This document shows, piece by piece, positions 1-64,000 of a DNA stretch of 64,000 nucleotides (its first letter is position 1; every line of letters starts with the position of its first letter). The notes below the pieces were generated by a model, which did no database searches, had not been told where the DNA came from, and was given only the letters and a program-made list of their open reading frames with translations. The DNA is from Fulvitalea axinellae (GTDB lineage: Bacteria; Bacteroidota; Bacteroidia; Cytophagales; Cyclobacteriaceae): contig NZ_AP025320.1 of assembly GCF_036492835.1 (NCBI RefSeq), forward strand, positions 124,001 to 188,000, in the 5' to 3' direction. The position numbers were made by a program, and so were the translations under genes.

Positions 1-654
1 TTTTTTCGCCTCCTGTAGCGTATATCGCTTTAAAGGACGTGTGATGTAATCGTTTAGACGAGCCAACACTTGGGCATGAACATCGTCCGCCGAACAATCA
101 TCTTCCAAAACTATTTCGCAATCGACGAAGAGTTCCTGCGGATCTTGAATAACAATTCCACAAACATCTTCGCCCAGATTCCGATTTTCGGCCAACAGTT
201 CATAGATTTCTTCTTTTATCCGCTGTCCATGAAGCTTTTTGTCGAAACCTTCGGCCAATTCCACCCGCAGGATATATAAACCAGATACGGTGTCTGGCCT
301 GTCGTTTCCAAGCTGATCGAACCAAACGTTTCGGACCCTCTCCACTCGGTCTATAATCAATTTTCGCCAATGATTTACAGTTACGGGAGTGCCTGACAGA
401 ATTTCAAACGGTGGCAAGAATGAGGTCTCACTTTCATTTTTTCTATAAGTAAGAAGTTTCTTGACATCCAGCCCTGTACGGTTTGCCATATCAGACAAAA
501 CATAGCAAAGCTGATCCAAAACGCTTAGATTGGAATCGATATTAACTCCCTCTGTCAGGCTTTGGATAAAAGCCATTCCCACTTGTTTTAAAAAACTGAA
601 ATCCAGCGCTTTAATATCTTGTTTTGTTTTCAGTATCCCGTATTGATTTTCCAT
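1..654 (-). CDS. N-terminal fragment of a large protein, possibly contractile-injection baseplate-like (partial)
   Basis: The reading frame opens at an ATG at 654 (MENQYGILK) and stays open for 218 codons to the left window edge, so the C-terminus is missing. Residues about 43-66 (LDQLCYVLSDMANRTGLDVKKLL) followed by a stretch with PFEILSGTPVTVNHWRKLI and then VRNVWFDQL and GLYILRVELAE recall the start of baseplate-J-like proteins in Bacteroidota contractile injection systems, where an LCYAxTDLGYRT segment precedes a similar block. This resemblance is from memory and rests on the fragment alone. No signal peptide or membrane segment is visible, which suits a cytoplasmic particle component. 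There is no clear ribosome binding site. The neighbours further left are not in the window and would decide the matter. Confidence 0.6.
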   Translation of the reverse strand, partial: MENQYGILKTKQDIKALDFSFLKQVGMAFIQSLTEGVNIDSNLSVLDQLCYVLSDMANRTGLDVKKLLTYRKNESETSFLPPFEILSGTPVTVNHWRKLIIDRVERVRNVWFDQLGNDRPDTVSGLYILRVELAEGFDKKLHGQRIKEEIYELLAENRNLGEDVCGIVIQDPQELFVDCEIVLEDDCSADDVHAQVLARLNDYITRPLKRYTLQEAKK

Positions 655-1211
655 TCAAAAAATGGTTATCACCGCTTTTCATTCAATAGCTGACTCAACT
701 TCCCGGACCCGATTCGGGTAACAAAATTTGGTTTCCAATCAGGAGTATTAGTTTGTGGAAAATGAATTTGCATATGTTGAATGTATTTAATAAAAATTAT
801 TCATTACTTAAGATAGTGATGATTCTTTTTAAGACAAAAAAATTATTTAATTATACGTTTTTTAGAGGTCGTGGAACCTAAAAAAAAGCCATCTGTCTTT
901 TGGGTTAAATTACCCTGTTTCCAAAGAGGTTGGTGAGGTTTTTCAAAAGATCACGCTCTGTTTTAGGAATGTTATCTATTCAGAATAATTAGATATTTCC
1001 TTAATGGTTTTACTCCCCTGTTTTTTCTCTATTCAGTTTTTTGGGGGGAATTGTGAAGACAAAATCAGCCCTAATTTTATATTCCCATTTTCGGTATTAT
1101 ACAATAAAGCCATCCTTGCTAGATGGCTTTTGTTCGGAGCTTGAGAGCTCTAGGCTTTATAAGAACAGGCGGAGCATTTGCTCCGGTTTTCTCTATTTTT
1201 TGTAACCGAAG
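655..1211. other. AT-rich intergenic region with hairpins
   Basis: No convincing gene is seen between the left-edge gene and the EEP-family gene. The stretch is clearly richer in A and T than its surroundings. It contains a hairpin at about 1107-1133 (AAAGCCATC, 7-base loop, GATGGCTTT) and a second at 1171-1184. AAGCCATC also occurs alone near 887. These may end transcription of the gene at 1212-2846, which reads leftward into this region. Confidence 0.5.
1171..1184 (-). terminator. Possible terminator hairpin downstream of the EEP-family gene
   Basis: GGAGCA and TGCTCC form a perfect 6-bp stem with a 2-base loop, 28 bases past the stop codon at 1212. The minus-strand tail after the stem is only moderately T-rich, while the plus-strand side has a better T run, so direction is uncertain. 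Confidence 0.35.
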
Positions 1212-2846
1212 TTATTCTACTATAATCTCATCAGCGAAGATCCAGGCCGGTTTTCCAGCACCAGAGTGGTCGTCCGGCAATGGAGCCGGAAGAGCTTCAA
1301 TCTTCAGACTACGAATATCTTTCACATCACAGTCAACACTGATTTCAGTTACGCTTTTGCCTTGTGACGCTTTAGTATCCGGAAGGCGCTTATAAGCGAA
1401 AGCTTTGTGGCCTTGTTTTGTCTTTGAAGAATAAAGTTTGAACTGGTTCGGAGGCAGAATCCAGGACCCTTCATCTGAAAGGAAACGAACGGTTACGCGT
1501 TTTACGTCGCGAGCCTCTTTCCAGTCAAGACGAACGAGCATTCCTTTTTTACCGAAGCCCGCCCAATCCGGATAGTCCAAACTCGGAGCCGTCTTGCGAT
1601 CAAGCAACAATGAAATATTCTTTTCGAATCTCGGATCAGGGTCCGTCTCCGGCGTAAGCTTGGCGGTGGCTCCACTTTTGGCTTTGTAGTAACCTACCTT
1701 CAGCGTACGGCTTTCTTCAGATCCTTTCTTAAAAGCCTTGGCCTTAACGTCAGCCGATTGTTCAAGTTTTACGGGCTGTGTGTAAAGCGCCGATTGGGCG
1801 TTAGGTTCCGTACCATCGGTGGTGTAGCGGATCTCGGCGCCTTCGGTTGCGCAGAAGAGTTCCATATTCATTTTCTTTCCGAAAACGATACGGTCCTCTT
1901 TGGTGTACGGTGCGAAAACTTTTGTCGGCAACATCTCCCCTACGTTTCCGGCGACGGCTTCGGGAGTTTTTCCGAAACGGATTTTTGAGAATACCGGAAA
2001 GTGATCGGATACGTAAAGATTTCCTTCGGTAAGGCGAACCGTGTAGTGCTTATCGAGCCAAACGCGATCGTTTACCAAAATATGATCTATCAAGAGTTTG
2101 TCTTTGCCATAGGCTTGATATGTGTAATCGTAAGGTTGGGACTCTTTGGCGATTACGCGGCTGTCCGAGAGCTTCTGCAAACCTTGCCACTGCCCGGTAA
2201 GGATGGCGTAAGGGCTGTCTTTCGGCTCAAAGTTGAAATCCCCGGTTACGATCACCGGATCCTCTCCGGCCAATACTTTGGTTCTGGCCAAAAGAAGTTT
2301 CGCGCTTTCTTCCTGAGCTTTATGCCCTTTGTGGTCAAAGTGGGTGTTTACGAACAGGAAGCGGTGACCGGAAACTTTGTCTTTGAAACGTCCCCAAGTG
2401 GCGATACGGCAAACCGCCGCATCCCAGCCCATACTTCCGGGAATCTCCGGCGATTCGGAAAGCCAGAAATTGCCTGTTTCCAAAAGTCTGAAACGCTTCT
2501 TTTTATAAATAATAGGAGCGTATTCGCCCTTTTTCTTTCCGTCTTCGCGCCCCACTCCACAGAAAGCGTAATCGTCTTCTTCCTTGAGAATATCGAAAAG
2601 CTGGTCCTCGTAGGCCTCCTGCAATCCCGCAATATCAGGGTTTTGTTCGTCAAAAAGCCTGTACACCAACGGAACCCTGTTTTTCCAAACGTTATCTCCG
2701 TCATTGGCCCGGCCATTCCTGATGTTGAACGACATAACTTTCAAAGGTTCATCAGGCTTTTTCTCGGCGCATCCCGAAAGGCCCAATATCAGCAGACCAA
2801 GGCAGGCCAAACCCCATCGTTGCGCTAATCTCTTTATCTTGTCCAT
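1212..2846 (-). CDS. Secreted endonuclease/exonuclease/phosphatase-family lipoprotein with CHB_HEX_C and discoidin-like C-terminal modules
   Basis: The open frame extends to 2999, but the ATG at 2846 gives MDKIKRLAQ followed by a hydrophobic stretch and the lipobox LSGC, so that start is preferred (544 aa). The first ~270 residues carry the EEP fold signature: KVMSFNIRNG near the start, GLQEAYEDQ (metal-binding Glu), VTGDFNFEP, IDHILVND and a final SDHFPVF. EEP enzymes cleave phosphodiesters in nucleic acids, lipids or sugar phosphates; the substrate here is unknown. Next comes a segment with IRYTTDGTEPNAQS, typical of the chitobiase/hexosaminidase C-terminal Ig-like domain, then a discoidin-like domain ending in WIFADEIIVE. 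The GH92 gene just upstream ends with the same two-module arrangement. The location suggests a lipoprotein acting on phosphorylated glycans or GPI-like anchors, which is inference. Confidence 0.82.
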   Translation of the reverse strand: MDKIKRLAQRWGLACLGLLILGLSGCAEKKPDEPLKVMSFNIRNGRANDGDNVWKNRVPLVYRLFDEQNPDIAGLQEAYEDQLFDILKEEDDYAFCGVGREDGKKKGEYAPIIYKKKRFRLLETGNFWLSESPEIPGSMGWDAAVCRIATWGRFKDKVSGHRFLFVNTHFDHKGHKAQEESAKLLLARTKVLAGEDPVIVTGDFNFEPKDSPYAILTGQWQGLQKLSDSRVIAKESQPYDYTYQAYGKDKLLIDHILVNDRVWLDKHYTVRLTEGNLYVSDHFPVFSKIRFGKTPEAVAGNVGEMLPTKVFAPYTKEDRIVFGKKMNMELFCATEGAEIRYTTDGTEPNAQSALYTQPVKLEQSADVKAKAFKKGSEESRTLKVGYYKAKSGATAKLTPETDPDPRFEKNISLLLDRKTAPSLDYPDWAGFGKKGMLVRLDWKEARDVKRVTVRFLSDEGSWILPPNQFKLYSSKTKQGHKAFAYKRLPDTKASQGKSVTEISVDCDVKDIRSLKIEALPAPLPDDHSGAGKPAWIFADEIIVE

Positions 2847-2883
2847 TACCTTAATGGTTTTTGACTTATTTTGACAAAGCAAA

Positions 2884-2940
2884 AATAAACGATTCCGAGA
2901 TCGATTTCCTGTATGAGGAACGAAATCGGAATCGTTTATT
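2884..2940. repeat. Interrupted inverted repeat with 15-bp perfect arms
   Basis: The arms AATAAACGATTCCGA (2884-2898) and its exact reverse complement (2926-2940) enclose 27 bases that pair partly among themselves (TCCT with AGGA). It lies between the GH92 terminator and the start of the EEP gene. It could be a second terminator, an mRNA-stabilising element or an operator. Confidence 0.6.
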
Positions 2941-2942
2941 CC

Positions 2943-2968
2943 AAAAAGAGGCGCATTCTCGGCGCCTC
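2943..2968 (-). terminator. Intrinsic terminator after the GH92 gene
   Basis: On the minus strand GAGGCGC, a 7-base loop and GCGCCTC are followed directly by TTTTT. The stem starts 21 bases past the GH92 stop codon. It suggests that the downstream EEP gene is transcribed separately or by read-through. Confidence 0.75.
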
Positions 2969-2988
2969 TGCATTTTTGTCTTGACTTC

Positions 2989-5900
2989 TTATTCCACAAT
3001 AATCTCGTCAGCGAACATCCAGGCTTTCGAGCCTCCGCCCAAGTGCCACGAAGGAAGAGTGCCTACGTTGCGGGCACGTACCTTAATATAGCGGGCCGAT
3101 GTTCCGGCAGGAAGTTTCTGAGAGAATTCCTTGATGCGGATCACAGGGTGCGATGTCGGCACAGGATGCGTCAACTTACCGGCTTTGCGGAAGTTTTTGC
3201 CGTCTTTAGAGTATTCTACCTCATAAGAAGTTGGCAAGAACAACCAAGAGCTGGTATTCTCAAGGAATCGGGTCGAAACGGCTGTCAACGGCTTCACGCC
3301 ACCCAAATCCACGGTGGCTACCAAATCGTCGCCTTGGAATCCGCTCCATTTCCCGTCGCGGAGATTTTCGGTGCCCAACTGGCCGTCGAGCAATGTTTTG
3401 GTGCCCGGGTTGTAGGCTTTGCCCGCCGGTTTTTCCAAAGAGATTTTAGGGAAACCTTTGCCCGAAACGTTAAACTTGGCCTTTACGAATTTCTCTTCGA
3501 GAGTTGGGCTCGGAGCGAAACCGTCGGCGAAGGCTTTGGCCTTGAGCGTAGTGGTTTTTCTAAGCTTCAGGCTGGCTTTGTATACCGGCGATTTAGCCGT
3601 AGGCTCGGTTCCGTCGGTAGTGTAGCGGATCACCGACTTCTGGGTAGAGGCCAAGCTTACTCGCTTGTCGCTTTTGAAAACCCTTCCGGCTTCGTTTACG
3701 AAAGGCATGTAAAGTTTGGCCGGCAATTTGGCCACAGCGTTGTTTCCGAAAGCTTTAGACTCCGGACGGTCGGCTTTAGCCGTGCCCAAGTTTTTGTTCG
3801 GTTTCGGACCCATTACGAATACGAGTTCGCCACCGGCTTCCAAGTCGCTGTGCTTGATGAACGTTTTGGCGTAAGGCTTTCCGTTCAATGTCATCGACTG
3901 GACATAAACGTTTTTCTTAGAATTGTTCTGGGCTTTTACCGTAAAGGTTTTACCTGATCCCATAGTCACAACCGCCTCGTCGAACAACGGGCTACCGATG
4001 ATATATTCGCCACTGGCGGGGTTTACAGGGTAGAATCCGAGCGCGCTGAAACCTAACCAAGATGACATCTGACCGCAATCCTCGTTGCCCGAAAGGCCGT
4101 CTGGCTGGTCAGTGTACATCTCTTCCATGATGTCGCGAACGCGGGCCTGTGTTTTCCAAGCTTCGCCTGCGAAGTTGTAAAGGTAGGCTACGTGGTGGCT
4201 CGGCTCGTTGCCTTGGGCGTACTGTCCGATCAGTCCCGTAACGTCAGTGCTGTGACCTGTCATTTCGGTTTGCTGTTCGAAGAGCGAGTCGAGCATGAAA
4301 GTGAATTGCTTGTCGCCTTTGTGCAGGCCGATCAAACCTTCCACATCGTGTGGAGCGAAGAAGCCCCACTGCCAAGCGTTGCCTTCAGTGTAGTCTCCCG
4401 ATCCCAAAGCCGACGATTCCAACGGGTTGGTCTTGCGGTTCCAGCGTCCGTTAATCTCACGGCCACGGAAAAGTCCCATCTGGCTGTCGAAGTATTTTTG
4501 GTAAGACTGCGAACGGGTGGTGAAGTATTCGTAGTCTTTCGTTTTACCCAACTTCTTGGCTACCTGCGCGATGCACCAGTCGTCAAAAGCGTATTCCACA
4601 GATTTTGAAACGGAGTTCGATTCCTTGTCGCAAGGGATAAAGCCCATCTCCTTGTAGTAGTTCAGGCCCGAGATATCGGCCATGGCGCTGTGCTTCATAG
4701 CTTTGTAAGCGCGCTCGGCGTCAACGCCCGACTGTCCTTTGAGGATGGCGTCGGCGATAACCGGTACCGAATGGTAACCGATCATACAGTTGGTCTCGTT
4801 GCCGTGGAGTTCCCAGATCGGCAACATTCCGTATTGGTCGTATTTGTCAAGCAAAGAACGGGTAAACTGGTCGTTCTTCTCAGGTGCGATAATCGTGAAA
4901 AGCGGGTGTGTGGCACGGAACGTATCCCAAAGCGAAAACAGCGTGTAGTGCTCTTCACCTTCTTTCACTTGGTGGATTTTGCGGTCCATGCCTGTGTATT
5001 TTCCGTCAACGTCGGAGAATACATAAGGCGCTACCATAGCGTGGTAAAGTGCTGTGTAATAAGTACGCAAGTCTTTGTCCGAACCGCTTTTGACAGCGAT
5101 TTTGGCCAAAGCCACTTCCCACTCGTCCTTTGACTCTTGGCAAACTTCGGCGAATGATTTCCCTCCGATTTCCTCGTCAAGGTTAAGTCTGGCGCCGTCG
5201 ATAGAAGTACCCGAGATACCTACCTTGGCGGTGATTTTCTCGCCCGCTCCGGTTTTGAAACGCAATGCGGCTTTGAGGTTTTTAGATTTCTTCTCCGTAA
5301 CTCCTGCTACCGGCTGGTCTTCGGCAAAGATCTCGATCGCTTCGAAAGGCTTTGAGAATTTGGCCACGAAGAATACGGTATGGTCCATTGCCCAACCTTT
5401 TGAGCGGCGGTAACCCACAACCTCCGTATCGGAGATTTTCTTGATAAAACCTTCTCTAGGGCCATCGGAAACGCCGTGCTTCAAGTCGATAATAATGTTC
5501 GACTGGGCAGACTCAGGGTAAGAGTACTGGTGGTAACCAGCGCGTCTGGTACTGGTCAGGGCCACGTCAACGCCATAGTCGTCAAGGTGAACTTCGTAGT
5601 AGCCGGCACTGGCTTTTTCTTTGGCTTTCGAAAAACGGGAACGGTAACCTTCGTCAGGGTTTTCCTTAGATCCCGCAACGATTTTCACGTCGCCTACGGT
5701 CGGCATAAACATGATATCGCCCAAATCAGGACCGCCGGTACCGCTAAGGTGCGTGTGCGAGAATCCCATGATGGAATTATCCGAAGCGTGATAACCGCTA
5801 CACCAGTCCCAACCACGGATTCCGGTGTCGGGGCTCAGCTGTACCAACGCAAACGGGCGGGTAGCTCCGGGGAACGTGTGCCCGTGTCCGCCAGTACCGA

Positions 5901-6003
5901 TAAACGGATCTACGTAATCCGAAAAATTCGTTTTGGGCCCAGAGGAACAGGCCATGAGAAACGCCGCAAAAAGCGCCGTGAGAAAATGGATTCTTAATTT
6001 CAT
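2989..6003 (-). CDS. GH92 family alpha-mannosidase, lipoprotein, with C-terminal CHB_HEX_C and discoidin-like modules
   Basis: The ATG at 6003 gives MKLRIHFLTALFAAFLMACSS, a signal peptide with lipobox; the frame extends 8 codons further to 6027 but that start spoils the signal. The ~1004-aa protein begins with DYVDPFIGTGGHGHTFPGA, the hallmark of GH92 enzymes, which are calcium-dependent exo-alpha-mannosidases. Further conserved blocks are TEGNAWQW (about residues 539-546), GNEPSHHVAYLYNF (598-611) and GLSGNEDCGQMSSW (636-649, containing the catalytic-region Glu). After about residue 760 follow an IRYTTDGTEP Ig-like segment and a discoidin-like domain ending in WMFADEIIVE, probably carbohydrate-binding. 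With the nearby GH2 beta-mannosidase and glycosylasparaginase it fits removal of mannose from N-glycans. The linkage cleaved cannot be read from sequence. Confidence 0.93.
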   Translation of the reverse strand: MKLRIHFLTALFAAFLMACSSGPKTNFSDYVDPFIGTGGHGHTFPGATRPFALVQLSPDTGIRGWDWCSGYHASDNSIMGFSHTHLSGTGGPDLGDIMFMPTVGDVKIVAGSKENPDEGYRSRFSKAKEKASAGYYEVHLDDYGVDVALTSTRRAGYHQYSYPESAQSNIIIDLKHGVSDGPREGFIKKISDTEVVGYRRSKGWAMDHTVFFVAKFSKPFEAIEIFAEDQPVAGVTEKKSKNLKAALRFKTGAGEKITAKVGISGTSIDGARLNLDEEIGGKSFAEVCQESKDEWEVALAKIAVKSGSDKDLRTYYTALYHAMVAPYVFSDVDGKYTGMDRKIHQVKEGEEHYTLFSLWDTFRATHPLFTIIAPEKNDQFTRSLLDKYDQYGMLPIWELHGNETNCMIGYHSVPVIADAILKGQSGVDAERAYKAMKHSAMADISGLNYYKEMGFIPCDKESNSVSKSVEYAFDDWCIAQVAKKLGKTKDYEYFTTRSQSYQKYFDSQMGLFRGREINGRWNRKTNPLESSALGSGDYTEGNAWQWGFFAPHDVEGLIGLHKGDKQFTFMLDSLFEQQTEMTGHSTDVTGLIGQYAQGNEPSHHVAYLYNFAGEAWKTQARVRDIMEEMYTDQPDGLSGNEDCGQMSSWLGFSALGFYPVNPASGEYIIGSPLFDEAVVTMGSGKTFTVKAQNNSKKNVYVQSMTLNGKPYAKTFIKHSDLEAGGELVFVMGPKPNKNLGTAKADRPESKAFGNNAVAKLPAKLYMPFVNEAGRVFKSDKRVSLASTQKSVIRYTTDGTEPTAKSPVYKASLKLRKTTTLKAKAFADGFAPSPTLEEKFVKAKFNVSGKGFPKISLEKPAGKAYNPGTKTLLDGQLGTENLRDGKWSGFQGDDLVATVDLGGVKPLTAVSTRFLENTSSWLFLPTSYEVEYSKDGKNFRKAGKLTHPVPTSHPVIRIKEFSQKLPAGTSARYIKVRARNVGTLPSWHLGGGSKAWMFADEIIVE

Positions 6004-6208
6004 AATCGCCAGATGTTTCTTGATCATCCAAAAAGGTGCCCTGAAAAAAGATAGCCCGCAGTTGCGCCTGCCAGATTCAGAGTACTACGAAAATAGGCCA
6101 AAACGCCAATGTTTCGGATACTTTGGCGCTTACAAGCGGGTTACATTCTGGATTTGTTCTCGATTTTCGTCAAGTTTTGTAATAAAATACCAAAACTCAA
6201 GACAATGG

Positions 6209-7333
6209 TCAAGCGCCTTTTCTTTTCCTTTTTCTTCGTGAGTCAAACCACGACTTACCGTCAAAGCGGATATGGCAAACCCTTCCGGAAAACGGGCTGG
6301 TAACGGTAGCCTCAAAAAATCTCTCGCTTGCATCCATCCAAGGAGACTCGAGCGTTTTGCCGTCTAATGTAAAATCCGTTACGCCCAATTCTTGGAACGT
6401 CTTCGCATACCTTCCTTTCTTATGGCGAAAGCTACGCTGGGCGTAATATACCTCGTACATCCACAAACGGACAATCTCGTCCTGATCATATTTGAACGGT
6501 TCCTTTCTGCCACCTACTTTTTTGTCCGAAAACTGAAGAAAACCCCAGCGTTCCGGGTAGTGCATATTGATCAAATACTGGGGCGACCAAACCCAGTTAT
6601 CCTCGCGGATGCGTTTGCCGTTCTCCCGTCTCTTCTTGACGTATTTTCCTTTTTTGATCTCGTGCTTCCATTCCACCCTCGAAAAGTTGATCCGCCATTG
6701 TGTTCCGTGTCTGGGCAAGGCTCTGCCAAACTGGGTTTCGGAAAGGGAAGCCAAAGGCAAAGCCACTTCCACGCTCCAGCCTTTGTCGGTGTCAGACGGG
6801 TCGTTTATCGTCCCGTCCACACTCACGGCCGATTTGAGGCCTTTCATATCCCAACCGTTAACATGCAAACCACCTTCACGATAAGGTTTATCCAACATAA
6901 GGTCCCATTTGGTACCCAATACGTTTATCTCAAACTCATGATATAAGTGGGTGTCGGAATTCGGGTCGATGAAAATCTCGAAATCATTATCGTAATAGAT
7001 TATGCTCTCATCCTTGGTAAGTTTTCCCCACAAATGCGGTTCCTCCAGCTCGGCCGATACGTACAGGTATTTGTCGTCCCAAAGCATCTTGGCTCTGGTC
7101 TTGAATCTCGGTGTCGGCTTTTCGCTTCCCTCGATGTCAATAAAAGCGTCTGTCCATTCGGCGTTGGCCCAATCCTTTTCGTCCAATTTGCCGTCTATCG
7201 TAACGGGGGCGGTTGTCCGGTAACAAACATAGCCCTTGGGTTTCGGGATCGGCTTTAAGCTTTTTTGAGCCATTGCGCAGGAGATACTCAGCGCCAACGC
7301 CAAAGTCCCCACTATCCAACTTCCTTTCATCAT
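6209..7333 (-). CDS. Secreted CBM9-like carbohydrate-binding protein
   Basis: The start is taken at the MMKGSWIV methionines (7333 or 7330), which open a signal peptide ending in ISCAMAQ; the frame extends to 7372 without support. The mature protein starts with YVCYRTTAPVTIDGKLDEKDWANAEWTDAF, the usual opening of family-9-like carbohydrate-binding domains, continues with LWDDKYLYVSAELEEPHLWG, the ligand-side strand, and DNDFEIFIDPNSDTHLYHEFEIN. Single-domain proteins of this kind (about 370 aa) are frequent in Bacteroidota polysaccharide loci and are thought to be periplasmic or surface glycan-binding or processing proteins of uncertain activity. It lies between the beta-mannosidase and the GH92 gene on the same strand, supporting a role in mannan or N-glycan use. 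Confidence 0.8.
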   Translation of the reverse strand: MMKGSWIVGTLALALSISCAMAQKSLKPIPKPKGYVCYRTTAPVTIDGKLDEKDWANAEWTDAFIDIEGSEKPTPRFKTRAKMLWDDKYLYVSAELEEPHLWGKLTKDESIIYYDNDFEIFIDPNSDTHLYHEFEINVLGTKWDLMLDKPYREGGLHVNGWDMKGLKSAVSVDGTINDPSDTDKGWSVEVALPLASLSETQFGRALPRHGTQWRINFSRVEWKHEIKKGKYVKKRRENGKRIREDNWVWSPQYLINMHYPERWGFLQFSDKKVGGRKEPFKYDQDEIVRLWMYEVYYAQRSFRHKKGRYAKTFQELGVTDFTLDGKTLESPWMDASERFFEATVTSPFSGRVCHIRFDGKSWFDSRRKRKRKGA

Positions 7334-7395
7334 TGTCAACTTCAAAAAGTGATCGATATTCCCCAGAAACATAAGTTTCCAAACCGGGAATTATG

Positions 7396-7422
7396 AAAAA
7401 AGTCCGACTTAAGCCGGACTTT
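7396..7422 (-). terminator. Intrinsic terminator after the GH2 beta-mannosidase gene
   Basis: On the minus strand AAAGTCCG, a 8-base loop and CGGACTTT run into further T residues, starting 12 bases past the stop codon at 7434. Confidence 0.7.
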
Positions 7423-7433
7423 CAAAATATTGT

Positions 7434-9986
7434 TTAGAACGCTTGGTCCAGCGTCGTGATTTTCAGTTTCTTCCTCACCACTTCAGGTTCAAGCTTGGTC
7501 CTGAGGTGAATTTCCCGGGTATGGCCTGGGATTATATTGAAATAATTGTCGGAGAAGAATCCGTCTTCGTTCGGTACGGCCAAGTATACGTTTCTGGCCA
7601 ATACGTCGGTGTCGAGTGTAATGACACAACCGTCAGTGGCTTTCTTCACGTCGGCTTTAACTGTCGGCTTAGCCAGCTTCACGTCTTTCGGATGCTCGAA
7701 GAAAAGGAAGTTTTCGGAATCAACCGATCCGTCCTCAGACTTCAAAGTCACGTACATGAAGGTTTCCTTTCCTGAGTCTCCTTTAAGGAACGCTTTGCGG
7801 GTAGTTTCCCAATAAACGTTGCTACCGTTCGGCTTCACGCTGATTTCGGTCTCGCGGTTTTGGAGGACTTTACCTTTGTTATCGATCAAGCTGATATTAA
7901 GCTTGGCTTTCACAGGTTCCAGTTTATCGGAAACTGCGAACACCTTGATCACGCCCGTACTGTCCATATCCGGCGATACGAGTACGGGTTCGAAGGCTTT
8001 CTTGATATAATAGTGAGTCGCTTTCCAGTTGCCGTAATAGTCGATACCAGACCAAGAAGCCACCGGCCAGCAGTCGTTCAACTGCCAGTAGAGCGATCCC
8101 ATACAGAACGGCATTGCGCGGCGGTGGGCCTCGAAACCGATTTTAAGACCCTCAGCCTGAAGAACTTGACCTACGTAAACGAATGATTCGAAATCTTTCG
8201 GCTCATCGTAATACATATCCATGTAAAGCTTGATGGTTTTGTTACCGATCGAGCTTCGCTGGTGGGCTTTCATTACGTCGGACTCGATGGCCCAATCTTC
8301 AGGCACCGAATATTTCTTGATGGATTCCATCTCGGGGAACGACTGGAATCCGTATTCGCTCATAAAGCGGGCGATGTATTTCTTGTAGCTTTCGAAAGGT
8401 AATTTACCCCACCAAACACCCCAGTAATGGTTGTCGCCGTTGGCGCGGTCTTCGGCTTTCGGCCAATTGTGCAACGGCGAAGAAGCGAGGTAGAACTTGT
8501 CGTCAAGCTCCGAAGTCACTTTAGGAAGAAGCTCGTGGAAAACAGCCTTGTAGTCGTTGTACAGGTTAATGGAATCTTGCTCCGAATAACCGTAAGACTT
8601 CTGCCATCCCCAGCTTTCCCAAGCGCCCTGGATTTCGTTATTTCCGCACCACAACGCGATCGACGGGTGGTTACGCAGACGTTTCACGTTGTAAACGGCC
8701 TCTTCCTCTACCCTTCTGAGGAAATCGTCGCTGCCCGGGTACATGGTGCAGGCAAACATAAAGTCTTGCCATACCAACAGTCCCATTTCGTCGGCCAGTT
8801 CGTAGAAGTAATCGTTTTCGTAGATACCGCCACCCCACACGCGAATCATGTTCATGTTGGCGTCTTTGGCGCTTTCGAGCAAGTAACGGTAACGCGCCGA
8901 ATCAACCTCGGTCACGAAGTTGTCCGAAGGAATATAGTTGGCGCCTTTCATAAAGACAGGCTCTCCGTTCACTTTGAAGAAGAAGCTTGTGCCCATATCA
9001 TCAGGCTTGTTTACCACCTCGATGGTGCGGAAGCCAAAGCGTTCGCTCTTTTCGGAAACGATAGAATTTCCTTTTTGCAACGAAGCTGTCATATCATAGA
9101 GATTCGCCTCTCCGAGTCCGCTCGGCCACCAACGTTTAGGTTTCATTACTTCCAGAGGAAGGCTGATTTTGTTGGCGCCTTTTTTAAGTTCGAAGCTTTT
9201 GCTATTGGAGAAAGTAGCTTCTCCGTCTTTTCCGTTTACAGAAAACGTATAGCTACCAGGCGTTAGGGCTTCCACCTCGGCGGAAACAACCAATTCGGCT
9301 TTGTCGTCTGTCAAAGACTTCTGCGTGTATTGCACCCATTTAATGTCGGCCGAGTTCCAAGACTTCAAAGCCACCGGACGGTAAATGCCGCTAGTTACGA
9401 AGCGTGGACCCCAGTCCCAACCGTAGTGGTAAGGCGCCTTACGCGTAAATACACTGAGTTTCTTTTCGTGCTGGTCGTTGTCGGCCGGGTAACGGTACGG
9501 CGAGGCTTCCCACTCGTCCATCACCTCGTTTACCGGCGAACGGAATACGACGCGGAGTTCGTTATCTTTGGCTTTGAGAGCGCCTTTGCAAGGCACTTCG
9601 TAGCCAACGAACATATTGTCGGATTTCAGAATCAGACTGTCGTTCAGGAATACGTCGGCGTAGGTATCGAGGCCCGGAAATTCCAAGGCCACCACGTCGC
9701 GGTCAAGGACGCCTTCGGGAGTATCGAAAACCACGCTGTACTCCCAGTCTTTCGTTTCAATCCACTGCTGGTCTTTCTCGTTGGTTCTGTAGAAAGGGTC
9801 TGAAATCTTCTTGTTAGCGAGCAAATCCGTATGCACCGTTCCTGGTACCGTAGCAGACATCCACTCATTTTTGTCCGCTTGCCGGAACTTCCAGTCCCCC
9901 TCCAAGGCCTGTTGGTCAAAGCCCTTATTCGGCTGGCATGCCCAAGCCGTGAGCGCCACCAACCAGTAAAACCATCTCTTCATCAT
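7434..9986 (-). CDS. GH2 family beta-mannosidase, lipoprotein
   Basis: This 850-aa protein begins with a short signal peptide and lipobox (TAWAC). The N-terminal jelly roll contains VPGTVHTDLLANKKISDPFY, characteristic of beta-mannosidases among GH2 enzymes. The central barrel has the acid/base motif WCGNNEIQG (E451) and the nucleophile motif FMSEYGFQSFPEM (E544). RVWGGGIYENDYFYELADE at about 382-400 is another family block. Beta-mannosidases release terminal beta-1,4-mannose, for example the core mannose of N-glycans (Man-beta-1,4-GlcNAc) or manno-oligosaccharides. The GH92 gene downstream and glycosylasparaginase upstream favour the N-glycan role. Two ATG codons are adjacent at the start; the first is used. 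CutC starts just upstream with a 19-bp gap, so the two are probably co-transcribed. Confidence 0.93.
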   Translation of the reverse strand: MMKRWFYWLVALTAWACQPNKGFDQQALEGDWKFRQADKNEWMSATVPGTVHTDLLANKKISDPFYRTNEKDQQWIETKDWEYSVVFDTPEGVLDRDVVALEFPGLDTYADVFLNDSLILKSDNMFVGYEVPCKGALKAKDNELRVVFRSPVNEVMDEWEASPYRYPADNDQHEKKLSVFTRKAPYHYGWDWGPRFVTSGIYRPVALKSWNSADIKWVQYTQKSLTDDKAELVVSAEVEALTPGSYTFSVNGKDGEATFSNSKSFELKKGANKISLPLEVMKPKRWWPSGLGEANLYDMTASLQKGNSIVSEKSERFGFRTIEVVNKPDDMGTSFFFKVNGEPVFMKGANYIPSDNFVTEVDSARYRYLLESAKDANMNMIRVWGGGIYENDYFYELADEMGLLVWQDFMFACTMYPGSDDFLRRVEEEAVYNVKRLRNHPSIALWCGNNEIQGAWESWGWQKSYGYSEQDSINLYNDYKAVFHELLPKVTSELDDKFYLASSPLHNWPKAEDRANGDNHYWGVWWGKLPFESYKKYIARFMSEYGFQSFPEMESIKKYSVPEDWAIESDVMKAHQRSSIGNKTIKLYMDMYYDEPKDFESFVYVGQVLQAEGLKIGFEAHRRAMPFCMGSLYWQLNDCWPVASWSGIDYYGNWKATHYYIKKAFEPVLVSPDMDSTGVIKVFAVSDKLEPVKAKLNISLIDNKGKVLQNRETEISVKPNGSNVYWETTRKAFLKGDSGKETFMYVTLKSEDGSVDSENFLFFEHPKDVKLAKPTVKADVKKATDGCVITLDTDVLARNVYLAVPNEDGFFSDNYFNIIPGHTREIHLRTKLEPEVVRKKLKITTLDQAF

Positions 9987-10005
9987 CGTAGAGTTCTGTT
10001 ATATG

Positions 10006-10779
10006 CTAAACCGCTTTTGCCGTTGAAAAAAGTTCATCCAAAATCTTGCGTGTGTCCACGACTTTCTCACCAGCGGCACGGATCAAGGAGTTTTCAGGAA
10101 TAGCACCTGAGCTACTCATATTGATTTCGCTTTCGCGATATTCCATTAGGCCGTCCACCAGTTCCATTGCCGAAAAATGACATTCGTTCGCATCCGTACG
10201 AGTAACGATATCGGCCACATTCGAAGGATTCACCCCGCTACCCGGCATGATCGAAATTCTTCCCGCCGCCTGCTCGTTCACCCTTTTGATCAGATCCGCT
10301 CCCAAGTCGGCCGTGGCCTTCTGTCCCGAAGTAAGAATCCTAACACATCCGCAATCAATTACGTCTTCGAGGGCTTTTAAGGGGTCTCTCGCAACGTCAA
10401 ATGCCCTGTGAAAAGTAACTGGCAACGGAGCTGCCAATTCCACGAGTTCTTTCGTGCGGGCTTTGTCCACTGTGCCATCCGCTTTCAACACGCCTATTAC
10501 GATTCCGTCCGCACCGAGGTTTTTGGCCGTTTGTATATCATACTTCATGATCTCGAACTCGCTCTCGGTATAGCAAAAATCACCGCCGCGGGGCCGAATA
10601 ATCACATACAAACCAATACCTATGTTCCCTCTTACGTCTGCGATCAATCCAGCGCTTGGCGTAGTCCCGCCCTCCAACGGTCCTGAACAGAGCTCGACGC
10701 GGTCGGCTCCGGATGCTTCAGCTATACGCGCTGATTCCGTGTTATACACACAGATTTCGATCAGCTTTTGATGTCCCAT
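10006..10779 (-). CDS. cutC: CutC family protein
   Basis: The 257-aa protein starts KLIEICVYNTESARIAEASGADRVELCSGPLEGGTTPSAGLI, the conserved opening of the CutC TIM-barrel family, with RPRGGDFCYTESE and ILTSGQKATA further in. CutC was named for copper homeostasis, but its biochemical activity is not settled. In Bacteroidota it is often found next to beta-mannosidase, hexosaminidase or glycosylasparaginase genes, as here: the asparaginase is upstream and the GH2 beta-mannosidase begins 19 bp downstream. A role in handling a sugar intermediate is therefore as likely as one in metal balance; this is inference from context. No signal peptide is seen, so it is cytoplasmic. Confidence 0.9.
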   Translation of the reverse strand: MGHQKLIEICVYNTESARIAEASGADRVELCSGPLEGGTTPSAGLIADVRGNIGIGLYVIIRPRGGDFCYTESEFEIMKYDIQTAKNLGADGIVIGVLKADGTVDKARTKELVELAAPLPVTFHRAFDVARDPLKALEDVIDCGCVRILTSGQKATADLGADLIKRVNEQAAGRISIMPGSGVNPSNVADIVTRTDANECHFSAMELVDGLMEYRESEINMSSSGAIPENSLIRAAGEKVVDTRKILDELFSTAKAV

Positions 10780-10879
10780 TCTTAAAAATCATGAAGGTCC
10801 GGCTATGGGAATAACCTATAGCCGAACTTGTGAATATTTCTTTACCTGATTCGGAAAAAAGGTTTTACCTCAATTTCCA

Positions 10880-11872
10880 TCAGTTCCATTTGAGTCTGAA
10901 TTTGGCATCTTCCAAACGGTTGCCGTCAGAATTGCACACAGAAAAGTTGAAGCCGGAACGCACACTATGTCCGCCGTACTCGCCGTCCTTGTTCAATGCC
11001 AAGATTCCAACCTGCAAGTTCGGCATGTCCGGATGGTTCTTGTGAACTCTCATAATTCGCTCAATCGCCAACTTGGCGGCCTGTGCCGGCGAGTGTCCCT
11101 GACGCATCATCTCAACGGTGATGGTTGTAGCCGCAGTACGAATTACCGCTTCGCCCAAGCCCGTAGCGACAGCGCCACCAACTTCGTTATCGACAAAAAG
11201 TCCGGCACCGATAAGCGGGGAATCGCCTACACGGCCCGGAAGTTTCCAAGCGGCTCCACTTGTAGTACAAGAACCCGAGATATTTCCATTAGCGTCCAAA
11301 GCCAGCATTCCGATGGTATCATGGTTCTCGATATTGATCACCGGCTTGTAGTTCGACTTCTTCAACCAGTCTTTCCACTGTTTTTCAGATTCAGGAGTCA
11401 ACAAGTTTTCTTTCTTGAATCCCTGAGACCTTGCGAATTTGTAAGCGCCTTCTCCCACGAGCATTACGTGCGGAGTTTCTTCCATCACTTTACGGGCTAC
11501 GGAAATCGGGTGCATAATATTTTGAAGACAGGCTACCGAACCGCAGTTGCTGTGTTCGTCCATAATGCAGGCGTCAAGCGTCACGTTTCCGTCACGGTCG
11601 GGGCGACCGCCATAACCCACACTTCTGTCTTTCGGATCGGCTTCGACCACCATCACTCCTCGCTCTACAGCGTCAAGTGCCCGACCTCCGGAAATAAGGG
11701 TTTTCCAAGCTTCTTCGTTGGCTTGGATTCCGTTCCTCCAAGTAGAAATCACGACGGGCTTCTGGCCTTTGCCCTTTTTTCTTCTTACGGCGCCGTTTGC
11801 CACACCCGAAAATGTCCCGGCCAATACGGACCCTAAAACCGTAGTCTTGAGAAATTTCCTCCTGCTACTCAT
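10880..11872 (-). CDS. N4-(beta-N-acetylglucosaminyl)-L-asparaginase (glycosylasparaginase), Ntn hydrolase
   Basis: The 330-aa protein opens with SSRRKFLKTTVLGSVLAGT, a Tat-type (RRKFLK) signal. The family blocks GGRALDAVERGVMVVEADP and GGRPDRDGNVTLDACIMD follow. The autocleavage site is NHDTIGML, with Thr186 as predicted N-terminal nucleophile; DTIGML rather than the GTVG of isoaspartyl peptidases points to glycosylasparaginase. RVGDSPLIGAGLFVDNEVGGAVATG is the substrate-pocket block. The enzyme cleaves GlcNAc from asparagine once the peptide has been removed, the last step of N-glycoprotein breakdown. It is the first gene of a minus-strand row with cutC and the beta-mannosidase. A hairpin-like segment at about 10801-10824 separates it from cutC, so the row may be partly uncoupled there. 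Confidence 0.92.
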   Translation of the reverse strand: MSSRRKFLKTTVLGSVLAGTFSGVANGAVRRKKGKGQKPVVISTWRNGIQANEEAWKTLISGGRALDAVERGVMVVEADPKDRSVGYGGRPDRDGNVTLDACIMDEHSNCGSVACLQNIMHPISVARKVMEETPHVMLVGEGAYKFARSQGFKKENLLTPESEKQWKDWLKKSNYKPVINIENHDTIGMLALDANGNISGSCTTSGAAWKLPGRVGDSPLIGAGLFVDNEVGGAVATGLGEAVIRTAATTITVEMMRQGHSPAQAAKLAIERIMRVHKNHPDMPNLQVGILALNKDGEYGGHSVRSGFNFSVCNSDGNRLEDAKFRLKWN

Positions 11873-12206
11873 GAGTAAAAATATGTTTATCCCGTTATTC
11901 GAAACGGCGTGAAACTAAGCAAAATCTCATGATCTTCCGCAGGTTAACGCAGAGGATCAGAGTACAGTAAAAATACGAATTTCAACCTTTTTTACCTTAT
12001 TTTTAGCCTGTTAAATTGGGTAATGGCTAAACAAATCGCATTTATAATCATCCCAAATCAAAGGCTACGCTAAACGGCAGGGAAAGAAAATATAAGATGT
12101 TAAAAAATATAACTATACCCATTATATTATACAACAGAAAAAGCCGAGACGGAATACCGTCTTCGGCAAAATATTTGCGATCTTGGCAAAAAGCCGTATA
12201 TTTGGC
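11873..12206. other. Intergenic region upstream of the glycosylasparaginase gene
   Basis: No gene is seen. The 3' part holds a strong hairpin at 12132-12153 to 12168: GCCGAGACGG, AATA, CCGTCTTCGGC, with a single mismatch bulge. Read on the minus strand it ends in TTTTTCTG, so it can terminate leftward transcription from the DeoR gene before the asparaginase promoter. Confidence 0.5.
12174..12204 (+). promoter_or_regulatory. Bacteroidota-type promoter TTTG-N19-TATATTTG
   Basis: TTTG at 12174-12177 and TATATTTG at 12197-12204 are separated by 19 bases, which matches the housekeeping promoter of Bacteroidota (TTTG, 17-23 bases, TAnnTTTG). No open reading frame follows on the plus strand; the transcript would start near 12211 and run toward the end of the convergent DeoR gene. 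Confidence 0.6.
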
Positions 12207-12210
12207 TCCT

Positions 12211-12365
12211 GCCTTTCCGCTCTACTGCGGATGAAAATGAGAAGGAGAGGCGTCCCAAAAAATGGGACTTTGTAAATTGTAGGTATTCAAAAATACTATG
12301 ACACTCCGCTTTTTCCTACCCACTTACCACACTCACTCATCATTGAGAACCTCTCCTGTGATAAA
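12211..12365 (+). ncRNA. Candidate structured non-coding RNA (class unknown, 6S-like outline possible)
   Basis: Downstream of the promoter above there is no coding sequence but a series of paired elements. CCGC/GCGG forms a small hairpin at 12217-12230. AGGAGAGG (12243-12250) pairs with CCTCTCCT (12350-12357) as an 8-bp closing stem. Inside are GTCCCA/TGGGAC at 12252-12268 and GTAGG/CCTAC. A long closing helix around a large loop recalls 6S RNA, and Bacteroidota 6S RNAs are hard to recognise by eye. No good terminator is seen after it. It could instead be only the 3' untranslated region of the DeoR gene read in the other sense. Confidence 0.35.
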
Positions 12366-12418
12366 AAATACTCAGCTATTGGCAACAGTCGCATGTTGCT
12401 TGTGAAATAAAAACCAGT

Positions 12419-13171
12419 TTATAATATTTTTACTCCCTTTTCGGCGAACGGATGCATATGCTCCGCTTCCGCCGGAAGATTGGTAACCAGCATGTCAATC
12501 TGATTTATCTTTCCCGCTACAAAGGGCTGAACGATATTCAGTTTATCTTCGGTGGCCAAGGATACTGTCCTTTCCGCTGCGCCTATCATCGCTTTCTTCA
12601 CCAAGACTTCGTCCCTGTCGATATCGGTAACGCCTTGCTCCGGGTGTATACTCCGTGTGCCGAGAAAGAAAAGATCAGCTCTAACGTTATGTACACATTC
12701 GATAGCGTCGGCGCCTGTGGCTGTCTGTGCGTTTGGCACCAACCTGCCACCCACCATTATCGTCTCGACTTTCCTGTATTTGGCCAGCTCGGAAGCCACC
12801 GGAACACAGTTGGTGACAAAGGTTCCCCGGAAATCCTGGGGCAACATTTTCACGATTTCGAGGTTCGTAGTTCCCCCGTCAATCATAACCACCATATCGT
12901 CTCTCAACAAGCCAAGGGCCTTTTTGGCAATCAGGATCTTTTTTTCCTGACCGAAAACCTTGCGGTCTTCATAACTGAAGGGAATGTATGAGGTACTAGA
13001 CATCGCACCGCCGTGCACTTTCCTGATTTTCCCGTTGTCAGACAACTCTCGCAAGTCTCTCCGTATCGTATCTTCCGACACCGAAAGTTCTAGGCTCAAC
13101 TCGGAAGAAAGCACCTTGTTGTTAAGCCTTACTTGCCCCAGGATATAGTCTTGTCTCTCTCGCTTCAGCAT
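12419..13171 (-). CDS. DeoR/GlpR family transcriptional regulator
   Basis: The 250-aa protein starts LKRERQDYILGQVRLNNKV and has the DeoR helix-turn-helix with VSEDTIRRDLRELSDNGKIRKVHGGA, then the sugar-phosphate sensor domain with MIDGGTTNLEIVKMLP and FLGTRSIHPEQGVTDID. DeoR regulators sense phosphorylated sugars. Facing the N-glycan genes on the same strand, it probably controls them, with an N-acetylhexosamine or mannose phosphate as inducer; that is inference. The deo genes 13 kb away are a less likely target. A promoter-like pair lies upstream (13232-13263), and repeated GCATAAA motifs beyond it may be its own operators. Confidence 0.92.
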   Translation of the reverse strand: MLKRERQDYILGQVRLNNKVLSSELSLELSVSEDTIRRDLRELSDNGKIRKVHGGAMSSTSYIPFSYEDRKVFGQEKKILIAKKALGLLRDDMVVMIDGGTTNLEIVKMLPQDFRGTFVTNCVPVASELAKYRKVETIMVGGRLVPNAQTATGADAIECVHNVRADLFFLGTRSIHPEQGVTDIDRDEVLVKKAMIGAAERTVSLATEDKLNIVQPFVAGKINQIDMLVTNLPAEAEHMHPFAEKGVKIL

Positions 13172-13231
13172 ATCTTAGATGAATCTGGAGAAACTGTCAA
13201 CGCTGTTATCCGCTTTATTTCCCCGACATTT

Positions 13232-13263
13232 CAAACATAGCAAAAGCCTAATATCTTCCCAAA
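13232..13263 (-). promoter_or_regulatory. Promoter of the DeoR-family regulator gene
   Basis: On the minus strand TTTG (13263-13260), a 20-base spacer and TATGTTTG (13239-13232) match the Bacteroidota consensus. The start codon is about 60 bases downstream. Confidence 0.5.
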
Positions 13264-13286
13264 CCTTTCCTGCATTTTTTGTAAAA

Positions 13287-13456
13287 AAACACGCATAAAA
13301 ACGCAAACCCCAACAATAACGGGCATAAAACGGCACATAAAATTGCCGGTTTTACTGAAACATGCATAAATAACGTTTCCGGTAACGATAAAACAGGCAG
13401 AAAACGATTTTTGAAAACAGGCAAACGTGTACAAACACGCATATTTATGCGCATAA
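13287..13456. repeat. Cluster of GCATAAA-type repeats, possible operators
   Basis: On the plus strand ACACGCATAAAA (13289-13300), GGGCATAAAA (13321-13330), GGCACATAAAA (13332-13342), ACATGCATAAA (13360-13370) and ACACGCATATTTATGCGCATAA (13435-13456, itself near-palindromic) recur directly upstream of the DeoR promoter. The rest of the 13172-13735 gap has no gene: the frame crossing it encodes a low-complexity Cys/Phe-rich peptide and is not believable. Confidence 0.4.
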
Positions 13457-13672
13457 CACGGAAATACGGGCATCATATATATTTAGAAACCTGCACAAAC
13501 GAATGCTCAACACTTCCAAAAATGTCGATTTATGCCGAATAAGTCCGTTTTTTAAGCATTTCGGCACCGATTCGGGCATTGAAAATCGGCAAACCCGCAC
13601 CCGGTTCCGCACATACGTGCACATATCTTTCCTTTTAAAACCTTACTTTATTTGGCCTAACAAACCACATAC

Positions 13673-13704
13673 AAAAGGAAACCCGGTACGAATAACGCAC
13701 CGGG
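13673..13704 (-). terminator. Intrinsic terminator after the sulfatase gene
   Basis: On the minus strand CCCGGT, an 11-base loop and ACCGGG are followed by TTTCCTTTTGT, about 30 bases past the stop codon at 13736. Confidence 0.6.
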
Positions 13705-13735
13705 CCAAAGTTCTTCTCGGAATATTTTTTCCTTA

Positions 13736-15115
13736 TCAGAAAGTATCAAATAGCGATTTCTTCACCACCGTTTCTTTTTTCTGCTTTTCCGCTAGGCCTT
13801 TCAGATCTTCCACTATTTCCGGATGTTTCTCCGCCATATCGAAGCGCTCCGTCGGGTCCACGTCCACGTTAAAGAGCATTGGGCTTTCTTCATGATTTTT
13901 TTTCGGATACTTCCCGAAACGATCGCCGTATGTGGTCAGATACATTTTCCACGGGCCTTTCCTTACGGCGCTCAGCTCGCTTCCTTGGTAATAGAAAAAG
14001 TTTTTGTGTATCTGGTCCACTTCAGCATTAAAAGCCGGCAACAGGCTTCGCCCGTCAAGCGGGTTGCGCACTTTGTCTTTCGACGCCGTCATATCCGCCG
14101 CCGTGGCGATCAAATCCATCTGGGAGGCTATACCGCGAAAAACTCCCGGCTTAACCGTACCCGGCATCCAAGCGATTCCCGGAACGCGCATACCACCTTC
14201 CCAGGTCGTCCCTTTCCCGTTTCTCAAATGACCTGAAAATCCTCCCTGAAGATTCCAATAAACGGCTGGTCCGTTATCACTGGTAAAAAAGACAAGCGTA
14301 TTCTTGTCCAAACCGGATTTTCTGAGCTCGTTGAGAATCTGCCCGACGCTCCAATCAATTTCCTCAATGGTATCGCCGTATTCACCGTTCAAGCTTCTCC
14401 CCGCAAAATCGGCGCTGGCCGTGATCGGAACGTGCGGCATGGCGTAGGCCAGATACAGAAAGAAAGGTTTTTCGGAATTGGAACGGATAAATTCCAAAGA
14501 CTTTTCCGTATATCGTTTTGTCAAAACGTCCTGCGCCGGCTCCACTTCCAGCAGCTTTTCATTTTCATAAAAAGGAAGGTCAGGATAGCCTTTCGGCTTT
14601 TTTCTTCCCCAGCCAGTACACATGTCATTAGAATACGGGAGACCATAGAAATAATCGAAACCGTGCTGGTTCGGCATATATTCCTTCAGGTGGCCCAAGT
14701 GCCATTTTCCCACCAAAGCGGTTGAGTAACCCTGTTCGTTCAGCAATTCGGCAATGGTTTGCTCCTCTTTCGGCATTCCTTTTACGGACTGCGGAAAGAG
14801 AACCACACGTCTATCTCCGTACAAGCCTGTTTTTACGGGTAGGCGTCCCGTCATCAGCCCTCCCCTACTCGGCGAACAAACCGCCGAAGCCGTATAAAAA
14901 GAGTTGAATTTCAGTCCCTCGTTCGCCATTCGGTCGATATGCGGAGTGGCTACGCTGGGGTGGCCGTAAGCGCCCAAATCCCCGTAGCCCATATCGTCGG
15001 CGTTTATGATAATGATATTCGGGCTGTCTTTACGATCGTTGTCCTTAGAACAGGAAGCGAATAACAGACTACACGCCACGCCCAACGTCATGTTTAAAAA
15101 CTTGTTCTTTCTCAT
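13736..15115 (-). CDS. Type I sulfatase (formylglycine-dependent arylsulfatase family), lipoprotein
   Basis: The 459-aa protein has a signal peptide with lipobox (LLFASC). NIIIINADDMGYGDLGAYG supplies the metal-binding Asp pair. The active-site signature CSPSRGGLMTGR begins at Cys80, which must be oxidised to formylglycine by a maturase not found in this window. ALVGKWHLGH is the second sulfatase signature, and FFTSDNGP the later metal site. Such enzymes remove sulfate from algal polysaccharides or host glycosaminoglycans. The gene stands alone, with 244 bp to the divergent gene upstream and a terminator after it. It may act on sulfated N-glycans with the locus to its left; the exact substrate cannot be told. 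Confidence 0.93.
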   Translation of the reverse strand: MRKNKFLNMTLGVACSLLFASCSKDNDRKDSPNIIIINADDMGYGDLGAYGHPSVATPHIDRMANEGLKFNSFYTASAVCSPSRGGLMTGRLPVKTGLYGDRRVVLFPQSVKGMPKEEQTIAELLNEQGYSTALVGKWHLGHLKEYMPNQHGFDYFYGLPYSNDMCTGWGRKKPKGYPDLPFYENEKLLEVEPAQDVLTKRYTEKSLEFIRSNSEKPFFLYLAYAMPHVPITASADFAGRSLNGEYGDTIEEIDWSVGQILNELRKSGLDKNTLVFFTSDNGPAVYWNLQGGFSGHLRNGKGTTWEGGMRVPGIAWMPGTVKPGVFRGIASQMDLIATAADMTASKDKVRNPLDGRSLLPAFNAEVDQIHKNFFYYQGSELSAVRKGPWKMYLTTYGDRFGKYPKKNHEESPMLFNVDVDPTERFDMAEKHPEIVEDLKGLAEKQKKETVVKKSLFDTF

Positions 15116-15359
15116 CTGATATAAAATAAAAATACCCTTACCTTAACCGCTGAATTCAGCCAACCGAAAATGCCTCTGGTGAAAATCGCTTTCGATTTAC
15201 CCTGACCGAATTCCTGTGCCAATGTAAAAGATCAAATGAAATATCTGGGGGCGCAATCTATCCAAACATCTCAGTACGAACATTTGGAAGTCAGATTTAA
15301 ATCATAAGTAAACGAATACCCTTTCGGCCCAAACAACGTATACACACCAAAAAAACATT

Positions 15360-15764
15360 TTGACCACATCAAACCCCACCGTACTTTTCGACGGAGTCTG
15401 CAATCTTTGTGACAAGACCGTCCGCTTTGTGATTCGCCACGACCGCAAGGCGAAGATAAAATTCGCCTCGCTACAATCAGCCACCGGACAAAAGTTGCTG
15501 GAACGGCACGGACTTCCGGTTCAGGATTTCGAAACGTTTGTGTTTATAGAAGACGGGCGGGCCTACACCAAATCCACGGCTGCTCTAAAAGTTCTTTCCA
15601 CTCTCGGCGGAGGATGGAAAGTATTGGCCGCGTTTCGGTTTGTCCCTGAAAAAATACGGGACTTCGCCTATTTGTGGATAGCGAAAAGAAGGTATAAGCT
15701 ATTCGGGAAAAAAGAGGTTTGCGAGCTTCCGTTACCCAGCGTGAGGGAAAGATTTTTGGGGTGA
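15360..15764 (+). CDS. DCC family thiol-disulfide oxidoreductase (DUF393), TTG start
   Basis: The 134-aa protein carries VLFDGVCNLCDKTVRFVIRHD, the DCC motif with the CxxC pair (DGVCNLC), followed by FASLQS and a C-terminal RRYKLFGK block. These match the usual length and order of the family, annotated as thiol-disulfide oxidoreductase-like although activity is rarely proved. No ATG or GTG precedes the motif in frame; the only reasonable start is TTG at 15360, after an A-rich leader with no Shine-Dalgarno sequence. It is cytoplasmic and faces the MutS-like gene tail to tail across an inverted repeat. Confidence 0.85.
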   Translation: MTTSNPTVLFDGVCNLCDKTVRFVIRHDRKAKIKFASLQSATGQKLLERHGLPVQDFETFVFIEDGRAYTKSTAALKVLSTLGGGWKVLAAFRFVPEKIRDFAYLWIAKRRYKLFGKKEVCELPLPSVRERFLG

Positions 15765-15776
15765 TGTTTTGGTCTT

Positions 15777-15849
15777 AGGTATCAGGTATTAAGTATTAGG
15801 CACTGAATCCATGTGCTACCTAATACTTAATACCTAAGACCTGATACTC
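15777..15849. repeat. Inverted-repeat intergenic element between convergent genes
   Basis: AGGTATTAAGTATTAGG (15784-15800) and its exact reverse complement (15819-15835) form a 17-bp stem with an 18-base loop. The flanks GGTCTTAGGTATCAGG and CTAAGACCTGATAC are further pairable pieces in changed order, as if built from shuffled copies of one unit. Related copies flank the NfeD-flotillin gap (39714-39732 and 39907-39925) and a weaker one lies near 47106-47140. It may act as a two-way terminator here. Confidence 0.65.
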
Positions 15850-15856
15850 CCCCTCT

Positions 15857-17656
15857 CTAAGCATTCATCTCAATGCCCATTCGCTCCATTAGCTTCGAGG
15901 CGTTGAAACTTTTGCAGATTCCTTCCTTGAGTTTATAATCGAAATTGATCTCGTCGCCGTCGATGTCGCTTGAAAAATGGAAATTCTTCAGGTAAGAAGA
16001 TTCCACCGCCATTTGGCCCAGTTCCAAATCGTGTGTGGAAACCATACCGGTACATCCGTTTCTGTTTAGCTGACGAATCAAGGCCGCCGCGCCGGCGTGT
16101 CGGTCTTTTGAGTTTGTCCCTTTCAGAATTTCATCCAACATAAAGAACACGGGCACTCCCTCCCCCAATCGGTCCAGAAGCCCGCGGATACGGCGCAACT
16201 CGGCGTAGAACGACGACACGTTCTCTTCCAGACTGTCCGAAGTCCGCATGCCAGTGTAGACTTGCATTACAGATATGCGCATGGAATCCGCGCAAACCGG
16301 AGCGCCGCCAAGCGCCAAAACGGCGTTTACGCCAACGGTACGCAAGAACGTACTCTTGCCGGACATATTCGACCCTGTAACCAAACAGACGCTCCCGTCG
16401 CCGGAAAGGCCGAAGTCATTTGTCACCCGCCTGTCGGACGGGATAAGCGGATGGCCCAAACTCTCGGCCTCGAAGGCGTAACGTTCGTCTGTCACTTTCG
16501 GGAAACGGTAAGCGGGATTCGCAGCCGAAAAGCCCGAAATACTGGCCAAGGCTTCGATATTGCCCACGGCTTCGAACCACGACCTTATGCTGGATCCGTA
16601 TTTTTTGCGCCAGCGAACGGCTTTGATCAGCCAGTAGAGGTCCAACAGGAAAAGAATATCCATTGCCGGATAAAAGATATTGGCCCGGCTATTCAAGGCA
16701 AACAGAATCTTGTTAAGCTTTTCCACGGCCTCGGAAGCTTTGGTCCCCTCAAGGTCAAAAGTCCGCGCGAGCTCTTCCAAGGTTTCCGTCTTAAAACGTT
16801 GCGTTTCGATATGCTTGATCAAAGACTCGTAGCCCGCCAAGCTTTTTAAGGATTTCTCGCTTCCGTCGGTTACGGTTTTTACTGCCTTTTGCAACGAGAG
16901 CAGATAAAGCGTGTTCACTATCGCTAGCAAACCGGAAATGCCCAAAGGAATTATGTCGAAAAACGCCAATGCCAAAGACGTGATAAGCGCCAGCGATAGC
17001 AGGAAAAACAGGTAATAGAATTTGCCCCCGGGCATAATATAACTATCCGATTCCAGCCATTCGTACAGCCGGTCATCGGTGTTTTGTTTACCGGCGCTCA
17101 TTCTGCCTTTGGCCTGCAATTCCTGTCGCCATTCCATCCGCTCACCGAGTTCCAATACCGCCAATTGGCGGGCCTGTACCGTGTCCCGGTCCGCCGGAGC
17201 GGAGAGCCAAGTGGCCATTACTCTCCGGCCTTCCTCGGTATGTGCCCGGTTTACCAGGGCGTACAGCGAATTGTTTCCGAAAATATCGAGATCGGCCACG
17301 TATGCGTGCGCAGGGTCGGTAAACTCGTCGCCACCGTCCAGACCTTTTAAGTCTCCGGAAATACGCCTTAGCTCTTCGGCGTTTATTTCGGCCAGACAAC
17401 GGTAGAATTCTTTCCGCTTGACGGTACGTCGGTGCCAGATAATCAAAACGACGAATACGCAGACAAAGACCAACCCGGTCATCCACATCGCCTCCCCGTT
17501 CTTGATGTTGGCCAAATAGACTTCCAGCACAATCGCTATGGAAAACCAAACCAACCGGGCGGTGCTCAAGATCCGGTATCTTTTTAATTCGTTCTGAAAA
17601 AGGCCACGGAAATGGGCTTCCCGCTCCTGAAAAATTTCGCTAACGTCTTTACTCAT
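15857..17656 (-). CDS. Membrane-associated MutS-family ATPase (not classical mismatch repair MutS)
   Basis: The 599-aa protein has the MutS C-terminal ATPase: Walker A GSNMSGKSTFLRT (about residues 428-440), Walker B FFMLDEILKGTN (about 505-520) and VSTHDLELG. It lacks the mismatch-binding domain and instead has two hydrophobic pairs, at about 34-75 and 212-258. Such membrane MutS homologues are common in Bacteroidota and their task is unknown; they are usually mis-annotated as DNA mismatch repair proteins. The coiled-coil lever region around residues 265-320 is retained. A 251-bp gap separates its start from the divergent peptidase gene. No operon partner is visible. Confidence 0.85.
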   Translation of the reverse strand: MSKDVSEIFQEREAHFRGLFQNELKRYRILSTARLVWFSIAIVLEVYLANIKNGEAMWMTGLVFVCVFVVLIIWHRRTVKRKEFYRCLAEINAEELRRISGDLKGLDGGDEFTDPAHAYVADLDIFGNNSLYALVNRAHTEEGRRVMATWLSAPADRDTVQARQLAVLELGERMEWRQELQAKGRMSAGKQNTDDRLYEWLESDSYIMPGGKFYYLFFLLSLALITSLALAFFDIIPLGISGLLAIVNTLYLLSLQKAVKTVTDGSEKSLKSLAGYESLIKHIETQRFKTETLEELARTFDLEGTKASEAVEKLNKILFALNSRANIFYPAMDILFLLDLYWLIKAVRWRKKYGSSIRSWFEAVGNIEALASISGFSAANPAYRFPKVTDERYAFEAESLGHPLIPSDRRVTNDFGLSGDGSVCLVTGSNMSGKSTFLRTVGVNAVLALGGAPVCADSMRISVMQVYTGMRTSDSLEENVSSFYAELRRIRGLLDRLGEGVPVFFMLDEILKGTNSKDRHAGAAALIRQLNRNGCTGMVSTHDLELGQMAVESSYLKNFHFSSDIDGDEINFDYKLKEGICKSFNASKLMERMGIEMNA

Positions 17657-17907
17657 GTTTCGCTTGAAATAATTTACTCAGTAATATAAAAACAGCACCG
17701 CTCCGAACAAACAGAATTCGGACAATAAACCCATACTCCGATACCGATGGGAAATGAGAAGTAAAGACGGAAACATTCGCTTAGGAAATACGGTAAGTCT
17801 CCCGATTTTCTTACAGCCTGCCCCGCTCATTTGCGCTTTGGTTTATCTTATGTATTCAAATATCCTAAAGCGCTTCCTGATCCGTTTCGAATCTTCCCTC
17901 CGACATT

Positions 17908-19356
17908 ATGAAAAAAAACGTATCAACTCTCATCCTCGTCGTTCTTCTCGCATTGGCCGGGCTGTTGCTTGCCCGTACGTTAATATTCAGCTCAAAACAG
18001 ATCGATGCCAAAACGGCGGAAGTGATCCCGCTGGATAACCACGTTGCGGAAACCCTCTCCCGGGCCATCAAATGCCAAACGGTCTCTTACGAGAACAAAG
18101 CGCCCAACGGACCCGAATTCCGAAAACTTCACGAAATTCTGAGAGAAGCTTTCCCAATGGCTCACCAAAAACTGAGCGTCGACACCATTAACCAATATAG
18201 CCTGCTGTTTACGTGGAAAGGCCGTGACAAATACAAAAAGCCCTTGCTCCTGCTTGCTCACCAAGACGTAGTGCCCGCCGGCGACGACTGGAAAGAGCCT
18301 CCGTTCTCCGGAAAAATCGTGCAGGACACCATCTGGGGCCGTGGTTCGCTGGACGACAAGGTGGCCGTAGTAAGCATTCTCCAAGCCGTGGAATCGTTGC
18401 TGAAAAATAATTTCGTTCCCGAAAGGGATATACTCTTGGCTTTTGGTCATGATGAGGAAATCGGCGGAAGCCAAGGAGCGGAAAAAATCGCGGAGCATTT
18501 GAAATCGCAGGGAATAGAAGCGGAATTCGTACTTGACGAGGGTTTGATGATAACGCAAGGTATGGTGCCGGGCATCGAGAAAGACGTGGCGCTGATAGGC
18601 ATTGCGGAAAAAGGCTACCTGAATGTAGATATCACCGCTGTGGTGGACGGCGGGCATTCGTCCATGCCCAAAACTTACGGAGCCATAGACGCCGTGGCCC
18701 GGGCGATCACCAAACTCAACGAAAGCCCGTTTACGGCGCATATCACACCACCGGTGGACGAATTTCTGGACCATATCGGCCCCGAGATGTCGTTCACTTA
18801 CCGTGTGGTGTTCGCCAACCGCTGGCTTTTCGACCCGATGATTATCGGCATTTACGAAAAAACGCCCGCCGGCAACGCACTAGTCCGCACCACCATGGCC
18901 ACAACTATTTTCGACGCCGGCTACAAAGCCAACGTAGTGCCCCGAAAAGCGAGCTCGACGGTGAATATAAGAATGCTCCCCGGCGACGACCGCGAACAGG
19001 TGCTTTGGCAAATGCACCACTCTATCGACACCACGCTGGTAAAACTCCATGCGATGGAATACGAATACGCCTCGGCTTCGAAAGTTTCGAGCACCAAAAC
19101 GTTCGGATACAAAGCCGTAGCCACTACGGTAAGGGAAATTTTTCCGGAAAGCCTGACCGCCCCGAACCTCCTTATCGCCGGGACGGATTCGAAACATTAT
19201 TCCGGAATCAGCCCGAATATCTATCGCTTTCTTCCCGTCAGGATCAATCCTGCCAGTGTAGAACAAATTCACGGCAAAAACGAGCGCATAGCTATCCAAG
19301 ATCTGAAAAACTGCGTGCGGTTTTACCGAAGGCTAATACAGAATACCTGCAAGTGA
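17908..19356 (+). CDS. M20 family metallopeptidase (carboxypeptidase S-like), membrane-anchored or exported
   Basis: The 482-aa protein begins with an uncleaved-looking N-terminal membrane segment (STLILVVLLALAGLLLARTLIF). The M20 metal motifs are in order: LLLAHQDVVP, WGRGSLDDK, FGHDEEIGG and, near the end, GTDSKHY. The length and VEQIHGKNERI near the C-terminus fit the Gly-X carboxypeptidase/PM20D1 branch, which hydrolyses dipeptides or N-acyl amino acids with two zinc ions. The start is the ATG before KKNVSTL. It converges on the deacetylase gene with only 14 bp between stops and no clear terminator. Confidence 0.92.
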   Translation: MKKNVSTLILVVLLALAGLLLARTLIFSSKQIDAKTAEVIPLDNHVAETLSRAIKCQTVSYENKAPNGPEFRKLHEILREAFPMAHQKLSVDTINQYSLLFTWKGRDKYKKPLLLLAHQDVVPAGDDWKEPPFSGKIVQDTIWGRGSLDDKVAVVSILQAVESLLKNNFVPERDILLAFGHDEEIGGSQGAEKIAEHLKSQGIEAEFVLDEGLMITQGMVPGIEKDVALIGIAEKGYLNVDITAVVDGGHSSMPKTYGAIDAVARAITKLNESPFTAHITPPVDEFLDHIGPEMSFTYRVVFANRWLFDPMIIGIYEKTPAGNALVRTTMATTIFDAGYKANVVPRKASSTVNIRMLPGDDREQVLWQMHHSIDTTLVKLHAMEYEYASASKVSSTKTFGYKAVATTVREIFPESLTAPNLLIAGTDSKHYSGISPNIYRFLPVRINPASVEQIHGKNERIAIQDLKNCVRFYRRLIQNTCK

Positions 19357-19370
19357 CCTGCTGGCGCAAT

Positions 19371-20447
19371 CTATTTTTTCCAACGGAAACGCTCGACCCT
19401 GGCCAAGAAAGAAAACACATCCTTGGCTATGGCACCTCTGGGAACCCGATAAGGATCTTGGTTTGGGCGCACAATATCTTTCTCTACGGTTACCGCCAAG
19501 TCGAAATATTTGGAGGCTATTTCGCACGAGATATCATCATGGTCGCCAAAAGGGAATGACAGATACCGGACAGGCTGATTGATCAGACGCTCAAGATCCG
19601 CCTTGGATTCCCTCATTTCGGTGTCTACCCTTTGTTTCTGTTCTTCCACAGTCTCAAAATCCAGCCTTTCGGGAAATCTGTTTTCCAAATCCTTGATCAA
19701 GGTTTGGGCATAATCAGGCTTCTCGAAGAAATCCTTTCCCAGACTTTGAATGTAATCTTTCACCTCAGGCTTTAGCTTCCCTTGCCTTACGGCGATGTTG
19801 TTTCTGCTGGGAAATACCGGCAACCCGATATACGGACATTCGCCATAGCGATTCACGTCACTGTAATGCACACCGTATTTGGGATGCGACTTCGTATTGC
19901 GGTTATCCCAAACTCCCAAGATTCGATCTTCATAGAATGACCGAGCATGCACGTTAAGGTGGCCCTCAACATCAAAATGATCTTTAACGGAGTTCAACTC
20001 CGATACGCTCATGAAGTCGGGCGATTTTCCCTCGACAAAAAACTGTGTGTTAGCCTCGCCCATTGTCACTGGCTCCACCAATTCGGAAAAGGCTACTTTC
20101 CCGTTCCAATAATCTTCCAGAGTCGGCCTCATCTTCCCGATGTCCGCATCTTGGTTAATCCGCGAAGCCACCGCAAACAAGGTCGCCTTAATCTTATGTT
20201 TCTTCAGTAATGGATAAGCGTAGACTAAATTGTCAACATAGCCATCATCAAAAGTTATCACCACCGAAGTACGCTTCGGCTTCCATTCGCCTTTCAAATA
20301 AGCGTGTACCTCATCCAGAGTTACAATATCAAAAAACTGTTTCAGGTATCGTAACTCAAAGTCAAACTGTCTCCACGAAGGTTCATAGCCTAACCGGGGA
20401 AGAATCTTATGGTAATATATTATGAATAGATTAGGACTCGCCTTCAT
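19371..20447 (-). CDS. Polysaccharide deacetylase (NodB/CE4) family protein
   Basis: The frame opens at 20525, but MKASPNLFIIYYHKILP at 20447 is the natural start: it resembles other family members and overlaps the end of the glycosyltransferase gene by 17 bp, suggesting translational coupling. The 358-aa protein carries the NodB motif VVITFDDGYVDN with the metal-binding Asp pair, then HKIKATLFAVAS, and a C-terminal YLSFPFGDHDDIS block. Family members remove acetyl or other acyl groups from polysaccharides. With the GT4 gene it probably modifies a capsule or exopolysaccharide. No signal peptide is visible, so it may act in the cytoplasm on lipid-linked precursors. Confidence 0.88.
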   Translation of the reverse strand: MKASPNLFIIYYHKILPRLGYEPSWRQFDFELRYLKQFFDIVTLDEVHAYLKGEWKPKRTSVVITFDDGYVDNLVYAYPLLKKHKIKATLFAVASRINQDADIGKMRPTLEDYWNGKVAFSELVEPVTMGEANTQFFVEGKSPDFMSVSELNSVKDHFDVEGHLNVHARSFYEDRILGVWDNRNTKSHPKYGVHYSDVNRYGECPYIGLPVFPSRNNIAVRQGKLKPEVKDYIQSLGKDFFEKPDYAQTLIKDLENRFPERLDFETVEEQKQRVDTEMRESKADLERLINQPVRYLSFPFGDHDDISCEIASKYFDLAVTVEKDIVRPNQDPYRVPRGAIAKDVFSFLARVERFRWKK

Positions 20448-21546
20448 AGATCTCATCGAATAATTGTATATACTTCTCCACAGTCTTTTTGATAGAGAAC
20501 GTTTCTCCTGTCCGCTTCGCCTCACGTATAATGCGTTCCTCTTCTTCTGGGCTAAGCCCTAACATTTTCTCCATCTTTGCGGTCATTCCCTCAAAATCAC
20601 CGACAGGGACCGTAAAGCCGTTTTCTCCGTCTTTCAAGTAACTCCCAATGCCACCGGCCAAGGTAGATAAAGTCACTTTTCCCATAATCATAGCTTGGAT
20701 AACTGAGCCCGCCACGCCCTCAAGGTTGGACGACAAAACATAATAATCGGCCATATCCAACAGTGCGGGAACGTCATTACGGTAACCTAAGCCAATCACC
20801 CGGTTGCCTACGTTCATTTTACGGGCATGCTCCATGGCCACAGTATCGGTTGATCCTCCGGCCAACACAAGCAATGCGTCAGTGTCTTTTACTTTGGCGA
20901 AAGCCTCTATAAGTTTGTCTTGTGCCTTAACTTTAGGGTTCCAGTTCGCTACGTTTATAAAGACTTTCTTGTCCTCCGCTATTCCCAATTCCTTTCTCAA
21001 GCGTATGCGGTTTTCCGTATTCGGCTGGAAAAGATCCGTCGGCACTCCACTTTGTATCGTCACCAACTTTTCCGGGTAAAAGTTATCTCGCTTCATTTGC
21101 TCGGTAACTCCTTCCGACACTACCACAATCTTATCGGCGATATGGTACTTGAAAATCTTCGACAACCATCCCGACTTCCGTCCCGACCGTTTGACGCTTA
21201 TTATGCAGGGTTTGGTACGCATAAATAACTTGGCAATGGACAAATAGCCCACAACCTTCGGTGAATTGGCCACGACAAAATCAAACCCCTCCCTATCAAT
21301 AATACCGGCCAATCGCCTAGCTTGGGAAATGCTCCAACGGCTATTCTTGCCTATATATTCGTACACGTGTTCAGTCACATCAAATGGACGTAGCTTATCA
21401 CGCATCTCATCATATTGATCCGCTAAAGCAATGTGAACGTCAATCCCTTCCTTTTTCAGACCTTTGGTTACCAAATAAGTCTGTTCTTTTGTGCCTCCCC
21501 AACCAACTCCGTTGATTAGCATCAAGACTTTGTAATTCCTATTCAT
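20431..21546 (-). CDS. GT4 family glycosyltransferase
   Basis: The start is set at MNRNYKVLMLINGVGWGGTKEQ (21546), with a G-rich leader (GGGGGGCTGAAAT) 8 bases before it; the frame extends 8 codons more without support. The 371-aa protein has the GT-B fold: an N-terminal GGTKEQTYLV nucleotide-sugar-side loop, SGVPTDLFQPN in the middle, and the donor-binding ADYYVLSSNLEGVAGSVIQAM with LAGGIGSYLKDGENGFTVPVGD in the C-terminal half. It resembles WaaG/lipopolysaccharide-type or capsule transferases that use nucleotide sugars with retention. It is coupled to the deacetylase gene downstream, giving a two-gene surface-polysaccharide operon beside the plasmid replication gene. Confidence 0.92.
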   Translation of the reverse strand: MNRNYKVLMLINGVGWGGTKEQTYLVTKGLKKEGIDVHIALADQYDEMRDKLRPFDVTEHVYEYIGKNSRWSISQARRLAGIIDREGFDFVVANSPKVVGYLSIAKLFMRTKPCIISVKRSGRKSGWLSKIFKYHIADKIVVVSEGVTEQMKRDNFYPEKLVTIQSGVPTDLFQPNTENRIRLRKELGIAEDKKVFINVANWNPKVKAQDKLIEAFAKVKDTDALLVLAGGSTDTVAMEHARKMNVGNRVIGLGYRNDVPALLDMADYYVLSSNLEGVAGSVIQAMIMGKVTLSTLAGGIGSYLKDGENGFTVPVGDFEGMTAKMEKMLGLSPEEEERIIREAKRTGETFSIKKTVEKYIQLFDEIYEGES

Positions 21547-21853
21547 TATATATTTCAGCCCCCCTATCAAACAATCAAAAATCCCACAGGAGAAACTCTG
21601 TTATTCCGTTAAACTAACATTTGACAAAAATACTCAAGTTATCAAGCCCCTTGAGATAGCGTTGAAAAAATAGTAGAGCTATTTTATTGCAAGATGGTTT
21701 TTCCAATAAAAAACTTTCGTTCACTACTCGAAATTCGCATGATCACATCATTTAAACCAAATACAGGAATAGAACGATACGAAAACTAAATCAAACAGAT
21801 TTATAGTCATTTAGAAAATGATGTTTTCCAAAATTATACATCAGCGCTATTTA
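21547..21853. other. AT-rich gap between repB and the glycosyltransferase gene
   Basis: Nothing recognisable is seen. It is AT-rich and would hold the promoter of the two-gene glycosyltransferase operon and the end of the repB transcript. No strong hairpin with T-tract was found. Confidence 0.4.
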
Positions 21854-23311
21854 TCAATCTTCTATCTCAAAACCGTGTTTGGCTTTGGCGTATGAAGCAA
21901 GGCTTTTTATCAGTTCCTGAGCGCTGTCGTCAAGTTTGTTTTCGATAAGCCACGTTCCGTAAAATCCCAAAGCAGTCTCGCTCGGTTGGTCGGCCTCCCA
22001 TTCGGCTATGAATTTTTTCAGATAAGAATTTGACGACGTTTCCAAGTCGAAAAGGTATTCGGCCTGATCGTCTTCGGTTGCTTCGGCCAAAAGACGACGT
22101 TTTAGGTTTTTCAAATACTCGTCATACTCCGCGGATATTTCCTGTTTCTTTCGCTCGTAGCTCTGTTTCCTTTCCCGCTCTTCCGCCAACTTTCTTTTGC
22201 GGTCGGCCTCAGCGGACATTCCCTCAAATTCCTCCTGATAATAACCCGATTTCAGAGCCGTAATCAGATAACCCGTCTTGTTTGCCACCTCGTCCAAAGC
22301 GCTTACCTTCTTCACATAAAAATCGGTCAATGCCTTTCCGTACTTCTGTTCCAGTTTCTGGATAGTTGCCGGCTTTATTCCCGTTGCCGGTTTGGCAGCC
22401 GCTTTTCCTTCCGCCACTAGGTCCAGGCTTAACTGGCCCGCTTCCTGTTCCGCTACAATCCAAGCCGGGCTTTCCTCCATTGCAGGCGCTACCGGTTTTT
22501 CTTTCTTTTTCTTTGGCTTCTTTTCGGCTTTCTCCTTCGGAATCATCGGAGGCGAAGGCAAAAGTGTCATATCCATTTTGTCTTCCTGATTCTCCTGTTC
22601 GGAAGGTACGTTCTGCACGTTTTTCGACATATGGAAAATCAGCCCGACCACTTTACGGCCTTTTTTCTCCACTTCATACTCCACGTAAATATCGGACAAG
22701 GCGTTTATTTCCTTTACCGACACTTCGATCACATATTTCTTAAAATCGAAAAAGCGGTTGTACTTATCACCCACATACAGCATATCTTTCAAGTATTCCA
22801 AATCGAATTTCCTCGACCGGATTTTGGGATAATATTGCGCCAGCAATTCGTAAATACGGATAGAATGGGCGCTGCGAAAGGAAAAGACGTGCTTGAGAAA
22901 ATAGCTGGTGTAATTGTCCTTTAGGTTCAGCAAGAAAGGTTTCATCTGCGGCGAGAACTGAACGGTGATAAAGTTCTTGCCTTTCTCGCCCTCGGCCACG
23001 CTAATAAAGGCCATCGAACGCCACTTGTCGCCCTGCTGTAGATAAATGGCGCTATTGGTAAGCCCCACCGCCGCCTCTCGGATATCGTTATATTGCTGGC
23101 CTTTCACCTTGTCGTTGGGCCCCAATCCCAAAATCTCCGAAATCGAGATATGGTAAGGGATAAAATCCGCGTCGGTGATTTTGATCCTCGCCGCCATCAG
23201 CAATATGATTCTCTGCTGCATCAACGTAAACCGGCTCTTGGAATTAATGAGCTCGTTACTCTTAACTATCTTGTAGTCCTTGTACATCTCCAGCGAGGTC
23301 TGCGTTTTCAT
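21854..23311 (-). CDS. repB: Replication initiator protein, Rep_3/RepB superfamily
   Basis: The N-terminal 230 residues match Rep_3 initiators: YKIVKSNELINSKSRFTLMQQRIILLMAARI, then the first winged helix with ISEILGLG, the linker FISVAEGEKGKNFITVQFSPQMKPFLLNLK, and the second winged helix with FSFRSAHSIRIYELLAQYY. Rep_3 proteins bind iterons as monomers to open the origin, and repress their own gene as dimers. The following ~250 residues are unusual: a Lys/Pro-rich linker (KEKAEKKPKKKKEKP) and a long helical, charged tail, so at 485 aa it is longer than a typical member. The gene is read away from the iteron arrays, with a palindrome just before its start. Confidence 0.93.
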   Translation of the reverse strand: MKTQTSLEMYKDYKIVKSNELINSKSRFTLMQQRIILLMAARIKITDADFIPYHISISEILGLGPNDKVKGQQYNDIREAAVGLTNSAIYLQQGDKWRSMAFISVAEGEKGKNFITVQFSPQMKPFLLNLKDNYTSYFLKHVFSFRSAHSIRIYELLAQYYPKIRSRKFDLEYLKDMLYVGDKYNRFFDFKKYVIEVSVKEINALSDIYVEYEVEKKGRKVVGLIFHMSKNVQNVPSEQENQEDKMDMTLLPSPPMIPKEKAEKKPKKKKEKPVAPAMEESPAWIVAEQEAGQLSLDLVAEGKAAAKPATGIKPATIQKLEQKYGKALTDFYVKKVSALDEVANKTGYLITALKSGYYQEEFEGMSAEADRKRKLAEERERKQSYERKKQEISAEYDEYLKNLKRRLLAEATEDDQAEYLFDLETSSNSYLKKFIAEWEADQPSETALGFYGTWLIENKLDDSAQELIKSLASYAKAKHGFEIED

Positions 23312-23324
23312 AAGCGTCGTTGAT

Positions 23325-23340
23325 CTTTTGGCGCCAAAAG
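23325..23340. promoter_or_regulatory. Perfect 16-bp palindrome before repB, likely Rep dimer operator
   Basis: CTTTTGGCGCCAAAAG lies 13 bp upstream of the repB ATG. It overlaps an iteron-like copy (AGCGAGAAATAATTAA, 23339-23354) in the same orientation as the left array. Palindromic operators made of iteron half-sites are the known autoregulation sites of Rep_3 plasmids; here the palindrome itself differs in sequence from the iteron. Confidence 0.6.
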
Positions 23341-23411
23341 CGAGAAATAATTAATTCGTCGTTCAAAATAGGGAAAACGAAAATAGACGCAAAGCACGGC
23401 GACATATTACG

Positions 23412-23636
23412 AACGAGATTTTCTTAAAAACTAGGCCATAAAACCGGCGCAGGTTCCTAAAAGTGAGTTTTTCTTAACCTGGCAGATCTTACACGTCACA
23501 ATTGGAAGCCCTAGAAGCGAGAAATTCTTAATCGAGAACCCTTTCTTTAGGCAAAGAATACGCTTGAAGTGAGCAAACCTTAACGGCAACTCCAAAACGA
23601 AGATTTTCGAAGCCCCTTAAGGTGAGTATTTCTTAA
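23412..23636 (-). repeat. Left iteron array, five copies spaced about 53 bp
   Basis: Copies read on the minus strand as TTAAGAAAAACTCACT-like units sit at 23412-23427, 23462-23477, 23516-23531, 23568-23583 and 23621-23636. Start-to-start distances are 50, 54, 52 and 53 bp, about five helical turns. A degenerate sixth copy at 23339-23354 overlaps the repB operator palindrome. Confidence 0.8.
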
Positions 23637-23693
23637 GAAGGGTAACGGAGGTATGCCTTTTAGGAAGCGATAGACACTTTCAATAGATGGTTT

Positions 23694-23920
23694 TTAAGAA
23701 AAGCTCGTCTAAAAGGAACTGTTTCAGCCTCTTTGGTTAAGAAAAACTCGTCTTTAAAGATTAAGCAAAACACCCATTTAAGAAAAACTCGCTATTGGTT
23801 AAGAATCTCTCGTACATAAATTAAGAATCTCTCGCCTAAGCTTAAGAAAAACTCGTTTTTTTTTAAGAATCCCTCACCTCAACTTAAGAAAAACTCGTTC
23901 TATATTAAGAAAAACTCGTC
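23694..23920 (+). repeat. Right iteron array, ten copies, mostly 21 bp apart
   Basis: Units TTAAGAAAAACTCGT or TTAAGAATCTCTCGT begin at 23694, 23737, 23761, 23778, 23799, 23821, 23842, 23863, 23884 and 23905. The last seven are 21-22 bp apart, two helical turns, so they present one face of the DNA. The copy at 23761 is degenerate. The array is in opposite orientation to the left one. Confidence 0.88.
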
Positions 23921-24085
23921 TGGAAGGCTTTTTAATAACTGAAAAACAATGAGTTACGATAACCGAAAACATTAAAAACAATTAAAAAAATAAAACAACA
24001 AAACATTTTTAAAGGAGAGAAAGCCCCTCGTTTTGTTGTCTGTTTTTTTCGTTTTAAAAAATGTAGAAAAGAGAAATGATATCCG

Positions 24086-25099
24086 TCAATTGAAAAGCTT
24101 AATGTAGCGTTCCAATTCAGCTTTCAATTTTTTCGCTTCTGTTAACTTCTTCTCGCCTTCTGATTCCTTAATTCGATTTATAGATTCAGTTAAGAAAAGT
24201 TCGCTTTCAACTATTTGTTTAGTTCTGACTTCCCACACAGGCTCTTCCTGTATTGTCGGTTTAGACGAGTCTTTCTTAACAGTTCGTTTCTCAACCCTAG
24301 CCTTTTCCGCTTGCGTTCCGATCTCTTTTTCCGATTCAAGTTTCGGAATAGAATCGGACTTCGAAAGGCTCTCGATATCGGCTTGCTTTACTTTGAGTTT
24401 GCCCGACAGAATTTTCGTTTTTATCTCCGGATTTTCTTCCGCCAGTTTGTCGAGTCCCGTTGCGTAGTTCGCCGCGCGTTTCACGCTTTTCGGACTCATA
24501 TTGTTCTCCTTGGCAATTCGTTCAGCAGAATTAGACTTTTCCTGTTTTTCGTTGTGTTTTGTCAAAGGGTCATTTTGGCCCATTGATTTCTCCCCAACGA
24601 AATCATGATTATCTATTTCCGTGTTTTCATTGTACTTTGTCAAAGGGTCATTTTGACCCATTGACCCTTTGTAACCGCCACGGTCTTCTTTTTCCCTATT
24701 GTAGCGAAGCCCCACCAAGTAGATTTTCTGCTCTTTGCTCAGGTTCCGTCGCCCAAGCTGGTTGTCGATCATCCAGTCTTTGGCGGTTTGCAGGTCACTT
24801 ACCTCAATCGCTTTCAGCGGAAAGTCGAGCCCGTGTGTGGTGCAGACCCGGTGGCGGTTGTGGCCGTCTACCAATACGTACTCGTCGGTTTGCTTATTGT
24901 GCCAATACAGCAAGGGCTCACGACACCCCTCTTTGAGTATGTTCGCTTCCAGCTGTTCGAATTCCTCGTCTACCAACGGCGGAATAAGGTCGCGGAGCTC
25001 GTCGTATATGCGGATTTTGTTCTTGATCTCGGCGTCTTGGGCCAGTTTCTTGTCTTTGGCCAAGGCTATAGTCGGGATCAGTCTTTTTCGTTTATTCAT
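24086..25099 (-). CDS. parB: ParB-like partition protein with internal duplication
   Basis: The 337-aa protein has a ParB/Srx-type domain: LVDEEFEQLEANILKEGCREPLLYW, VLVDGHNRHRVC and IDNQLGRRNLSKEQKIYLVGLRY, followed by a helix-turn-helix region with SAERIAKENNMSPKSVKRAANYATGLDKL. ParB proteins bind the centromere and load ParA-driven segregation. Residues about 145-190 contain SMGQNDPLTKYNE and again SMGQNDPLTKHNE 27 residues apart; the DNA is repeated too (about 24555-24595 and 24635-24670), a recent in-frame duplication in the linker between domains. The C-terminus is charged and helical. The gene overlaps parA by 8 bp, so both are translated together. Confidence 0.88.
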   Translation of the reverse strand: MNKRKRLIPTIALAKDKKLAQDAEIKNKIRIYDELRDLIPPLVDEEFEQLEANILKEGCREPLLYWHNKQTDEYVLVDGHNRHRVCTTHGLDFPLKAIEVSDLQTAKDWMIDNQLGRRNLSKEQKIYLVGLRYNREKEDRGGYKGSMGQNDPLTKYNENTEIDNHDFVGEKSMGQNDPLTKHNEKQEKSNSAERIAKENNMSPKSVKRAANYATGLDKLAEENPEIKTKILSGKLKVKQADIESLSKSDSIPKLESEKEIGTQAEKARVEKRTVKKDSSKPTIQEEPVWEVRTKQIVESELFLTESINRIKESEGEKKLTEAKKLKAELERYIKLFN

Positions 25100-26042
25100 G
25101 GGTCAGTTCGTTACAAACAGCCATATAGTCTACGGCGCCATTACTTTTAGGGGCGTAAGTGAAGATGTCCTGGCTCAGCATCGTGGCTTCGCTCAGGGCC
25201 ATATTGTTCCGGATCACGGTTTCGAATGTCCGGAAATACGGAAAGCTCTCTTTTACGTGGTTCATGATCGTCTGGTGGTTGATCGTTCTTTTGTCTACCA
25301 GCGTAAAGAGGATTCCTTCCAAATCCAGCTTTTCGTTCAGTCCGTCTTTGATTTGGTCCACCGTTTTCAGGATCGTGTTCAAACCTTTTATGGCCAAAGT
25401 CTCAGGCTGTATAATAAGCACGAAACTGTCAGAAGCGATCAGGGCGTTTGAAGTTAGGATGCCGAGCGAGGGCGGACAATCCAGAAGGATGTAGTCGAAG
25501 TTGGTGATATGCTTTTCGAGGACTTTACGCAAACGCAGGTATCCGTCCGGACGTTGGTGGAGTTCCACGTCGGCGAGGGAAAGGTCAACGTCTGAAGGGC
25601 TGATGTATAGGCCATCGCCGATCTCCTCCAGCGGCAGTTCGTCGCCGTTTACCAAAGCGTCGTAAAGCTGTACCGTCGGCTCGTCTATCCCGAAGCACTG
25701 GCTGAGGTTGCCCTGCGGGTCCATGTCCACCATCAATACCCGCTTGCCTAGCATCGACAGGGCTTTGCCCAAATTGGCTGTTGTTGTGGTTTTGCCCACT
25801 CCCCCCTTGTGGTTCACCATCGCGATAACCTTGGCTTCCTGCCCGTCGGCCGTTTCCCGGTATCCGTATTTGAGTAGCACAGGCCCTATCTTGTCGAGGT
25901 GGCTATCATTCAGGGCCCGTTCCCCCTTAAGCACTTTGCTCAGGAGTCCGGTTGAGAGGTTGGCCTCCTTTTCCAAGGCCGAAAGGGAAAGTGCGGAGTT
26001 TTCCTTCAAAAACTCCGAAACCGTGTCGTTACTCAGCTTCAT
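25092..26042 (-). CDS. parA: ParA-family partition ATPase with N-terminal helix-turn-helix
   Basis: The ATG at 26042 (MKLSNDTVSEF) is preferred over an in-frame TTG two codons upstream; AGAGAAAA precedes it. Residues about 1-60 form a helix-turn-helix (LEKEANLSTGLLSKVLKGERAL), as in type Ia ParA proteins that repress their own operon. The ATPase has the deviant Walker A MVNHKGGVGKTTTTANLGKAL, MVDMDPQGNLSQ and YILLDCPPSLGILTSNAL. At 316 aa it is shorter than P1 ParA. Type Ia ParA moves plasmid copies along the nucleoid. The stop codon lies inside the start of parB. Two TGACTA palindromes upstream are likely operator sites. Confidence 0.93.
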   Translation of the reverse strand: MKLSNDTVSEFLKENSALSLSALEKEANLSTGLLSKVLKGERALNDSHLDKIGPVLLKYGYRETADGQEAKVIAMVNHKGGVGKTTTTANLGKALSMLGKRVLMVDMDPQGNLSQCFGIDEPTVQLYDALVNGDELPLEEIGDGLYISPSDVDLSLADVELHQRPDGYLRLRKVLEKHITNFDYILLDCPPSLGILTSNALIASDSFVLIIQPETLAIKGLNTILKTVDQIKDGLNEKLDLEGILFTLVDKRTINHQTIMNHVKESFPYFRTFETVIRNNMALSEATMLSQDIFTYAPKSNGAVDYMAVCNELTHE

Positions 26043-26119
26043 GACCAAAATTTTTCTCTTGAAAAATGATTTTGTCTGCGGAATCGTCCGCTAGGGCAAA
26101 GTAGGCAAAAAAATTTAGA

Positions 26120-26179
26120 TGACTAAATTAATGGTCAAATTAAGTTTAAAAACTTGATTTTTGACTAAATATATAGTCA
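26120..26179. promoter_or_regulatory. Two TGACTA-N6-TRGTCA palindromes upstream of parA
   Basis: TGACTAAATTAATGGTCA (26120-26137, one mismatch between half-sites) and TGACTAAATATATAGTCA (26162-26179, perfect) are 42 bp apart, four helical turns, on the same DNA face. AAGTTTAAAAACTT lies between them. Their place before a ParA with a helix-turn-helix domain suggests autorepression sites or the partition centromere. Confidence 0.65.
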
Positions 26180-26580
26180 TTCATAAACTTGAATTTTTTG
26201 AAGACAAAACGGCGAACTTGTGGTTTATATGTTGAAAATAGAAAAATAGATATCTATGAGTCTGGGTTTCTATTATTAATAAATGATTAGAAGTCAATAA
26301 GATGCGAGTTTATGTGTGGATTGAGGGAATTCGGATAAAATAGAAAAGCATTGTATTTATAGCCTAAACGTTGGTGTAGTATTCTAGAAAAACAGACCGA
26401 TTCACTACATTTTCGAGAATGTCGTTTAGGAAATAAAACGGAAAAGAACGCCTCAGTGGCCGGTTTTCGTTTCTGGCGACAGGGCTTGGCTTTCATCAAT
26501 GTAATTCTCAAATTAGCCCCGTTTGACGGTTCGGAATGGTCATCCGGGCCGTTGTCAAGAGATTTTATAGTAATAGTTTT
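26180..26580. other. Gap between the par operators and deoA
   Basis: No gene is supported. The first 110 bp are very AT-rich. The remainder is of ordinary composition and must carry the promoter of the deo genes, although no clear TAnnTTTG box was recognised. A long minus-strand frame covering 26287-27285 lies mostly opposite deoA and is not believed. Confidence 0.4.
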
Positions 26581-27891
26581 ATGAGGATTGTTGATATTAT
26601 TCAGCGCAAGCGCGATGGGCACGAGCTCACGAACAAGCAAATCGTGACCTTGCTCGACAGTTACTTGGAGGGCACAGTGCCCGACTACCAAGTGTCGGCG
26701 TTTCTGATGGCGGTGTATTTCCGCGGGATGACGGATGCCGAGCTGAAGACTTTCACCGACTGCATGATGCGGTCCGGTGATTTGGTCGAGTTCCACGGAG
26801 TGAATAAATTCCTGGTGGACAAGCACAGTACTGGCGGTGTCGGCGACAAGACCACGATAGCCTTGGCTCCGCTTTTGGCGGCTTTCGATATCGGGACGGC
26901 CAAGCTTTCGGGCAAAGGTTTGGGCCATACAGGCGGCACCATCGACAAGCTTGAGGCCATCCCTGGCTTTACGTTTCCTGAAACCCGTGACGAATTGGTT
27001 AAGAACGTCAACGAAACGGGAATCGGGATTATGGGATATTCCGAGAATATAGTGCCCTTGGATAAGCGTCTGTACTCCCTGCGTGACGTTACGGCTACCG
27101 TATCCAGTATTCCGCTTATCGCCAGCAGTATCATGAGCAAGAAATTGGCGGTTTACGCCGATGGTATTATGCTGGATGTAAAGGTAGGTGCTGGCGCTTT
27201 TATGAAAAATGAGGAAGACGCTCGTCTTCTGGCCAAAACTATGTTGGGCATCGGTAAAAGCTTCGATCGGAAAATGGTCGTGCACCTTACCAATATGGAC
27301 CAGCCTTTAGGTTTGGCCGTTGGTAACAGCCTGGAAGTAATCGAAGCCATCGAGACGCTGAAAGGAAACGGTCCGGAGGATTTTACCCAACTTATCCTTC
27401 ACCTTACTGGTACGGCATTGTTCCTAAACGGTAGGGCCGAAACTATAGAGGCGGGTACCGAAATGGCCGATCGCATGATCAGTACGGAAGAGCCTTTGGA
27501 GAAAATGAGGATGTTTATCCGCTCTTGCGGTGGTGATGCCGGAATCGTTGACGACTATAGCCGTATCCCGGTAGCGACAAATACCTTGGACGTATTAAGC
27601 AAGGAGTCTGGATATGTGTCTCAAATCGAGGCGGAGGAAATTGGAAAGGCCGCTATGATTTTGGGTGCGGGCCGTCCTACAAAAGAGTCTGTAATCGACC
27701 ATTCGGTTGGTTTGGTGTTAAATAAAAAGGTTGGAGATAAAGTGAAAGCCGGAGAAAAACTGGCGACGCTTTATTATACTGGTGACGAACATCTGCAACA
27801 GGCCTCGGAAAAGACCGTTAAGGCTTTCAGTTTTAGTATCGAGCCGGTTCCGGCTTCACCTGTGTTGTTGGACACTATCCAAGAGTTATAA
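26581..27891 (+). CDS. deoA: Pyrimidine-nucleoside / thymidine phosphorylase
   Basis: The ATG at 26581 (MRIVDIIQRKRDGHELT) matches the conserved family start; the frame extends 15 codons upstream without support. At 436 aa it has the usual length. Conserved blocks are DYQVSAFLMAVYFRGM, LVDKHSTGGVGDKTTIALAP (phosphate-binding), KLSGKGLGHTGGTIDKLEAI and DVKVGAGAFMK. The enzyme converts thymidine or uridine and phosphate to the base and (deoxy)ribose 1-phosphate. It opens a four-gene plus-strand set, deoA-deoC-deoB-deoD, that turns deoxynucleosides into glyceraldehyde 3-phosphate and acetaldehyde. The shine-dalgarno region is weak, as usual in Bacteroidota. Confidence 0.95.
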   Translation: MRIVDIIQRKRDGHELTNKQIVTLLDSYLEGTVPDYQVSAFLMAVYFRGMTDAELKTFTDCMMRSGDLVEFHGVNKFLVDKHSTGGVGDKTTIALAPLLAAFDIGTAKLSGKGLGHTGGTIDKLEAIPGFTFPETRDELVKNVNETGIGIMGYSENIVPLDKRLYSLRDVTATVSSIPLIASSIMSKKLAVYADGIMLDVKVGAGAFMKNEEDARLLAKTMLGIGKSFDRKMVVHLTNMDQPLGLAVGNSLEVIEAIETLKGNGPEDFTQLILHLTGTALFLNGRAETIEAGTEMADRMISTEEPLEKMRMFIRSCGGDAGIVDDYSRIPVATNTLDVLSKESGYVSQIEAEEIGKAAMILGAGRPTKESVIDHSVGLVLNKKVGDKVKAGEKLATLYYTGDEHLQQASEKTVKAFSFSIEPVPASPVLLDTIQEL

Positions 27892-27971
27892 AATCAAGAG
27901 AGAAATAAATTGGTCAAGAGAGGGCACGGGTTTTCTTTTGTGAGAGCCTTGCGTCCTGAAAACTACTTATT

Positions 27972-28634
27972 ATGGACATTGCGAAATACATCGATCACAC
28001 GCTTTTGGCGGCGGTAGCCACTCCGGCCGATATCAAAAAACTTTGTGCCGAAGCCAAAGAGCACGGATTCTTTTCGGTTTGCGTTAACTCGGGATATGTT
28101 TCCTTGGCGAAAAGCGAATTGAAGGGGACTGACGTGAAGGTTTGTTCCGTGGTCGGTTTTCCTTTGGGCCAAATGGCCAAGGAAGCCAAAGTGGCCGAAA
28201 CAGAGATTGCCATAGCCCACGGTGCCGATGAGATTGATATGGTAATCAATGTCGGAGCCCTCAAGTCGGGTGATGAGGCATTGGTATACGAGGAAATCAA
28301 AGCCTTGAAAGAGGTTGTGGGTCCGGATCGTGTACTGAAGGTGATTATCGAGACTTGCTACCTTACCGATGAGGAGAAAGTGAAAGCTTGCGAGCTGTCA
28401 GTTAAGGCAAATGCCGATTTCGTAAAGACCTCTACAGGTTTCGGAACAGGCGGAGCCACTTTCGAAGACGCTAAATTGATGTTTGATACAGTGGACGGAA
28501 AAGCTTTGGTGAAAGCCTCAGGTGGCGTTCGCGATTTCGAAACTGCCGACAAGTACATCAAAATAGGCGTAAAACGTCTTGGTACCAGCAACGGTATCGC
28601 CATCGTAAACGGCGGAACCGGCGAGGGATATTAA
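27972..28634 (+). CDS. deoC: Deoxyribose-phosphate aldolase
   Basis: The 220-aa protein starts MDIAKYIDHTLLAAVATPADI, typical of DeoC. VCVNSGYVSLAK, VVGFPLGQM, EIDMVINVGALKSG and VLKVIIETCYLTDEEK line the barrel. The Schiff-base lysine is in ADFVKTSTGFGTGGAT and a second conserved lysine in VKASGGVRD. It splits 2-deoxyribose 5-phosphate into glyceraldehyde 3-phosphate and acetaldehyde. It lies 80 bp after deoA on the same strand and is probably in the same transcript. Confidence 0.96.
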   Translation: MDIAKYIDHTLLAAVATPADIKKLCAEAKEHGFFSVCVNSGYVSLAKSELKGTDVKVCSVVGFPLGQMAKEAKVAETEIAIAHGADEIDMVINVGALKSGDEALVYEEIKALKEVVGPDRVLKVIIETCYLTDEEKVKACELSVKANADFVKTSTGFGTGGATFEDAKLMFDTVDGKALVKASGGVRDFETADKYIKIGVKRLGTSNGIAIVNGGTGEGY

Positions 28635-28753
28635 TTGAGTGAGGTTCGTATTATGTAGGTCGGGCTTGCCCTGTCCGCCCATACGCAGGCTTATAAGAGG
28701 AAAGCCAAATGTTACGGACTGATAAAACTCAAAAAGAATAGGGCAAAAAACAA

Positions 28754-28776
28754 GGCACGGGGTCAGACCTCGTGCC
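28754..28776. repeat. Hairpin between deoC and deoB
   Basis: GGCACG (28754-28759) and CGTGCC (28771-28776) with inner GGG/CCT pairing form a stable hairpin in the 191-bp deoC-deoB gap. The T-rich side is on the minus strand, where no gene ends, so it is more likely an mRNA-processing or attenuation element. A GGGCTTGCCC palindrome lies nearby at about 28661-28675. Confidence 0.4.
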
Positions 28777-28825
28777 TGTCATGCTTGCGAGAGTTTGACA
28801 AAAAATCAAAGAGAGGATTCGAATT

Positions 28826-29983
28826 ATGAGTAAGAATAAAATCAACAGGGTAGCCCTAGTCGTGCTCGACAGCGTTGGCATAGGATACGCCGACGACGCC
28901 GACGAATACGGTGACTTGGGAGCCAATACCCTCGGCCATATCGGCGACGCCGTAGGGCTGAACCTGCCCAACATGGCCCGTTTGGGCTTGGGTAATTTGG
29001 CGCCTATTGGAGGAGTGCCCAGAAACCTTAATCCGGAAGGCGCTTTCGGTATAGCCAAAGAAGTATCGAAAGGAAAGGATACAACCACAGGCCACTGGGA
29101 AATAGCGGGAGAAATTCTTGAGGAAGCTTTTCCTACGTATCTGGACGGTTTTCCTGAGGAAATTATCAACGAGTTTTCGAAGCGTACCGGTAGGGGAGTT
29201 ATCGGAAATAAAGTAGCCTCGGGTACTGCCATTATCGACGAGTTGGGAGACGAGCATGTAGCTACCGGCAACCTGATCGTATATACCTCGGCGGACTCCG
29301 TTTTCCAAATTGCGGCGCATGAGGAAATCGTACCGTTGGACGAGCTGTACCGTTATTGCGAGATAGCGAGAGAGATGTTGCAAGTGGGCAGAGTAATCGC
29401 CAGACCGTTTATCGGTGCTGACGGAGCATATTCCCGTACCGCAAACCGCCACGATTACGCTTTGGAGCCGGGCGATAATATGCTGAGTCGCCTCAAAGCC
29501 GCCGGGCAAGACGTTTGCGCTGTCGGCAAAATCTCGGATATCTTTGCCGGAAAGGGCATTACCCAGAGCATTCGCACAAAGAACAACATGGAGGGCGTGG
29601 ATGCCACCTTGAAGTTCCTGGGCGAGGGCAACAAGGGTTTGATCTTTACGAATCTCGTCGACTTTGATATGCATTTCGGTCACCGTCGTGATGTGTGGGG
29701 ATATAAGCGTTGTTTGGAAGAATTCGACGTGCGTTTACCCGAGATCCTCGATGCCTTGCGTGACGACGATTTGCTGATTATCACTGCGGACCATGGTAAC
29801 GATCCGATTTTCAAAGGAACAGACCATACCCGCGAACACATTCCGATTCTTTTGGCAGGAAAACATGTAGACCCTGTTAGGATCGGATTTCGTCAGAGCT
29901 TCAAGGATATTGCCGATACCATTGAAGAACTTCTGATGGGAGTGGAGTCGGAGGGAAGCTTCGCAAAAACTGCTATCCGTTAA
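28826..29983 (+). CDS. deoB: Phosphopentomutase
   Basis: The 385-aa protein begins [33 protein letters not shown], the DeoB form of the alkaline-phosphatase fold, with [14 protein letters not shown] (phosphothreonine region), [14 protein letters not shown], and [24 protein letters not shown] as manganese-binding motifs. It interconverts (deoxy)ribose 1-phosphate and 5-phosphate, linking deoA/deoD products to deoC. The ATG at 28826 has GAGAGGA about 9 bases upstream. Its length is normal for the family. Confidence 0.96.
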
Positions 29984-30153
29984 AAAGCGAAAACCAAAGG
30001 GCGACATTGCTAGTCCTTAGTACATTGGTAGAAAGTTTATAACGAGACCGGTAATTCCAGAGTATATTGTATTTCAAGAGAAAAATATACGGAGCTGGGA
30101 AGTCTTCTTTTACCCTGTACAATCAAATTTCTTTACCACAAACTTAGAATAAC

Positions 30154-30852
30154 ATGAGTGTTCATATTGGAGCAAAACCAGGCGATGTAGCCGAAACCGT
30201 ACTGTTGCCGGGCGATCCGCTAAGAGCTAAATTTATCGCTGATAATTTTCTGGAAGATGTTACCCAGTACAACGAGGTCCGCGGAATGTTAGGCTTTACC
30301 GGAACCTACAAAGGAAAAAGAGTTTCCGTACAGGGAAGCGGTATGGGCGTTCCTTCGATCGGGATCTACGCTAACGAGCTGATCACCGAATTCGGAGCCA
30401 AGCAACTGATCCGTATCGGTAGCTGTGGTTCTTTTCAGGAGAACGTAAAGGTGCGTGACCTAGTATTGGCGCAAACTACCTCAACCGACTCGTCGCTGAA
30501 CAAAAGGCGTTTCCATGGTATGGACTTCGCTCCGGCTGGTGATTTCGGACTTCTTCTTTCCGCTTATAACAAGGCTAAAGAATTGGGAATCGACCCGCAC
30601 GTAGGCAACGTCCTTACTTCGGATGAATTCTACCATGATGATCCGGACGCTTGGAAACTTTGGGCCAAGTTTAATGTATTGGCCGTGGAAATGGAGACTA
30701 CGGCGCTCTACACCTTGGCTGCCAAATATGGAATCAAAGCTTTGACGATCCTTACCGTGAGCGATAGCTTGGTAACCGGCGAGGCTCTTGACGCTGAATC
30801 ACGCCAGACCACATTCACAAATATGATGGAAGTGGCCCTTTCGTTGGCTTGA
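30154..30852 (+). CDS. deoD: Purine-nucleoside phosphorylase, DeoD type
   Basis: The 232-aa protein starts [29 protein letters not shown], with [40 protein letters not shown] and [11 protein letters not shown], all standard for the hexameric bacterial DeoD enzymes. It phosphorolyses purine (deoxy)nucleosides to free base and (deoxy)ribose 1-phosphate. It is the last gene of the deo set and is followed by a strong terminator. The 170-bp gap before it may contain an extra promoter. Confidence 0.96.
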
Positions 30853-30903
30853 TCGACCAGTCCAGGAAATTCTAGACACTAGTTCCCAAAGGGAAAAATA
30901 TAG

Positions 30904-30931
30904 CGAGGAGCGTAGTCTCCTCGTTTTTTTT
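30904..30931 (+). terminator. Intrinsic terminator ending the deo operon
   Basis: CGAGGAG, a 6-base loop and CTCCTCG are followed by an eight-base T run, 52 bases past the deoD stop codon. Confidence 0.9.
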
Positions 30932-31194
30932 GCCTAAAAGAAAAGTGCATAACTACTTCTGGACAAATTTAAAAGAACAGGCATTTAGAGTTCTTAGTTC
31001 CTTTGAATTCCCAGAGAATTTTGAAATACAATCTCAGAAAAACGAATCTGAAAACTTTATAGTCCAGACTTTAGGGAAGTATTAATATAAGCAGTGATAA
31101 CATCCTTAAAATCAGTGAAACTCAGCATAAACTCCATCAACCAGAACAAATTGCATTACAAACCGGTATTCATATGCAAAGGCAAGCTGTGCGT
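30932..31194. other. Gap between the deo terminator and the next gene
   Basis: AT-rich with no gene recognised. It should hold the promoter for the two-gene secreted-protein unit that follows, but no clear consensus was found. Confidence 0.35.
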
Positions 31195-32283
31195 ATGGAA
31201 AAGAGAGTCTGGAAAATATTAGGGCTAAGCCTGTTCTTCCTAATCTTGGCATCGATGTTTCCTGCATTTGGCCAAGGAATAAACCCTGACGGCATACCGG
31301 CGCGTGATACACTGAACGTCACGGTAAAGGTCCGCTGGCTCAAAAGGCAGTTCGTAACCTACACTTTCCAAAAAGGCGATTCGGTCAGGGTGATGTTCAA
31401 ACCTACCAAAGGTCCGGGAGGAAGCCCCTTCGGAGGTCTGACCTCCGTTGCTGGTAATAATCTGCCAACACCGCCAAGCCAGCTCACCGATGCTGCCAGC
31501 AAAGCCCAAGACTTGCAAAAACAAGCTGGAGCTGCCGGAGTAGATGTGAACGGTGCTTTGGACAAAGCGGGAGAGGGATCGGCCGTTTCACAATTTTCTT
31601 TTGTCAGGCAGGGCGGAGGGCCTCTGTATCAGGGTGTGAAAGTTTCCAACTTCGACCAACAGTTCTATATCCCCGCCAATGGCAACTACACTTTTATCTT
31701 CAAGAATTCCGGAATCACCTCAAAATATTATGCCCTGACGGTGATAAGGGTACGACCGCCGAAAGGCAAGACCTTGGCCAAATTGGACACCATAAGTTAC
31801 GATACGCTGGCAAACGTGATTCTGGAAAAAGAGCTGTTGCTGTCGCCAACGCGTGATCTTAGCTCCAAAAGCTCTTACATCATTCCAGTGGAATATGATG
31901 ACGATCCGTCGCTTTTGGGATTAAGCTACGTGATCACCGCCGACGAAAACTTGATTGATAGCCTGAAAATCGCCCAAGGCAAAGTGGGACCGTTCAATCG
32001 CAAAAGGCCCTCGGAAGGATTTGATTTCGACTACAACAGTATCCCCATATCCCCGACAGATAAAACCGAGTTCTACTTCAACATATTGCTCGACGGCGTC
32101 GAGTCCGTACCATTGTCCCATATCAACTACGTCGGGGCGCTGACGCCCTATAGGTTAAATGACAAACCGATGAGCCTTCTGGTAGAGAATCGGAGCAAAG
32201 TCAGACAAAGGCGGGTGTACGTAAAAGTGATACAATATCTTTTGGAAAGGAGGAAAGCGAACGATGACTCTTCAGTTGATTAG
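31195..32283 (+). CDS. Secreted protein of unknown function
   Basis: I do not recognise this protein. The start is set at MEKRVWKILGLSLFFL (31195), which opens a signal peptide ending near FGQG; an in-frame ATG seven codons upstream is possible. The mature part (about 335 aa) has a strand-rich start with VTVKVRWLKRQFVTYTFQKGD, a Gly/Pro-rich low-complexity stretch (KGPGGSPFGG), a helical Ala/Gln-rich segment (AASKAQDLQKQAGAAG), then a beta-rich domain with FDQQFYIPANGNYTFIFKN, which resembles a bulge-type beta-sandwich. No catalytic motif is visible. Its stop overlaps the next gene by 20 bp, so the two are coupled and probably work together at the cell surface or in the periplasm. Confidence 0.78.
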   Translation: MEKRVWKILGLSLFFLILASMFPAFGQGINPDGIPARDTLNVTVKVRWLKRQFVTYTFQKGDSVRVMFKPTKGPGGSPFGGLTSVAGNNLPTPPSQLTDAASKAQDLQKQAGAAGVDVNGALDKAGEGSAVSQFSFVRQGGGPLYQGVKVSNFDQQFYIPANGNYTFIFKNSGITSKYYALTVIRVRPPKGKTLAKLDTISYDTLANVILEKELLLSPTRDLSSKSSYIIPVEYDDDPSLLGLSYVITADENLIDSLKIAQGKVGPFNRKRPSEGFDFDYNSIPISPTDKTEFYFNILLDGVESVPLSHINYVGALTPYRLNDKPMSLLVENRSKVRQRRVYVKVIQYLLERRKANDDSSVD

Positions 32284-33313
32284 CTTTTGGTTGCGCATAC
32301 TGCTATGTCCGCTTCTGGTACTTTCTACGGTCAGGATGGGCAACGCCAGTGGAGATAAGCTCGTAATACCCGAATCGGAGATCGAATTTGAGTCTCCTTT
32401 CGAAGACTATATTGAGATGTATCCCGAGGATATTCCCGAGCATGTACTTTCGGCTTGGGACCCGCAGGGAGGCTTAGGTGATAAACTCAATACGGCCCGG
32501 ATGCCAAAAGAGACTTTCGACAGCGAAAAAATGAGCGCTATAGATACCGTAGGAAGTGCCGTAAAAGATTGTGTACGCGACAAACTGTCAAAGTATGATC
32601 CGAGAGGAAGAATGATGCAGTATCAGCAATTCCTGCACGACGAATACAACAACCGCATAGGCCAGTATCTGTATAACCCCTCTGGGCTCTTGCTAAACTA
32701 TGCGACGTTAGGATATGACGCTCTGGGACGCCCTCTGGAGTCTTTTTACTACAACGCTAAAGGTTGGATGCAATCAAAGGTACAATGGGCTTACGACGAG
32801 CGGGATTTGATTGCCAAATACCTTTACGACCAAAAGAACCGGATAGTCAGCACCGTCACGATGCAGTATGACGCTTTGGGACAGAAAATAGGGGAGTACT
32901 ATTACAACGCTAAAAACCAGCTTATAAAATATCGGCAATACCTCTACGATCAATTCGGGAACTTTGCCTCGTATCTGGAGTATAATCGCTTTGGTAGGCT
33001 TATAGGAAGCGCCTATAGCTCATTGGCATCCTATTATCAATCAGCTCAACAATATTACGCAGATCAGCGTGACAAAGTTAAGCAGTTTTATGCCGATCAG
33101 CGTGCCCGTGTGGAAGGCTGGAAACAATACGCTCAAGGCAAGTTTGACGAATACGGCAATAAAGCCAAAGAAGTTCTCTATAACGCCAAAGGTGAGGTTT
33201 TGAAATACACGGTATACATGTTCGACGAATGGGGAAATATGCTGGCGGCGCAGTACTACAATGCTAGAGGTGTTGTTCTGTCGTATGCTGTGGCTAATTT
33301 CACATGTTTTTGA
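32264..33313 (+). CDS. Secreted YD/RHS-like repeat protein of unknown function
   Basis: The ATG at 32264 is preceded by GGAAAGGAGG, an unusually strong Shine-Dalgarno sequence for this phylum, placed inside the end of the previous gene. A signal peptide (ISFWLRILLCPLLVLSTV) leads to an acidic segment and then, from about residue 108, repeats of the form YDxxGR...YYNAKG...YLYDQ, about 20-24 residues each, like the YD repeats of RHS/teneurin shells. The array is short (about 8-9 units), and no toxin domain or peptidase core follows. Residues 250-290 (YYQSAQQYYADQRDKVKQFYADQRARV) are a helical interruption. The C-terminal 30 residues reappear as a decayed copy near 34.8 kb. Confidence 0.8.
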   Translation: MTLQLISFWLRILLCPLLVLSTVRMGNASGDKLVIPESEIEFESPFEDYIEMYPEDIPEHVLSAWDPQGGLGDKLNTARMPKETFDSEKMSAIDTVGSAVKDCVRDKLSKYDPRGRMMQYQQFLHDEYNNRIGQYLYNPSGLLLNYATLGYDALGRPLESFYYNAKGWMQSKVQWAYDERDLIAKYLYDQKNRIVSTVTMQYDALGQKIGEYYYNAKNQLIKYRQYLYDQFGNFASYLEYNRFGRLIGSAYSSLASYYQSAQQYYADQRDKVKQFYADQRARVEGWKQYAQGKFDEYGNKAKEVLYNAKGEVLKYTVYMFDEWGNMLAAQYYNARGVVLSYAVANFTCF

Positions 33314-33356
33314 CGGAATTGGGTAGGAAGCGCAAGTCTTGTTTAGGCGTATCTTA

Positions 33357-33848
33357 TTACGCCATACATTTAGTTACGTTTAACATTTTCTCTATTTTCT
33401 TCTTTTCTGTTAAAGCCTCTTCCTTGTCCCAATAAAGTTTGATCGGAATCTCGTTTTCTGAATCTTTATAATATATCTCATATCCCGTTCTGTTGTGATC
33501 AAGTCTGATGTCGCCTCCTATCGGCTTGCTTTTGAATGTTTGCGTCTTAATCCTGATTTTACTTCGGTTTGTGAGATTGACCTTTTTGTAAAAGAAGTTC
33601 TGTGTAGAGAATACTAATTCTCCCTTTTTTCGATTGATAATTATGAAATTTAGGATTGTGGTTTTTAGGCTAATTCCAACTATTAGCGAGTATATAAAAA
33701 ATGAAATGACCGAACCTAAATCTGCGGTATAAAATAGCCCGATTAATAGAGTCGCTATACTTAATATTATGAGTGTCGCATTTGTGTTTGGCTGTATCTG
33801 ATAAACTGTGAGGCCATGTTTTTTCAAATTCTTATTGATCACTTCCAT
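33357..33848 (-). CDS. Small membrane protein of unknown function
   Basis: Not recognised. The 163-aa protein has two membrane segments close together (about residues 24-42, LIILSIATLLIGLFYTA, and 46-72, VISFFIYSLIVGISLKTTILNFIIIN) and a soluble C-terminal half of beta-type character with KGELVFSTQNFFYKKVNL and GYEIYYKDSENEIPIKLYWD. Such an arrangement resembles bacterial PH-like or DUF-type membrane proteins, but no family can be named. It is AT-rich like its neighbour upstream on the same strand, 89 bp away. Confidence 0.65.
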   Translation of the reverse strand: MEVINKNLKKHGLTVYQIQPNTNATLIILSIATLLIGLFYTADLGSVISFFIYSLIVGISLKTTILNFIIINRKKGELVFSTQNFFYKKVNLTNRSKIRIKTQTFKSKPIGGDIRLDHNRTGYEIYYKDSENEIPIKLYWDKEEALTEKKKIEKMLNVTKCMA

Positions 33849-33937
33849 AGCATGTTTGAATCAGGCCTACTGCAAAGTAGAGCACGGTTCGTATTGAATC
33901 AAAAAAATAAGGTGTTTGACGGAGTTTGCATCACTCC

Positions 33938-34573
33938 TTATTTTATTTCTATTTTCTTTCCTAAAAATTTAGGATCCACACCAAAAAGTATATCTAAAAA
34001 TGCCTTTGTCCGAGCAAAATATTCCCTGATACGAGTTTTTAGACCGTTTTTTCCAGATAAATCTCTGGCATTATACCCAACAGCGGATATTCCGTTTTTT
34101 TCGGCAAGGAATATAGCGCGTTCATTATGAAACTTTTGGGAAACGACTGTTATACTCGCCTGTCCAAAAATCTCTTTTGCCCTTACCACAGAGTCTAAAG
34201 TCCGGAATCCAGCGTAATCGAGATAAATCCTGTTTTCTGGAATACCTTTTCTAATTAATTCGTTCTTAAAATCGGTAGGCTCATCATAGTCTTTGCTTCC
34301 ATTATCCCCGCTTACTAAGACGAAATCAATCTTTCCTTTCTTATATAGCTCAATCGTAGCGTCTATCCGGTATTTAAAGTATAAATTGACGTTTCCATTT
34401 CTCAACGTTTTCGAGGTTCCAAGCACTAGTCCGACTTTGTTTTTTTTGATTCTGGATAACTCCGAAAAGGTTTTGTTTTTGGCGTTTAATTCAATCGAAT
34501 AGTTTGCGATAAAAACCAATACGATTGGAATAGTGATAATTAGTAAAAATAATGGGATTATTTTCTTTATCAT
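33938..34573 (-). CDS. SanA/YdcF-like (DUF218) membrane-anchored protein
   Basis: An N-terminal membrane anchor (IIPLFLLIITIPIVLVFIANYSI) is followed by the DUF218 fold: KVGLVLGTSKTLRNGNVN, YFKYRIDATIELYKKGKIDFVLVSGDNG, ELIRKGIPENRIYLDYAGFRTLDSVVRAKEIFG and ITVVSQKFHNERAIFLAEK. These match the SanA branch, which in Enterobacteria is linked to envelope barrier function and vancomycin exclusion. The 211-aa length is normal. It is the upstream member of a two-gene minus-strand pair in the AT-rich island. Confidence 0.88.
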   Translation of the reverse strand: MIKKIIPLFLLIITIPIVLVFIANYSIELNAKNKTFSELSRIKKNKVGLVLGTSKTLRNGNVNLYFKYRIDATIELYKKGKIDFVLVSGDNGSKDYDEPTDFKNELIRKGIPENRIYLDYAGFRTLDSVVRAKEIFGQASITVVSQKFHNERAIFLAEKNGISAVGYNARDLSGKNGLKTRIREYFARTKAFLDILFGVDPKFLGKKIEIK

Positions 34574-34737
34574 AATAGGTAGTTGGGCTGATTTTGTTGC
34601 CAGAATATATTACATTGAAGTAAATGTAATGCTTATGTGTTCGGCATTATATACAGGAATTCAGTTTTTAACTCTTATATGCATTATACTATAGCGGTTA
34701 AAATCTAATATTTTAAAATAAATACAATAAAACCAAT
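34574..34737. other. AT-rich gap upstream of the SanA-like gene
   Basis: No gene recognised. The stretch may include further eroded parts of the YD-like gene copy: AAATAAATACAATAAAACCA at about 34716 resembles the intact gene's segment upstream of its last repeat. Confidence 0.3.
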
Positions 34738-34863
34738 ATTTTTAGAAGTATATGATATAATATGTTCGATGAACGGAGGAATATGTTAGTTTTGAAGTAT
34801 TATAATGCTAATGAGGTTGTTCTTTCTTATGTAGTAGTTAATTTTATACTGGGCTTTATTTAG
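34738..34863 (+). pseudogene. Decayed copy of the 3' end of the YD-like repeat gene
   Basis: The frame ending at the TAG at 34861-34863 reads MFDERRNMLVLKYYNANE and onward VVLSYVVVNF; the intact gene ends MFDEWGNMLAAQYYNARG then VVLSYAVANF. Nineteen of 28 aligned residues from MFDE are identical. Just upstream the frame is broken by a stop (TGA at 34753), and similarity fades further left. The copy has drifted toward A/T at third positions. By chance or not, GAACGGAGGAAT precedes the internal ATG at 34783, so a 26-residue peptide could still be made. Confidence 0.7.
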
Positions 34864-34940
34864 GATGTAAAAGGGGATGTTTTTCTCTAGTGTTTATAGA
34901 TCGCCACCACTTATAATATAAACAACTAATTTTTTTGATA

Positions 34941-36998
34941 CTATAGCTCATAGTTTATTGGTTTAATCAGCTTTTTGTCAATATAACTGAGAGTAAAATT
35001 TAATCCTTGAGTTGCAGTTTTGAAAGAATCGTCTGAATTCTCAAAGGATGCAAAAAGAAGTATTTGAACTCCTTTATAACCTGATAATTCAGTTAGGAAA
35101 TTACGAAAATGGTTTATCGAGATATCCTGCTGTTTAGGCTCGTCAAACATCATTAAATTGGGGTGATTGCAATCAAATTGCTTTGATGTAAGGTATAAAC
35201 TGCAAGTGTACGCCCATATACAACGAATAAAATCACTTGCACCAGAATCAAAACGTAAATCATAACTCTTTAAATCCTCACCAAACTGGGTTTGAGCAAC
35301 AGGCAAATAGTTATCTAAAGAAATATTAATTAAGTCATTTGATTTACTTGTATACTCAAATCTACCTATAAGCCTTTTGAATTCTTGAAGTAAATATTCA
35401 AGCTTCTTCCTGTCATTTGAGGAAAAATAATCATTAGGTAATTTATCCGTGTCGGATAAAATCTGTGCATATCCGTTTGATAATTCTTGTATTTCTTCAA
35501 TATATTCATTGAAATCCTCTAAGTATTTTGTGTAAAATTCAATTCTTTTCTTGATATTTAATTTGCGTTCAATTTCAACTTCAGAAGGTAACCTGTCATC
35601 CGAAATAAGTTCCTTTTTGATTTTTCTTAACTGTTGACGCTTATTGGATAGATTTAATCTTATACGTTTTTGTCTAGCTTCTTTAGTTTTTATTTTAAAT
35701 TCTAGTCCTTCAATATATACTTTAATCATCTTTATTTGAGCCTCAATAAAGGCTATATTGTCCTCGATTAGCATCGGTGTTTGAGCTATTTCCGTAGGTA
35801 ATAAAGAATCTTTTACTGGTTGTTCGCAAGTAGGACAAATATCTTGAGCTATTTTGCTATTAATTTCAGCACCCAGTTTTTTAACCTTTTGAGCACCTTT
35901 ATTTTTTCTTAAATCTTCTTTAAGAGATTCTATCTGAACTCTATATCGAGCCAATTTATCTTTATCAAAACCTAATTCTTCTGATATAATTTGATAATTT
36001 AAGTAATTTGTATTTATACTTTCATTTAACGAATCTAGCTCTGCTTCATTCTGCTCAATCTTTTCAGAGACTTTGGGTATAATAATATTTTTAACTAACT
36101 CCAATTCTTTTGTTTGCAAATCTATAAAATCAGGAATAGTGTATTGTTCTTCATCTTTTGAAAGCAATATTGAAATACTATTAGTGTCATTAATAATCGT
36201 TGGTTTTGATTCAAAGCCATACAATTTACCTCGTCCTTTTTCTGCAAATCGTGTGAGCTGTTTAAATAAATTTGCCCATTTCTCTTCTAATATTCTTTTT
36301 GATGTATTTAGTTTTAATTTCTTTTGTTTATTCTCATAAACATCAAGATCTAAAACAAACTCAATAACTCTAGCTTCCTTATTTGTTAAGCTATAAAAAG
36401 GCATTGTTGCTAAAAAATCAGACCAGCCAGATTTTTGCTCAATAATGAATGATGGGGCAATCTGTTGTAAGTAAATTTTTCTTTTATCACCTGATTTGGT
36501 TAAAACACTTGGTAAACTCCAACCTAAAAAATTCTCTAAAAATAAATGATATCCATAAATGTCATCAGATGCTCCTCCTTTATCATGTATGTACATTGGT
36601 TGAGAATCAATAACTTTATTTTCCCCTGTTAATAAGGCACCATTAAATACGTCAATAAGTTGTGATGCTCTTCCTTCGCATTTAACTCCTCTTTTTGCCG
36701 TAACTATCCTTTTATCGCTGTTTTCGAACTCTAAAGAAACGAAAGATTGCAAAACCTGATGAAATGTATCTTTGGGATATTCAACAATATCTTTTAACAC
36801 CGATTGCATGGTTTTCTCATTTTTACCACCAATAAGTTCCTCAAATCCTAAGCAATAAAGAATGGATTGAAACAAACTACTTTTTCCAGAAGTATTATTC
36901 CCTCGTATAATATTAAATCCCTTCTCAAATGTGTACTCTGCTCCAAAAAGACCAGAATTTGTATTTATCTCTATTTTTACTGCACGTATATTAATCAT
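34941..36998 (-). CDS. Rad50/SMC-like ABC ATPase of an ABC-3C/Lamassu-type defence system
   Basis: The 685-aa protein has an N-terminal half ATPase with Walker A GNNTSGKSS (residues 33-41), a coiled-coil arm in two halves, a zinc-hook CPTC at 388-391, and the second ATPase half with MMFDEPKQQD (about 616-625; Walker B) after a signature region with FDSGASDFIRCIW. This is the Rad50-like layout with a fairly short arm. In ABC-3C (Krishnan et al.) and Lamassu systems such an ATPase senses invading DNA ends or replication intermediates and licenses a nuclease effector. Gene order effector, middle component, ATPase agrees. It overlaps the middle-component gene by 8 bp. I rate the system type as well supported by architecture, not by a search. 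Confidence 0.85.
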   Translation of the reverse strand: MINIRAVKIEINTNSGLFGAEYTFEKGFNIIRGNNTSGKSSLFQSILYCLGFEELIGGKNEKTMQSVLKDIVEYPKDTFHQVLQSFVSLEFENSDKRIVTAKRGVKCEGRASQLIDVFNGALLTGENKVIDSQPMYIHDKGGASDDIYGYHLFLENFLGWSLPSVLTKSGDKRKIYLQQIAPSFIIEQKSGWSDFLATMPFYSLTNKEARVIEFVLDLDVYENKQKKLKLNTSKRILEEKWANLFKQLTRFAEKGRGKLYGFESKPTIINDTNSISILLSKDEEQYTIPDFIDLQTKELELVKNIIIPKVSEKIEQNEAELDSLNESINTNYLNYQIISEELGFDKDKLARYRVQIESLKEDLRKNKGAQKVKKLGAEINSKIAQDICPTCEQPVKDSLLPTEIAQTPMLIEDNIAFIEAQIKMIKVYIEGLEFKIKTKEARQKRIRLNLSNKRQQLRKIKKELISDDRLPSEVEIERKLNIKKRIEFYTKYLEDFNEYIEEIQELSNGYAQILSDTDKLPNDYFSSNDRKKLEYLLQEFKRLIGRFEYTSKSNDLINISLDNYLPVAQTQFGEDLKSYDLRFDSGASDFIRCIWAYTCSLYLTSKQFDCNHPNLMMFDEPKQQDISINHFRNFLTELSGYKGVQILLFASFENSDDSFKTATQGLNFTLSYIDKKLIKPINYEL

Positions 36999-37467
36999 TG
37001 AATAAAGTCCATTGGTTAGCTAATCCTTTCAATCTTGTATCGGTTACTTTCTTCTTACCTATCGTTTTCAGTAGAGTAATTTCTTCAGAAAGTATTTCTT
37101 CATCTTCTTCAATCTTTTCGCAATACAGTTTGCCTTTTTCCTCAAGCTTGTATGTACCTTTTGAGTAAGAGCAATATTTTTCAGCAGTTGCAATATGTAA
37201 TGCTCTATTCAAAGTAGGTTCTATTCCCCATACTGAAAAATCAGATTTAAAATCGCTTTCAACAAACCGAAGCAATGTGGTGCGATTTTCAATTCTTTTA
37301 AACGCCCATGAAAATAAATGCAGTTTTAATAAACTCGATTTGTTCCCGATACATGCATATTTTAAAATTAAACATATCTGAGCAATCTTATAATTGGGTC
37401 TATAGTCTGCAGGTACAGAAATAGGTCTTTTAGTGAACGATAAATGTTTGATATTAAATTCACTCAT
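36991..37467 (-). CDS. Middle component of the ABC-3C/Lamassu-type system
   Basis: The start is MSEFNIKHLSF at 37467, separated by one base from the effector's TAA stop (TAAtATG); an upstream TTG would overlap it. The 158-aa protein is mostly helical. Its middle (KLHLFSWAFKRIENRTTLLRFV) and C-terminal half (LNRALHIATAEKYCSYSKGTYKLEEKGKLYCEKI) look like a winged-helix domain. ABC-3C systems always encode a small middle component of this kind between effector and ATPase, thought to bridge the two. I cannot name the exact middle-component subfamily. Position and tight coupling on both sides are the main evidence. Confidence 0.78.
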   Translation of the reverse strand: MSEFNIKHLSFTKRPISVPADYRPNYKIAQICLILKYACIGNKSSLLKLHLFSWAFKRIENRTTLLRFVESDFKSDFSVWGIEPTLNRALHIATAEKYCSYSKGTYKLEEKGKLYCEKIEEDEEILSEEITLLKTIGKKKVTDTRLKGLANQWTLFND

Positions 37468-37468
37468 A

Positions 37469-38398
37469 TTATTCAAAATCAATAGGACAACGTAAAATCC
37501 AATCTGCCATAACTTGATTACACAAATTTTGAATCATCGTTTGGTCTAAATAGGGAAATGCATCTTTTATTTTCGCCTCTACCATAGTCGAAAACATTTT
37601 ATGCAGAGTATTATTGTCTTTGTTCGGAAACATACATTCTTCAACAACTTGTTCTTCGACTTGACTAATTATTTTTATAAATTTTTCATAATCCTCAGGG
37701 TAATCACTTTGCCATTTCTTCAAAATATCATTGCCTTCAAGAAAGTGACTAACGCTTTTTTCTGTTAGGATGTCAACTTTCTTTTCTATCCCCTTCGTGC
37801 CTGATTCAAATCTTGCTTTATGTTTTCTTTGGGCATTTTCAACAAGGGATATTTTCTTGTCTATCCATTGAAATTTTATTTCATCTGTTGTTATTTTACT
37901 TGGAATAATGTCAATTTTTCTTTCACTAATTTTGAGTAATTGATGTATTTCAGGCTTAAGAAAACCGATATCAGCAGGTATTACTTCAAAGGTTGAATTA
38001 TCAATTATTGATAGTTCCCATGATTTAACTTCATCCCTTTTCTTTGTGCAATGGTCTACTAAATCATTTTTACTATTCATTGGTGTAACAAAAAACCATT
38101 GTTTAATAAGTGCACCACCCAGTTTCTTGGAAAGTTGGCTTTCAAAAGTCTTTAGCTTGTTTAAATCTTTTGTGATTTTATTCCTTTGTTTTTCATATAG
38201 TTCACTTGAACTATAATGTTCGTCGGGACAATAACATTGGAATGCTTTTCCGCTTCGAGTAAATCCTTCTATTCCGTAATCACCTGGAGTTGCAGGTATT
38301 TCAAAGTAAGAATCATTCTCATATCTTCTCTTAAATACTATTTGGCAAACATCTTCCCATCTGTCACCATCAAAATTTCCGTATTCTGTTTTTATCAT
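37469..38398 (-). CDS. Restriction-endonuclease-like effector of the ABC-3C/Lamassu-type system
   Basis: The ATG at 38398 gives MIKTEYGNFDGDRWEDVCQ; the frame extends 9 codons to a TTG without support. Residues 10-60 form a PD-(D/E)xK-like nuclease core: E15 on the first helix, PGDYGIEGF (D40, E44) and then FQCYCPDEH (Q54). The usual lysine after the Q is a tyrosine, so either a later lysine (the KQRNKITKDLNKLK helix) replaces it or this is a subfamily trait. The remaining ~200 residues are helical and probably bind the middle component and ATPase. In Lamassu systems the effector degrades DNA and kills or arrests the cell on infection. It is the first gene of the operon. Confidence 0.8.
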   Translation of the reverse strand: MIKTEYGNFDGDRWEDVCQIVFKRRYENDSYFEIPATPGDYGIEGFTRSGKAFQCYCPDEHYSSSELYEKQRNKITKDLNKLKTFESQLSKKLGGALIKQWFFVTPMNSKNDLVDHCTKKRDEVKSWELSIIDNSTFEVIPADIGFLKPEIHQLLKISERKIDIIPSKITTDEIKFQWIDKKISLVENAQRKHKARFESGTKGIEKKVDILTEKSVSHFLEGNDILKKWQSDYPEDYEKFIKIISQVEEQVVEECMFPNKDNNTLHKMFSTMVEAKIKDAFPYLDQTMIQNLCNQVMADWILRCPIDFE

Positions 38399-39133
38399 GG
38401 TCGGATTGTATTTACGAGTCGGCAAAAAATAACTCTTTTATAAGCCAAAGAATCAGCTTGTGAATCGGAGTTTGCGAATGTGCTGTTTGCGTATTGGATT
38501 CTCATCAATTTATTTCTTGTTACAACAGTTTTATTAATATGAATGCTAACGTACTGATAGCAGGAATACCTGTTTATCAAGAGATTGAAAACGAACACGC
38601 TCAAAATCTCAAATACTTAACATCAACGTTTCCAGTATAATTTCCCCCAAAAAACCTTACATCCCCAATCCCTTCATATCTCTTAGATAGATACTATACT
38701 GATAAGGCATAGATCAGGATACTTCCAAGCACGGATAAAGACACTTAGGGTATGCTACGGGAAAAGTACAAAAACAGCAAAAAGCATAGCGAAACGCCCC
38801 AAAAACTTACTTATGGATAAGTGGGCGTATATCATCGCAGTGAAATCCTAGCCAATATAAGTGAAATGTGTCCTTGCTCCAAGCCTCTGGCCAAAGAATC
38901 AGGTCCCGCTTATCAACGATTTTTACGGCAGAAACACGAATATTTCCGGTCGGCGCTAATCACAAACAAGCTTGGCTACAGATTCGTTTACAAAGTTGAA
39001 TTACCCGCATAAATTCTGTACTTTGATTAGGGCAATATTCTGGTCCTGAGAGGGTTTTAACTTGGTGGATTAGATATCGGTTGCCCTTATAAATACGGGG
39101 TGGGAAGTGGCGATACATATAATTTGAAGGATT
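38399..39133. other. Gap right of the defence operon, composition boundary
   Basis: The left part belongs to the AT-rich island and must hold the defence operon promoter. From about 38.65 kb composition returns to that of the neighbours. A 63-codon frame from a GTG at 38821 to 39012 is of ordinary composition but unrecognised and has no ribosome binding site; it may be a gene remnant. A hairpin-rich AT leader precedes the NfeD-like gene. Confidence 0.35.
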
Positions 39134-39697
39134 ATGAACGATTTTAACCTATGGTGGGAAGCTTTGCCTTTGCTGGCCAAAGGCTATTGGAGCCTTGCCT
39201 TACCCGCAACGGTAGTTTTTTTGGTAATGATGGCACTCACCCTTATGGGGAGTGACGCTGATATAGACGCCGACGACCCCACAGACAGCGACGGAAGCAT
39301 TATCTCGGTTAAGACGATAGTGGGATTCTTCACATTCTTCTCCTGGACCGGCATAGCGACACTTAACTCCGGAGCGGCTTCTTGGCTCTCCTTGGTCTAC
39401 GCCCTTATAGCCGGTATTTTGGTGGTTATAGCGTTGGTATGGCTTATGTCCCTGATTCCCAAACTAAGCGCCGACGGCACTACCAGACTAGGGGAAGCCT
39501 TGCTAAAAAGCGGGGAAGTATATTTAACTATACCGCCCATGAGAACAGGGCTGGGCAAAGTACAAGTAGCCGTCAACGGAGGCTTAAGGGAGCTGGAAGC
39601 CATGACAGACGAATCCGGATCATTGGGCACTGGCACTCAGGTAGTGGTAATAGAAGTACTGGACGGAGGTACGCTTCTGGTTTCCAGGTTAGAGTAA
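39134..39697 (+). CDS. NfeD-like membrane protein with OB-fold domain
   Basis: The 187-aa protein has an N-terminal membrane segment (about residues 17-38, GYWSLALPATVVFLVMMALTL), an acidic loop (SDADIDADDPTDSDGS), two further segments (about 58-105) and a soluble C-terminal beta domain with GEVYLTIPPMRTGLGKVQVAV and VVVIEVLDGGTLLVSR, the OB fold of NfeD/YuaF/YqiJ proteins. Such proteins are encoded beside flotillins and act with them in membrane microdomains. The flotillin gene follows after a 403-bp gap, unusually long for this pair and filled by repeats. Confidence 0.85.
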   Translation: MNDFNLWWEALPLLAKGYWSLALPATVVFLVMMALTLMGSDADIDADDPTDSDGSIISVKTIVGFFTFFSWTGIATLNSGAASWLSLVYALIAGILVVIALVWLMSLIPKLSADGTTRLGEALLKSGEVYLTIPPMRTGLGKVQVAVNGGLRELEAMTDESGSLGTGTQVVVIEVLDGGTLLVSRLE

Positions 39698-40100
39698 TTG
39701 GGGTATTTAATATGAGGTATTAAGTCTTAGGTTCTGTCTCAATGTAGTTGCTTAAGGTATATGGTGGGTTTCTATAAGGGGAATCCGATAAACCATAAAG
39801 TTGGCAAGACTCAAAACCAAACTGGTGCGAGCGGAACGCTCGTACCCAAAAGTGTTGTAGCCTCTAGCTACACACTTCAGTTTGACAAGCCAGATCAACA
39901 CAATTGTACCTAATACTTCATACCAGATACCTAATTCCAAAAAAGAACACACAATTCACTTTTATATATGGGTAGAGGCTCAAGACTGAGGCTTGACGCA
40001 ACTGGCGTTTACGCGATAGTTTCATCAAAATTCGGTCTTGGGCTGATACACTTAGGAGTCAATCCAGATCATGTAGTTTTTTCATTTAACCAACAAACCA
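39698..40100. repeat. Repeat-filled gap between the NfeD-like and flotillin genes
   Basis: AGGTATTAAGTCTTAGGT (39715-39732) and ACCTAATACTTCATACC (39908-39924) form an imperfect outer inverted repeat related to the element at 15777-15849. Inside are GCGAGCG/CGCTCGT (about 39827-39843) and GTAGC/GCTAC (about 39857-39871) hairpins. The block looks like an inserted non-autonomous palindromic element. The last 150 bp would hold a flotillin promoter. Confidence 0.5.
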
Positions 40101-41681
40101 ATGGGATCAAGTTTATTGGCCGTTATCGTCGGCGGGGTCGTCTTTCTGATGATCATCCTTATTTCCTTGTTCAAGCGTTACAAACGCTGTCCATCAGACA
40201 AAATTCTGGTGGTTTACGGTAAAGTGGGGGGCGGAACGGCCCGTTGTATCCATGGCGGAGCGGCCTTTGTATGGCCGATTATCCAAGACTTCGCTTTCTT
40301 GGACCTCAAGCCCGTCTCTATCGAAGTGAACCTTACCAACGCCCTGAGTAAGCAGAACATTAGGGTGGACGTTCCGTCGAGGTTTACGGTGGGCGTATCC
40401 ACCGAGCCGGTGATTATGACCAACGCCGCCGAGCGTCTTTTGGGCCTGTCTATGGAGCAAACCCATGATTTGGCCAAAGACATTATTTTCGGTCAGTTAC
40501 GTTTGGTGGTGGCCACTATGGATATTGAGGAGATCAATAGCAACCGCGACAAGTTTCTCTCAAACGTGGCCACGAACGTGGAAGCCGAGCTCAAGAAAAT
40601 CGGTTTGCGACTGATCAACGTGAACGTGACCGATATCAAGGACGAGTCCGGCTATATCGAGGCCTTGGGCAAAGAGGCGGCCGCCAAAGCCGTAAACGAC
40701 GCCCGTAGAAGAGTGGCCGAACAAACCCGTGACGGATCCATCGGCGAGGCCATTGCCGTAAAAGAACAGCGAGTCCGCGTATCGGAAACCGAGGCCGAAG
40801 CCAAAGTGGGCGAGGCCGAGGCTATGCGTACCCAGCGTATCAAGATGTCTGAGGCGGAAGCCAAAGCCAAAATCGGTGAAGCCGAAGCGGATTCCCAAGC
40901 CAAAATCGGTGAGGCCGAGGCTTTGAGGTCACAGCGTATCCAAGTATCGGAAGCCGATGCCCGTGCTGTGGAAGGCGAGAACCAAGCGAAGATCGATATT
41001 GCCGATTCGGAGTCGGTGCGTCGTGAGAGAGCTGCCGAGGCCTTGAGAAAAGCCGTCGCCGCCGAGAAAGTTGGCGAAGCCAAATCTTTGGAAGAAGCGT
41101 ACCACGCCCAAAAGGAATCGGAAGAGGCGAGAGCCAAGCGCGACAAGGCCCGCCAAATGGCCGACGTGGTGGTGCCGGCCCAGATATCCAAAGACAAGAC
41201 GGAGATAGACGCCGAAGCGGAAGCCGAGAAGATCAGAAGGCACGCCAAAGGCGAAGCCGACGCCATATTTTTCAAGCGTCAGGCCGAGGCCAAAGGTCTT
41301 TACGAAATCCTCTCGAAGCAGGCCGAAGGTTTGGACCAGATCGTCAAGGCCGCAGGCGACGATCCGCGTGACGCCGCCATGCTCCTTATCGCCGACAAGC
41401 TTCCTGAGTTGGTGAAACTCCAGACCGAAGCCATCAAGAATATCAAGATCGACAAAGTGACCGTCTGGGACGGAGGCAACGGCAACGGAACGCCGGAGTT
41501 TATTTCGGGCTTGTATAAGTCAGTGCCGCCATTGCAGGATATGTTCAATATGGCCGGAATGCAGTTGCCTGATTTCCTGAAAGGCAAAGACCTGAAGAAA
41601 CCTGTGGAAGTTCAAGAAACGGAAGCCCTAAACGGTGTTGACGTTATAGATGAACCTAAAAACGGATCGTCGGAGAATTAA
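40101..41681 (+). CDS. Flotillin family protein (SPFH domain, YqiK-like)
   Basis: The 526-aa protein has one N-terminal membrane segment (SLLAVIVGGVVFLMIILISLF), the SPFH domain at about residues 30-200 with ILVVYGKVGGGTARCIHGGAAFVWPIIQ and VDVPSRFTVGVSTEP, and a long coiled coil rich in EAEAK and GEAEA repeats (about 215-390). EAKGLYEILSKQAEGLDQIVKAAG is the conserved end region. Flotillins oligomerise in membrane microdomains and affect signalling, protein complexes and stress resistance. It pairs with the NfeD-like protein. A terminator follows 46 bases after the stop. Confidence 0.93.
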   Translation: MGSSLLAVIVGGVVFLMIILISLFKRYKRCPSDKILVVYGKVGGGTARCIHGGAAFVWPIIQDFAFLDLKPVSIEVNLTNALSKQNIRVDVPSRFTVGVSTEPVIMTNAAERLLGLSMEQTHDLAKDIIFGQLRLVVATMDIEEINSNRDKFLSNVATNVEAELKKIGLRLINVNVTDIKDESGYIEALGKEAAAKAVNDARRRVAEQTRDGSIGEAIAVKEQRVRVSETEAEAKVGEAEAMRTQRIKMSEAEAKAKIGEAEADSQAKIGEAEALRSQRIQVSEADARAVEGENQAKIDIADSESVRRERAAEALRKAVAAEKVGEAKSLEEAYHAQKESEEARAKRDKARQMADVVVPAQISKDKTEIDAEAEAEKIRRHAKGEADAIFFKRQAEAKGLYEILSKQAEGLDQIVKAAGDDPRDAAMLLIADKLPELVKLQTEAIKNIKIDKVTVWDGGNGNGTPEFISGLYKSVPPLQDMFNMAGMQLPDFLKGKDLKKPVEVQETEALNGVDVIDEPKNGSSEN

Positions 41682-41727
41682 TATCCCCAGTCGATATTTG
41701 TTAAAGTTTTTTCCAAACTATACTGTA

Positions 41728-41756
41728 AAGCCTGGCCACATACGCCGGGCTTTTTC
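41728..41756 (+). terminator. Intrinsic terminator after flotillin
   Basis: AAGCCTGGC, a 7-base loop and GCCGGGCTT (one mismatch) run into TTTTTC. Confidence 0.8.
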
Positions 41757-41998
41757 TATACGGCCAAAAAGGTAAACCAAGCTATCCTTACCCGTTCCGA
41801 CATTATCATAAGACCTAAAATATAAAGCCGAATCGATTTGTTTAAAAAAAAACATTTAAGTGTTAATGTGCAGTAAATCAAATGAATATGATTCTGTTAA
41901 AATCATTTTGAATACGAAAAATCAAAATATGCTTTAAAGCATTAAACCATATTTAAGATTTGGAATCTAACAAACCGATACCAACTAGGAATAAGACT
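41757..41998. other. AT-rich leader of the DUF4890-type gene
   Basis: AT-rich promoter-like region with no gene; contains long A runs near 41845 and a TTAA-rich segment before the start codon. Confidence 0.35.
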
Positions 41999-42490
41999 AT
42001 GAAAAGATTTATCGGACTTTTTGTTTTTGTGTTTTGTCTGTCGATGGTAGCCGACCATGTAGCCCTGGCCCAAGGCAGGGGAAGGGGCGGACGTGGACGC
42101 GGTGGCCGGGGAGGCCAAGAGAGAGTTCAGAGAACCCCGGAAGACAGAGCCAAAGCACACGTTAAGCGCCTCGACAAAGGATTAGAGTTGACCAAAGAGC
42201 AAGAGGACAAAGCATATCACATCACCTTGGTTTTCAACAAGGAGATGGAATCGATGAAGGACCAGCGTGAGAGCTTGAGCCGTGAGGAGATGAGAACTAA
42301 GATGACGGCGGCCCGCAAGACTATGGACAGCGACCTTCAGAAGATCTTGACAGATGAGCAAAAGAAGAAATATGCGGAGATAAAGCAAACTATGGCCGAT
42401 AGACGTAAGGAGAGAAGAGACGCTGTTTCGGAAAAACGTAAAAAAAGAAGAGCTTCAGGTGAAAATAGCCGTCCGGAGTCGATAGATTAA
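41999..42490 (+). CDS. Small secreted DUF4890/Spy-like protein with RGG-rich N-terminus
   Basis: The ATG at 41999 (MKRFIGLFVFVFCLSMV) has AGGA 10 bases upstream and opens a signal peptide ending near VALAQ; an upstream TTG is rejected. The 163-aa protein then has a glycine/arginine-rich stretch (GRGRGGRGRGGRGGQ) and a helical part with LTKEQEDKAYHITLVFNKEME and LQKILTDEQKKKYAEIKQTM, which are LTxxQ-type motifs as in Spy/CpxP-like proteins and Bacteroidota DUF4890. Spy-like proteins are periplasmic chaperones or envelope-stress sensors; the exact role here is unknown. The C-terminus is very basic. Confidence 0.8.
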   Translation: MKRFIGLFVFVFCLSMVADHVALAQGRGRGGRGRGGRGGQERVQRTPEDRAKAHVKRLDKGLELTKEQEDKAYHITLVFNKEMESMKDQRESLSREEMRTKMTAARKTMDSDLQKILTDEQKKKYAEIKQTMADRRKERRDAVSEKRKKRRASGENSRPESID

Positions 42491-42517
42491 TGAGTATTAT
42501 GCCACACCGAAAAAATA

Positions 42518-42629
42518 GAGCGTAACAGGCCCAGGAACTAAATAGATCAGCCAGTAGGAATAAGATAAACCTTCTCTTCCTAATGGTTCCACCCATGGAA
42601 ATTACACTTGTCTGGAGACTGTTACGCTC
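42518..42629. ncRNA. Candidate structured RNA element with 11-bp closing stem
   Basis: GAGCGTAACAG (42518-42528) is exactly complementary to CTGTTACGCTC (42619-42629). The 90 bases between contain further pairs: TAGGAA/TTCCTA around an A-rich loop, and TTCCA/TGGAA. It sits directly before the 20-bp terminator hairpin. It may be a small RNA or a 3' untranslated structure of the upstream gene; I know of no named class that fits. Confidence 0.35.
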
Positions 42630-42632
42630 AAA

Positions 42633-42679
42633 CAAAAGAAAGCCATTGGACTAATAATCAGTCCAATGGCTTTCTTTTG
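42633..42679. terminator. Bidirectional terminator with perfect 20-bp stem
   Basis: CAAAAGAAAGCCATTGGACT (42633-42652) and its exact reverse complement (42660-42679) enclose a 7-base loop. T-rich ends on both strands serve the plus-strand gene ending at 42490 and the convergent GH20 gene ending at 42738. Confidence 0.9.
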
Positions 42680-42737
42680 TTTTGGAAGAATATGAGACCA
42701 TTGGGCCACCATATTCCGTTATGTTTATCTTGCGCTG

Positions 42738-44792
42738 TTACAGCGAAGATCCTTTAAGTCTTTTAGGCAACTTGGAAGTGCGCTGAACCAATTTTTCGAT
42801 ACTTTGCTGGATAATCAGCTCAGTGTCTTCGCCCGGTTTTTTGCCTTTTTCCAAAGTTTTTTCGGCTTCTTTCTTCCAAGCTTTTTTCGGTCTGGCTTTG
42901 ATTGTTAGCGCCTCTGTGCCCAATTGGGCTAAAGAGCGGAGATTTTCCGAATGGGGCACCAATTTCTTGAGATAAGGAGCCTTAGCGGTCAAGGCTACAA
43001 AATTCTCATGGTTATTCTCCCATTTGCTCAGGTATGCCAACAATTGCTTTTTAGTCTCTTTATTCGGACTCTGGATATAGTCTTCTGTCAACATCTTGAA
43101 GGCCAGCGCATCCGGAGCGTCCACCGTACAGGCGTCGGCGAAGAGGGTGAAAGGAGAGTAACTTTCGTACTCCGTACCGCCCTTATTTCTTGTATAGCCT
43201 TTCAAAGGCTCTGACACGTTAGCCAATACCTCAAGTGCGGAAATATCCTGATTGTTGGCGATATTCCTTAAGATCACTTGGCGGTTGCGGATATGCGTAA
43301 GGCCGAGTTCCTCCAGTCTGAAGCTTACTTGTTCCAAACGACGATACATATCGCGGGCGTCCTTATACTTGGCCGGTGACCAAAGGCGTTCGGCAATGGC
43401 TATAGTACGAGGCCAGATTCTCGAATCGATTGTCGTTGGAGTTACGAGTTCGGACCACATTGTGGCTTCTCCACCCACAATGTTTTTGGTTTGCTCCGGC
43501 GTAAGTCCGTGTCCTTCCGGCAATGGCTCGGTAGCGTAGTGGTGGCTGGCCGGTTTCAGAACATCGATATAAAAACCGTTTGAAAGCAAGGTCATATAAC
43601 CGCCTTTGGCCGCGTTGTGCAATGACTCAAGTCCTCTCCAAGACTGGATAACGGCGGTTTTGGGCAAGGCAGGCTGAAGGATTTCGTCCCAGCCCATCAT
43701 CTTCTTGTCGAGTTTTTCGAGGATTGTCAACAGCCTTTTGTTGAAATGCGTCTGCAAAGCGTGGTTGTCTTTGAGATTGTTCGATTTCATAAAGGCCTGA
43801 ATCTTCTCGTTGGCGTCCCAGTGCTTGCCTTCGTTCTCGTCGCCGCCAATGTGGAAATAGGCGTCAGGGAACAGCGGAGCGATTTCGCTAAATACCTCTT
43901 CCAAGATCTCGTAAGTGCGCTCGTTGGTAGGGTCAAGTGTCGGGTCGAAGATGCCGGCGTAGCGCTGGATCGTGTAGGTTGTGTCATTACTGCCGATTTC
44001 CGGGTAAGTGATCAACCAAGCGGTAGCGTGGCCGGGCACGTCAAATTCGGGAACGACACGAATACCGCGCTCGTCGGCGTATTCAATCACTTCCTTAATT
44101 TCTTTCTGGGTGTAGAACATTCCGTCAGAAGCTTGCAAGTGCAGTTTCGGATGGCTTTTTGTCTCTACCCGGAATCCTTGGTCGTCGGTGAGGTGCCAGT
44201 GCATCACGTTCATCTTTACAGCAGCCATACCGTCGAGGTTTCTTTTGATTACGTCAAGTGGCTGGTAGTGACGGGCGACATCGATCATCAGGCCGCGCCA
44301 AGGGAAGCGAGGCTCGTCCTCGATGCGCATAGCCGGGAAAAAGTAGCCTTTGTCGTCGGTTTCCAAGAGCTGGAGCAAGGTTTCCAAACCGTGCATGGCG
44401 CCGAGATCGGTTTCGGCATCCAGACGAATTTTGCCGGAGGCGATATCTAGCGTATAGCTTTCGTTTTCGCCCAAAACCACTTTGCCCGGTCTGTTTACGT
44501 TGATGATAAGCTCGGCCTCTGGGCTATTGTCGCCAGCATCGAGGAAGCCTTGGCGGAAGAACATTCCCGAACGACCGTCGAGCCTGCGCAAGAAGCGTGT
44601 GGCGTTAGGGTAAATACGCTGGTCGGGGTTGCCGGTAAAGGCTACGGTAAAATCCGGAGCGATATCGAAGCGCCCCGTGGCCGGCACCATTTTCTTGGGG
44701 ACGGGCATCAGATTGAGCGTTTCGGCTTTTTGCGCTTGCGCGGAAAAAATGACTGACGCTAGTGCGATCATGGCCAAAAACAATTTTTTCAT
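42738..44792 (-). CDS. GH20 family beta-N-acetylhexosaminidase, secreted
   Basis: The 684-aa protein has a signal peptide (LASVIFSAQAQ), a GH20b domain to about residue 160, and the barrel with PRFPWRGLMIDVARHY, NVMHWHLTDDQGFRVE, VVPEFDVPGHATAW and the catalytic pair HIGGDENEG (Asp318, Glu319). GH20 enzymes release terminal GlcNAc or GalNAc from chitin fragments, N-glycans and glycosaminoglycans by substrate-assisted catalysis. The C-terminal ~100 residues are basic and helical, ending before LPKRLKGSS, an addition not usual in the family. It could complement the N-glycan set at the left end of the window or act on chitin. Confidence 0.94.
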   Translation of the reverse strand: MKKLFLAMIALASVIFSAQAQKAETLNLMPVPKKMVPATGRFDIAPDFTVAFTGNPDQRIYPNATRFLRRLDGRSGMFFRQGFLDAGDNSPEAELIINVNRPGKVVLGENESYTLDIASGKIRLDAETDLGAMHGLETLLQLLETDDKGYFFPAMRIEDEPRFPWRGLMIDVARHYQPLDVIKRNLDGMAAVKMNVMHWHLTDDQGFRVETKSHPKLHLQASDGMFYTQKEIKEVIEYADERGIRVVPEFDVPGHATAWLITYPEIGSNDTTYTIQRYAGIFDPTLDPTNERTYEILEEVFSEIAPLFPDAYFHIGGDENEGKHWDANEKIQAFMKSNNLKDNHALQTHFNKRLLTILEKLDKKMMGWDEILQPALPKTAVIQSWRGLESLHNAAKGGYMTLLSNGFYIDVLKPASHHYATEPLPEGHGLTPEQTKNIVGGEATMWSELVTPTTIDSRIWPRTIAIAERLWSPAKYKDARDMYRRLEQVSFRLEELGLTHIRNRQVILRNIANNQDISALEVLANVSEPLKGYTRNKGGTEYESYSPFTLFADACTVDAPDALAFKMLTEDYIQSPNKETKKQLLAYLSKWENNHENFVALTAKAPYLKKLVPHSENLRSLAQLGTEALTIKARPKKAWKKEAEKTLEKGKKPGEDTELIIQQSIEKLVQRTSKLPKRLKGSSL

Positions 44793-44960
44793 GGCTTGAG
44801 AGATTTGTGACGGATTGTCCGGCCCGTACGGGCTTTTGACTATCCGGGTTGAAAATCCTTTACAAACCTGAATATTGCTTTTTTGTAGCTCAAAACCAAT
44901 GACCGAGGGACGATGGGTGGGCAGATAGGGGGAAATGCCCGCTTTTGCGTGCGATAGGTT

Positions 44961-46973
44961 CTATTTTTTGTCTCCAGCCAATGCTTTTGGAGGTTTGGGA
45001 CTTTGGTCCAAAACGCTCCAATCACTCACTTTGCGGAGCGTCTCCAGACGGTATGCCATATACCAAACCGGAAGCCAGGAAGAATCGACATTGCCGGAGC
45101 CGTGGCCGGCTTTTGTCTTGCTCCATGCCCAGTTCGCTTGGTAAATAGTACTGAACTGCCCGCCTGCGGGAATAATGTCGCCGTTTGCGTCCGGTTTTTT
45201 TCCGTCGCTGACCAGTGAGTTTCCTTCGTGCCAGATCGCTTGGGCGCGTTGTAGCCAAATATCGTTTCCTGTAAGCTTGGCCAGCTCTACCCAATCGCTG
45301 ACCCACACTAACGCATAGTGGTCAAGGTGATTGTGCGCCGCCGATACCGAGGTGGCGCCTGTGCTTCGGTAACCGCTTTTGGCCAGGAAACTTTTCTCGG
45401 GAAACCTGACATCGTAGTGCCATTGCCAAGACGCCAAATACTGAGAAAGCCTTTCCGCTTTTTCCAAATAACCTTTGTCTTGGGTGGTTTTGTGCAAAAG
45501 CATCGCTGACCGCAACAGCGGGAAAGATGATTCCTTGTCCACGCAGTTGGTTCCCAACGCTCCCGCCACCGTGTAGCCATGGTCTTGGAACTGACCGAAA
45601 TAGAAATCGAAGGCCTTAAGGGCGGCGTCGAGGTATTTTTGCTTTTCGGTAATATGGAACGCTTTTATCATGCCCGGGATCAGAAACGCTCCGGTAGTGC
45701 CGTTTCTGTTAAGGCATTCGCCTTTGTTGTTCCAATATTTGCCCAAGCGTCCGCTTTCCTCCTGTTGGGAAATCATAAAGTCGCAAATAGCCAAGGCTAC
45801 GTCCTTGTAATTGGGTTTGTATACACCACATTTTTTCGCAAGCTCAAAAGCCTCGAAAAACTGGTAGGAGGCGGTGCCGAGGTTACAGGCGTCTTGGGCC
45901 TCCCAAGCCCGCCCTCTGGGAAGAAGCTGGTCGTAATGGCATCGGAACAGTCCGTTTGGCATGGAGCAGTCGCGGGCCCATATGTCAAGGCTTTCCAGAC
46001 CCTTTTCCAAAGCGTCTTTGTCTTTTCGGCTGATGTATTCGTACAAAAAAGCGTTCGCTAAGGAAATGTTTTGTCCGCAAAAACCGGTTTCGTAGCGCCA
46101 ATAATATTTGTGTCCCCAACCTTCGGATTTGCTATGCCTTTTCAAGCCAAGACGAAATCCCTTGAAAGGCCCTTCTTCGCTCCAAGAGTGCGTTTTAATA
46201 AAATCGATGCTGAGGTCCCTGATCTTTTCGGCGGACTTTTCGGGTTTTGTGGGGCGGTAGCCTTTCTTCCAAGCGAAATCCAGAAATTTGGAACTGGCCC
46301 CGTGCCCGTTTTCCTTTGGCGCCAATACCACCCAAGCCGATAATTTTAGGCTTTGCCCGGATTTGAGGCTTAAGTTGCGGGCGTAAGGACCGGTAAATGA
46401 GTTTTTCCCCGAATAACTTCTCGGCGTTTCCTCCTCAGGCCAGATCAGCCGGTGGTAGGTGTTGTTTTGCTTTGGCATCAAGGAGCAGGAGAAAGGGATC
46501 GATTTGTCATTGAAATCGGAGAAAAGCGCGACAGTCCACTTGTCGTTTTCCGAATACGTGGCGCCGGGCACCGACGTCCGGTTATAGGAGAAGACCCAAG
46601 GCAGACCTTTGTCCGTAAAGGTTTTTGGTTCGTTTCCGTCGCCCCAAGGATTACCGTTGTAGCTGAGGCCGGGAATCATCCCGTAATCGAATTTTCCCGG
46701 CGTTTTCACCTCCATAGTGGTGCGGAAGGAGTCGAGATCTTTGCCGATGTTTGTGACTGTACGTTCCCATAGGAATATCCCTTCCTCTACCTCATTCACT
46801 TTATCGATCACCTTCAGCCGGCCGTCTTTTAATGGGGTGAGGGTAGCGATATGCGAATCGGCAAACTTCAAAGTGCCCGATTCTTCTGAAAAATGGAAGC
46901 CTTTGTCTTTCGGCGAACCGCAACCGAAAAAAAGGAAAAAGAATATGATCGTAAGGTGGAAATACTGTCTCAT
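44961..46973 (-). CDS. Lipoprotein with alpha/alpha-barrel-like domain, paralogue of the next gene
   Basis: The start MRQYFHLTIIFFFLFFGCGS (46973) gives a clear lipobox signal; the frame runs 12 codons further without support. The 670-aa protein has an N-terminal beta-sandwich half (SYNGNPWGDGNEP, LIWPEEETPRSYSG) and a C-terminal helical half with repeated motifs: GFCGQNISLANAFLYEY, DACNLGTASYQFFEAF, TTGAFLIPGMIKAF, DKESSFPLLRSAMLLHKTTQDKGYLE and DHYALVWVSDWVELAKLTGND. This resembles the (alpha/alpha)6 barrel of six-hairpin glycosidases or lyases, but I cannot assign a CAZy family. Its position in a glycosidase cluster supports carbohydrate cleavage. Confidence 0.8.
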   Translation of the reverse strand: MRQYFHLTIIFFFLFFGCGSPKDKGFHFSEESGTLKFADSHIATLTPLKDGRLKVIDKVNEVEEGIFLWERTVTNIGKDLDSFRTTMEVKTPGKFDYGMIPGLSYNGNPWGDGNEPKTFTDKGLPWVFSYNRTSVPGATYSENDKWTVALFSDFNDKSIPFSCSLMPKQNNTYHRLIWPEEETPRSYSGKNSFTGPYARNLSLKSGQSLKLSAWVVLAPKENGHGASSKFLDFAWKKGYRPTKPEKSAEKIRDLSIDFIKTHSWSEEGPFKGFRLGLKRHSKSEGWGHKYYWRYETGFCGQNISLANAFLYEYISRKDKDALEKGLESLDIWARDCSMPNGLFRCHYDQLLPRGRAWEAQDACNLGTASYQFFEAFELAKKCGVYKPNYKDVALAICDFMISQQEESGRLGKYWNNKGECLNRNGTTGAFLIPGMIKAFHITEKQKYLDAALKAFDFYFGQFQDHGYTVAGALGTNCVDKESSFPLLRSAMLLHKTTQDKGYLEKAERLSQYLASWQWHYDVRFPEKSFLAKSGYRSTGATSVSAAHNHLDHYALVWVSDWVELAKLTGNDIWLQRAQAIWHEGNSLVSDGKKPDANGDIIPAGGQFSTIYQANWAWSKTKAGHGSGNVDSSWLPVWYMAYRLETLRKVSDWSVLDQSPKPPKALAGDKK

Positions 46974-47343
46974 CTGCTCAACCAATGTGGGGGGAATCCC
47001 GTGCGCCATTCATACGCAAGATAATGAAAAAAACGCTCTTAGCCGTTGCGCAAAGCCGAAATGGAGGGAGTCAGGGTGTTTTTGGAAGGGGGCAAATTGT
47101 GTTTTTGGTCTTTGGTACGAGATATTGGGTTCGAAGTATGTGCAGGGGGGTAAAGAACGGTTAATATTTCAGATTACGGTTTCCTGCAGAAAAAATCAGG
47201 ACAGTTTCCCATCCTGATTTCCAAAAAATGAATAAACCCAAAATACTTATCTTATCTCCAAAGCAATATCAGACGCTAATTTGCTTTCAACGGAAGGCAA
47301 AATATCCATGCAGTCTATTTACTCTCGACTCTTTACTTTGCAC
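46974..47343. other. Gap between the two paralogous barrel genes
   Basis: Contains the terminator listed below, a segment near 47106-47140 (GGTCTTTGGTACGAGATATT) that looks like a weathered copy of the 15777-15849 repeat, and CTCTTTACTTTGCACT at 47329-47344, one copy of a short repeat also found near 49550 and 54410. Confidence 0.4.
47188..47220 (-). terminator. Intrinsic terminator after the second barrel gene
   Basis: On the minus strand AAATCAGGA, a 10-base loop and TCCTGATTT are followed by TTTCTG, about 125 bases past the stop codon at 47344. Confidence 0.65.
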
Positions 47344-49392
47344 TCATTTAGCTTTCGCTAATTTTTCCTCCTGTTCGGCTTCAAGAACGTTCCAATCATC
47401 AAGATAACGGAGCGTTTCCAGTCTGAAGGCGGTTGGCCAAGCCACGAGCCAATCGTTCATTGATCCGAAAGTGGCGTCGCCCCAGCCCCAGCTGGTGTGG
47501 AAGAAGGCCTCGTTTTGGCTACCCGTCGGGCGACGCTTGTCGTTGAAGATTTTTGATCCGTCCGAAAGCGAGAAAGTTCCGTGGTTCCACGCTGCGATGG
47601 CCCGCTCGCGCCAAAGGTCGTTGCCGGTGTATTTCGCCAGCTTTATCCAGTCGCTTACCCAGTACAGTGCGTAAGGGTCCATATGCTGGTGTTGGGTGGA
47701 AACGGATGTTCCGCCGAAGGTGTCGTGTCCGTATTCGGTAAGCGAGGCCTTCGGGCCGAAATCTACGCTTTGGTGCCACTGCCACGAGGCGAGGTAGTAT
47801 GAGATGGCCACGGCCTTGTCGAGGTAAGTTTTGTCTTGCGTGGTTTCGAACAGCAACATGGCAGACCGCAGCATCGGGAAAGAGGATTCCTTGTCTACGC
47901 AATCCGAGTCCAGCGCGCCGGCGGTGGTGTAGCCTTTTTCCTCAAAAGTGGAATAGTAATGCGAAAAGGCTCTTTTCGAAGCTTCGAGATATACCTCTTT
48001 GCCTGTTTCTTTGTTGGCAGCCATCATGGCCGGAATCATAAAGGCGCCGGTGGTGCCTTCCCGGCGGGTACACTTGCCGTTTATGTTCCACGATTTTCCG
48101 ATTACGCCCCCGGGCTGTTGTTCCTTCACGGCGAAATCCGCGATGGCGAGTCCGGCCTTGAGGTATTCGGGCCTGTTTACGCCGCATTTTTTGGCCAAGT
48201 GATAGGCTTCGATAAAGTTTCGTCCGGCGGTACCCATATTGCAGGCGTCGGTTCCGCCACTAGGTCCGTTGCCCCAGAATCTGGCGCTGATAATCTGGCC
48301 TTCGTCTTTAGGTACGCAGTATTTAATCCATCCGTCAAGGGAGGTGATGGCCTTTTTCAGGGAAGTCGAATCGCCGTGTTTCAGGAAGTCGGTGAACAGT
48401 GAGTTGGCCAGAGAGATATTCTGCCCGGCCCAACCGGCCTCGAAGTGGGTGTAGAGAACGTTTGTCCACTCGCCGTTTTCCAAATGGAATTCGTCGGTTT
48501 TTCCGTTTTCCGGCCCTTTGTTTTCCCCGTAGGGGCGATATCTCATACCGATATTGAAGGCCTCAAAGTCTTGGATTTTGTGCCAAAGACCGTTTTTGGC
48601 GTAAGCCACGCCGTAATCCCAAACGTGCTGTACGGGGAAAGCGGCTTTGGTATCGTGGCGATGGATTTTCCAGGCCACGTCCAGCATCTTGTCGATGCTC
48701 CTGTGCCCTTTTTTGTTTGGTGCCACTACCAGCCAGGCCGTTACCGTAAGCGAACCGTCTTTTTCCAAAGTAAGGTTTTGGCGATAGCCGGACTTCAGTT
48801 TGTTTTTGGTGTAATTGGTATACGGCAGTTCCTCTTCGGGCCAGATTAGCCTGTGGGTAGTCCGTTTCTCCTCCGGAATAAGGGAGCAGGAGAAAGGTTC
48901 GAATTCGCCTTTGGCCTCTCCGAATAGGGTTACGGACCAGTTGCCGGTTTCGGTGTAGGTTGCGCCGGGTACCGCTATTCTGTGGTAGGCGAACGTCCAC
49001 GGGGTTCCGTTTTTGGAATAGCCTTTCAGCAGGTTGTGTTTTTCGTGCAGGTTGCCGTTGTAGCTCACCGCCGGAATAAGCTGGAAGCCCGATTTTCCTT
49101 TTACCTCAAAGTCCATCGTCAGGCGTACGGAATCCATACGTTTTCCCGAAATATTGGAAAATGTCCTTTTCCAGAGGAAAACGCCATCTTCTGCCTGCCG
49201 GATTTCGTCGGTGGATTCGATTCCCGGCGAGTTGCCGTTCCGGACATTCCCTATAAGGTCTTTTTGATGGTAAACGGCCCCGTCATTTTCGGAAAAACGG
49301 TAGCTGAAACCTTCGTCGCTACCGGAACAGGCAGAGAGGATTAGGCCTAGCATCAGGGCAAAATTGATTTTGGCGAGATGAATTCTGTTCAT
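47344..49392 (-). CDS. Lipoprotein with alpha/alpha-barrel-like domain, paralogue of the previous gene
   Basis: The 682-aa protein has a lipobox signal (LGLILSACSG) and the same order of motifs as the gene downstream: LIPAVSYNGN, AVPGATYTE, LIWPEEELPY, GWAGQNISLANSLFTDF, DACNMGTAGRNFIEAYHLAKKCGVNRPEYLKAGLAI, GTTGAFMIPAMMAA, DKESSFPMLRSAMLLFETTQDKTYLDKA and DPYALYWVSDWIKLAKYTGNDLW. Identity is clear along the whole length, so the pair arose by tandem duplication. This copy has an insertion before residue 300 (RPYGENKGPENGKTDEFHLE). The enzyme class is unknown; conserved Asp, Glu and His in the shared blocks are candidate catalytic residues. Confidence 0.82.
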   Translation of the reverse strand: MNRIHLAKINFALMLGLILSACSGSDEGFSYRFSENDGAVYHQKDLIGNVRNGNSPGIESTDEIRQAEDGVFLWKRTFSNISGKRMDSVRLTMDFEVKGKSGFQLIPAVSYNGNLHEKHNLLKGYSKNGTPWTFAYHRIAVPGATYTETGNWSVTLFGEAKGEFEPFSCSLIPEEKRTTHRLIWPEEELPYTNYTKNKLKSGYRQNLTLEKDGSLTVTAWLVVAPNKKGHRSIDKMLDVAWKIHRHDTKAAFPVQHVWDYGVAYAKNGLWHKIQDFEAFNIGMRYRPYGENKGPENGKTDEFHLENGEWTNVLYTHFEAGWAGQNISLANSLFTDFLKHGDSTSLKKAITSLDGWIKYCVPKDEGQIISARFWGNGPSGGTDACNMGTAGRNFIEAYHLAKKCGVNRPEYLKAGLAIADFAVKEQQPGGVIGKSWNINGKCTRREGTTGAFMIPAMMAANKETGKEVYLEASKRAFSHYYSTFEEKGYTTAGALDSDCVDKESSFPMLRSAMLLFETTQDKTYLDKAVAISYYLASWQWHQSVDFGPKASLTEYGHDTFGGTSVSTQHQHMDPYALYWVSDWIKLAKYTGNDLWRERAIAAWNHGTFSLSDGSKIFNDKRRPTGSQNEAFFHTSWGWGDATFGSMNDWLVAWPTAFRLETLRYLDDWNVLEAEQEEKLAKAK

Positions 49393-49596
49393 TTCAGAAT
49401 GTTTAGGATAATGAAAAAACCGGTGACGCGATCCGGCATAAAAAATTGCCGAGACTGATCTCGACGAAATGAACCTCTTAATCGTTGGGGTGCTTATTTG
49501 GTACAGAGTAAATAGTCTGCTCGGGAATTTTGAGGCGAAAAGAGAAAGTACTCTTTACCCTTTACTTTGTACAAAACTTTTTACTAACTCACGGCC

Positions 49597-49626
49597 GGGC
49601 GAAAGAAGGTATGGATTCTTTCGCCC
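49597..49626. terminator. Hairpin after the GH43-like gene
   Basis: GGGCGAAAGAA (49597-49607) and TTCTTTCGCCC (49616-49626) make a perfect 11-bp stem with 8-base loop, 26 bases past the stop at 49652. No strong T-tract follows on the minus strand. CTCTTTACCCTTTACTTTGT just left of it belongs to the repeat family seen at 47329 and 54410. Confidence 0.5.
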
Positions 49627-49651
49627 TAGGGCCGTAAAGGGAAGAAAATAG

Positions 49652-50623
49652 TTATTTGGATGTTCTTTCCAGAACCTTGTCAAGTACCTCTTCGTCCACT
49701 TTGAACACGGTGCCGTGGCGCAGGCCTTTCGGCATCACGATATCCGAAGAAATGTCCGTCCAAGTCTTTAAGTCTTTGGACGCTACAGCTCCCATGGCGT
49801 GTTGCGTATACTTGTCGAAATAGACTACCCAGCGGTTGTCTTGCAGTTTGGTGGCCGTTGGCCCTTCCGCCCAGTAGTTTCCGGTAATCGGTTCCGAGGC
49901 CTTGGTGTATGGGCCGGTAACTTTGTCGGCGGTGGCTACACGGATATTTTTCTGCGCTTTCGGCTTTTTGGTTTCGTCTTTCAGGAACATCACGTACTTG
50001 CCGTTAACTTTCTGGATAGTTCCGTCGATTACGTTGAAGCCGTGGTCATACAGCAACGCGGTTTCGCTGAAGGTTTTGAAATCCTTGGTCGTTACGTAGT
50101 ACATGCGGTGGTTGTACTTGTTGTCGCCGGTTCCTTCGGATTCGGTAAAGCGCCCTGGAATGGTGGTGGACCAGTAGATCATGTACTGCTTAGACGCCTT
50201 GTCATAGTACACCTCGGGCGCCCAGCAGTTCAGGGCTTCCGATTCGTGGGTCATCACGGGGACTGTCTTTTGGTTTGACCAATGGATCAGGTCCGGAGAG
50301 CTGGCGTATCCTATACTTTGCTCGCCCCAGCTGACGGTCCAAACCATATGGAACAGGCCGTCAGGGCCTTTGATGATACACGGGTCGCGCATCAGCTTGT
50401 CGCCGCCGGCTGTGGGTTGCAGAAGGGATTTGTCATCGTTGATGGCTTTCCACTTCAGTCCGTCACGGCTGTAGGCCATATGCAGGCCGTCGGCCCCGTT
50501 GTTTTTGAAGTAGGAGAACATATAGACTTCCCCTTTTTTCTTCTCGATGTTTTCTTTCGCCGGCTGGCAGGCCGTAGTCATGGCCAAGGCTATCGCCGAC
50601 AGGCTCCACAATAGTTTTCTCAT
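49652..50623 (-). CDS. GH43-like five-bladed beta-propeller glycosidase, lipoprotein
   Basis: The 323-aa protein has a lipobox signal (MTTACQ). Propeller features typical of GH43 and related clans are MRDPCIIKGPDGLFHMVWT (catalytic-base region), IGYASSPDLIHWSNQK, WAPEVYYDKASKQYMIYWST, NVIDGTIQKVNGKYVMFLKD (second acidic residue) and YWAEGPTATKL (general acid region). GH43 members cleave arabinan, xylan or galactan side chains. Its start lies 23 bp after the GH127 stop, so they form an operon, favouring an arabinose-containing substrate. Assignment to an exact GH43 subfamily is not possible by eye. Confidence 0.86.
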   Translation of the reverse strand: MRKLLWSLSAIALAMTTACQPAKENIEKKKGEVYMFSYFKNNGADGLHMAYSRDGLKWKAINDDKSLLQPTAGGDKLMRDPCIIKGPDGLFHMVWTVSWGEQSIGYASSPDLIHWSNQKTVPVMTHESEALNCWAPEVYYDKASKQYMIYWSTTIPGRFTESEGTGDNKYNHRMYYVTTKDFKTFSETALLYDHGFNVIDGTIQKVNGKYVMFLKDETKKPKAQKNIRVATADKVTGPYTKASEPITGNYWAEGPTATKLQDNRWVVYFDKYTQHAMGAVASKDLKTWTDISSDIVMPKGLRHGTVFKVDEEVLDKVLERTSK

Positions 50624-50646
50624 GGTGTTTTACTTAAAAAATTACC

Positions 50647-52773
50647 TTATAGTTCCGCTAGATTTTTCTTTTTTGTAGTCTTCTGCTCCGTAGGTGTTTC
50701 GGCATCTACCACCGGAAAGGCGCTGATGCGCAAACGGGCGGTTCCCATCGGAATCAGGGATATTTCTTCGGTTTCGGTATCGGGGCTGACGGGGCTGTCC
50801 ATCAGCTGGCCTACCAAGCCGTATTGGTCTATTTTCCATTCGGGAATCCGCTTTCCCTTGGTCTTGATCACGATCGGATTGCTTTCGTGAGTGAAGGGGA
50901 AATTGTCTTCGGGCCAAGGCTTTTTTTCCACCAAAAAACTCTCTTCGGGCGATTCCGGATCTAGGGAGAGGCCGTAATTCCAAGCCGATTCGGGGTGGAT
51001 TTCCCAAGAAGGCCAGCGTTTCGCATCCACACCTTCTTGCCACCTGGAATCTTTCACAGCCGTTTGGGTGCTCTGTAGCCTTACGAATCTTTCTTTGATA
51101 TCGAGTGAGTAAGTCAGTGGCCCGTAGTTTACGCTGGCGCTGTTGTGGTTGGCCGTCCAAGTCTTCACTTTCACTTCCATCGGGAGGCTCAGCGTTACGG
51201 TGTCGTCGTTTTTCCAGCTTCTGTATATCCGTATATAATTTCCGGGAGCGGGATTGGCTATTACGGTTTCGCCGTTGATTTTGGCGGTCGCCTGACCGCA
51301 CCAGCCGGGTATGCGGAGGTAGAGCGGAAAGCAGACTTCCTCAGGTGTATTTACCCGGACTTGGACCTGTTCTTCGTAGGGATAGTTGGTTTCTTCTGTC
51401 AGCGTCACCTGCGTGCCTTCACCTACGGTGGCGGTTACTTCGCTGGCGCTGTAGAGCGTGGCGGCCAGGCCGTTGTCGGGCGTGGCCATCCAGAGGCGTT
51501 CGGTGTAGTAGGGCCATCCGCTGGAATGGTTGTGTTGGCAACAGCGCGAGCTGAACGGGTTCATCAGCAGGAAAGTGCCGCGTTTGCTAAGTCCGGGGGC
51601 GTGGTTTTCCTTGTCGCTGCGCACTAGGTTTGGAGCCGTGAAGTAGCGGAGGGATCGCATATCGGGCATAAGCGCGGCCACGAAGCTGTTTAGCGCGACG
51701 TTTTCGCAGTGGTCGGCCCAGAATACGTCGCCTGTTAGGCCTAGTAGGAGTTCGTCGGAGAACATTTGCTCCACTATTCCGCAGGTCTCGGTGGCTTGGC
51801 GAGGGTCGTCGTAGCCTTCGCGGGCTATTTCGTCGGCGCCGTACATTCCGCCGGGCACTTGTCCGTGGCGTTGCCTTACGTGTTTGAAATTGGCGTAGGT
51901 GGCTTCGAGGTGTTTTTTGTTGTGGGAAAGGCTGTAGTACGTGGCCGGCTCGCGGAATCCTTGCGCTATGTTTACGTTGTGCCAGTTGGGAAGTTTATTG
52001 GCCTTTGACCAATCGGCGGTGTTGCGGTGGATTTTGTGCGCCAGTTCCAAGAGGAATTTATCCCCCGTGCGGTTATACAGCCAGAGGACGCTGTTCATAT
52101 TGTCGCCTCCCCGCATATGTTGCCAATAGTGGGTCAGGAACTCGTGGTCGGGAACTGTAAGCTGGTGCTTGAAGTAATTGGTCATCAGCTCGATTACCCT
52201 ATCGTCTTGTGAATATTCATAATAAGACTGAAGGCAATAGAGCATTACCATATTTGCCCAATAATCCCGGGTTTTGTCGTCACCAAAGCGGAATTCCGGG
52301 CCAAAGTCACCGTTTTTTCTTTGGCTGGCCAATGCCCCTTCGATCCAAACTCGGGTTTCCTCAATAATCTTTTTGTCGTTGAGCGTATAGCCGATATTTC
52401 CGTATCCCCTTAGCCAATAGGGGAGTTCTTCCCAGCCCCAACGGCCGATTCCGTCTTTGGAAAGCCAAGCGTTATCTTCTTTCTGAAGCCAAGCGCTGAT
52501 GGTGTTCAGGTTGCCCGTCAGGCCGTCTCGCTGGCGTTCGAGCATGGCTTTGAGCCAGCCGGCGGGGCGGATGCTTCCGACAGGGAGTTTTATAAGCGGA
52601 TTGGCTTTTAGCGGAGCCCTGTTTCCGTAATAATGAGAGTTGAGCGAAGAAGTGTCGGGTATGTTTACGACTGTTACTTCATTTCGCACAGGAGCGTTAC
52701 TTTGTTGGCAAGAAGCCAAGAAAACGACTGGTAAAAGCAGTAGAAATAAACGGTGTAGGATAGGGGGAGTCAT
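50647..52773 (-). CDS. GH127-type beta-L-arabinofuranosidase (DUF1680), lipoprotein
   Basis: The 708-aa protein has a lipobox signal (VVFLASCQQ) and the GH127 barrel: IKLPVGSIRPAGWLKAMLE near the start, PYWLRGYGNIGY, VPGGMYGADE (Glu315), ATETCGIVEQM (Glu329, Cys331) and SSRCCQHNHSSGWPYY (Cys411, Cys412). The Glu and Cys positions match the zinc-bound cysteine active site known for HypBA1, in which a Cys is the nucleophile. A C-terminal beta domain follows. Members release beta-L-arabinofuranose from plant or algal hydroxyproline-rich glycoproteins and pectin chains. It precedes the GH43-like gene by 23 bp. Confidence 0.9.
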   Translation of the reverse strand: MTPPILHRLFLLLLPVVFLASCQQSNAPVRNEVTVVNIPDTSSLNSHYYGNRAPLKANPLIKLPVGSIRPAGWLKAMLERQRDGLTGNLNTISAWLQKEDNAWLSKDGIGRWGWEELPYWLRGYGNIGYTLNDKKIIEETRVWIEGALASQRKNGDFGPEFRFGDDKTRDYWANMVMLYCLQSYYEYSQDDRVIELMTNYFKHQLTVPDHEFLTHYWQHMRGGDNMNSVLWLYNRTGDKFLLELAHKIHRNTADWSKANKLPNWHNVNIAQGFREPATYYSLSHNKKHLEATYANFKHVRQRHGQVPGGMYGADEIAREGYDDPRQATETCGIVEQMFSDELLLGLTGDVFWADHCENVALNSFVAALMPDMRSLRYFTAPNLVRSDKENHAPGLSKRGTFLLMNPFSSRCCQHNHSSGWPYYTERLWMATPDNGLAATLYSASEVTATVGEGTQVTLTEETNYPYEEQVQVRVNTPEEVCFPLYLRIPGWCGQATAKINGETVIANPAPGNYIRIYRSWKNDDTVTLSLPMEVKVKTWTANHNSASVNYGPLTYSLDIKERFVRLQSTQTAVKDSRWQEGVDAKRWPSWEIHPESAWNYGLSLDPESPEESFLVEKKPWPEDNFPFTHESNPIVIKTKGKRIPEWKIDQYGLVGQLMDSPVSPDTETEEISLIPMGTARLRISAFPVVDAETPTEQKTTKKKNLAEL

Positions 52774-52863
52774 GACAGGGAGCCGGGCCGGTCTGTGTGA
52801 TTTTTTGAGAACCGGAAAGGGTTAGGGAGAGGCGGTTTTGGTTATGGGGTTGTATCGAAGTAT

Positions 52864-52900
52864 AAGGAGCGTCCGCAGTTTTCCGAACTACGGACGCCTT
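52864..52900. terminator. Long hairpin after the DUF6786 gene
   Basis: GCGTCCG (52869-52875) and CGGACGC (52891-52897), with AGTT/AACT pairing inside and AAGG/CCTT outside, form a stable hairpin about 18 bases past the stop codon at 52915. The T-tract is weak. Confidence 0.5.
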
Positions 52901-52914
52901 GAAAGGAAATTCGT

Positions 52915-54108
52915 TTACAGCGCGTTTTCGATTTCTTCGAGGCTAGCGCCAAGAAGTTTCTTGCTGATTTTATTGAGTTGCGTTTTGTCTCCTTCGAAAT
53001 GGAAAGTCATATGCGTGTGCGTAATCGACTCGTTGTTTTTCAACTCACGCGCCGACGACGAGGTTTCGAGTTCATAGAAAGGTCCGAGTTGGCTTCCGTC
53101 CTCGCTTACCGGCCCGTCGTTGTAAGAATTGATTACGTCGCCGCCGTATGGGTGTTCTTGGTGTTTCCATTGCGAGTTGACATAGTCTTTTTCGTTGTGA
53201 AACGAGAACTTGACAATAGTCAGGATGCCTTTGTCCGCCGAGTAACTTCCGAGTATCGGTTTGGTGTTGGCTGGCGCTACGCCTATTTTTCCGCGTGATT
53301 TACCGTCGCCTTTGAAGTAGGCGATTTTGCCTTTTGTCGTAAGTCTGTCGGGACTTACGGCACCGAAATAATCGCTGTTTACAATCGGATTTTTGCCCTT
53401 AAGCGGCACCACGACATTGGTGCGGTCGGATGGATTGTACATTCCAAGAATCCAGATAGAAAGCAGGCCCTTGTCTTTTTTCCAATCGAAACCGCTGACG
53501 TTTTTCATCGTGTTTTCGGAACGGTAACCGACAAAAGAAACTTTGTCGCCGATTTTCACCCGAAGGTTTTTCTCGACTTCCTTTTTCGAATACACTTTGA
53601 TGTTTCTGCGGATATCGACTTTGAGGTCCGTACCCGAATAGTTTTGCAGAGCGATAGTTCTGGTGAACTCGGCTTCGTCTTTTTTGGAAAAGGCCACGTC
53701 GAACGCTTCGGTGTCCAGTGAAGCCGGGGTGAACCAATCCTCGAAAACGAAGCGTGTTCCGGGTTTGAAGAATATGGCGTATTGCCCGCCTTCCGGCCCG
53801 AGCCAGAAACGGTCTTCGCCACCCAGTGCGTTGATGTGTTTTTGGATCTCTCCGCTTTCGATAAGTTTGTAATTGAGCCAACCGTAACTATTGCCGGATT
53901 CGCCCTCGGCCGAGCTGGTCATTACCCGCCCCTGATAGTCGGCTACGATGGCCACTCTGGATTTGCCGTCGTCGCTCTTGAGTTCGATTACGTCCTTATG
54001 TTTTTTAAGGAAGTTCAGGTCTTTGCCATAATTGTTTTGCGCAATAGCGGCCAAAGGACCCATCAGGCCCAAAGCCACTATGCCCAATGTAAGAATGCCT
54101 TTTCTCAT
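52915..54108 (-). CDS. DUF6786-type secreted protein
   Basis: The start at 54108 (MRKGILTLGIVALGLMG) opens a signal peptide ending near IAAIAQ; the frame extends 19 codons upstream without support. The 397-aa mature region is beta-rich with VAIVADYQGRVMTSSAEG, NALGGEDRFWLGPEGGQYAIFF, GFDWKKDKGLLSIWILGMYNPSDRTNVVVP and KFSFHNEKDYVNSQWKHQEHPYGGDVINSYNDGP. I recognise it as the DUF6786 family, which looks like an aldose-epimerase-type supersandwich and occurs in Bacteroidota glycan loci; function is unproved. It stands between the GH2 and GH127 genes on the same strand. Confidence 0.78.
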   Translation of the reverse strand: MRKGILTLGIVALGLMGPLAAIAQNNYGKDLNFLKKHKDVIELKSDDGKSRVAIVADYQGRVMTSSAEGESGNSYGWLNYKLIESGEIQKHINALGGEDRFWLGPEGGQYAIFFKPGTRFVFEDWFTPASLDTEAFDVAFSKKDEAEFTRTIALQNYSGTDLKVDIRRNIKVYSKKEVEKNLRVKIGDKVSFVGYRSENTMKNVSGFDWKKDKGLLSIWILGMYNPSDRTNVVVPLKGKNPIVNSDYFGAVSPDRLTTKGKIAYFKGDGKSRGKIGVAPANTKPILGSYSADKGILTIVKFSFHNEKDYVNSQWKHQEHPYGGDVINSYNDGPVSEDGSQLGPFYELETSSSARELKNNESITHTHMTFHFEGDKTQLNKISKKLLGASLEEIENAL

Positions 54109-54432
54109 AACGTATTTGTTGAAAAAAACGAAAACTATAATTGTATGAACAAGATAAACCGACATGTGCGTAACTCCAAAGGCTAACGCCTTTTAGCGAT
54201 ATTATTTGATCGGTTATATTTGTCGGACTTCAGCGCTTCCGGTTTGGGAAGCGGACTGAAATGGATCCGCTTTATGAGCCCTTTCCATATTTCGACAAAA
54301 TTCTATGTTTCTTGTCCACGAAGTACGTTAGCCAAAAAAGCATAAGACAATCGAGCGCAATAGACTCAGAATTATACTCTGTTCACTTTCCCAACTCCAC
54401 GACTTACTTTTTCGCTTTACTCTGTACTAATT
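54109..54432. other. Gap between GH2 and DUF6786 genes
   Basis: No gene. GCGCTTCC/GGAAGCGG forms a hairpin at 54229-54260, and AAAGGC/GCCTTT a small one at 54178-54193. CGCTTTACTCTGTACT at 54412-54427, right after the GH2 stop, is the third copy of the short repeat found near 47329 and 49550. Confidence 0.4.
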
Positions 54433-56277
54433 CTAGTTCGTCAGTTCTTTAGGTGTTTTGGAGAATATCTTTTTTATCCTCTCCATATTTTCAAATTTCG
54501 GAGTCCTATCGAAGTTATAGACACCGTTTTGTTCCTGCTCTACATCCGTAAGCTGGGTGTAGCAATAACCCCAGATATGGTCGAAGCTCAGGATAACGTC
54601 GGTCAGGCCTTCGAGGCGGGTAAAGAATTCCTCTTCGGTTTTCGGGTCGTTGCCGTAGCCCCACGAGTTGGAAGCGCTGTCCTTTCTTTTCGATTTCGGA
54701 ACCCATTTTATCCCGCCGTATTCGTCAATGATATATGGCTGGCCTGCGTACGGAGGCTCTTTGTCGCCGTGGTGTTTGTATACGCCACCGTCGGCCCGAA
54801 CGCTGAGTTTCTTTCGTAGGCTTTCCGGGTCTTGGTCATACGGGTGTACGGTCCAGATATCGGTCACAACGTGTCTCCATCCGCTGGCGTCGTTGATAGG
54901 GCGGGTAGGGTCCAGGTTGTGCGTCAGGTCAAAAACGTCTATCGCAAAGCGGTTGTATTGGCGGGATTCTCCGCTTACCCAAGTCTCGTTGAAAGGCGTC
55001 CAGGTGACGATCGAAGGGTGGTTGCGGTCACGGACCACAATTTCTTCCCATTCGCTGAGGAAGTTTCGGGCGGCCTCGGTGCTATTGTGCGAGAGTCCCC
55101 AGTTGGCGGATTCTCCCCACGTAAGGTAACCCAGTTTATCTGCCCAATAATGGAAGCGTTCCTCGAATACTTTTTGGTGAAGTCTGGCTCCGTTAAATCC
55201 TGCGGCCATCGAAAGCTCGATATCACGCTTAAGCGCGTCGTCGCTTGGAGCTGTCCATACGCCTTTTGGGTAAAAACCTTGGTCCAGAACGAGGCGCTGG
55301 TAGTACGGTTTGTTGTTGAGGAATACGCGGTTGCCTTCGATATGGATTTTGCGCATTCCGGCGTAGCTGTTCACTTTGTCAAGGACATTGCCTTTTCGGT
55401 CGATTACTTCCAATACTATATCGTAAAGGAAAGGGCTTTCCGGCGACCAACTCTTGGCTTTTCTCAAGCGGATATCGCAGTACGCGGTATTGCTGGCTTG
55501 GATTTCCCTTTTTCCTACGAGTCTTTTTCCGTCGAAAACCGATACCCGGAACTTGTTGCCTTGCTGAATGCTGCGGAAGCGTGGGCGGAAGATAAAACGG
55601 TTGTTGTCGTAGTCCGGAGTGATGTTGCAGTCACGCAGTCCGGCCGTGTTTACGGCTTCCATCCATACGGTTTGCCAGATGCCCGTGGTACGGGTATAAA
55701 AACAGCCTCTGGAACCGAAGCTGGTACACTGCTTACCCACGGGCTGGTTGCCCGAACGGTTTTCGTCGCGGACATATACCACCACATCGTGCTCTTGTCC
55801 GGCTTTTACAAAGCTTGTGATATCGTGCGAAAACGAAGAGGATCCGCCCCAGTGTGTTCCCACGGACTTGCCGTCTACAAACACTTCACTTTCGTAATCC
55901 ACGGCCCCGAAGTTGAGCAGTATACGGCGTCCGTCCCAATTTGCCGGGATTTTCACTGTTTTGTGATACCACATCGTTTCGATGAAGTCTTTATGGCCTA
56001 CGCCCGACAACTCACTTTCCGGGCAGAAAGGCACGCGTATTTTTTTATCGAAGCCGTCGCTTTTTTGGAAGCCCCGGTCTCGTCCCGATTTTCCGAAATC
56101 GAAAGCGTAAGTCCAGGTGCCGTTCAGGTTGACCCAATCCGAACGCTCAAACTGAGGGCGTGGGTATTCGGGGCGGGGAATCGGCGAGTCCACCTTTTCC
56201 GGGTTTTGGGCCTGAAGCCCGATACTCGCTAGCGCAAAAAGGCCGAGTAGTAGAAAGTCTTTAATCTTGGTTTTCAT
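54433..56277 (-). CDS. GH2 family glycosidase (beta-galactosidase-like), secreted
   Basis: The start at 56277 (MKTKIKDFLLLGLFALASIG) gives a signal peptide ending LQAQ; the frame extends 20 codons without support. The 614-aa protein has the GH2 jelly roll (WVNLNGTWTYAFDF, FGAVDYESEVFVDG), an Ig-like domain and the barrel with acid/base FNETW (Glu431) and nucleophile IIDEYGG (Glu519). It lacks the long C-terminal domains of LacZ and resembles the short GH2 group of Bacteroidota that includes galactosidases and arabinosidases. Next to GH127 and GH43 it fits arabinogalactan-type or related plant/algal glycans. Confidence 0.9.
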   Translation of the reverse strand: MKTKIKDFLLLGLFALASIGLQAQNPEKVDSPIPRPEYPRPQFERSDWVNLNGTWTYAFDFGKSGRDRGFQKSDGFDKKIRVPFCPESELSGVGHKDFIETMWYHKTVKIPANWDGRRILLNFGAVDYESEVFVDGKSVGTHWGGSSSFSHDITSFVKAGQEHDVVVYVRDENRSGNQPVGKQCTSFGSRGCFYTRTTGIWQTVWMEAVNTAGLRDCNITPDYDNNRFIFRPRFRSIQQGNKFRVSVFDGKRLVGKREIQASNTAYCDIRLRKAKSWSPESPFLYDIVLEVIDRKGNVLDKVNSYAGMRKIHIEGNRVFLNNKPYYQRLVLDQGFYPKGVWTAPSDDALKRDIELSMAAGFNGARLHQKVFEERFHYWADKLGYLTWGESANWGLSHNSTEAARNFLSEWEEIVVRDRNHPSIVTWTPFNETWVSGESRQYNRFAIDVFDLTHNLDPTRPINDASGWRHVVTDIWTVHPYDQDPESLRKKLSVRADGGVYKHHGDKEPPYAGQPYIIDEYGGIKWVPKSKRKDSASNSWGYGNDPKTEEEFFTRLEGLTDVILSFDHIWGYCYTQLTDVEQEQNGVYNFDRTPKFENMERIKKIFSKTPKELTN

Positions 56278-56602
56278 AGATTTTCGGATTCGACGCGAAT
56301 GAAAAAACTTGCCGGACGCCCGCCCGTGGACTGACACGGATTAAATAGGGGAGTCTCGGTCCGGGTATGGCTGTCCGGCAAAATGATACTACAATTTTGG
56401 AAAAGCATTCGGATTCAGCCCCATAGCTGTCGAAATGAGGGTTGTGCTTGTCATTTCCACCCCCTAAAGGTTCTTTCGAAAGAGATGGTTTGACTTGATT
56501 TTCGTAATCCGAAATAATGATTGACAGTTTGCTAAAACGATTGAATTGAAAAAATAAAAGGTTTGCTTCGGTTATTGACCAAACAAGAAGTCTTGGATCA
56601 AC
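56278..56602. other. Gap upstream of the GH2 gene
   Basis: No gene recognised. It should carry the promoter of the GH2-to-GH43 gene row on the minus strand; no clear consensus was found. Confidence 0.35.
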
Positions 56603-56628
56603 AAAAAAGCGCCCTCCTTTGAGGGCGC
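56603..56628 (-). terminator. Intrinsic terminator after the repeat lipoprotein gene
   Basis: On the minus strand GCGCCCTC, a 4-base loop and GAGGGCGC are followed by TTTTTTG, about 115 bases past the stop codon at 56746. Confidence 0.88.
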
Positions 56629-56745
56629 CGTTGAGCATATTGAATTAAAGTGGTGCGATTAGTTTTAATGCATTTTCAAATGCTGTTTTTCGAATAGGTT
56701 AGTTTGTGTGTGTAGATCTAACCGGATGTGATTTTCGTATGATTG

Positions 56746-59643
56746 TTAATTTCCCGTTAACCAGTGCTCGGTTGTGTTTTTTGTATTGTAATAGAATTCC
56801 ACGGCGTTCTGCTGGCCATCGTATCCGTTGACGATAAGGCTTCCGCCCGAGCCGTCTTCGTGGGAGATGGAAGAGATTCTTACGCTGACACCTTTGAAGA
56901 CAAAGTCCTGTTTGTTGAAGAATTTCTCGTAAAGGGCTTTTGCTCTGGCCGAAGTCACATTAGCGACATCTATAGGCGTTTCCACACTAACCTGAAGTTC
57001 GGATTGGTCGCTGGCTCCCGAAAGAAGGAAACCATTACCCTCTTGGATCGTGATTTTATTGAATACCTTGCTGTCAATCTTACGTCTTTCGTTGAAATCC
57101 ATAGCCAGCTGGTAAGCGGGGATGTTTTCGTAAAGGTGCGATCCTGAAAGCCAGTGCTCCTTACCAGTGGTCGTGTTGATATAGAAAGTGACCTCGTTTT
57201 GCTGGCTGTCGTACCCAGTCACAAGCAGGCTACCGCCACTGCCGTCTTCATGGGCGATTTTCGAGATGTCGACACTGACGTTTTTGAACACGTATGCCTG
57301 CTTGTTGAAGAACTTCTCGTAGATAGAGCGGGCTCTTTCGGGAGAGACGTTTGCGACGTCCACGGGATTTTGGACGCCAATGGTGAGGTCTTCTCCGTTA
57401 GAGCCCGACAAGATGTACTGGTTGTTATGCTGGCCTCTAGTCAGAATATTAAATACCCTTCCGTCGAAGTTTTGCCTATCGTTGAATTTTTGGGCGAGCT
57501 GGTACGCCGGGATATCTTGGTTGAGATATGGTCCTGAAAGCCAGTGTTCTTTACCAGTGGTCGTATTGATATAGAAAGTTACTTCATTCTGCTGGTTGTC
57601 GTATCCGGAAACGATCAGGCTACCGCCACTGCCGTCTTCATGGGCGATTTTCGTGATGTCGACGCTGACGTCTTTGAACACGTATGCCTGCTTGTTGAAG
57701 AACTTCTCGTAGATAAAGCGGGCTCTTTCGGGAGAGACGTTTGCGACGTCCACGGGATTTTGGACGCCAATGGTGAGATCCTCTCCGTTAGAGCCCGACA
57801 AGATGTACTGGTTGTTTTGTTGGCCTCTGGCCAAAATATTAAATACTCTTCCGTTGAAGTTTTGCCTGTCGTTGAATTTTTGGGCGAGCTGGTACGCCGG
57901 AATATCTTGGTTGAGATATGGGCCTGACAGCCAGTGCTCTTTTCCGGTGGTCGTATTAATATAGAAAGTAACCTCGTTTTGCTGGTTGTCGTATCCAGTA
58001 ACGAGCAGGCTACCGCCACTGCCATCCTCATGTGCGATTTTCGTGATATCGACACTAATATCCTTGAATACGTAAGCTTGCTTGTTGAAGAACTTCTCGT
58101 AGATAGAGCGGGCTCTTTCCGGAGAGACATTGGCAACATCTGCGGGACTTTGGATGCCAATGGTGAGATCCTCCCCGTTAGAGCCCGACAGGATGTACTG
58201 GTTGTTATGCTGGCCTCTTGTCAGAATATTAAATACCCTTCCGTCGAAGTTTTGTCTGTCGTTAAACTTTTGGGCGAGCTGGTACGCCGGAATATCTTGG
58301 TTGAGATATGGGCCTGACAGCCAATGCGATTTCCCTGTATTGGTATTGATATAGAAAGTCACCTCGTTTTGCTGGGCATCCGTACCCTTGACAATCAGGC
58401 TACCGCCACTACCGTCTTCGTGCGATATTTCGGATATCCTGACATTAACGTCCTTGAACGTATAAGCGTCTTTTTTGAAGAACTTGCCGTAAAGGTCTTT
58501 GGCCAGTACCGGCGTAACGTTTTCGATGTCGATAGGGGTTTCCAAAGTCACGGTAATATCCGAGGCGTTCGAGAGTGACAGATTGAATTCATTCTCACCG
58601 GACCCGTGGGCAATGACGTTGTACAGGCCTCCATTGATATTTTCCCTATCGTTGAATTTCTGCGCCAACTGATACGCCGGAATCGTTCCTTCCACCTTAA
58701 TTTCAAGCCAATGTTGCTTGTCTTCTGCGGTGCTGTAATAAAAACGGCGGGTTGTTTCGTTGGCATCCACGCCCTCTACTATAAAGCTTGTTCCCGAGCC
58801 GTCTTCGTGGGATATTTTCTTCAGCGTAAGCTCGGTGTTCAGAATTTGGAATTTGGTCTGATATGCGAAAGCGTCGAAAAGTTTTTGGGCACGGGCGTTC
58901 TCAAGGCTTACCTGCGAGCTCATGTCCGCCATCACCTGAACAGGTTCCGCACTGTTATGGCCTTGTTCAAGAAGGAATTTCCCTTCGCTTACGAATTTGA
59001 TCGACTCATAAAGGCCGTCGTTGATGTTTTCGCGTTTGTTGAACTTGCTTATCAAGTCCTGTACACTAAGCTTGGTTTGGATAAAACCTCTTCTGGTCAG
59101 TTTGATAATGCCGAAAGCGCTCGTACCTTGAGGGAGGTTGTTGCCAAAAAGTCCGTCCGATTTCACGCCGAACAGCTTCGCGATTTCGATTGCCTCATCA
59201 GAACTGTACACGAGCTCGAGCCCTTCTTCGGATTTATGAGGGATAATGTTCGTTCCGGAAATATTGAGTCCCACCTCGCTCCAAACAAACCGGACGCTGT
59301 CCAAAGTACTTGCCGTTCTTTGCTGTTGGCCGTTAACCTCACTTTTATCGATATAAAAAAATTCGTCGGAGAACTTAACTACAGTCTTTTTGTCTTCAGT
59401 TGACAAGGTTTTGTCAAAAGTATCCCAAGCACCCACTTTCTCCTGCCTGTCATAAATCTCGATATCCCAATCCGAGATTTTCCATTCCGACGACATGTAA
59501 GAAACGTTGGGAATACTGATGTTTTTCTGCATAGAGGTTTTTACCTCATTGAGCAATGTCAGTTCCGCTATCTCCTGGGAGTCGCAAGCTCCGAGTATGG
59601 CCCCCGCGGCTAAAAATGGGAGTAAAAGTTTTGTCTTTTTCAT
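56746..59643 (-). CDS. Lipoprotein with six ~130-residue repeats, unknown function
   Basis: The 965-aa protein has a lipobox signal (AAGAILGACDS), a unique ~190-residue N-terminal domain, and then about six tandem modules of 130 residues. Each contains (I/V)PAYQLAQKFNDRxN, a strand pair, RARxIYEKFFNKQAYVFKD and ending HEDGSGGSLLVTGYD, QQNEVTFYINTTTGKEHWL. HEDGSG occurs six times. Modules three to five are almost identical in DNA as well (390-bp period between about 57150 and 58320), so they were copied recently or are homogenised; the outer ones diverge. I do not recognise the module. It is surface-exposed by prediction and divergently transcribed from an ECF sigma factor sharing its promoter motif. 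Confidence 0.85.
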   Translation of the reverse strand: MKKTKLLLPFLAAGAILGACDSQEIAELTLLNEVKTSMQKNISIPNVSYMSSEWKISDWDIEIYDRQEKVGAWDTFDKTLSTEDKKTVVKFSDEFFYIDKSEVNGQQQRTASTLDSVRFVWSEVGLNISGTNIIPHKSEEGLELVYSSDEAIEIAKLFGVKSDGLFGNNLPQGTSAFGIIKLTRRGFIQTKLSVQDLISKFNKRENINDGLYESIKFVSEGKFLLEQGHNSAEPVQVMADMSSQVSLENARAQKLFDAFAYQTKFQILNTELTLKKISHEDGSGTSFIVEGVDANETTRRFYYSTAEDKQHWLEIKVEGTIPAYQLAQKFNDRENINGGLYNVIAHGSGENEFNLSLSNASDITVTLETPIDIENVTPVLAKDLYGKFFKKDAYTFKDVNVRISEISHEDGSGGSLIVKGTDAQQNEVTFYINTNTGKSHWLSGPYLNQDIPAYQLAQKFNDRQNFDGRVFNILTRGQHNNQYILSGSNGEDLTIGIQSPADVANVSPERARSIYEKFFNKQAYVFKDISVDITKIAHEDGSGGSLLVTGYDNQQNEVTFYINTTTGKEHWLSGPYLNQDIPAYQLAQKFNDRQNFNGRVFNILARGQQNNQYILSGSNGEDLTIGVQNPVDVANVSPERARFIYEKFFNKQAYVFKDVSVDITKIAHEDGSGGSLIVSGYDNQQNEVTFYINTTTGKEHWLSGPYLNQDIPAYQLAQKFNDRQNFDGRVFNILTRGQHNNQYILSGSNGEDLTIGVQNPVDVANVSPERARSIYEKFFNKQAYVFKNVSVDISKIAHEDGSGGSLLVTGYDSQQNEVTFYINTTTGKEHWLSGSHLYENIPAYQLAMDFNERRKIDSKVFNKITIQEGNGFLLSGASDQSELQVSVETPIDVANVTSARAKALYEKFFNKQDFVFKGVSVRISSISHEDGSGGSLIVNGYDGQQNAVEFYYNTKNTTEHWLTGN
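57154..58323. repeat. Near-identical 390-bp tandem repeats within the lipoprotein gene
   Basis: Three consecutive 390-bp units (about 57154-57543, 57544-57933, 57934-58323) differ at few positions. They encode the central modules of the lipoprotein and can recombine to change module number. Confidence 0.85.
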
Positions 59644-59683
59644 GTTGAAGATGCTAGTGAAAATTTGTGCCTTTCACCCTACC

Positions 59684-59711
59684 AAGATGTAACGCCCCCC
59701 GATACGTTGCC
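59684..59711 (-). promoter_or_regulatory. ECF-type promoter of the repeat lipoprotein gene
   Basis: On the minus strand GGCAAC (59711-59706), 16 bases and CATCTT (59689-59684). It is the same motif and spacing as before the sigma-factor gene. The start codon follows about 40 bases after CATCTT. Confidence 0.65.
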
Positions 59712-59756
59712 TGAAAAAAACGAAATATTTTTTTTTATCTTTTTTTGTTTTGCCGA

Positions 59757-59784
59757 GGCAACGTCTCACTTTTCGAAGCATCTT
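59757..59784 (+). promoter_or_regulatory. ECF-type promoter of the sigma-factor operon
   Basis: GGCAAC (59757-59762), 16 bases and CATCTT (59779-59784). The adjoining bases also agree with the divergent copy (AGGCAACGTMTC), so both are likely read by the sigma factor encoded 100 bp downstream. Confidence 0.65.
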
Positions 59785-59882
59785 ATAGTGTGGTGAGGTC
59801 CGTAAACGTTGGTTTATAGTTATTCTAGCCGGTTTTTTGGAGCTTCGGGATTGATCGCCGAAGATGACAGTACACGGGATAT

Positions 59883-60455
59883 ATGGAAATCGATGAAATC
59901 GTAGAGAAGTGTCTGCAAAACGACTCACGTGCCTATGAGGAATTGTTCGAAAAAACGGCCCCATATTTTATGGGGCTTTGCCGGAGGTATATCACATCCT
60001 CTGCGGACGCCGAGGACGTATTGCAAGAAGCGTTTATCAAGATTTTCCAGAGTTTGTCCAGTTTGAGGGAGGTGAGCCTTTTCCAGGCTTGGGCAAAACG
60101 TATTGTGATTAATATGGCGATCGGATTCCTGCGTAAGAAATCGGTGCTTAACGAATGTGTTGACGCTGATGTAGGCACCATAGAGCTGTCGGAGAGTGAG
60201 GTGTCTGAATCTGAAAAAAAACTCAGGACCATGGAAATGAATGAAATTGTCCGGCTAATGGACGGTCTGCCGGAAGGGTACAAGACTGTACTTAATCTTT
60301 ATTCCATCGAGGGGTATTCGCATAAGGAAATAGCGGAGATTCTGGGAATAAGTGAGGGGGCGTCAAGGTCGCAGTACCATAAGGCCAAGAAGGCTTTCCA
60401 AAAGGTCATTTTGTCAAACCAATCTGAATTATACCCGGATGAAAGACTCGTTTGA
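59883..60455 (+). CDS. ECF RNA polymerase sigma factor
   Basis: The 190-aa protein has the sigma-70 region 2 (DSRAYEELFEKTAPYFMGLCRRYITSSADAEDVLQEAFIKIF) and region 4 (LPEGYKTVLNLYSIEGYSHKEIAEILGISEGASRSQYHKAKKAF) with the variable linker between. It is typical of Bacteroidota ECF factors. It would direct RNA polymerase to GGCAAC-N16-CATCTT promoters, including its own. The downstream anti-sigma/barrel gene overlaps its last 17 bp. The start is the ATG at 59883. Confidence 0.94.
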   Translation: MEIDEIVEKCLQNDSRAYEELFEKTAPYFMGLCRRYITSSADAEDVLQEAFIKIFQSLSSLREVSLFQAWAKRIVINMAIGFLRKKSVLNECVDADVGTIELSESEVSESEKKLRTMEMNEIVRLMDGLPEGYKTVLNLYSIEGYSHKEIAEILGISEGASRSQYHKAKKAFQKVILSNQSELYPDERLV

Positions 60456-61809
60456 TGAAATTCTGAGAAAGAAAGCGTCCGGTTTTGAGCAGGAAGTGCC
60501 GGAAAAGCTTTGGACCAGCTTGTCGTCGCATATCCCGGCGGCGCCCGCCACCGTAACGACCGGAGGTGCCGGTGCTGGCGTAAAAAGTATTGTTGTTAAG
60601 CAACTATCCACGTCCGTAGCCAAAGTGGTGGTGGCATTGGCCACTACGACGGCTACGGTAGGTGGTTATTTGGCCGTCAAGGAAAGCGGCGAATCGACGA
60701 CTACGGAGGAACCCGAATTAGTGAGCAAGCTGGACTTGTCTTCTTTGGAAGGTATAGAAAAATTGGGCGAAACCGACCATATTGGCCTACCGGAGATGGT
60801 GGCTTCGTATGCCGAGGAACTGAAAAAAGAGAGAAGCGTCGTTAAACCGGTGAATATCCGTAAAATCGAGCCGAATAAAATAAGCGGTATTAAGAAAACA
60901 ACCGGACACAGATTAGATATACCCGCGAGAATAACTGCGGGAAGCGCTTCGAAAATTTCGTCAGAAGACAATCAAAGACCGAAGCCGAAAAAAGATGACG
61001 CTTGGCAGAACGGCTTCCTCTCGGACGGTAATGGAGGCGGGACAGGTTTTGATGGCAAAGGCAATGATGGTCAGGGTATGTTTGCGGAAATATCTGATTA
61101 TAAAAAGTTAACCAATTTGGTTCAGCAACCTTTGGCGTTTGACAATGTGGCCGATATTCCATCTTACTATATCCGAAAAGCAGATAATACTGATCAGTCT
61201 CAGTACGGTGGCGTAGTAATAAGGCGGAAACCCGGATTTTTTCACGATTGCCAGCTAAGTCTAGCTACAATATACGGTAGGACGAGTGTTTTAAAATCGG
61301 AGGATATCGGGGATTTTGATGTTCAGAATATATCAGGTACCCTTTACGGAGCGAAGCTTGACTTGAGAAAGCCGGTGTCGGGCTATTTCTCGATAATTGG
61401 AGGAATTTCTTTTGGGAAGGGGAAATATGCCAGAACCTTTGATTTGGGTAGTGGCGATCCTGACCGGATAAACTCCGAGTATATGAGAGTGGGGGTTCCT
61501 CTTAGGCTGGCCTTTACAAAGGATATAAAGAGCCGGATTGCATTGGGAGCGGAAGTTGGCGCTTCAGCTGGATATGTTTTCGGAAGAAAGGATGTTTACG
61601 TAGGAAAATACTTTGAGAGCGGATCTATAGAAGGCGTTTTGGAAAACGTTTTTGTCCTTGGGGTAAATGCCGGGACATCGGTAACTTATAGGCTGAATGA
61701 CAGGTGGGGAATAGGTTTACGATTGGACGCCGAGTATTATTCTATGGAGAAAAATATAAAAGTAATGGAAATAGGGGGAGGATTCGGAGTCAATTGGAAT
61801 TTAAGATAA
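60439..61809 (+). CDS. Anti-sigma-like protein fused to an outer-membrane beta-barrel domain
   Basis: The start at 60439 (MKDSFDEILRKKASGFEQEVPEKLWTSL) overlaps the sigma gene by 17 bp and is the usual opening of sigma-linked Bacteroidota proteins; the longer frame upstream is rejected. The 456-aa protein has a membrane segment at about residues 50-75 (STSVAKVVVALATTTATVGGYLAV), a charged, low-complexity periplasmic linker (GGGTGFDGKGNDGQG) and a beta-rich C-terminal domain from about residue 260 with YGAKLDLRKPVSGYFSIIGG and aromatic-ended strands, like the OMP_b-brl families. It could join an inner-membrane anti-sigma part to an outer-membrane or periplasmic sensor. Confidence 0.85.
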   Translation: MKDSFDEILRKKASGFEQEVPEKLWTSLSSHIPAAPATVTTGGAGAGVKSIVVKQLSTSVAKVVVALATTTATVGGYLAVKESGESTTTEEPELVSKLDLSSLEGIEKLGETDHIGLPEMVASYAEELKKERSVVKPVNIRKIEPNKISGIKKTTGHRLDIPARITAGSASKISSEDNQRPKPKKDDAWQNGFLSDGNGGGTGFDGKGNDGQGMFAEISDYKKLTNLVQQPLAFDNVADIPSYYIRKADNTDQSQYGGVVIRRKPGFFHDCQLSLATIYGRTSVLKSEDIGDFDVQNISGTLYGAKLDLRKPVSGYFSIIGGISFGKGKYARTFDLGSGDPDRINSEYMRVGVPLRLAFTKDIKSRIALGAEVGASAGYVFGRKDVYVGKYFESGSIEGVLENVFVLGVNAGTSVTYRLNDRWGIGLRLDAEYYSMEKNIKVMEIGGGFGVNWNLR

Positions 61810-61837
61810 CCCTGTTCCATTGTGGGAAAGAAGTACG

Positions 61838-61861
61838 GAAAGGCGTCATTAGGCGCCTTTC
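61838..61861 (+). terminator. Hairpin ending the sigma operon
   Basis: GAAAGGCG (61838-61845) and CGCCTTTC (61854-61861) make an 8-bp stem 29 bases after the stop. The T-tract is weak and the hairpin overlaps the end of the convergent gene at 61865. Confidence 0.5.
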
Positions 61862-61864
61862 TAG

Positions 61865-62224
61865 TTATCCTGAAGCCGGAACTTCTACCAGCACGGATTC
61901 TCCTTCGCTATGGTCACCGCAGGTCCACCGCCATTTTTCCTGTAATTTCACGCTTCCGTCAGGCATAATGTCCGGTGTCGAGTTACAAACGCCCGTGCGG
62001 ATCTCGCCATTGTCATTGACGTGTTGGTATCTCATATCCAGTCGGCCTTGTTTGTCGGTTTTGGCTATGAGGTGGCCTTTCAGGATTCCGCCTCCGGAAT
62101 ATTCGGCCCAAACGAGGTCGCCTTTTTGGGAATACCTGAACAGCGTTTCTCCGCTTACCTCTCCGTTGTCGGTATTGCTTAACGATCGGAACACTTTGCC
62201 GTCAAAATTGATTTCTGTCGCCAT
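61865..62224 (-). CDS. Small conserved protein, annotated in Bacteroidota as n-acetylglutamate synthase-like
   Basis: The start is MATEINFDGKVFRSL at 62224; the frame extends 16 codons without support. The 119-aa protein with GKVFRSLSNTDNGEVSGETLFRYSQKGDLVWAEYSGGGILKGHLI and TGVCNSTPDIMPDGSVKLQEKWRWTCGDHSEGES matches a small all-beta family that databases often call n-acetylglutamate synthase without proof. It is cytoplasmic, has no signal peptide and stands alone, tail to tail with the sigma operon. Confidence 0.85.
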   Translation of the reverse strand: MATEINFDGKVFRSLSNTDNGEVSGETLFRYSQKGDLVWAEYSGGGILKGHLIAKTDKQGRLDMRYQHVNDNGEIRTGVCNSTPDIMPDGSVKLQEKWRWTCGDHSEGESVLVEVPASG

Positions 62225-62498
62225 GTGTATAGAGTTTATGTTGTTTTGCCAAAGCGAACGCAAAGCGACCACTTTGTTTTTAGGGTTTGTAATATATGGG
62301 TTCTGATTTGATTAAATCCTGTAAAAATTATCTTATTAAAATAAAATTATGCTTTTTCAATCAAAACCCGTAGATTTTATGTATCAGTTTGACTGGTGAT
62401 CCGTTACAATCCTTAATAAACGGCGATAGTCGTCGTATGTATTACACTACAAATTAGAATGGCCGTTTGTAATAAACGGTGCAATAAGAATAAAAACC

Positions 62499-62690
62499 AT
62501 GAAAGAGCCTTCCGGGAGTTTGGGCCTAAGCTCATTACACGCTATTACGGTCGCGATTTTGACATTTGTCGCTTTTATCGCATTTTTTAACTTGGAAACC
62601 GCATTGGCCGCGGGTATTTTGTCCGGTAACCTGTTCTATATTTTTAGAAGGCACAGCAAAAAGAAAAGGCCTTACCCTATCAAAAAATAA
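62499..62690 (+). CDS. Small membrane protein of unknown function
   Basis: The 63-aa protein starts at the ATG at 62499 and has one or two hydrophobic segments (AITVAILTFVAFIAFF and ALAAGILSGNLFYIF) and a basic tail (RRHSKKKRPYPIKK), which places the tail in the cytoplasm. No family is recognised. Composition and the membrane pattern make it a plausible real gene. The upstream 62391-62490 segment has a repeat of AATAAACGG (62413 and 62472), possibly regulatory. Confidence 0.55.
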   Translation: MKEPSGSLGLSSLHAITVAILTFVAFIAFFNLETALAAGILSGNLFYIFRRHSKKKRPYPIKK

Positions 62691-62717
62691 AAACCTTATA
62701 GTTAATCCGAATGGAGA

Positions 62718-62939
62718 TTACGGCACTGGATCGTGCCCCGAGCTTCCCCACGGATGGCATCTGGAGATGCGCTTAAGACCTAACCAACCACCTTTGGCCG
62801 GGCCGTGTTTCTTGACAGCCTCAATCATATAAGTGGAGCAAGTAGGCGTATAGCGGCATGCCGGCGGAAACATCGGCGAAATGGCGTATTGGTAAAACCT
62901 TACCAAACCGATGAGCATCGAAGAGAATATCTTTCGCAT
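62718..62939 (-). CDS. yidD: YidD, membrane protein insertion efficiency factor
   Basis: The 73-aa protein contains [35 protein letters not shown] and [14 protein letters not shown], the full YidD signature with its three conserved cysteines. YidD helps YidC-dependent insertion of inner-membrane proteins. It is normally chromosomal beside rnpA and yidC, so a copy here without them is notable if this is a plasmid. The start is the ATG at 62939. Confidence 0.95.
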
Positions 62940-63105
62940 AATGTTTCGTTGATTAGAGGAAGGCTAATACGGCCAATTTTAGTCGTGTTTACAAATTAGA
63001 AAACGAGAAATTCTTAACCATGTTGTGGCCAATGGCGACTGTGTTGAGAAAGGGAAACGCTTAAAGTTAAAAACGCGCTTTTTCGTCAAGTTTCTATCCT
63101 TTTGT

Positions 63106-64000
63106 TCAGCTAACAGTCTCCGAGGTGATATCAGAAAAACTTTGTTCGAAGGTTTCGTCGTACCTTAGTTTATATTCGTTTTTGAACCGATCGAAGATCC
63201 GGCTGGCTTCTCTTTTCTTTCCTTGGCTGGCCAGTATTCTTATTTTATTAAAGCAAGCGGGTTCCGAAAGCGGATCGAAGGCCAAAAGGGCTCCGCATAT
63301 TTTCAATCTGAGATCATCGCTGGCCGAATCTTTCTCCGTAAGTGGAGCAAGACAAGAGAAAATGCGGTCAAAGGTTTCGGCTTTCCACTCGTCGTACCAT
63401 TCGTCGCGGATATTTTGCGGAAACGGGCCTGCTGAAATAATTTCCAATATTCCGGAAATAGTCTCGTCATTCATTGAGTCGGCGGAAAGCAAAAGGTCCA
63501 GTTCCTGAAAATCGAATCGTGAAGTTTCGAGATTGCCGATGCTGTATACATCGCCGTTTTTGTGAAGGGAAGGTCCGCCGTGTTCTTCCAAAGTCACTTT
63601 TAGTTTCCGGATATTTACCCTCCTATTATTGTTGGCTTTGCTTTCGGGCAGTTTGGGCCACAACGTTTCGGAAAGTTTGTCGGAACGGATACCGTTTTGT
63701 ACAGAGCTGTTTCTGAGAAGCAAAAGGAAGAGACTTTTGAGTTTTGGTGAAAAATGCCCGCTGATATCTTCGCCTTTAAGGTTTGTGAGCCTGAATTTTC
63801 CAAAAATCCGGATATCATGTGTTCCCAGCTCAACTTCACGTGTCCCGAACACTATATTTTGTTCCGTGATTTTATTTTTGGCGAAAAACTTCTTTTTGAT
63901 CTTCTTACGTTGGAAGCCCGCCAAAGCTAGAACGGCAATGATATTAAGCCCGATTATCGGGTAGACAAGTGAGATATTGTCCTTCTTTTTATAGACGATT
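63106..64000 (-). CDS. C-terminal part of a membrane-anchored SARP/BTAD-like transcriptional regulator (partial)
   Basis: The frame is open from the stop at 63106 to the right edge, so the N-terminus is missing. Just inside the edge is a membrane segment (SLVYPIIGLNIIAVLALAGF) and a basic stop-transfer run (QRKKIKKKFF). The cytoplasmic part has a winged helix (IFGKFRLTNLKGEDISG, LSETLWPKLPESKANNNRRVNIRKLK, VYSIG) like SARP/OmpR-type activators and a helical tail of bacterial transcriptional-activation (BTAD) type. In Bacteroidota such proteins often have an N-terminal periplasmic Kelch or propeller domain, which would lie to the right. It could couple an envelope signal directly to transcription. 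Confidence 0.75.
   Translation of the reverse strand, partial: IVYKKKDNISLVYPIIGLNIIAVLALAGFQRKKIKKKFFAKNKITEQNIVFGTREVELGTHDIRIFGKFRLTNLKGEDISGHFSPKLKSLFLLLLRNSSVQNGIRSDKLSETLWPKLPESKANNNRRVNIRKLKVTLEEHGGPSLHKNGDVYSIGNLETSRFDFQELDLLLSADSMNDETISGILEIISAGPFPQNIRDEWYDEWKAETFDRIFSCLAPLTEKDSASDDLRLKICGALLAFDPLSEPACFNKIRILASQGKKREASRIFDRFKNEYKLRYDETFEQSFSDITSETVS

Follow-up and report, generated by a model that had tools for sequence, protein, structure and literature searches.

The window, a 64,000-nucleotide stretch of Fulvitalea axinellae contig NZ_AP025320.1, carries on its minus strand, at 34941-38398, what is very probably a defence operon of the Lamassu type II (ABC-3C) class, a reading that we hold with a confidence of roughly 0.88. 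The open reading frame list and the DNA show three uninterrupted genes, 309, 158, and 685 codons long. The first, lmuA (37469-38398, ATG at 38398, stop codon at 37469-37471), encodes the effector, lmuC (36991-37467, ATG at 37467, stop codon at 36991-36993) the middle component, and lmuB (34941-36998, ATG at 36998, stop codon at 34941-34943) a Rad50/SMC-like ATPase. A single base separates lmuA from lmuC (TAA-t-ATG) and lmuC overlaps lmuB by 8 bp (36991-36998). A preliminary description of this DNA had given the coordinates, sizes, TAAtATG junction, and overlap correctly, and the effector-middle-ATPase layout that it claimed is indeed the one present. Scanning a genome collection for LmuA returned 25 loci, all of which (25/25) had LmuA, LmuC, and LmuB matches in that order, the arrangement of Lamassu type II, whose three genes form one operon.

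Each protein matched a PADLOC model over nearly its whole length: LmuA matched PDLC03852 (3.8e-34, profile positions 17-333 of 336), LmuC matched PDLC03871 (2.8e-22, positions 3-151 of 156), and LmuB matched PDLC03863 (1.1e-100, positions 3-598 of 610). All aligned members matched the same three models (25/25 LmuA, 24/24 LmuC, 23/23 LmuB). Because the profile matches are long and extend over three genes, and because all 25 fetched relatives are syntenic, this identity lies far beyond chance. In Pfam, no confident family was found for LmuA or LmuC and LmuB matched only SMC_N, slightly below the cut-off (38.4 vs 40 bits), while no NCBIfam model exceeded its cut-off for any of the three proteins. 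No Lamassu chain was returned when the Protein Data Bank was searched by sequence, whether with individual proteins or with profiles. The preliminary description had staked its reading on profile matches for the ATPase and the middle component and on a nuclease core in the effector; all the profiles matched, and the predicted effector has a restriction endonuclease-like fold. The find largely confirms what profile tools would tell. Compared with the three PADLOC models, no distinguishing feature was found in the window's copy, which is an intact and well-preserved but ordinary Lamassu member, with defence activity predicted by analogy.

The AlphaFold2 model of LmuA (pLDDT 86.6, pTM 0.55) comprises a restriction endonuclease-like PD-(D/E)xK domain (approximately residues 1-150) and a C-terminal LmuA domain (approximately 160-309), corresponding to the N-terminal effector domain and LmuA-type C-terminal domain of Lamassu type II effectors (PADLOC, fold matches of moderate Z). 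Its top fold matches were chains of solved Lamassu entries, including chains of LmuA tetramer entries, and it also matched the restriction endonuclease-type nucleases Avs4, EcoT38I, MspJI, Shedu, and Cap4 with moderate Z. Together with the order of helices and strands, these matches support the PD-(D/E)xK-type N-terminus that had been proposed from the letters alone. The protein differs from the Cap4 nuclease of CBASS in that its C-terminal half matches LmuA, and no SAVED domain appeared among the LmuA-model fold matches listed. For the LmuB model (pLDDT 83.3), the top fold matches were chains of solved Lamassu complexes. Its CPTC motif at residues 388-391 and the matches to LmuB and Rad50 uphold the earlier description of a 685-aa Rad50-like ATPase with a zinc hook; Lamassu type II LmuB proteins are of about 650 aa, with a head, a coiled coil, and, in many of them, a CPxC hook, and a small LmuC is encoded between effector and ATPase (PADLOC). 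The solved Lamassu type II structures comprise Salmonella enterica LmuACB (9hqu, 9hqx, 9hr5) and entries 9nxx, 9ny1, 9ny5, 9nyg, 9uxh, 9uxi, and 9uxl. The window's system resembles them in having a Rad50-type LmuB and an LmuA made of an N-terminal restriction endonuclease-fold part and a C-terminal helical domain. Their chains were the best fold matches for both models, although the identity in the structural alignments was only 3 to 15%, and the window's LmuA (309 aa) is shorter than the matched chains (numbered up to 377 and 391).

A Rad50/SbcC-like module with a nuclease partner could also serve DNA repair or replicon maintenance rather than defence. We consider this very improbable and rejected it, as Lamassu chains outscored Rad50 for the LmuB model in both structural comparisons and no Mre11/SbcD match (Pfam) was found in the partner proteins or in the two downstream neighbours. 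The distribution also argues against such a role: the LmuA profile was found in 3 of 395 genomes sampled from the phylum (its own included, and one other with a weak match, 4.3e-4), and in none of the eight other genomes of the same family within that sample. This patchiness is as expected for defence genes.

The nearest relative was the locus of Ancylomarina sp. DW003 (L002), with amino acid identities of 83.0% for LmuA, 84.7% for LmuC, and 85.6% for LmuB. At the DNA level, the two loci match at 80.2% over 34959-38551, with nothing further in the 12 kb of the window compared. As the match stops there, the unit common to both is the operon and approximately 150 bases upstream, a stretch (38399-38551, minus strand) that may hold the promoter region. 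Between the two loci, dN was approximately 0.09 for the three genes and dS 1.1 to 2.9 (saturated), indicating that all three are kept by purifying selection. The alignments of relatives comprised the window's protein and 24 of the 25 loci for LmuA (A1; L026 left out, its frame being broken), 22 for LmuB (A2; without L007, a near-duplicate of L006, and the broken L023 and L026), and 23 for LmuC (A3; without L007 and L026). The LmuA proteins of L002 and L004 were aligned from their ATG starts. Broken genes were found in 2 of the 25 loci: LmuB is broken in Bacillus sp. FJAT-27225 (L023), and both LmuA and LmuB in Alicyclobacillus fastidiosus (L026), where the LmuB match covers residues 2-74 only. 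On a plasmid of Azospirillum ramasamyi (L048), an annotated IS5-like transposase gene (2788-3593) lies between the LmuA and LmuC genes. Among 19 genomes, its own included, there was no other genome of the same genus in which to look for an empty site. The neighbour gene at 40101-41681 had a match in 5 of these 19, own included, one of them weak.

The preliminary description had pointed out Q-C-Y in LmuA where Q-x-K is expected, and had suggested a variant catalytic site. The motif is present, but it is not a peculiarity of this copy. We compared 40 LmuA proteins, i.e., the 25 rows of A1 and 15 of 23 plasmid records (8 records, L053, and L054 were left out); several rhizobial proteins among the 40 are close relatives and thus non-independent. 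Q54 and Y56 were found in 40/40 and C55 in 39/40. At other positions, D40 was present in 39 of the 40, E44 in 34 (Asp in 6), E15 in 35 (Gln in 4), K74 in 39, D78 in 40, and K81 in 40. In the LmuA model, K74 lies on the helix of residues 64-84, which follows the QCY strand. Catalytic lysines can move within the PD-(D/E)xK fold. Our literature search found no paper on displaced catalytic lysines in this fold. The likely active site of the subfamily combines E15 of the first helix with D40, E44, and Q54. K74, located on the next helix, may complete it as a displaced catalytic lysine, which we infer to stand in for that of Q-x-K.

One relative bears on this assignment. The only one of the 40 proteins to lack K74, the LmuA of a Priestia megaterium plasmid (L047, NZ_CP085436.1, 2577-3512), has Glu in place of K74, Lys in place of E15, and Gly in place of D40, while it keeps Q54, Y56, D78, and K81, and its LmuC and LmuB genes are still open. 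Judging from these substitutions, it is possibly a natural catalytically dead effector. In the simplest reading, E15, D40, and K74 would share one active site and the Priestia LmuA would have lost catalysis; coming from a single event in a single lineage, the support is modest. Of note, two TIR-domain genes lie downstream of these Priestia Lamassu genes.

Could the window's operon itself be a catalytically dead remnant that lacks the canonical Q-x-K? The QCY motif, the Priestia protein that lost its presumed catalytic residues in a locus with open genes, and the two broken loci (L023 and L026) would fit such a fate. We nonetheless regard it as highly unlikely and rejected it, since QCY is the norm of the subfamily across several phyla and is for that reason weak evidence that this copy has an altered activity or none. 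Moreover, the three genes are open and under purifying selection, and E15, D40, Q54, and K74 are all present in the window's LmuA.

The ATPase motifs were compared among 28 LmuB sequences (23 of A2 and 5 of 24 plasmid records). Both hook cysteines were found in 28/28, the hook reading CPTC in all but one sequence, which has CPSC. Walker A residues G38, K39, and S40 as well as Walker B residues D619 and E620 were likewise found in 28/28, the Walker B glutamate thus being retained. According to passages of a review, this glutamate is generally replaced by glutamine in LmuB, and Vibrio Lamassu may show little or no ATP hydrolysis (PMC10586767). Going by its residues, the clade of the window's LmuB departs from the glutamine statement in those passages. 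It is conceivable, although we would not favor it, that the clade matching PDLC03852, PDLC03871, and PDLC03863 is a mechanistic variant of Lamassu that combines the displaced lysine K74 with an ATP-hydrolysing, resettable LmuB. Under such a reading, this clade would reset after sensing, in contrast to the hydrolysis-impaired and irreversibly activated members described. Where the catalytic lysine sits and whether LmuB has an intact Walker B glutamate are thus two points on which a difference from described systems can be tested.

For the middle protein, the winged helix-like character claimed earlier is at most tentative: HTH_45 was matched weakly by 8 of 24 members (best E-value 0.0071), but not by the window's LmuC, for which Pfam gave nothing at E-values of up to 1. 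The gene set is like that of Vibrio cholerae DdmABC, i.e., a nuclease, a small middle protein, and an SMC-like ATPase, classed as both ABC-3C and Lamassu type II in passages of PMC12409362. For DdmABC, PMC10586767 reports a glutamine in Walker B, where the window's LmuB has glutamate. DdmB is given a DUF6521 domain in PMC12409362. Pfam showed none for the window's LmuC or for the 23 relatives aligned with it, DUF6521 being absent from the 12 families listed for these 24 proteins, although the model may be missing from the library under that name.

Three reviews (PMC10586767, PMC12904381, PMC12409362) describe LmuB as probably sensing DNA ends or hairpins; the LmuA set free on activation assembles into a tetramer and cleaves DNA, including that of its own cell. 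Release and tetramerisation of LmuA are reported for other members in part of PMC12409362 (addendum). Gene identities, LmuA and LmuB fold matches, conserved residues, synteny, and purifying selection were observed for the window's operon; as for complex formation, trigger, release, and cleavage, we infer them by analogy with those members. Two LmuB subunits joined by their zinc hooks would form a Rad50-like sensor that responds to DNA ends or hairpins, and the complex would keep LmuA inactive. Trigger DNA arising from phage or plasmid replication would then release LmuA, and the freed protein would tetramerise and cleave DNA, the cell's own included. As a result, phage spread would be aborted or plasmid carriers outgrown.

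The contig is 226,742 bp long. Outside the system, on the minus strand at 21854-26048, Pfam identified a Rep_3 gene (21854-23311, 8.2e-30), a ParA-type ATPase gene (25092-26048, 7.7e-50), and between them a weak ParB_N match (24086-25099, 0.005, below the Pfam cut-off), in agreement with the earlier claim of a replicon with its own rep and par genes. The genome consists of a 4.87-Mb contig (C1) and 14 others (C2-C15), all 14 of which carry Rep_3 genes (15 in all, two being on C12). Hence the genome appears to comprise many replicons, and the operon's contig looks plasmid-like. With an intact Lamassu on this contig and Rep_3 on 13 further contigs, an anti-plasmid type of system apparently shares its host with many replicons. 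Among 72,556 PLSDB records, LmuB relatives that cover at least 80% of the query turned up in 24, and LmuA relatives in 23; plasmid carriage is therefore not unique to the window. No LmuB relative was found at an E-value of 1e-5 among 50,697 phage records. When the window's 33000-40000 region was compared with the plasmid records by megablast, no similar record was found, and the stretch 38430-39130 had no second copy in its own genome. In such a many-replicon cell, the operon could be a device of replicon competition that excludes other plasmids or phages for its carrier's benefit. The Rep_3 genes on every contig besides C1, the relatives in plasmid records, and the known action of Lamassu on plasmids (parts of PMC12409362) speak in its favor. 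We find this unlikely as a separate explanation, and it is compatible with, rather than exclusive of, the main reading as Lamassu defence.

The AT-rich island noted earlier is real: the G+C content is 31.0% in the operon (34941-38425) vs 47.9% in the window outside 33314-39000. Two further AT-rich genes (33.7 and 34.7% G+C) lie downstream of the operon and reach 33357; one encodes a DUF218/SanA-like protein (33938-34573, Pfam 2.1e-21) and the other (33357-33848) a product of 163 aa that neither Pfam nor NCBIfam assigns to a family with confidence. Promoter- and terminator-like patterns were no commoner than in shuffled sequences. When the 170 bases preceding each of five operons, the window's included, were scanned for two Bacteroidota-type promoter patterns, neither matched. 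Among the edge repeats listed, which comprised 20 of the 44 direct ones and 25 of the 39 inverted ones, nothing convincing was seen. The DUF218/SanA-like gene lies between the arms of an imperfect inverted repeat of 26 nt (33892-33917 and 34920-34945, 85%). Finally, beyond the two AT-rich genes, at 34741-34844, lies a decayed copy of the 3' end (33198-33300) of an RHS/YD-like repeat gene (32264-33313); its local score was 85, whereas 300 shuffles reached no more than 33. This copy may mark an old insertion beside the gene or be a decayed tandem copy.
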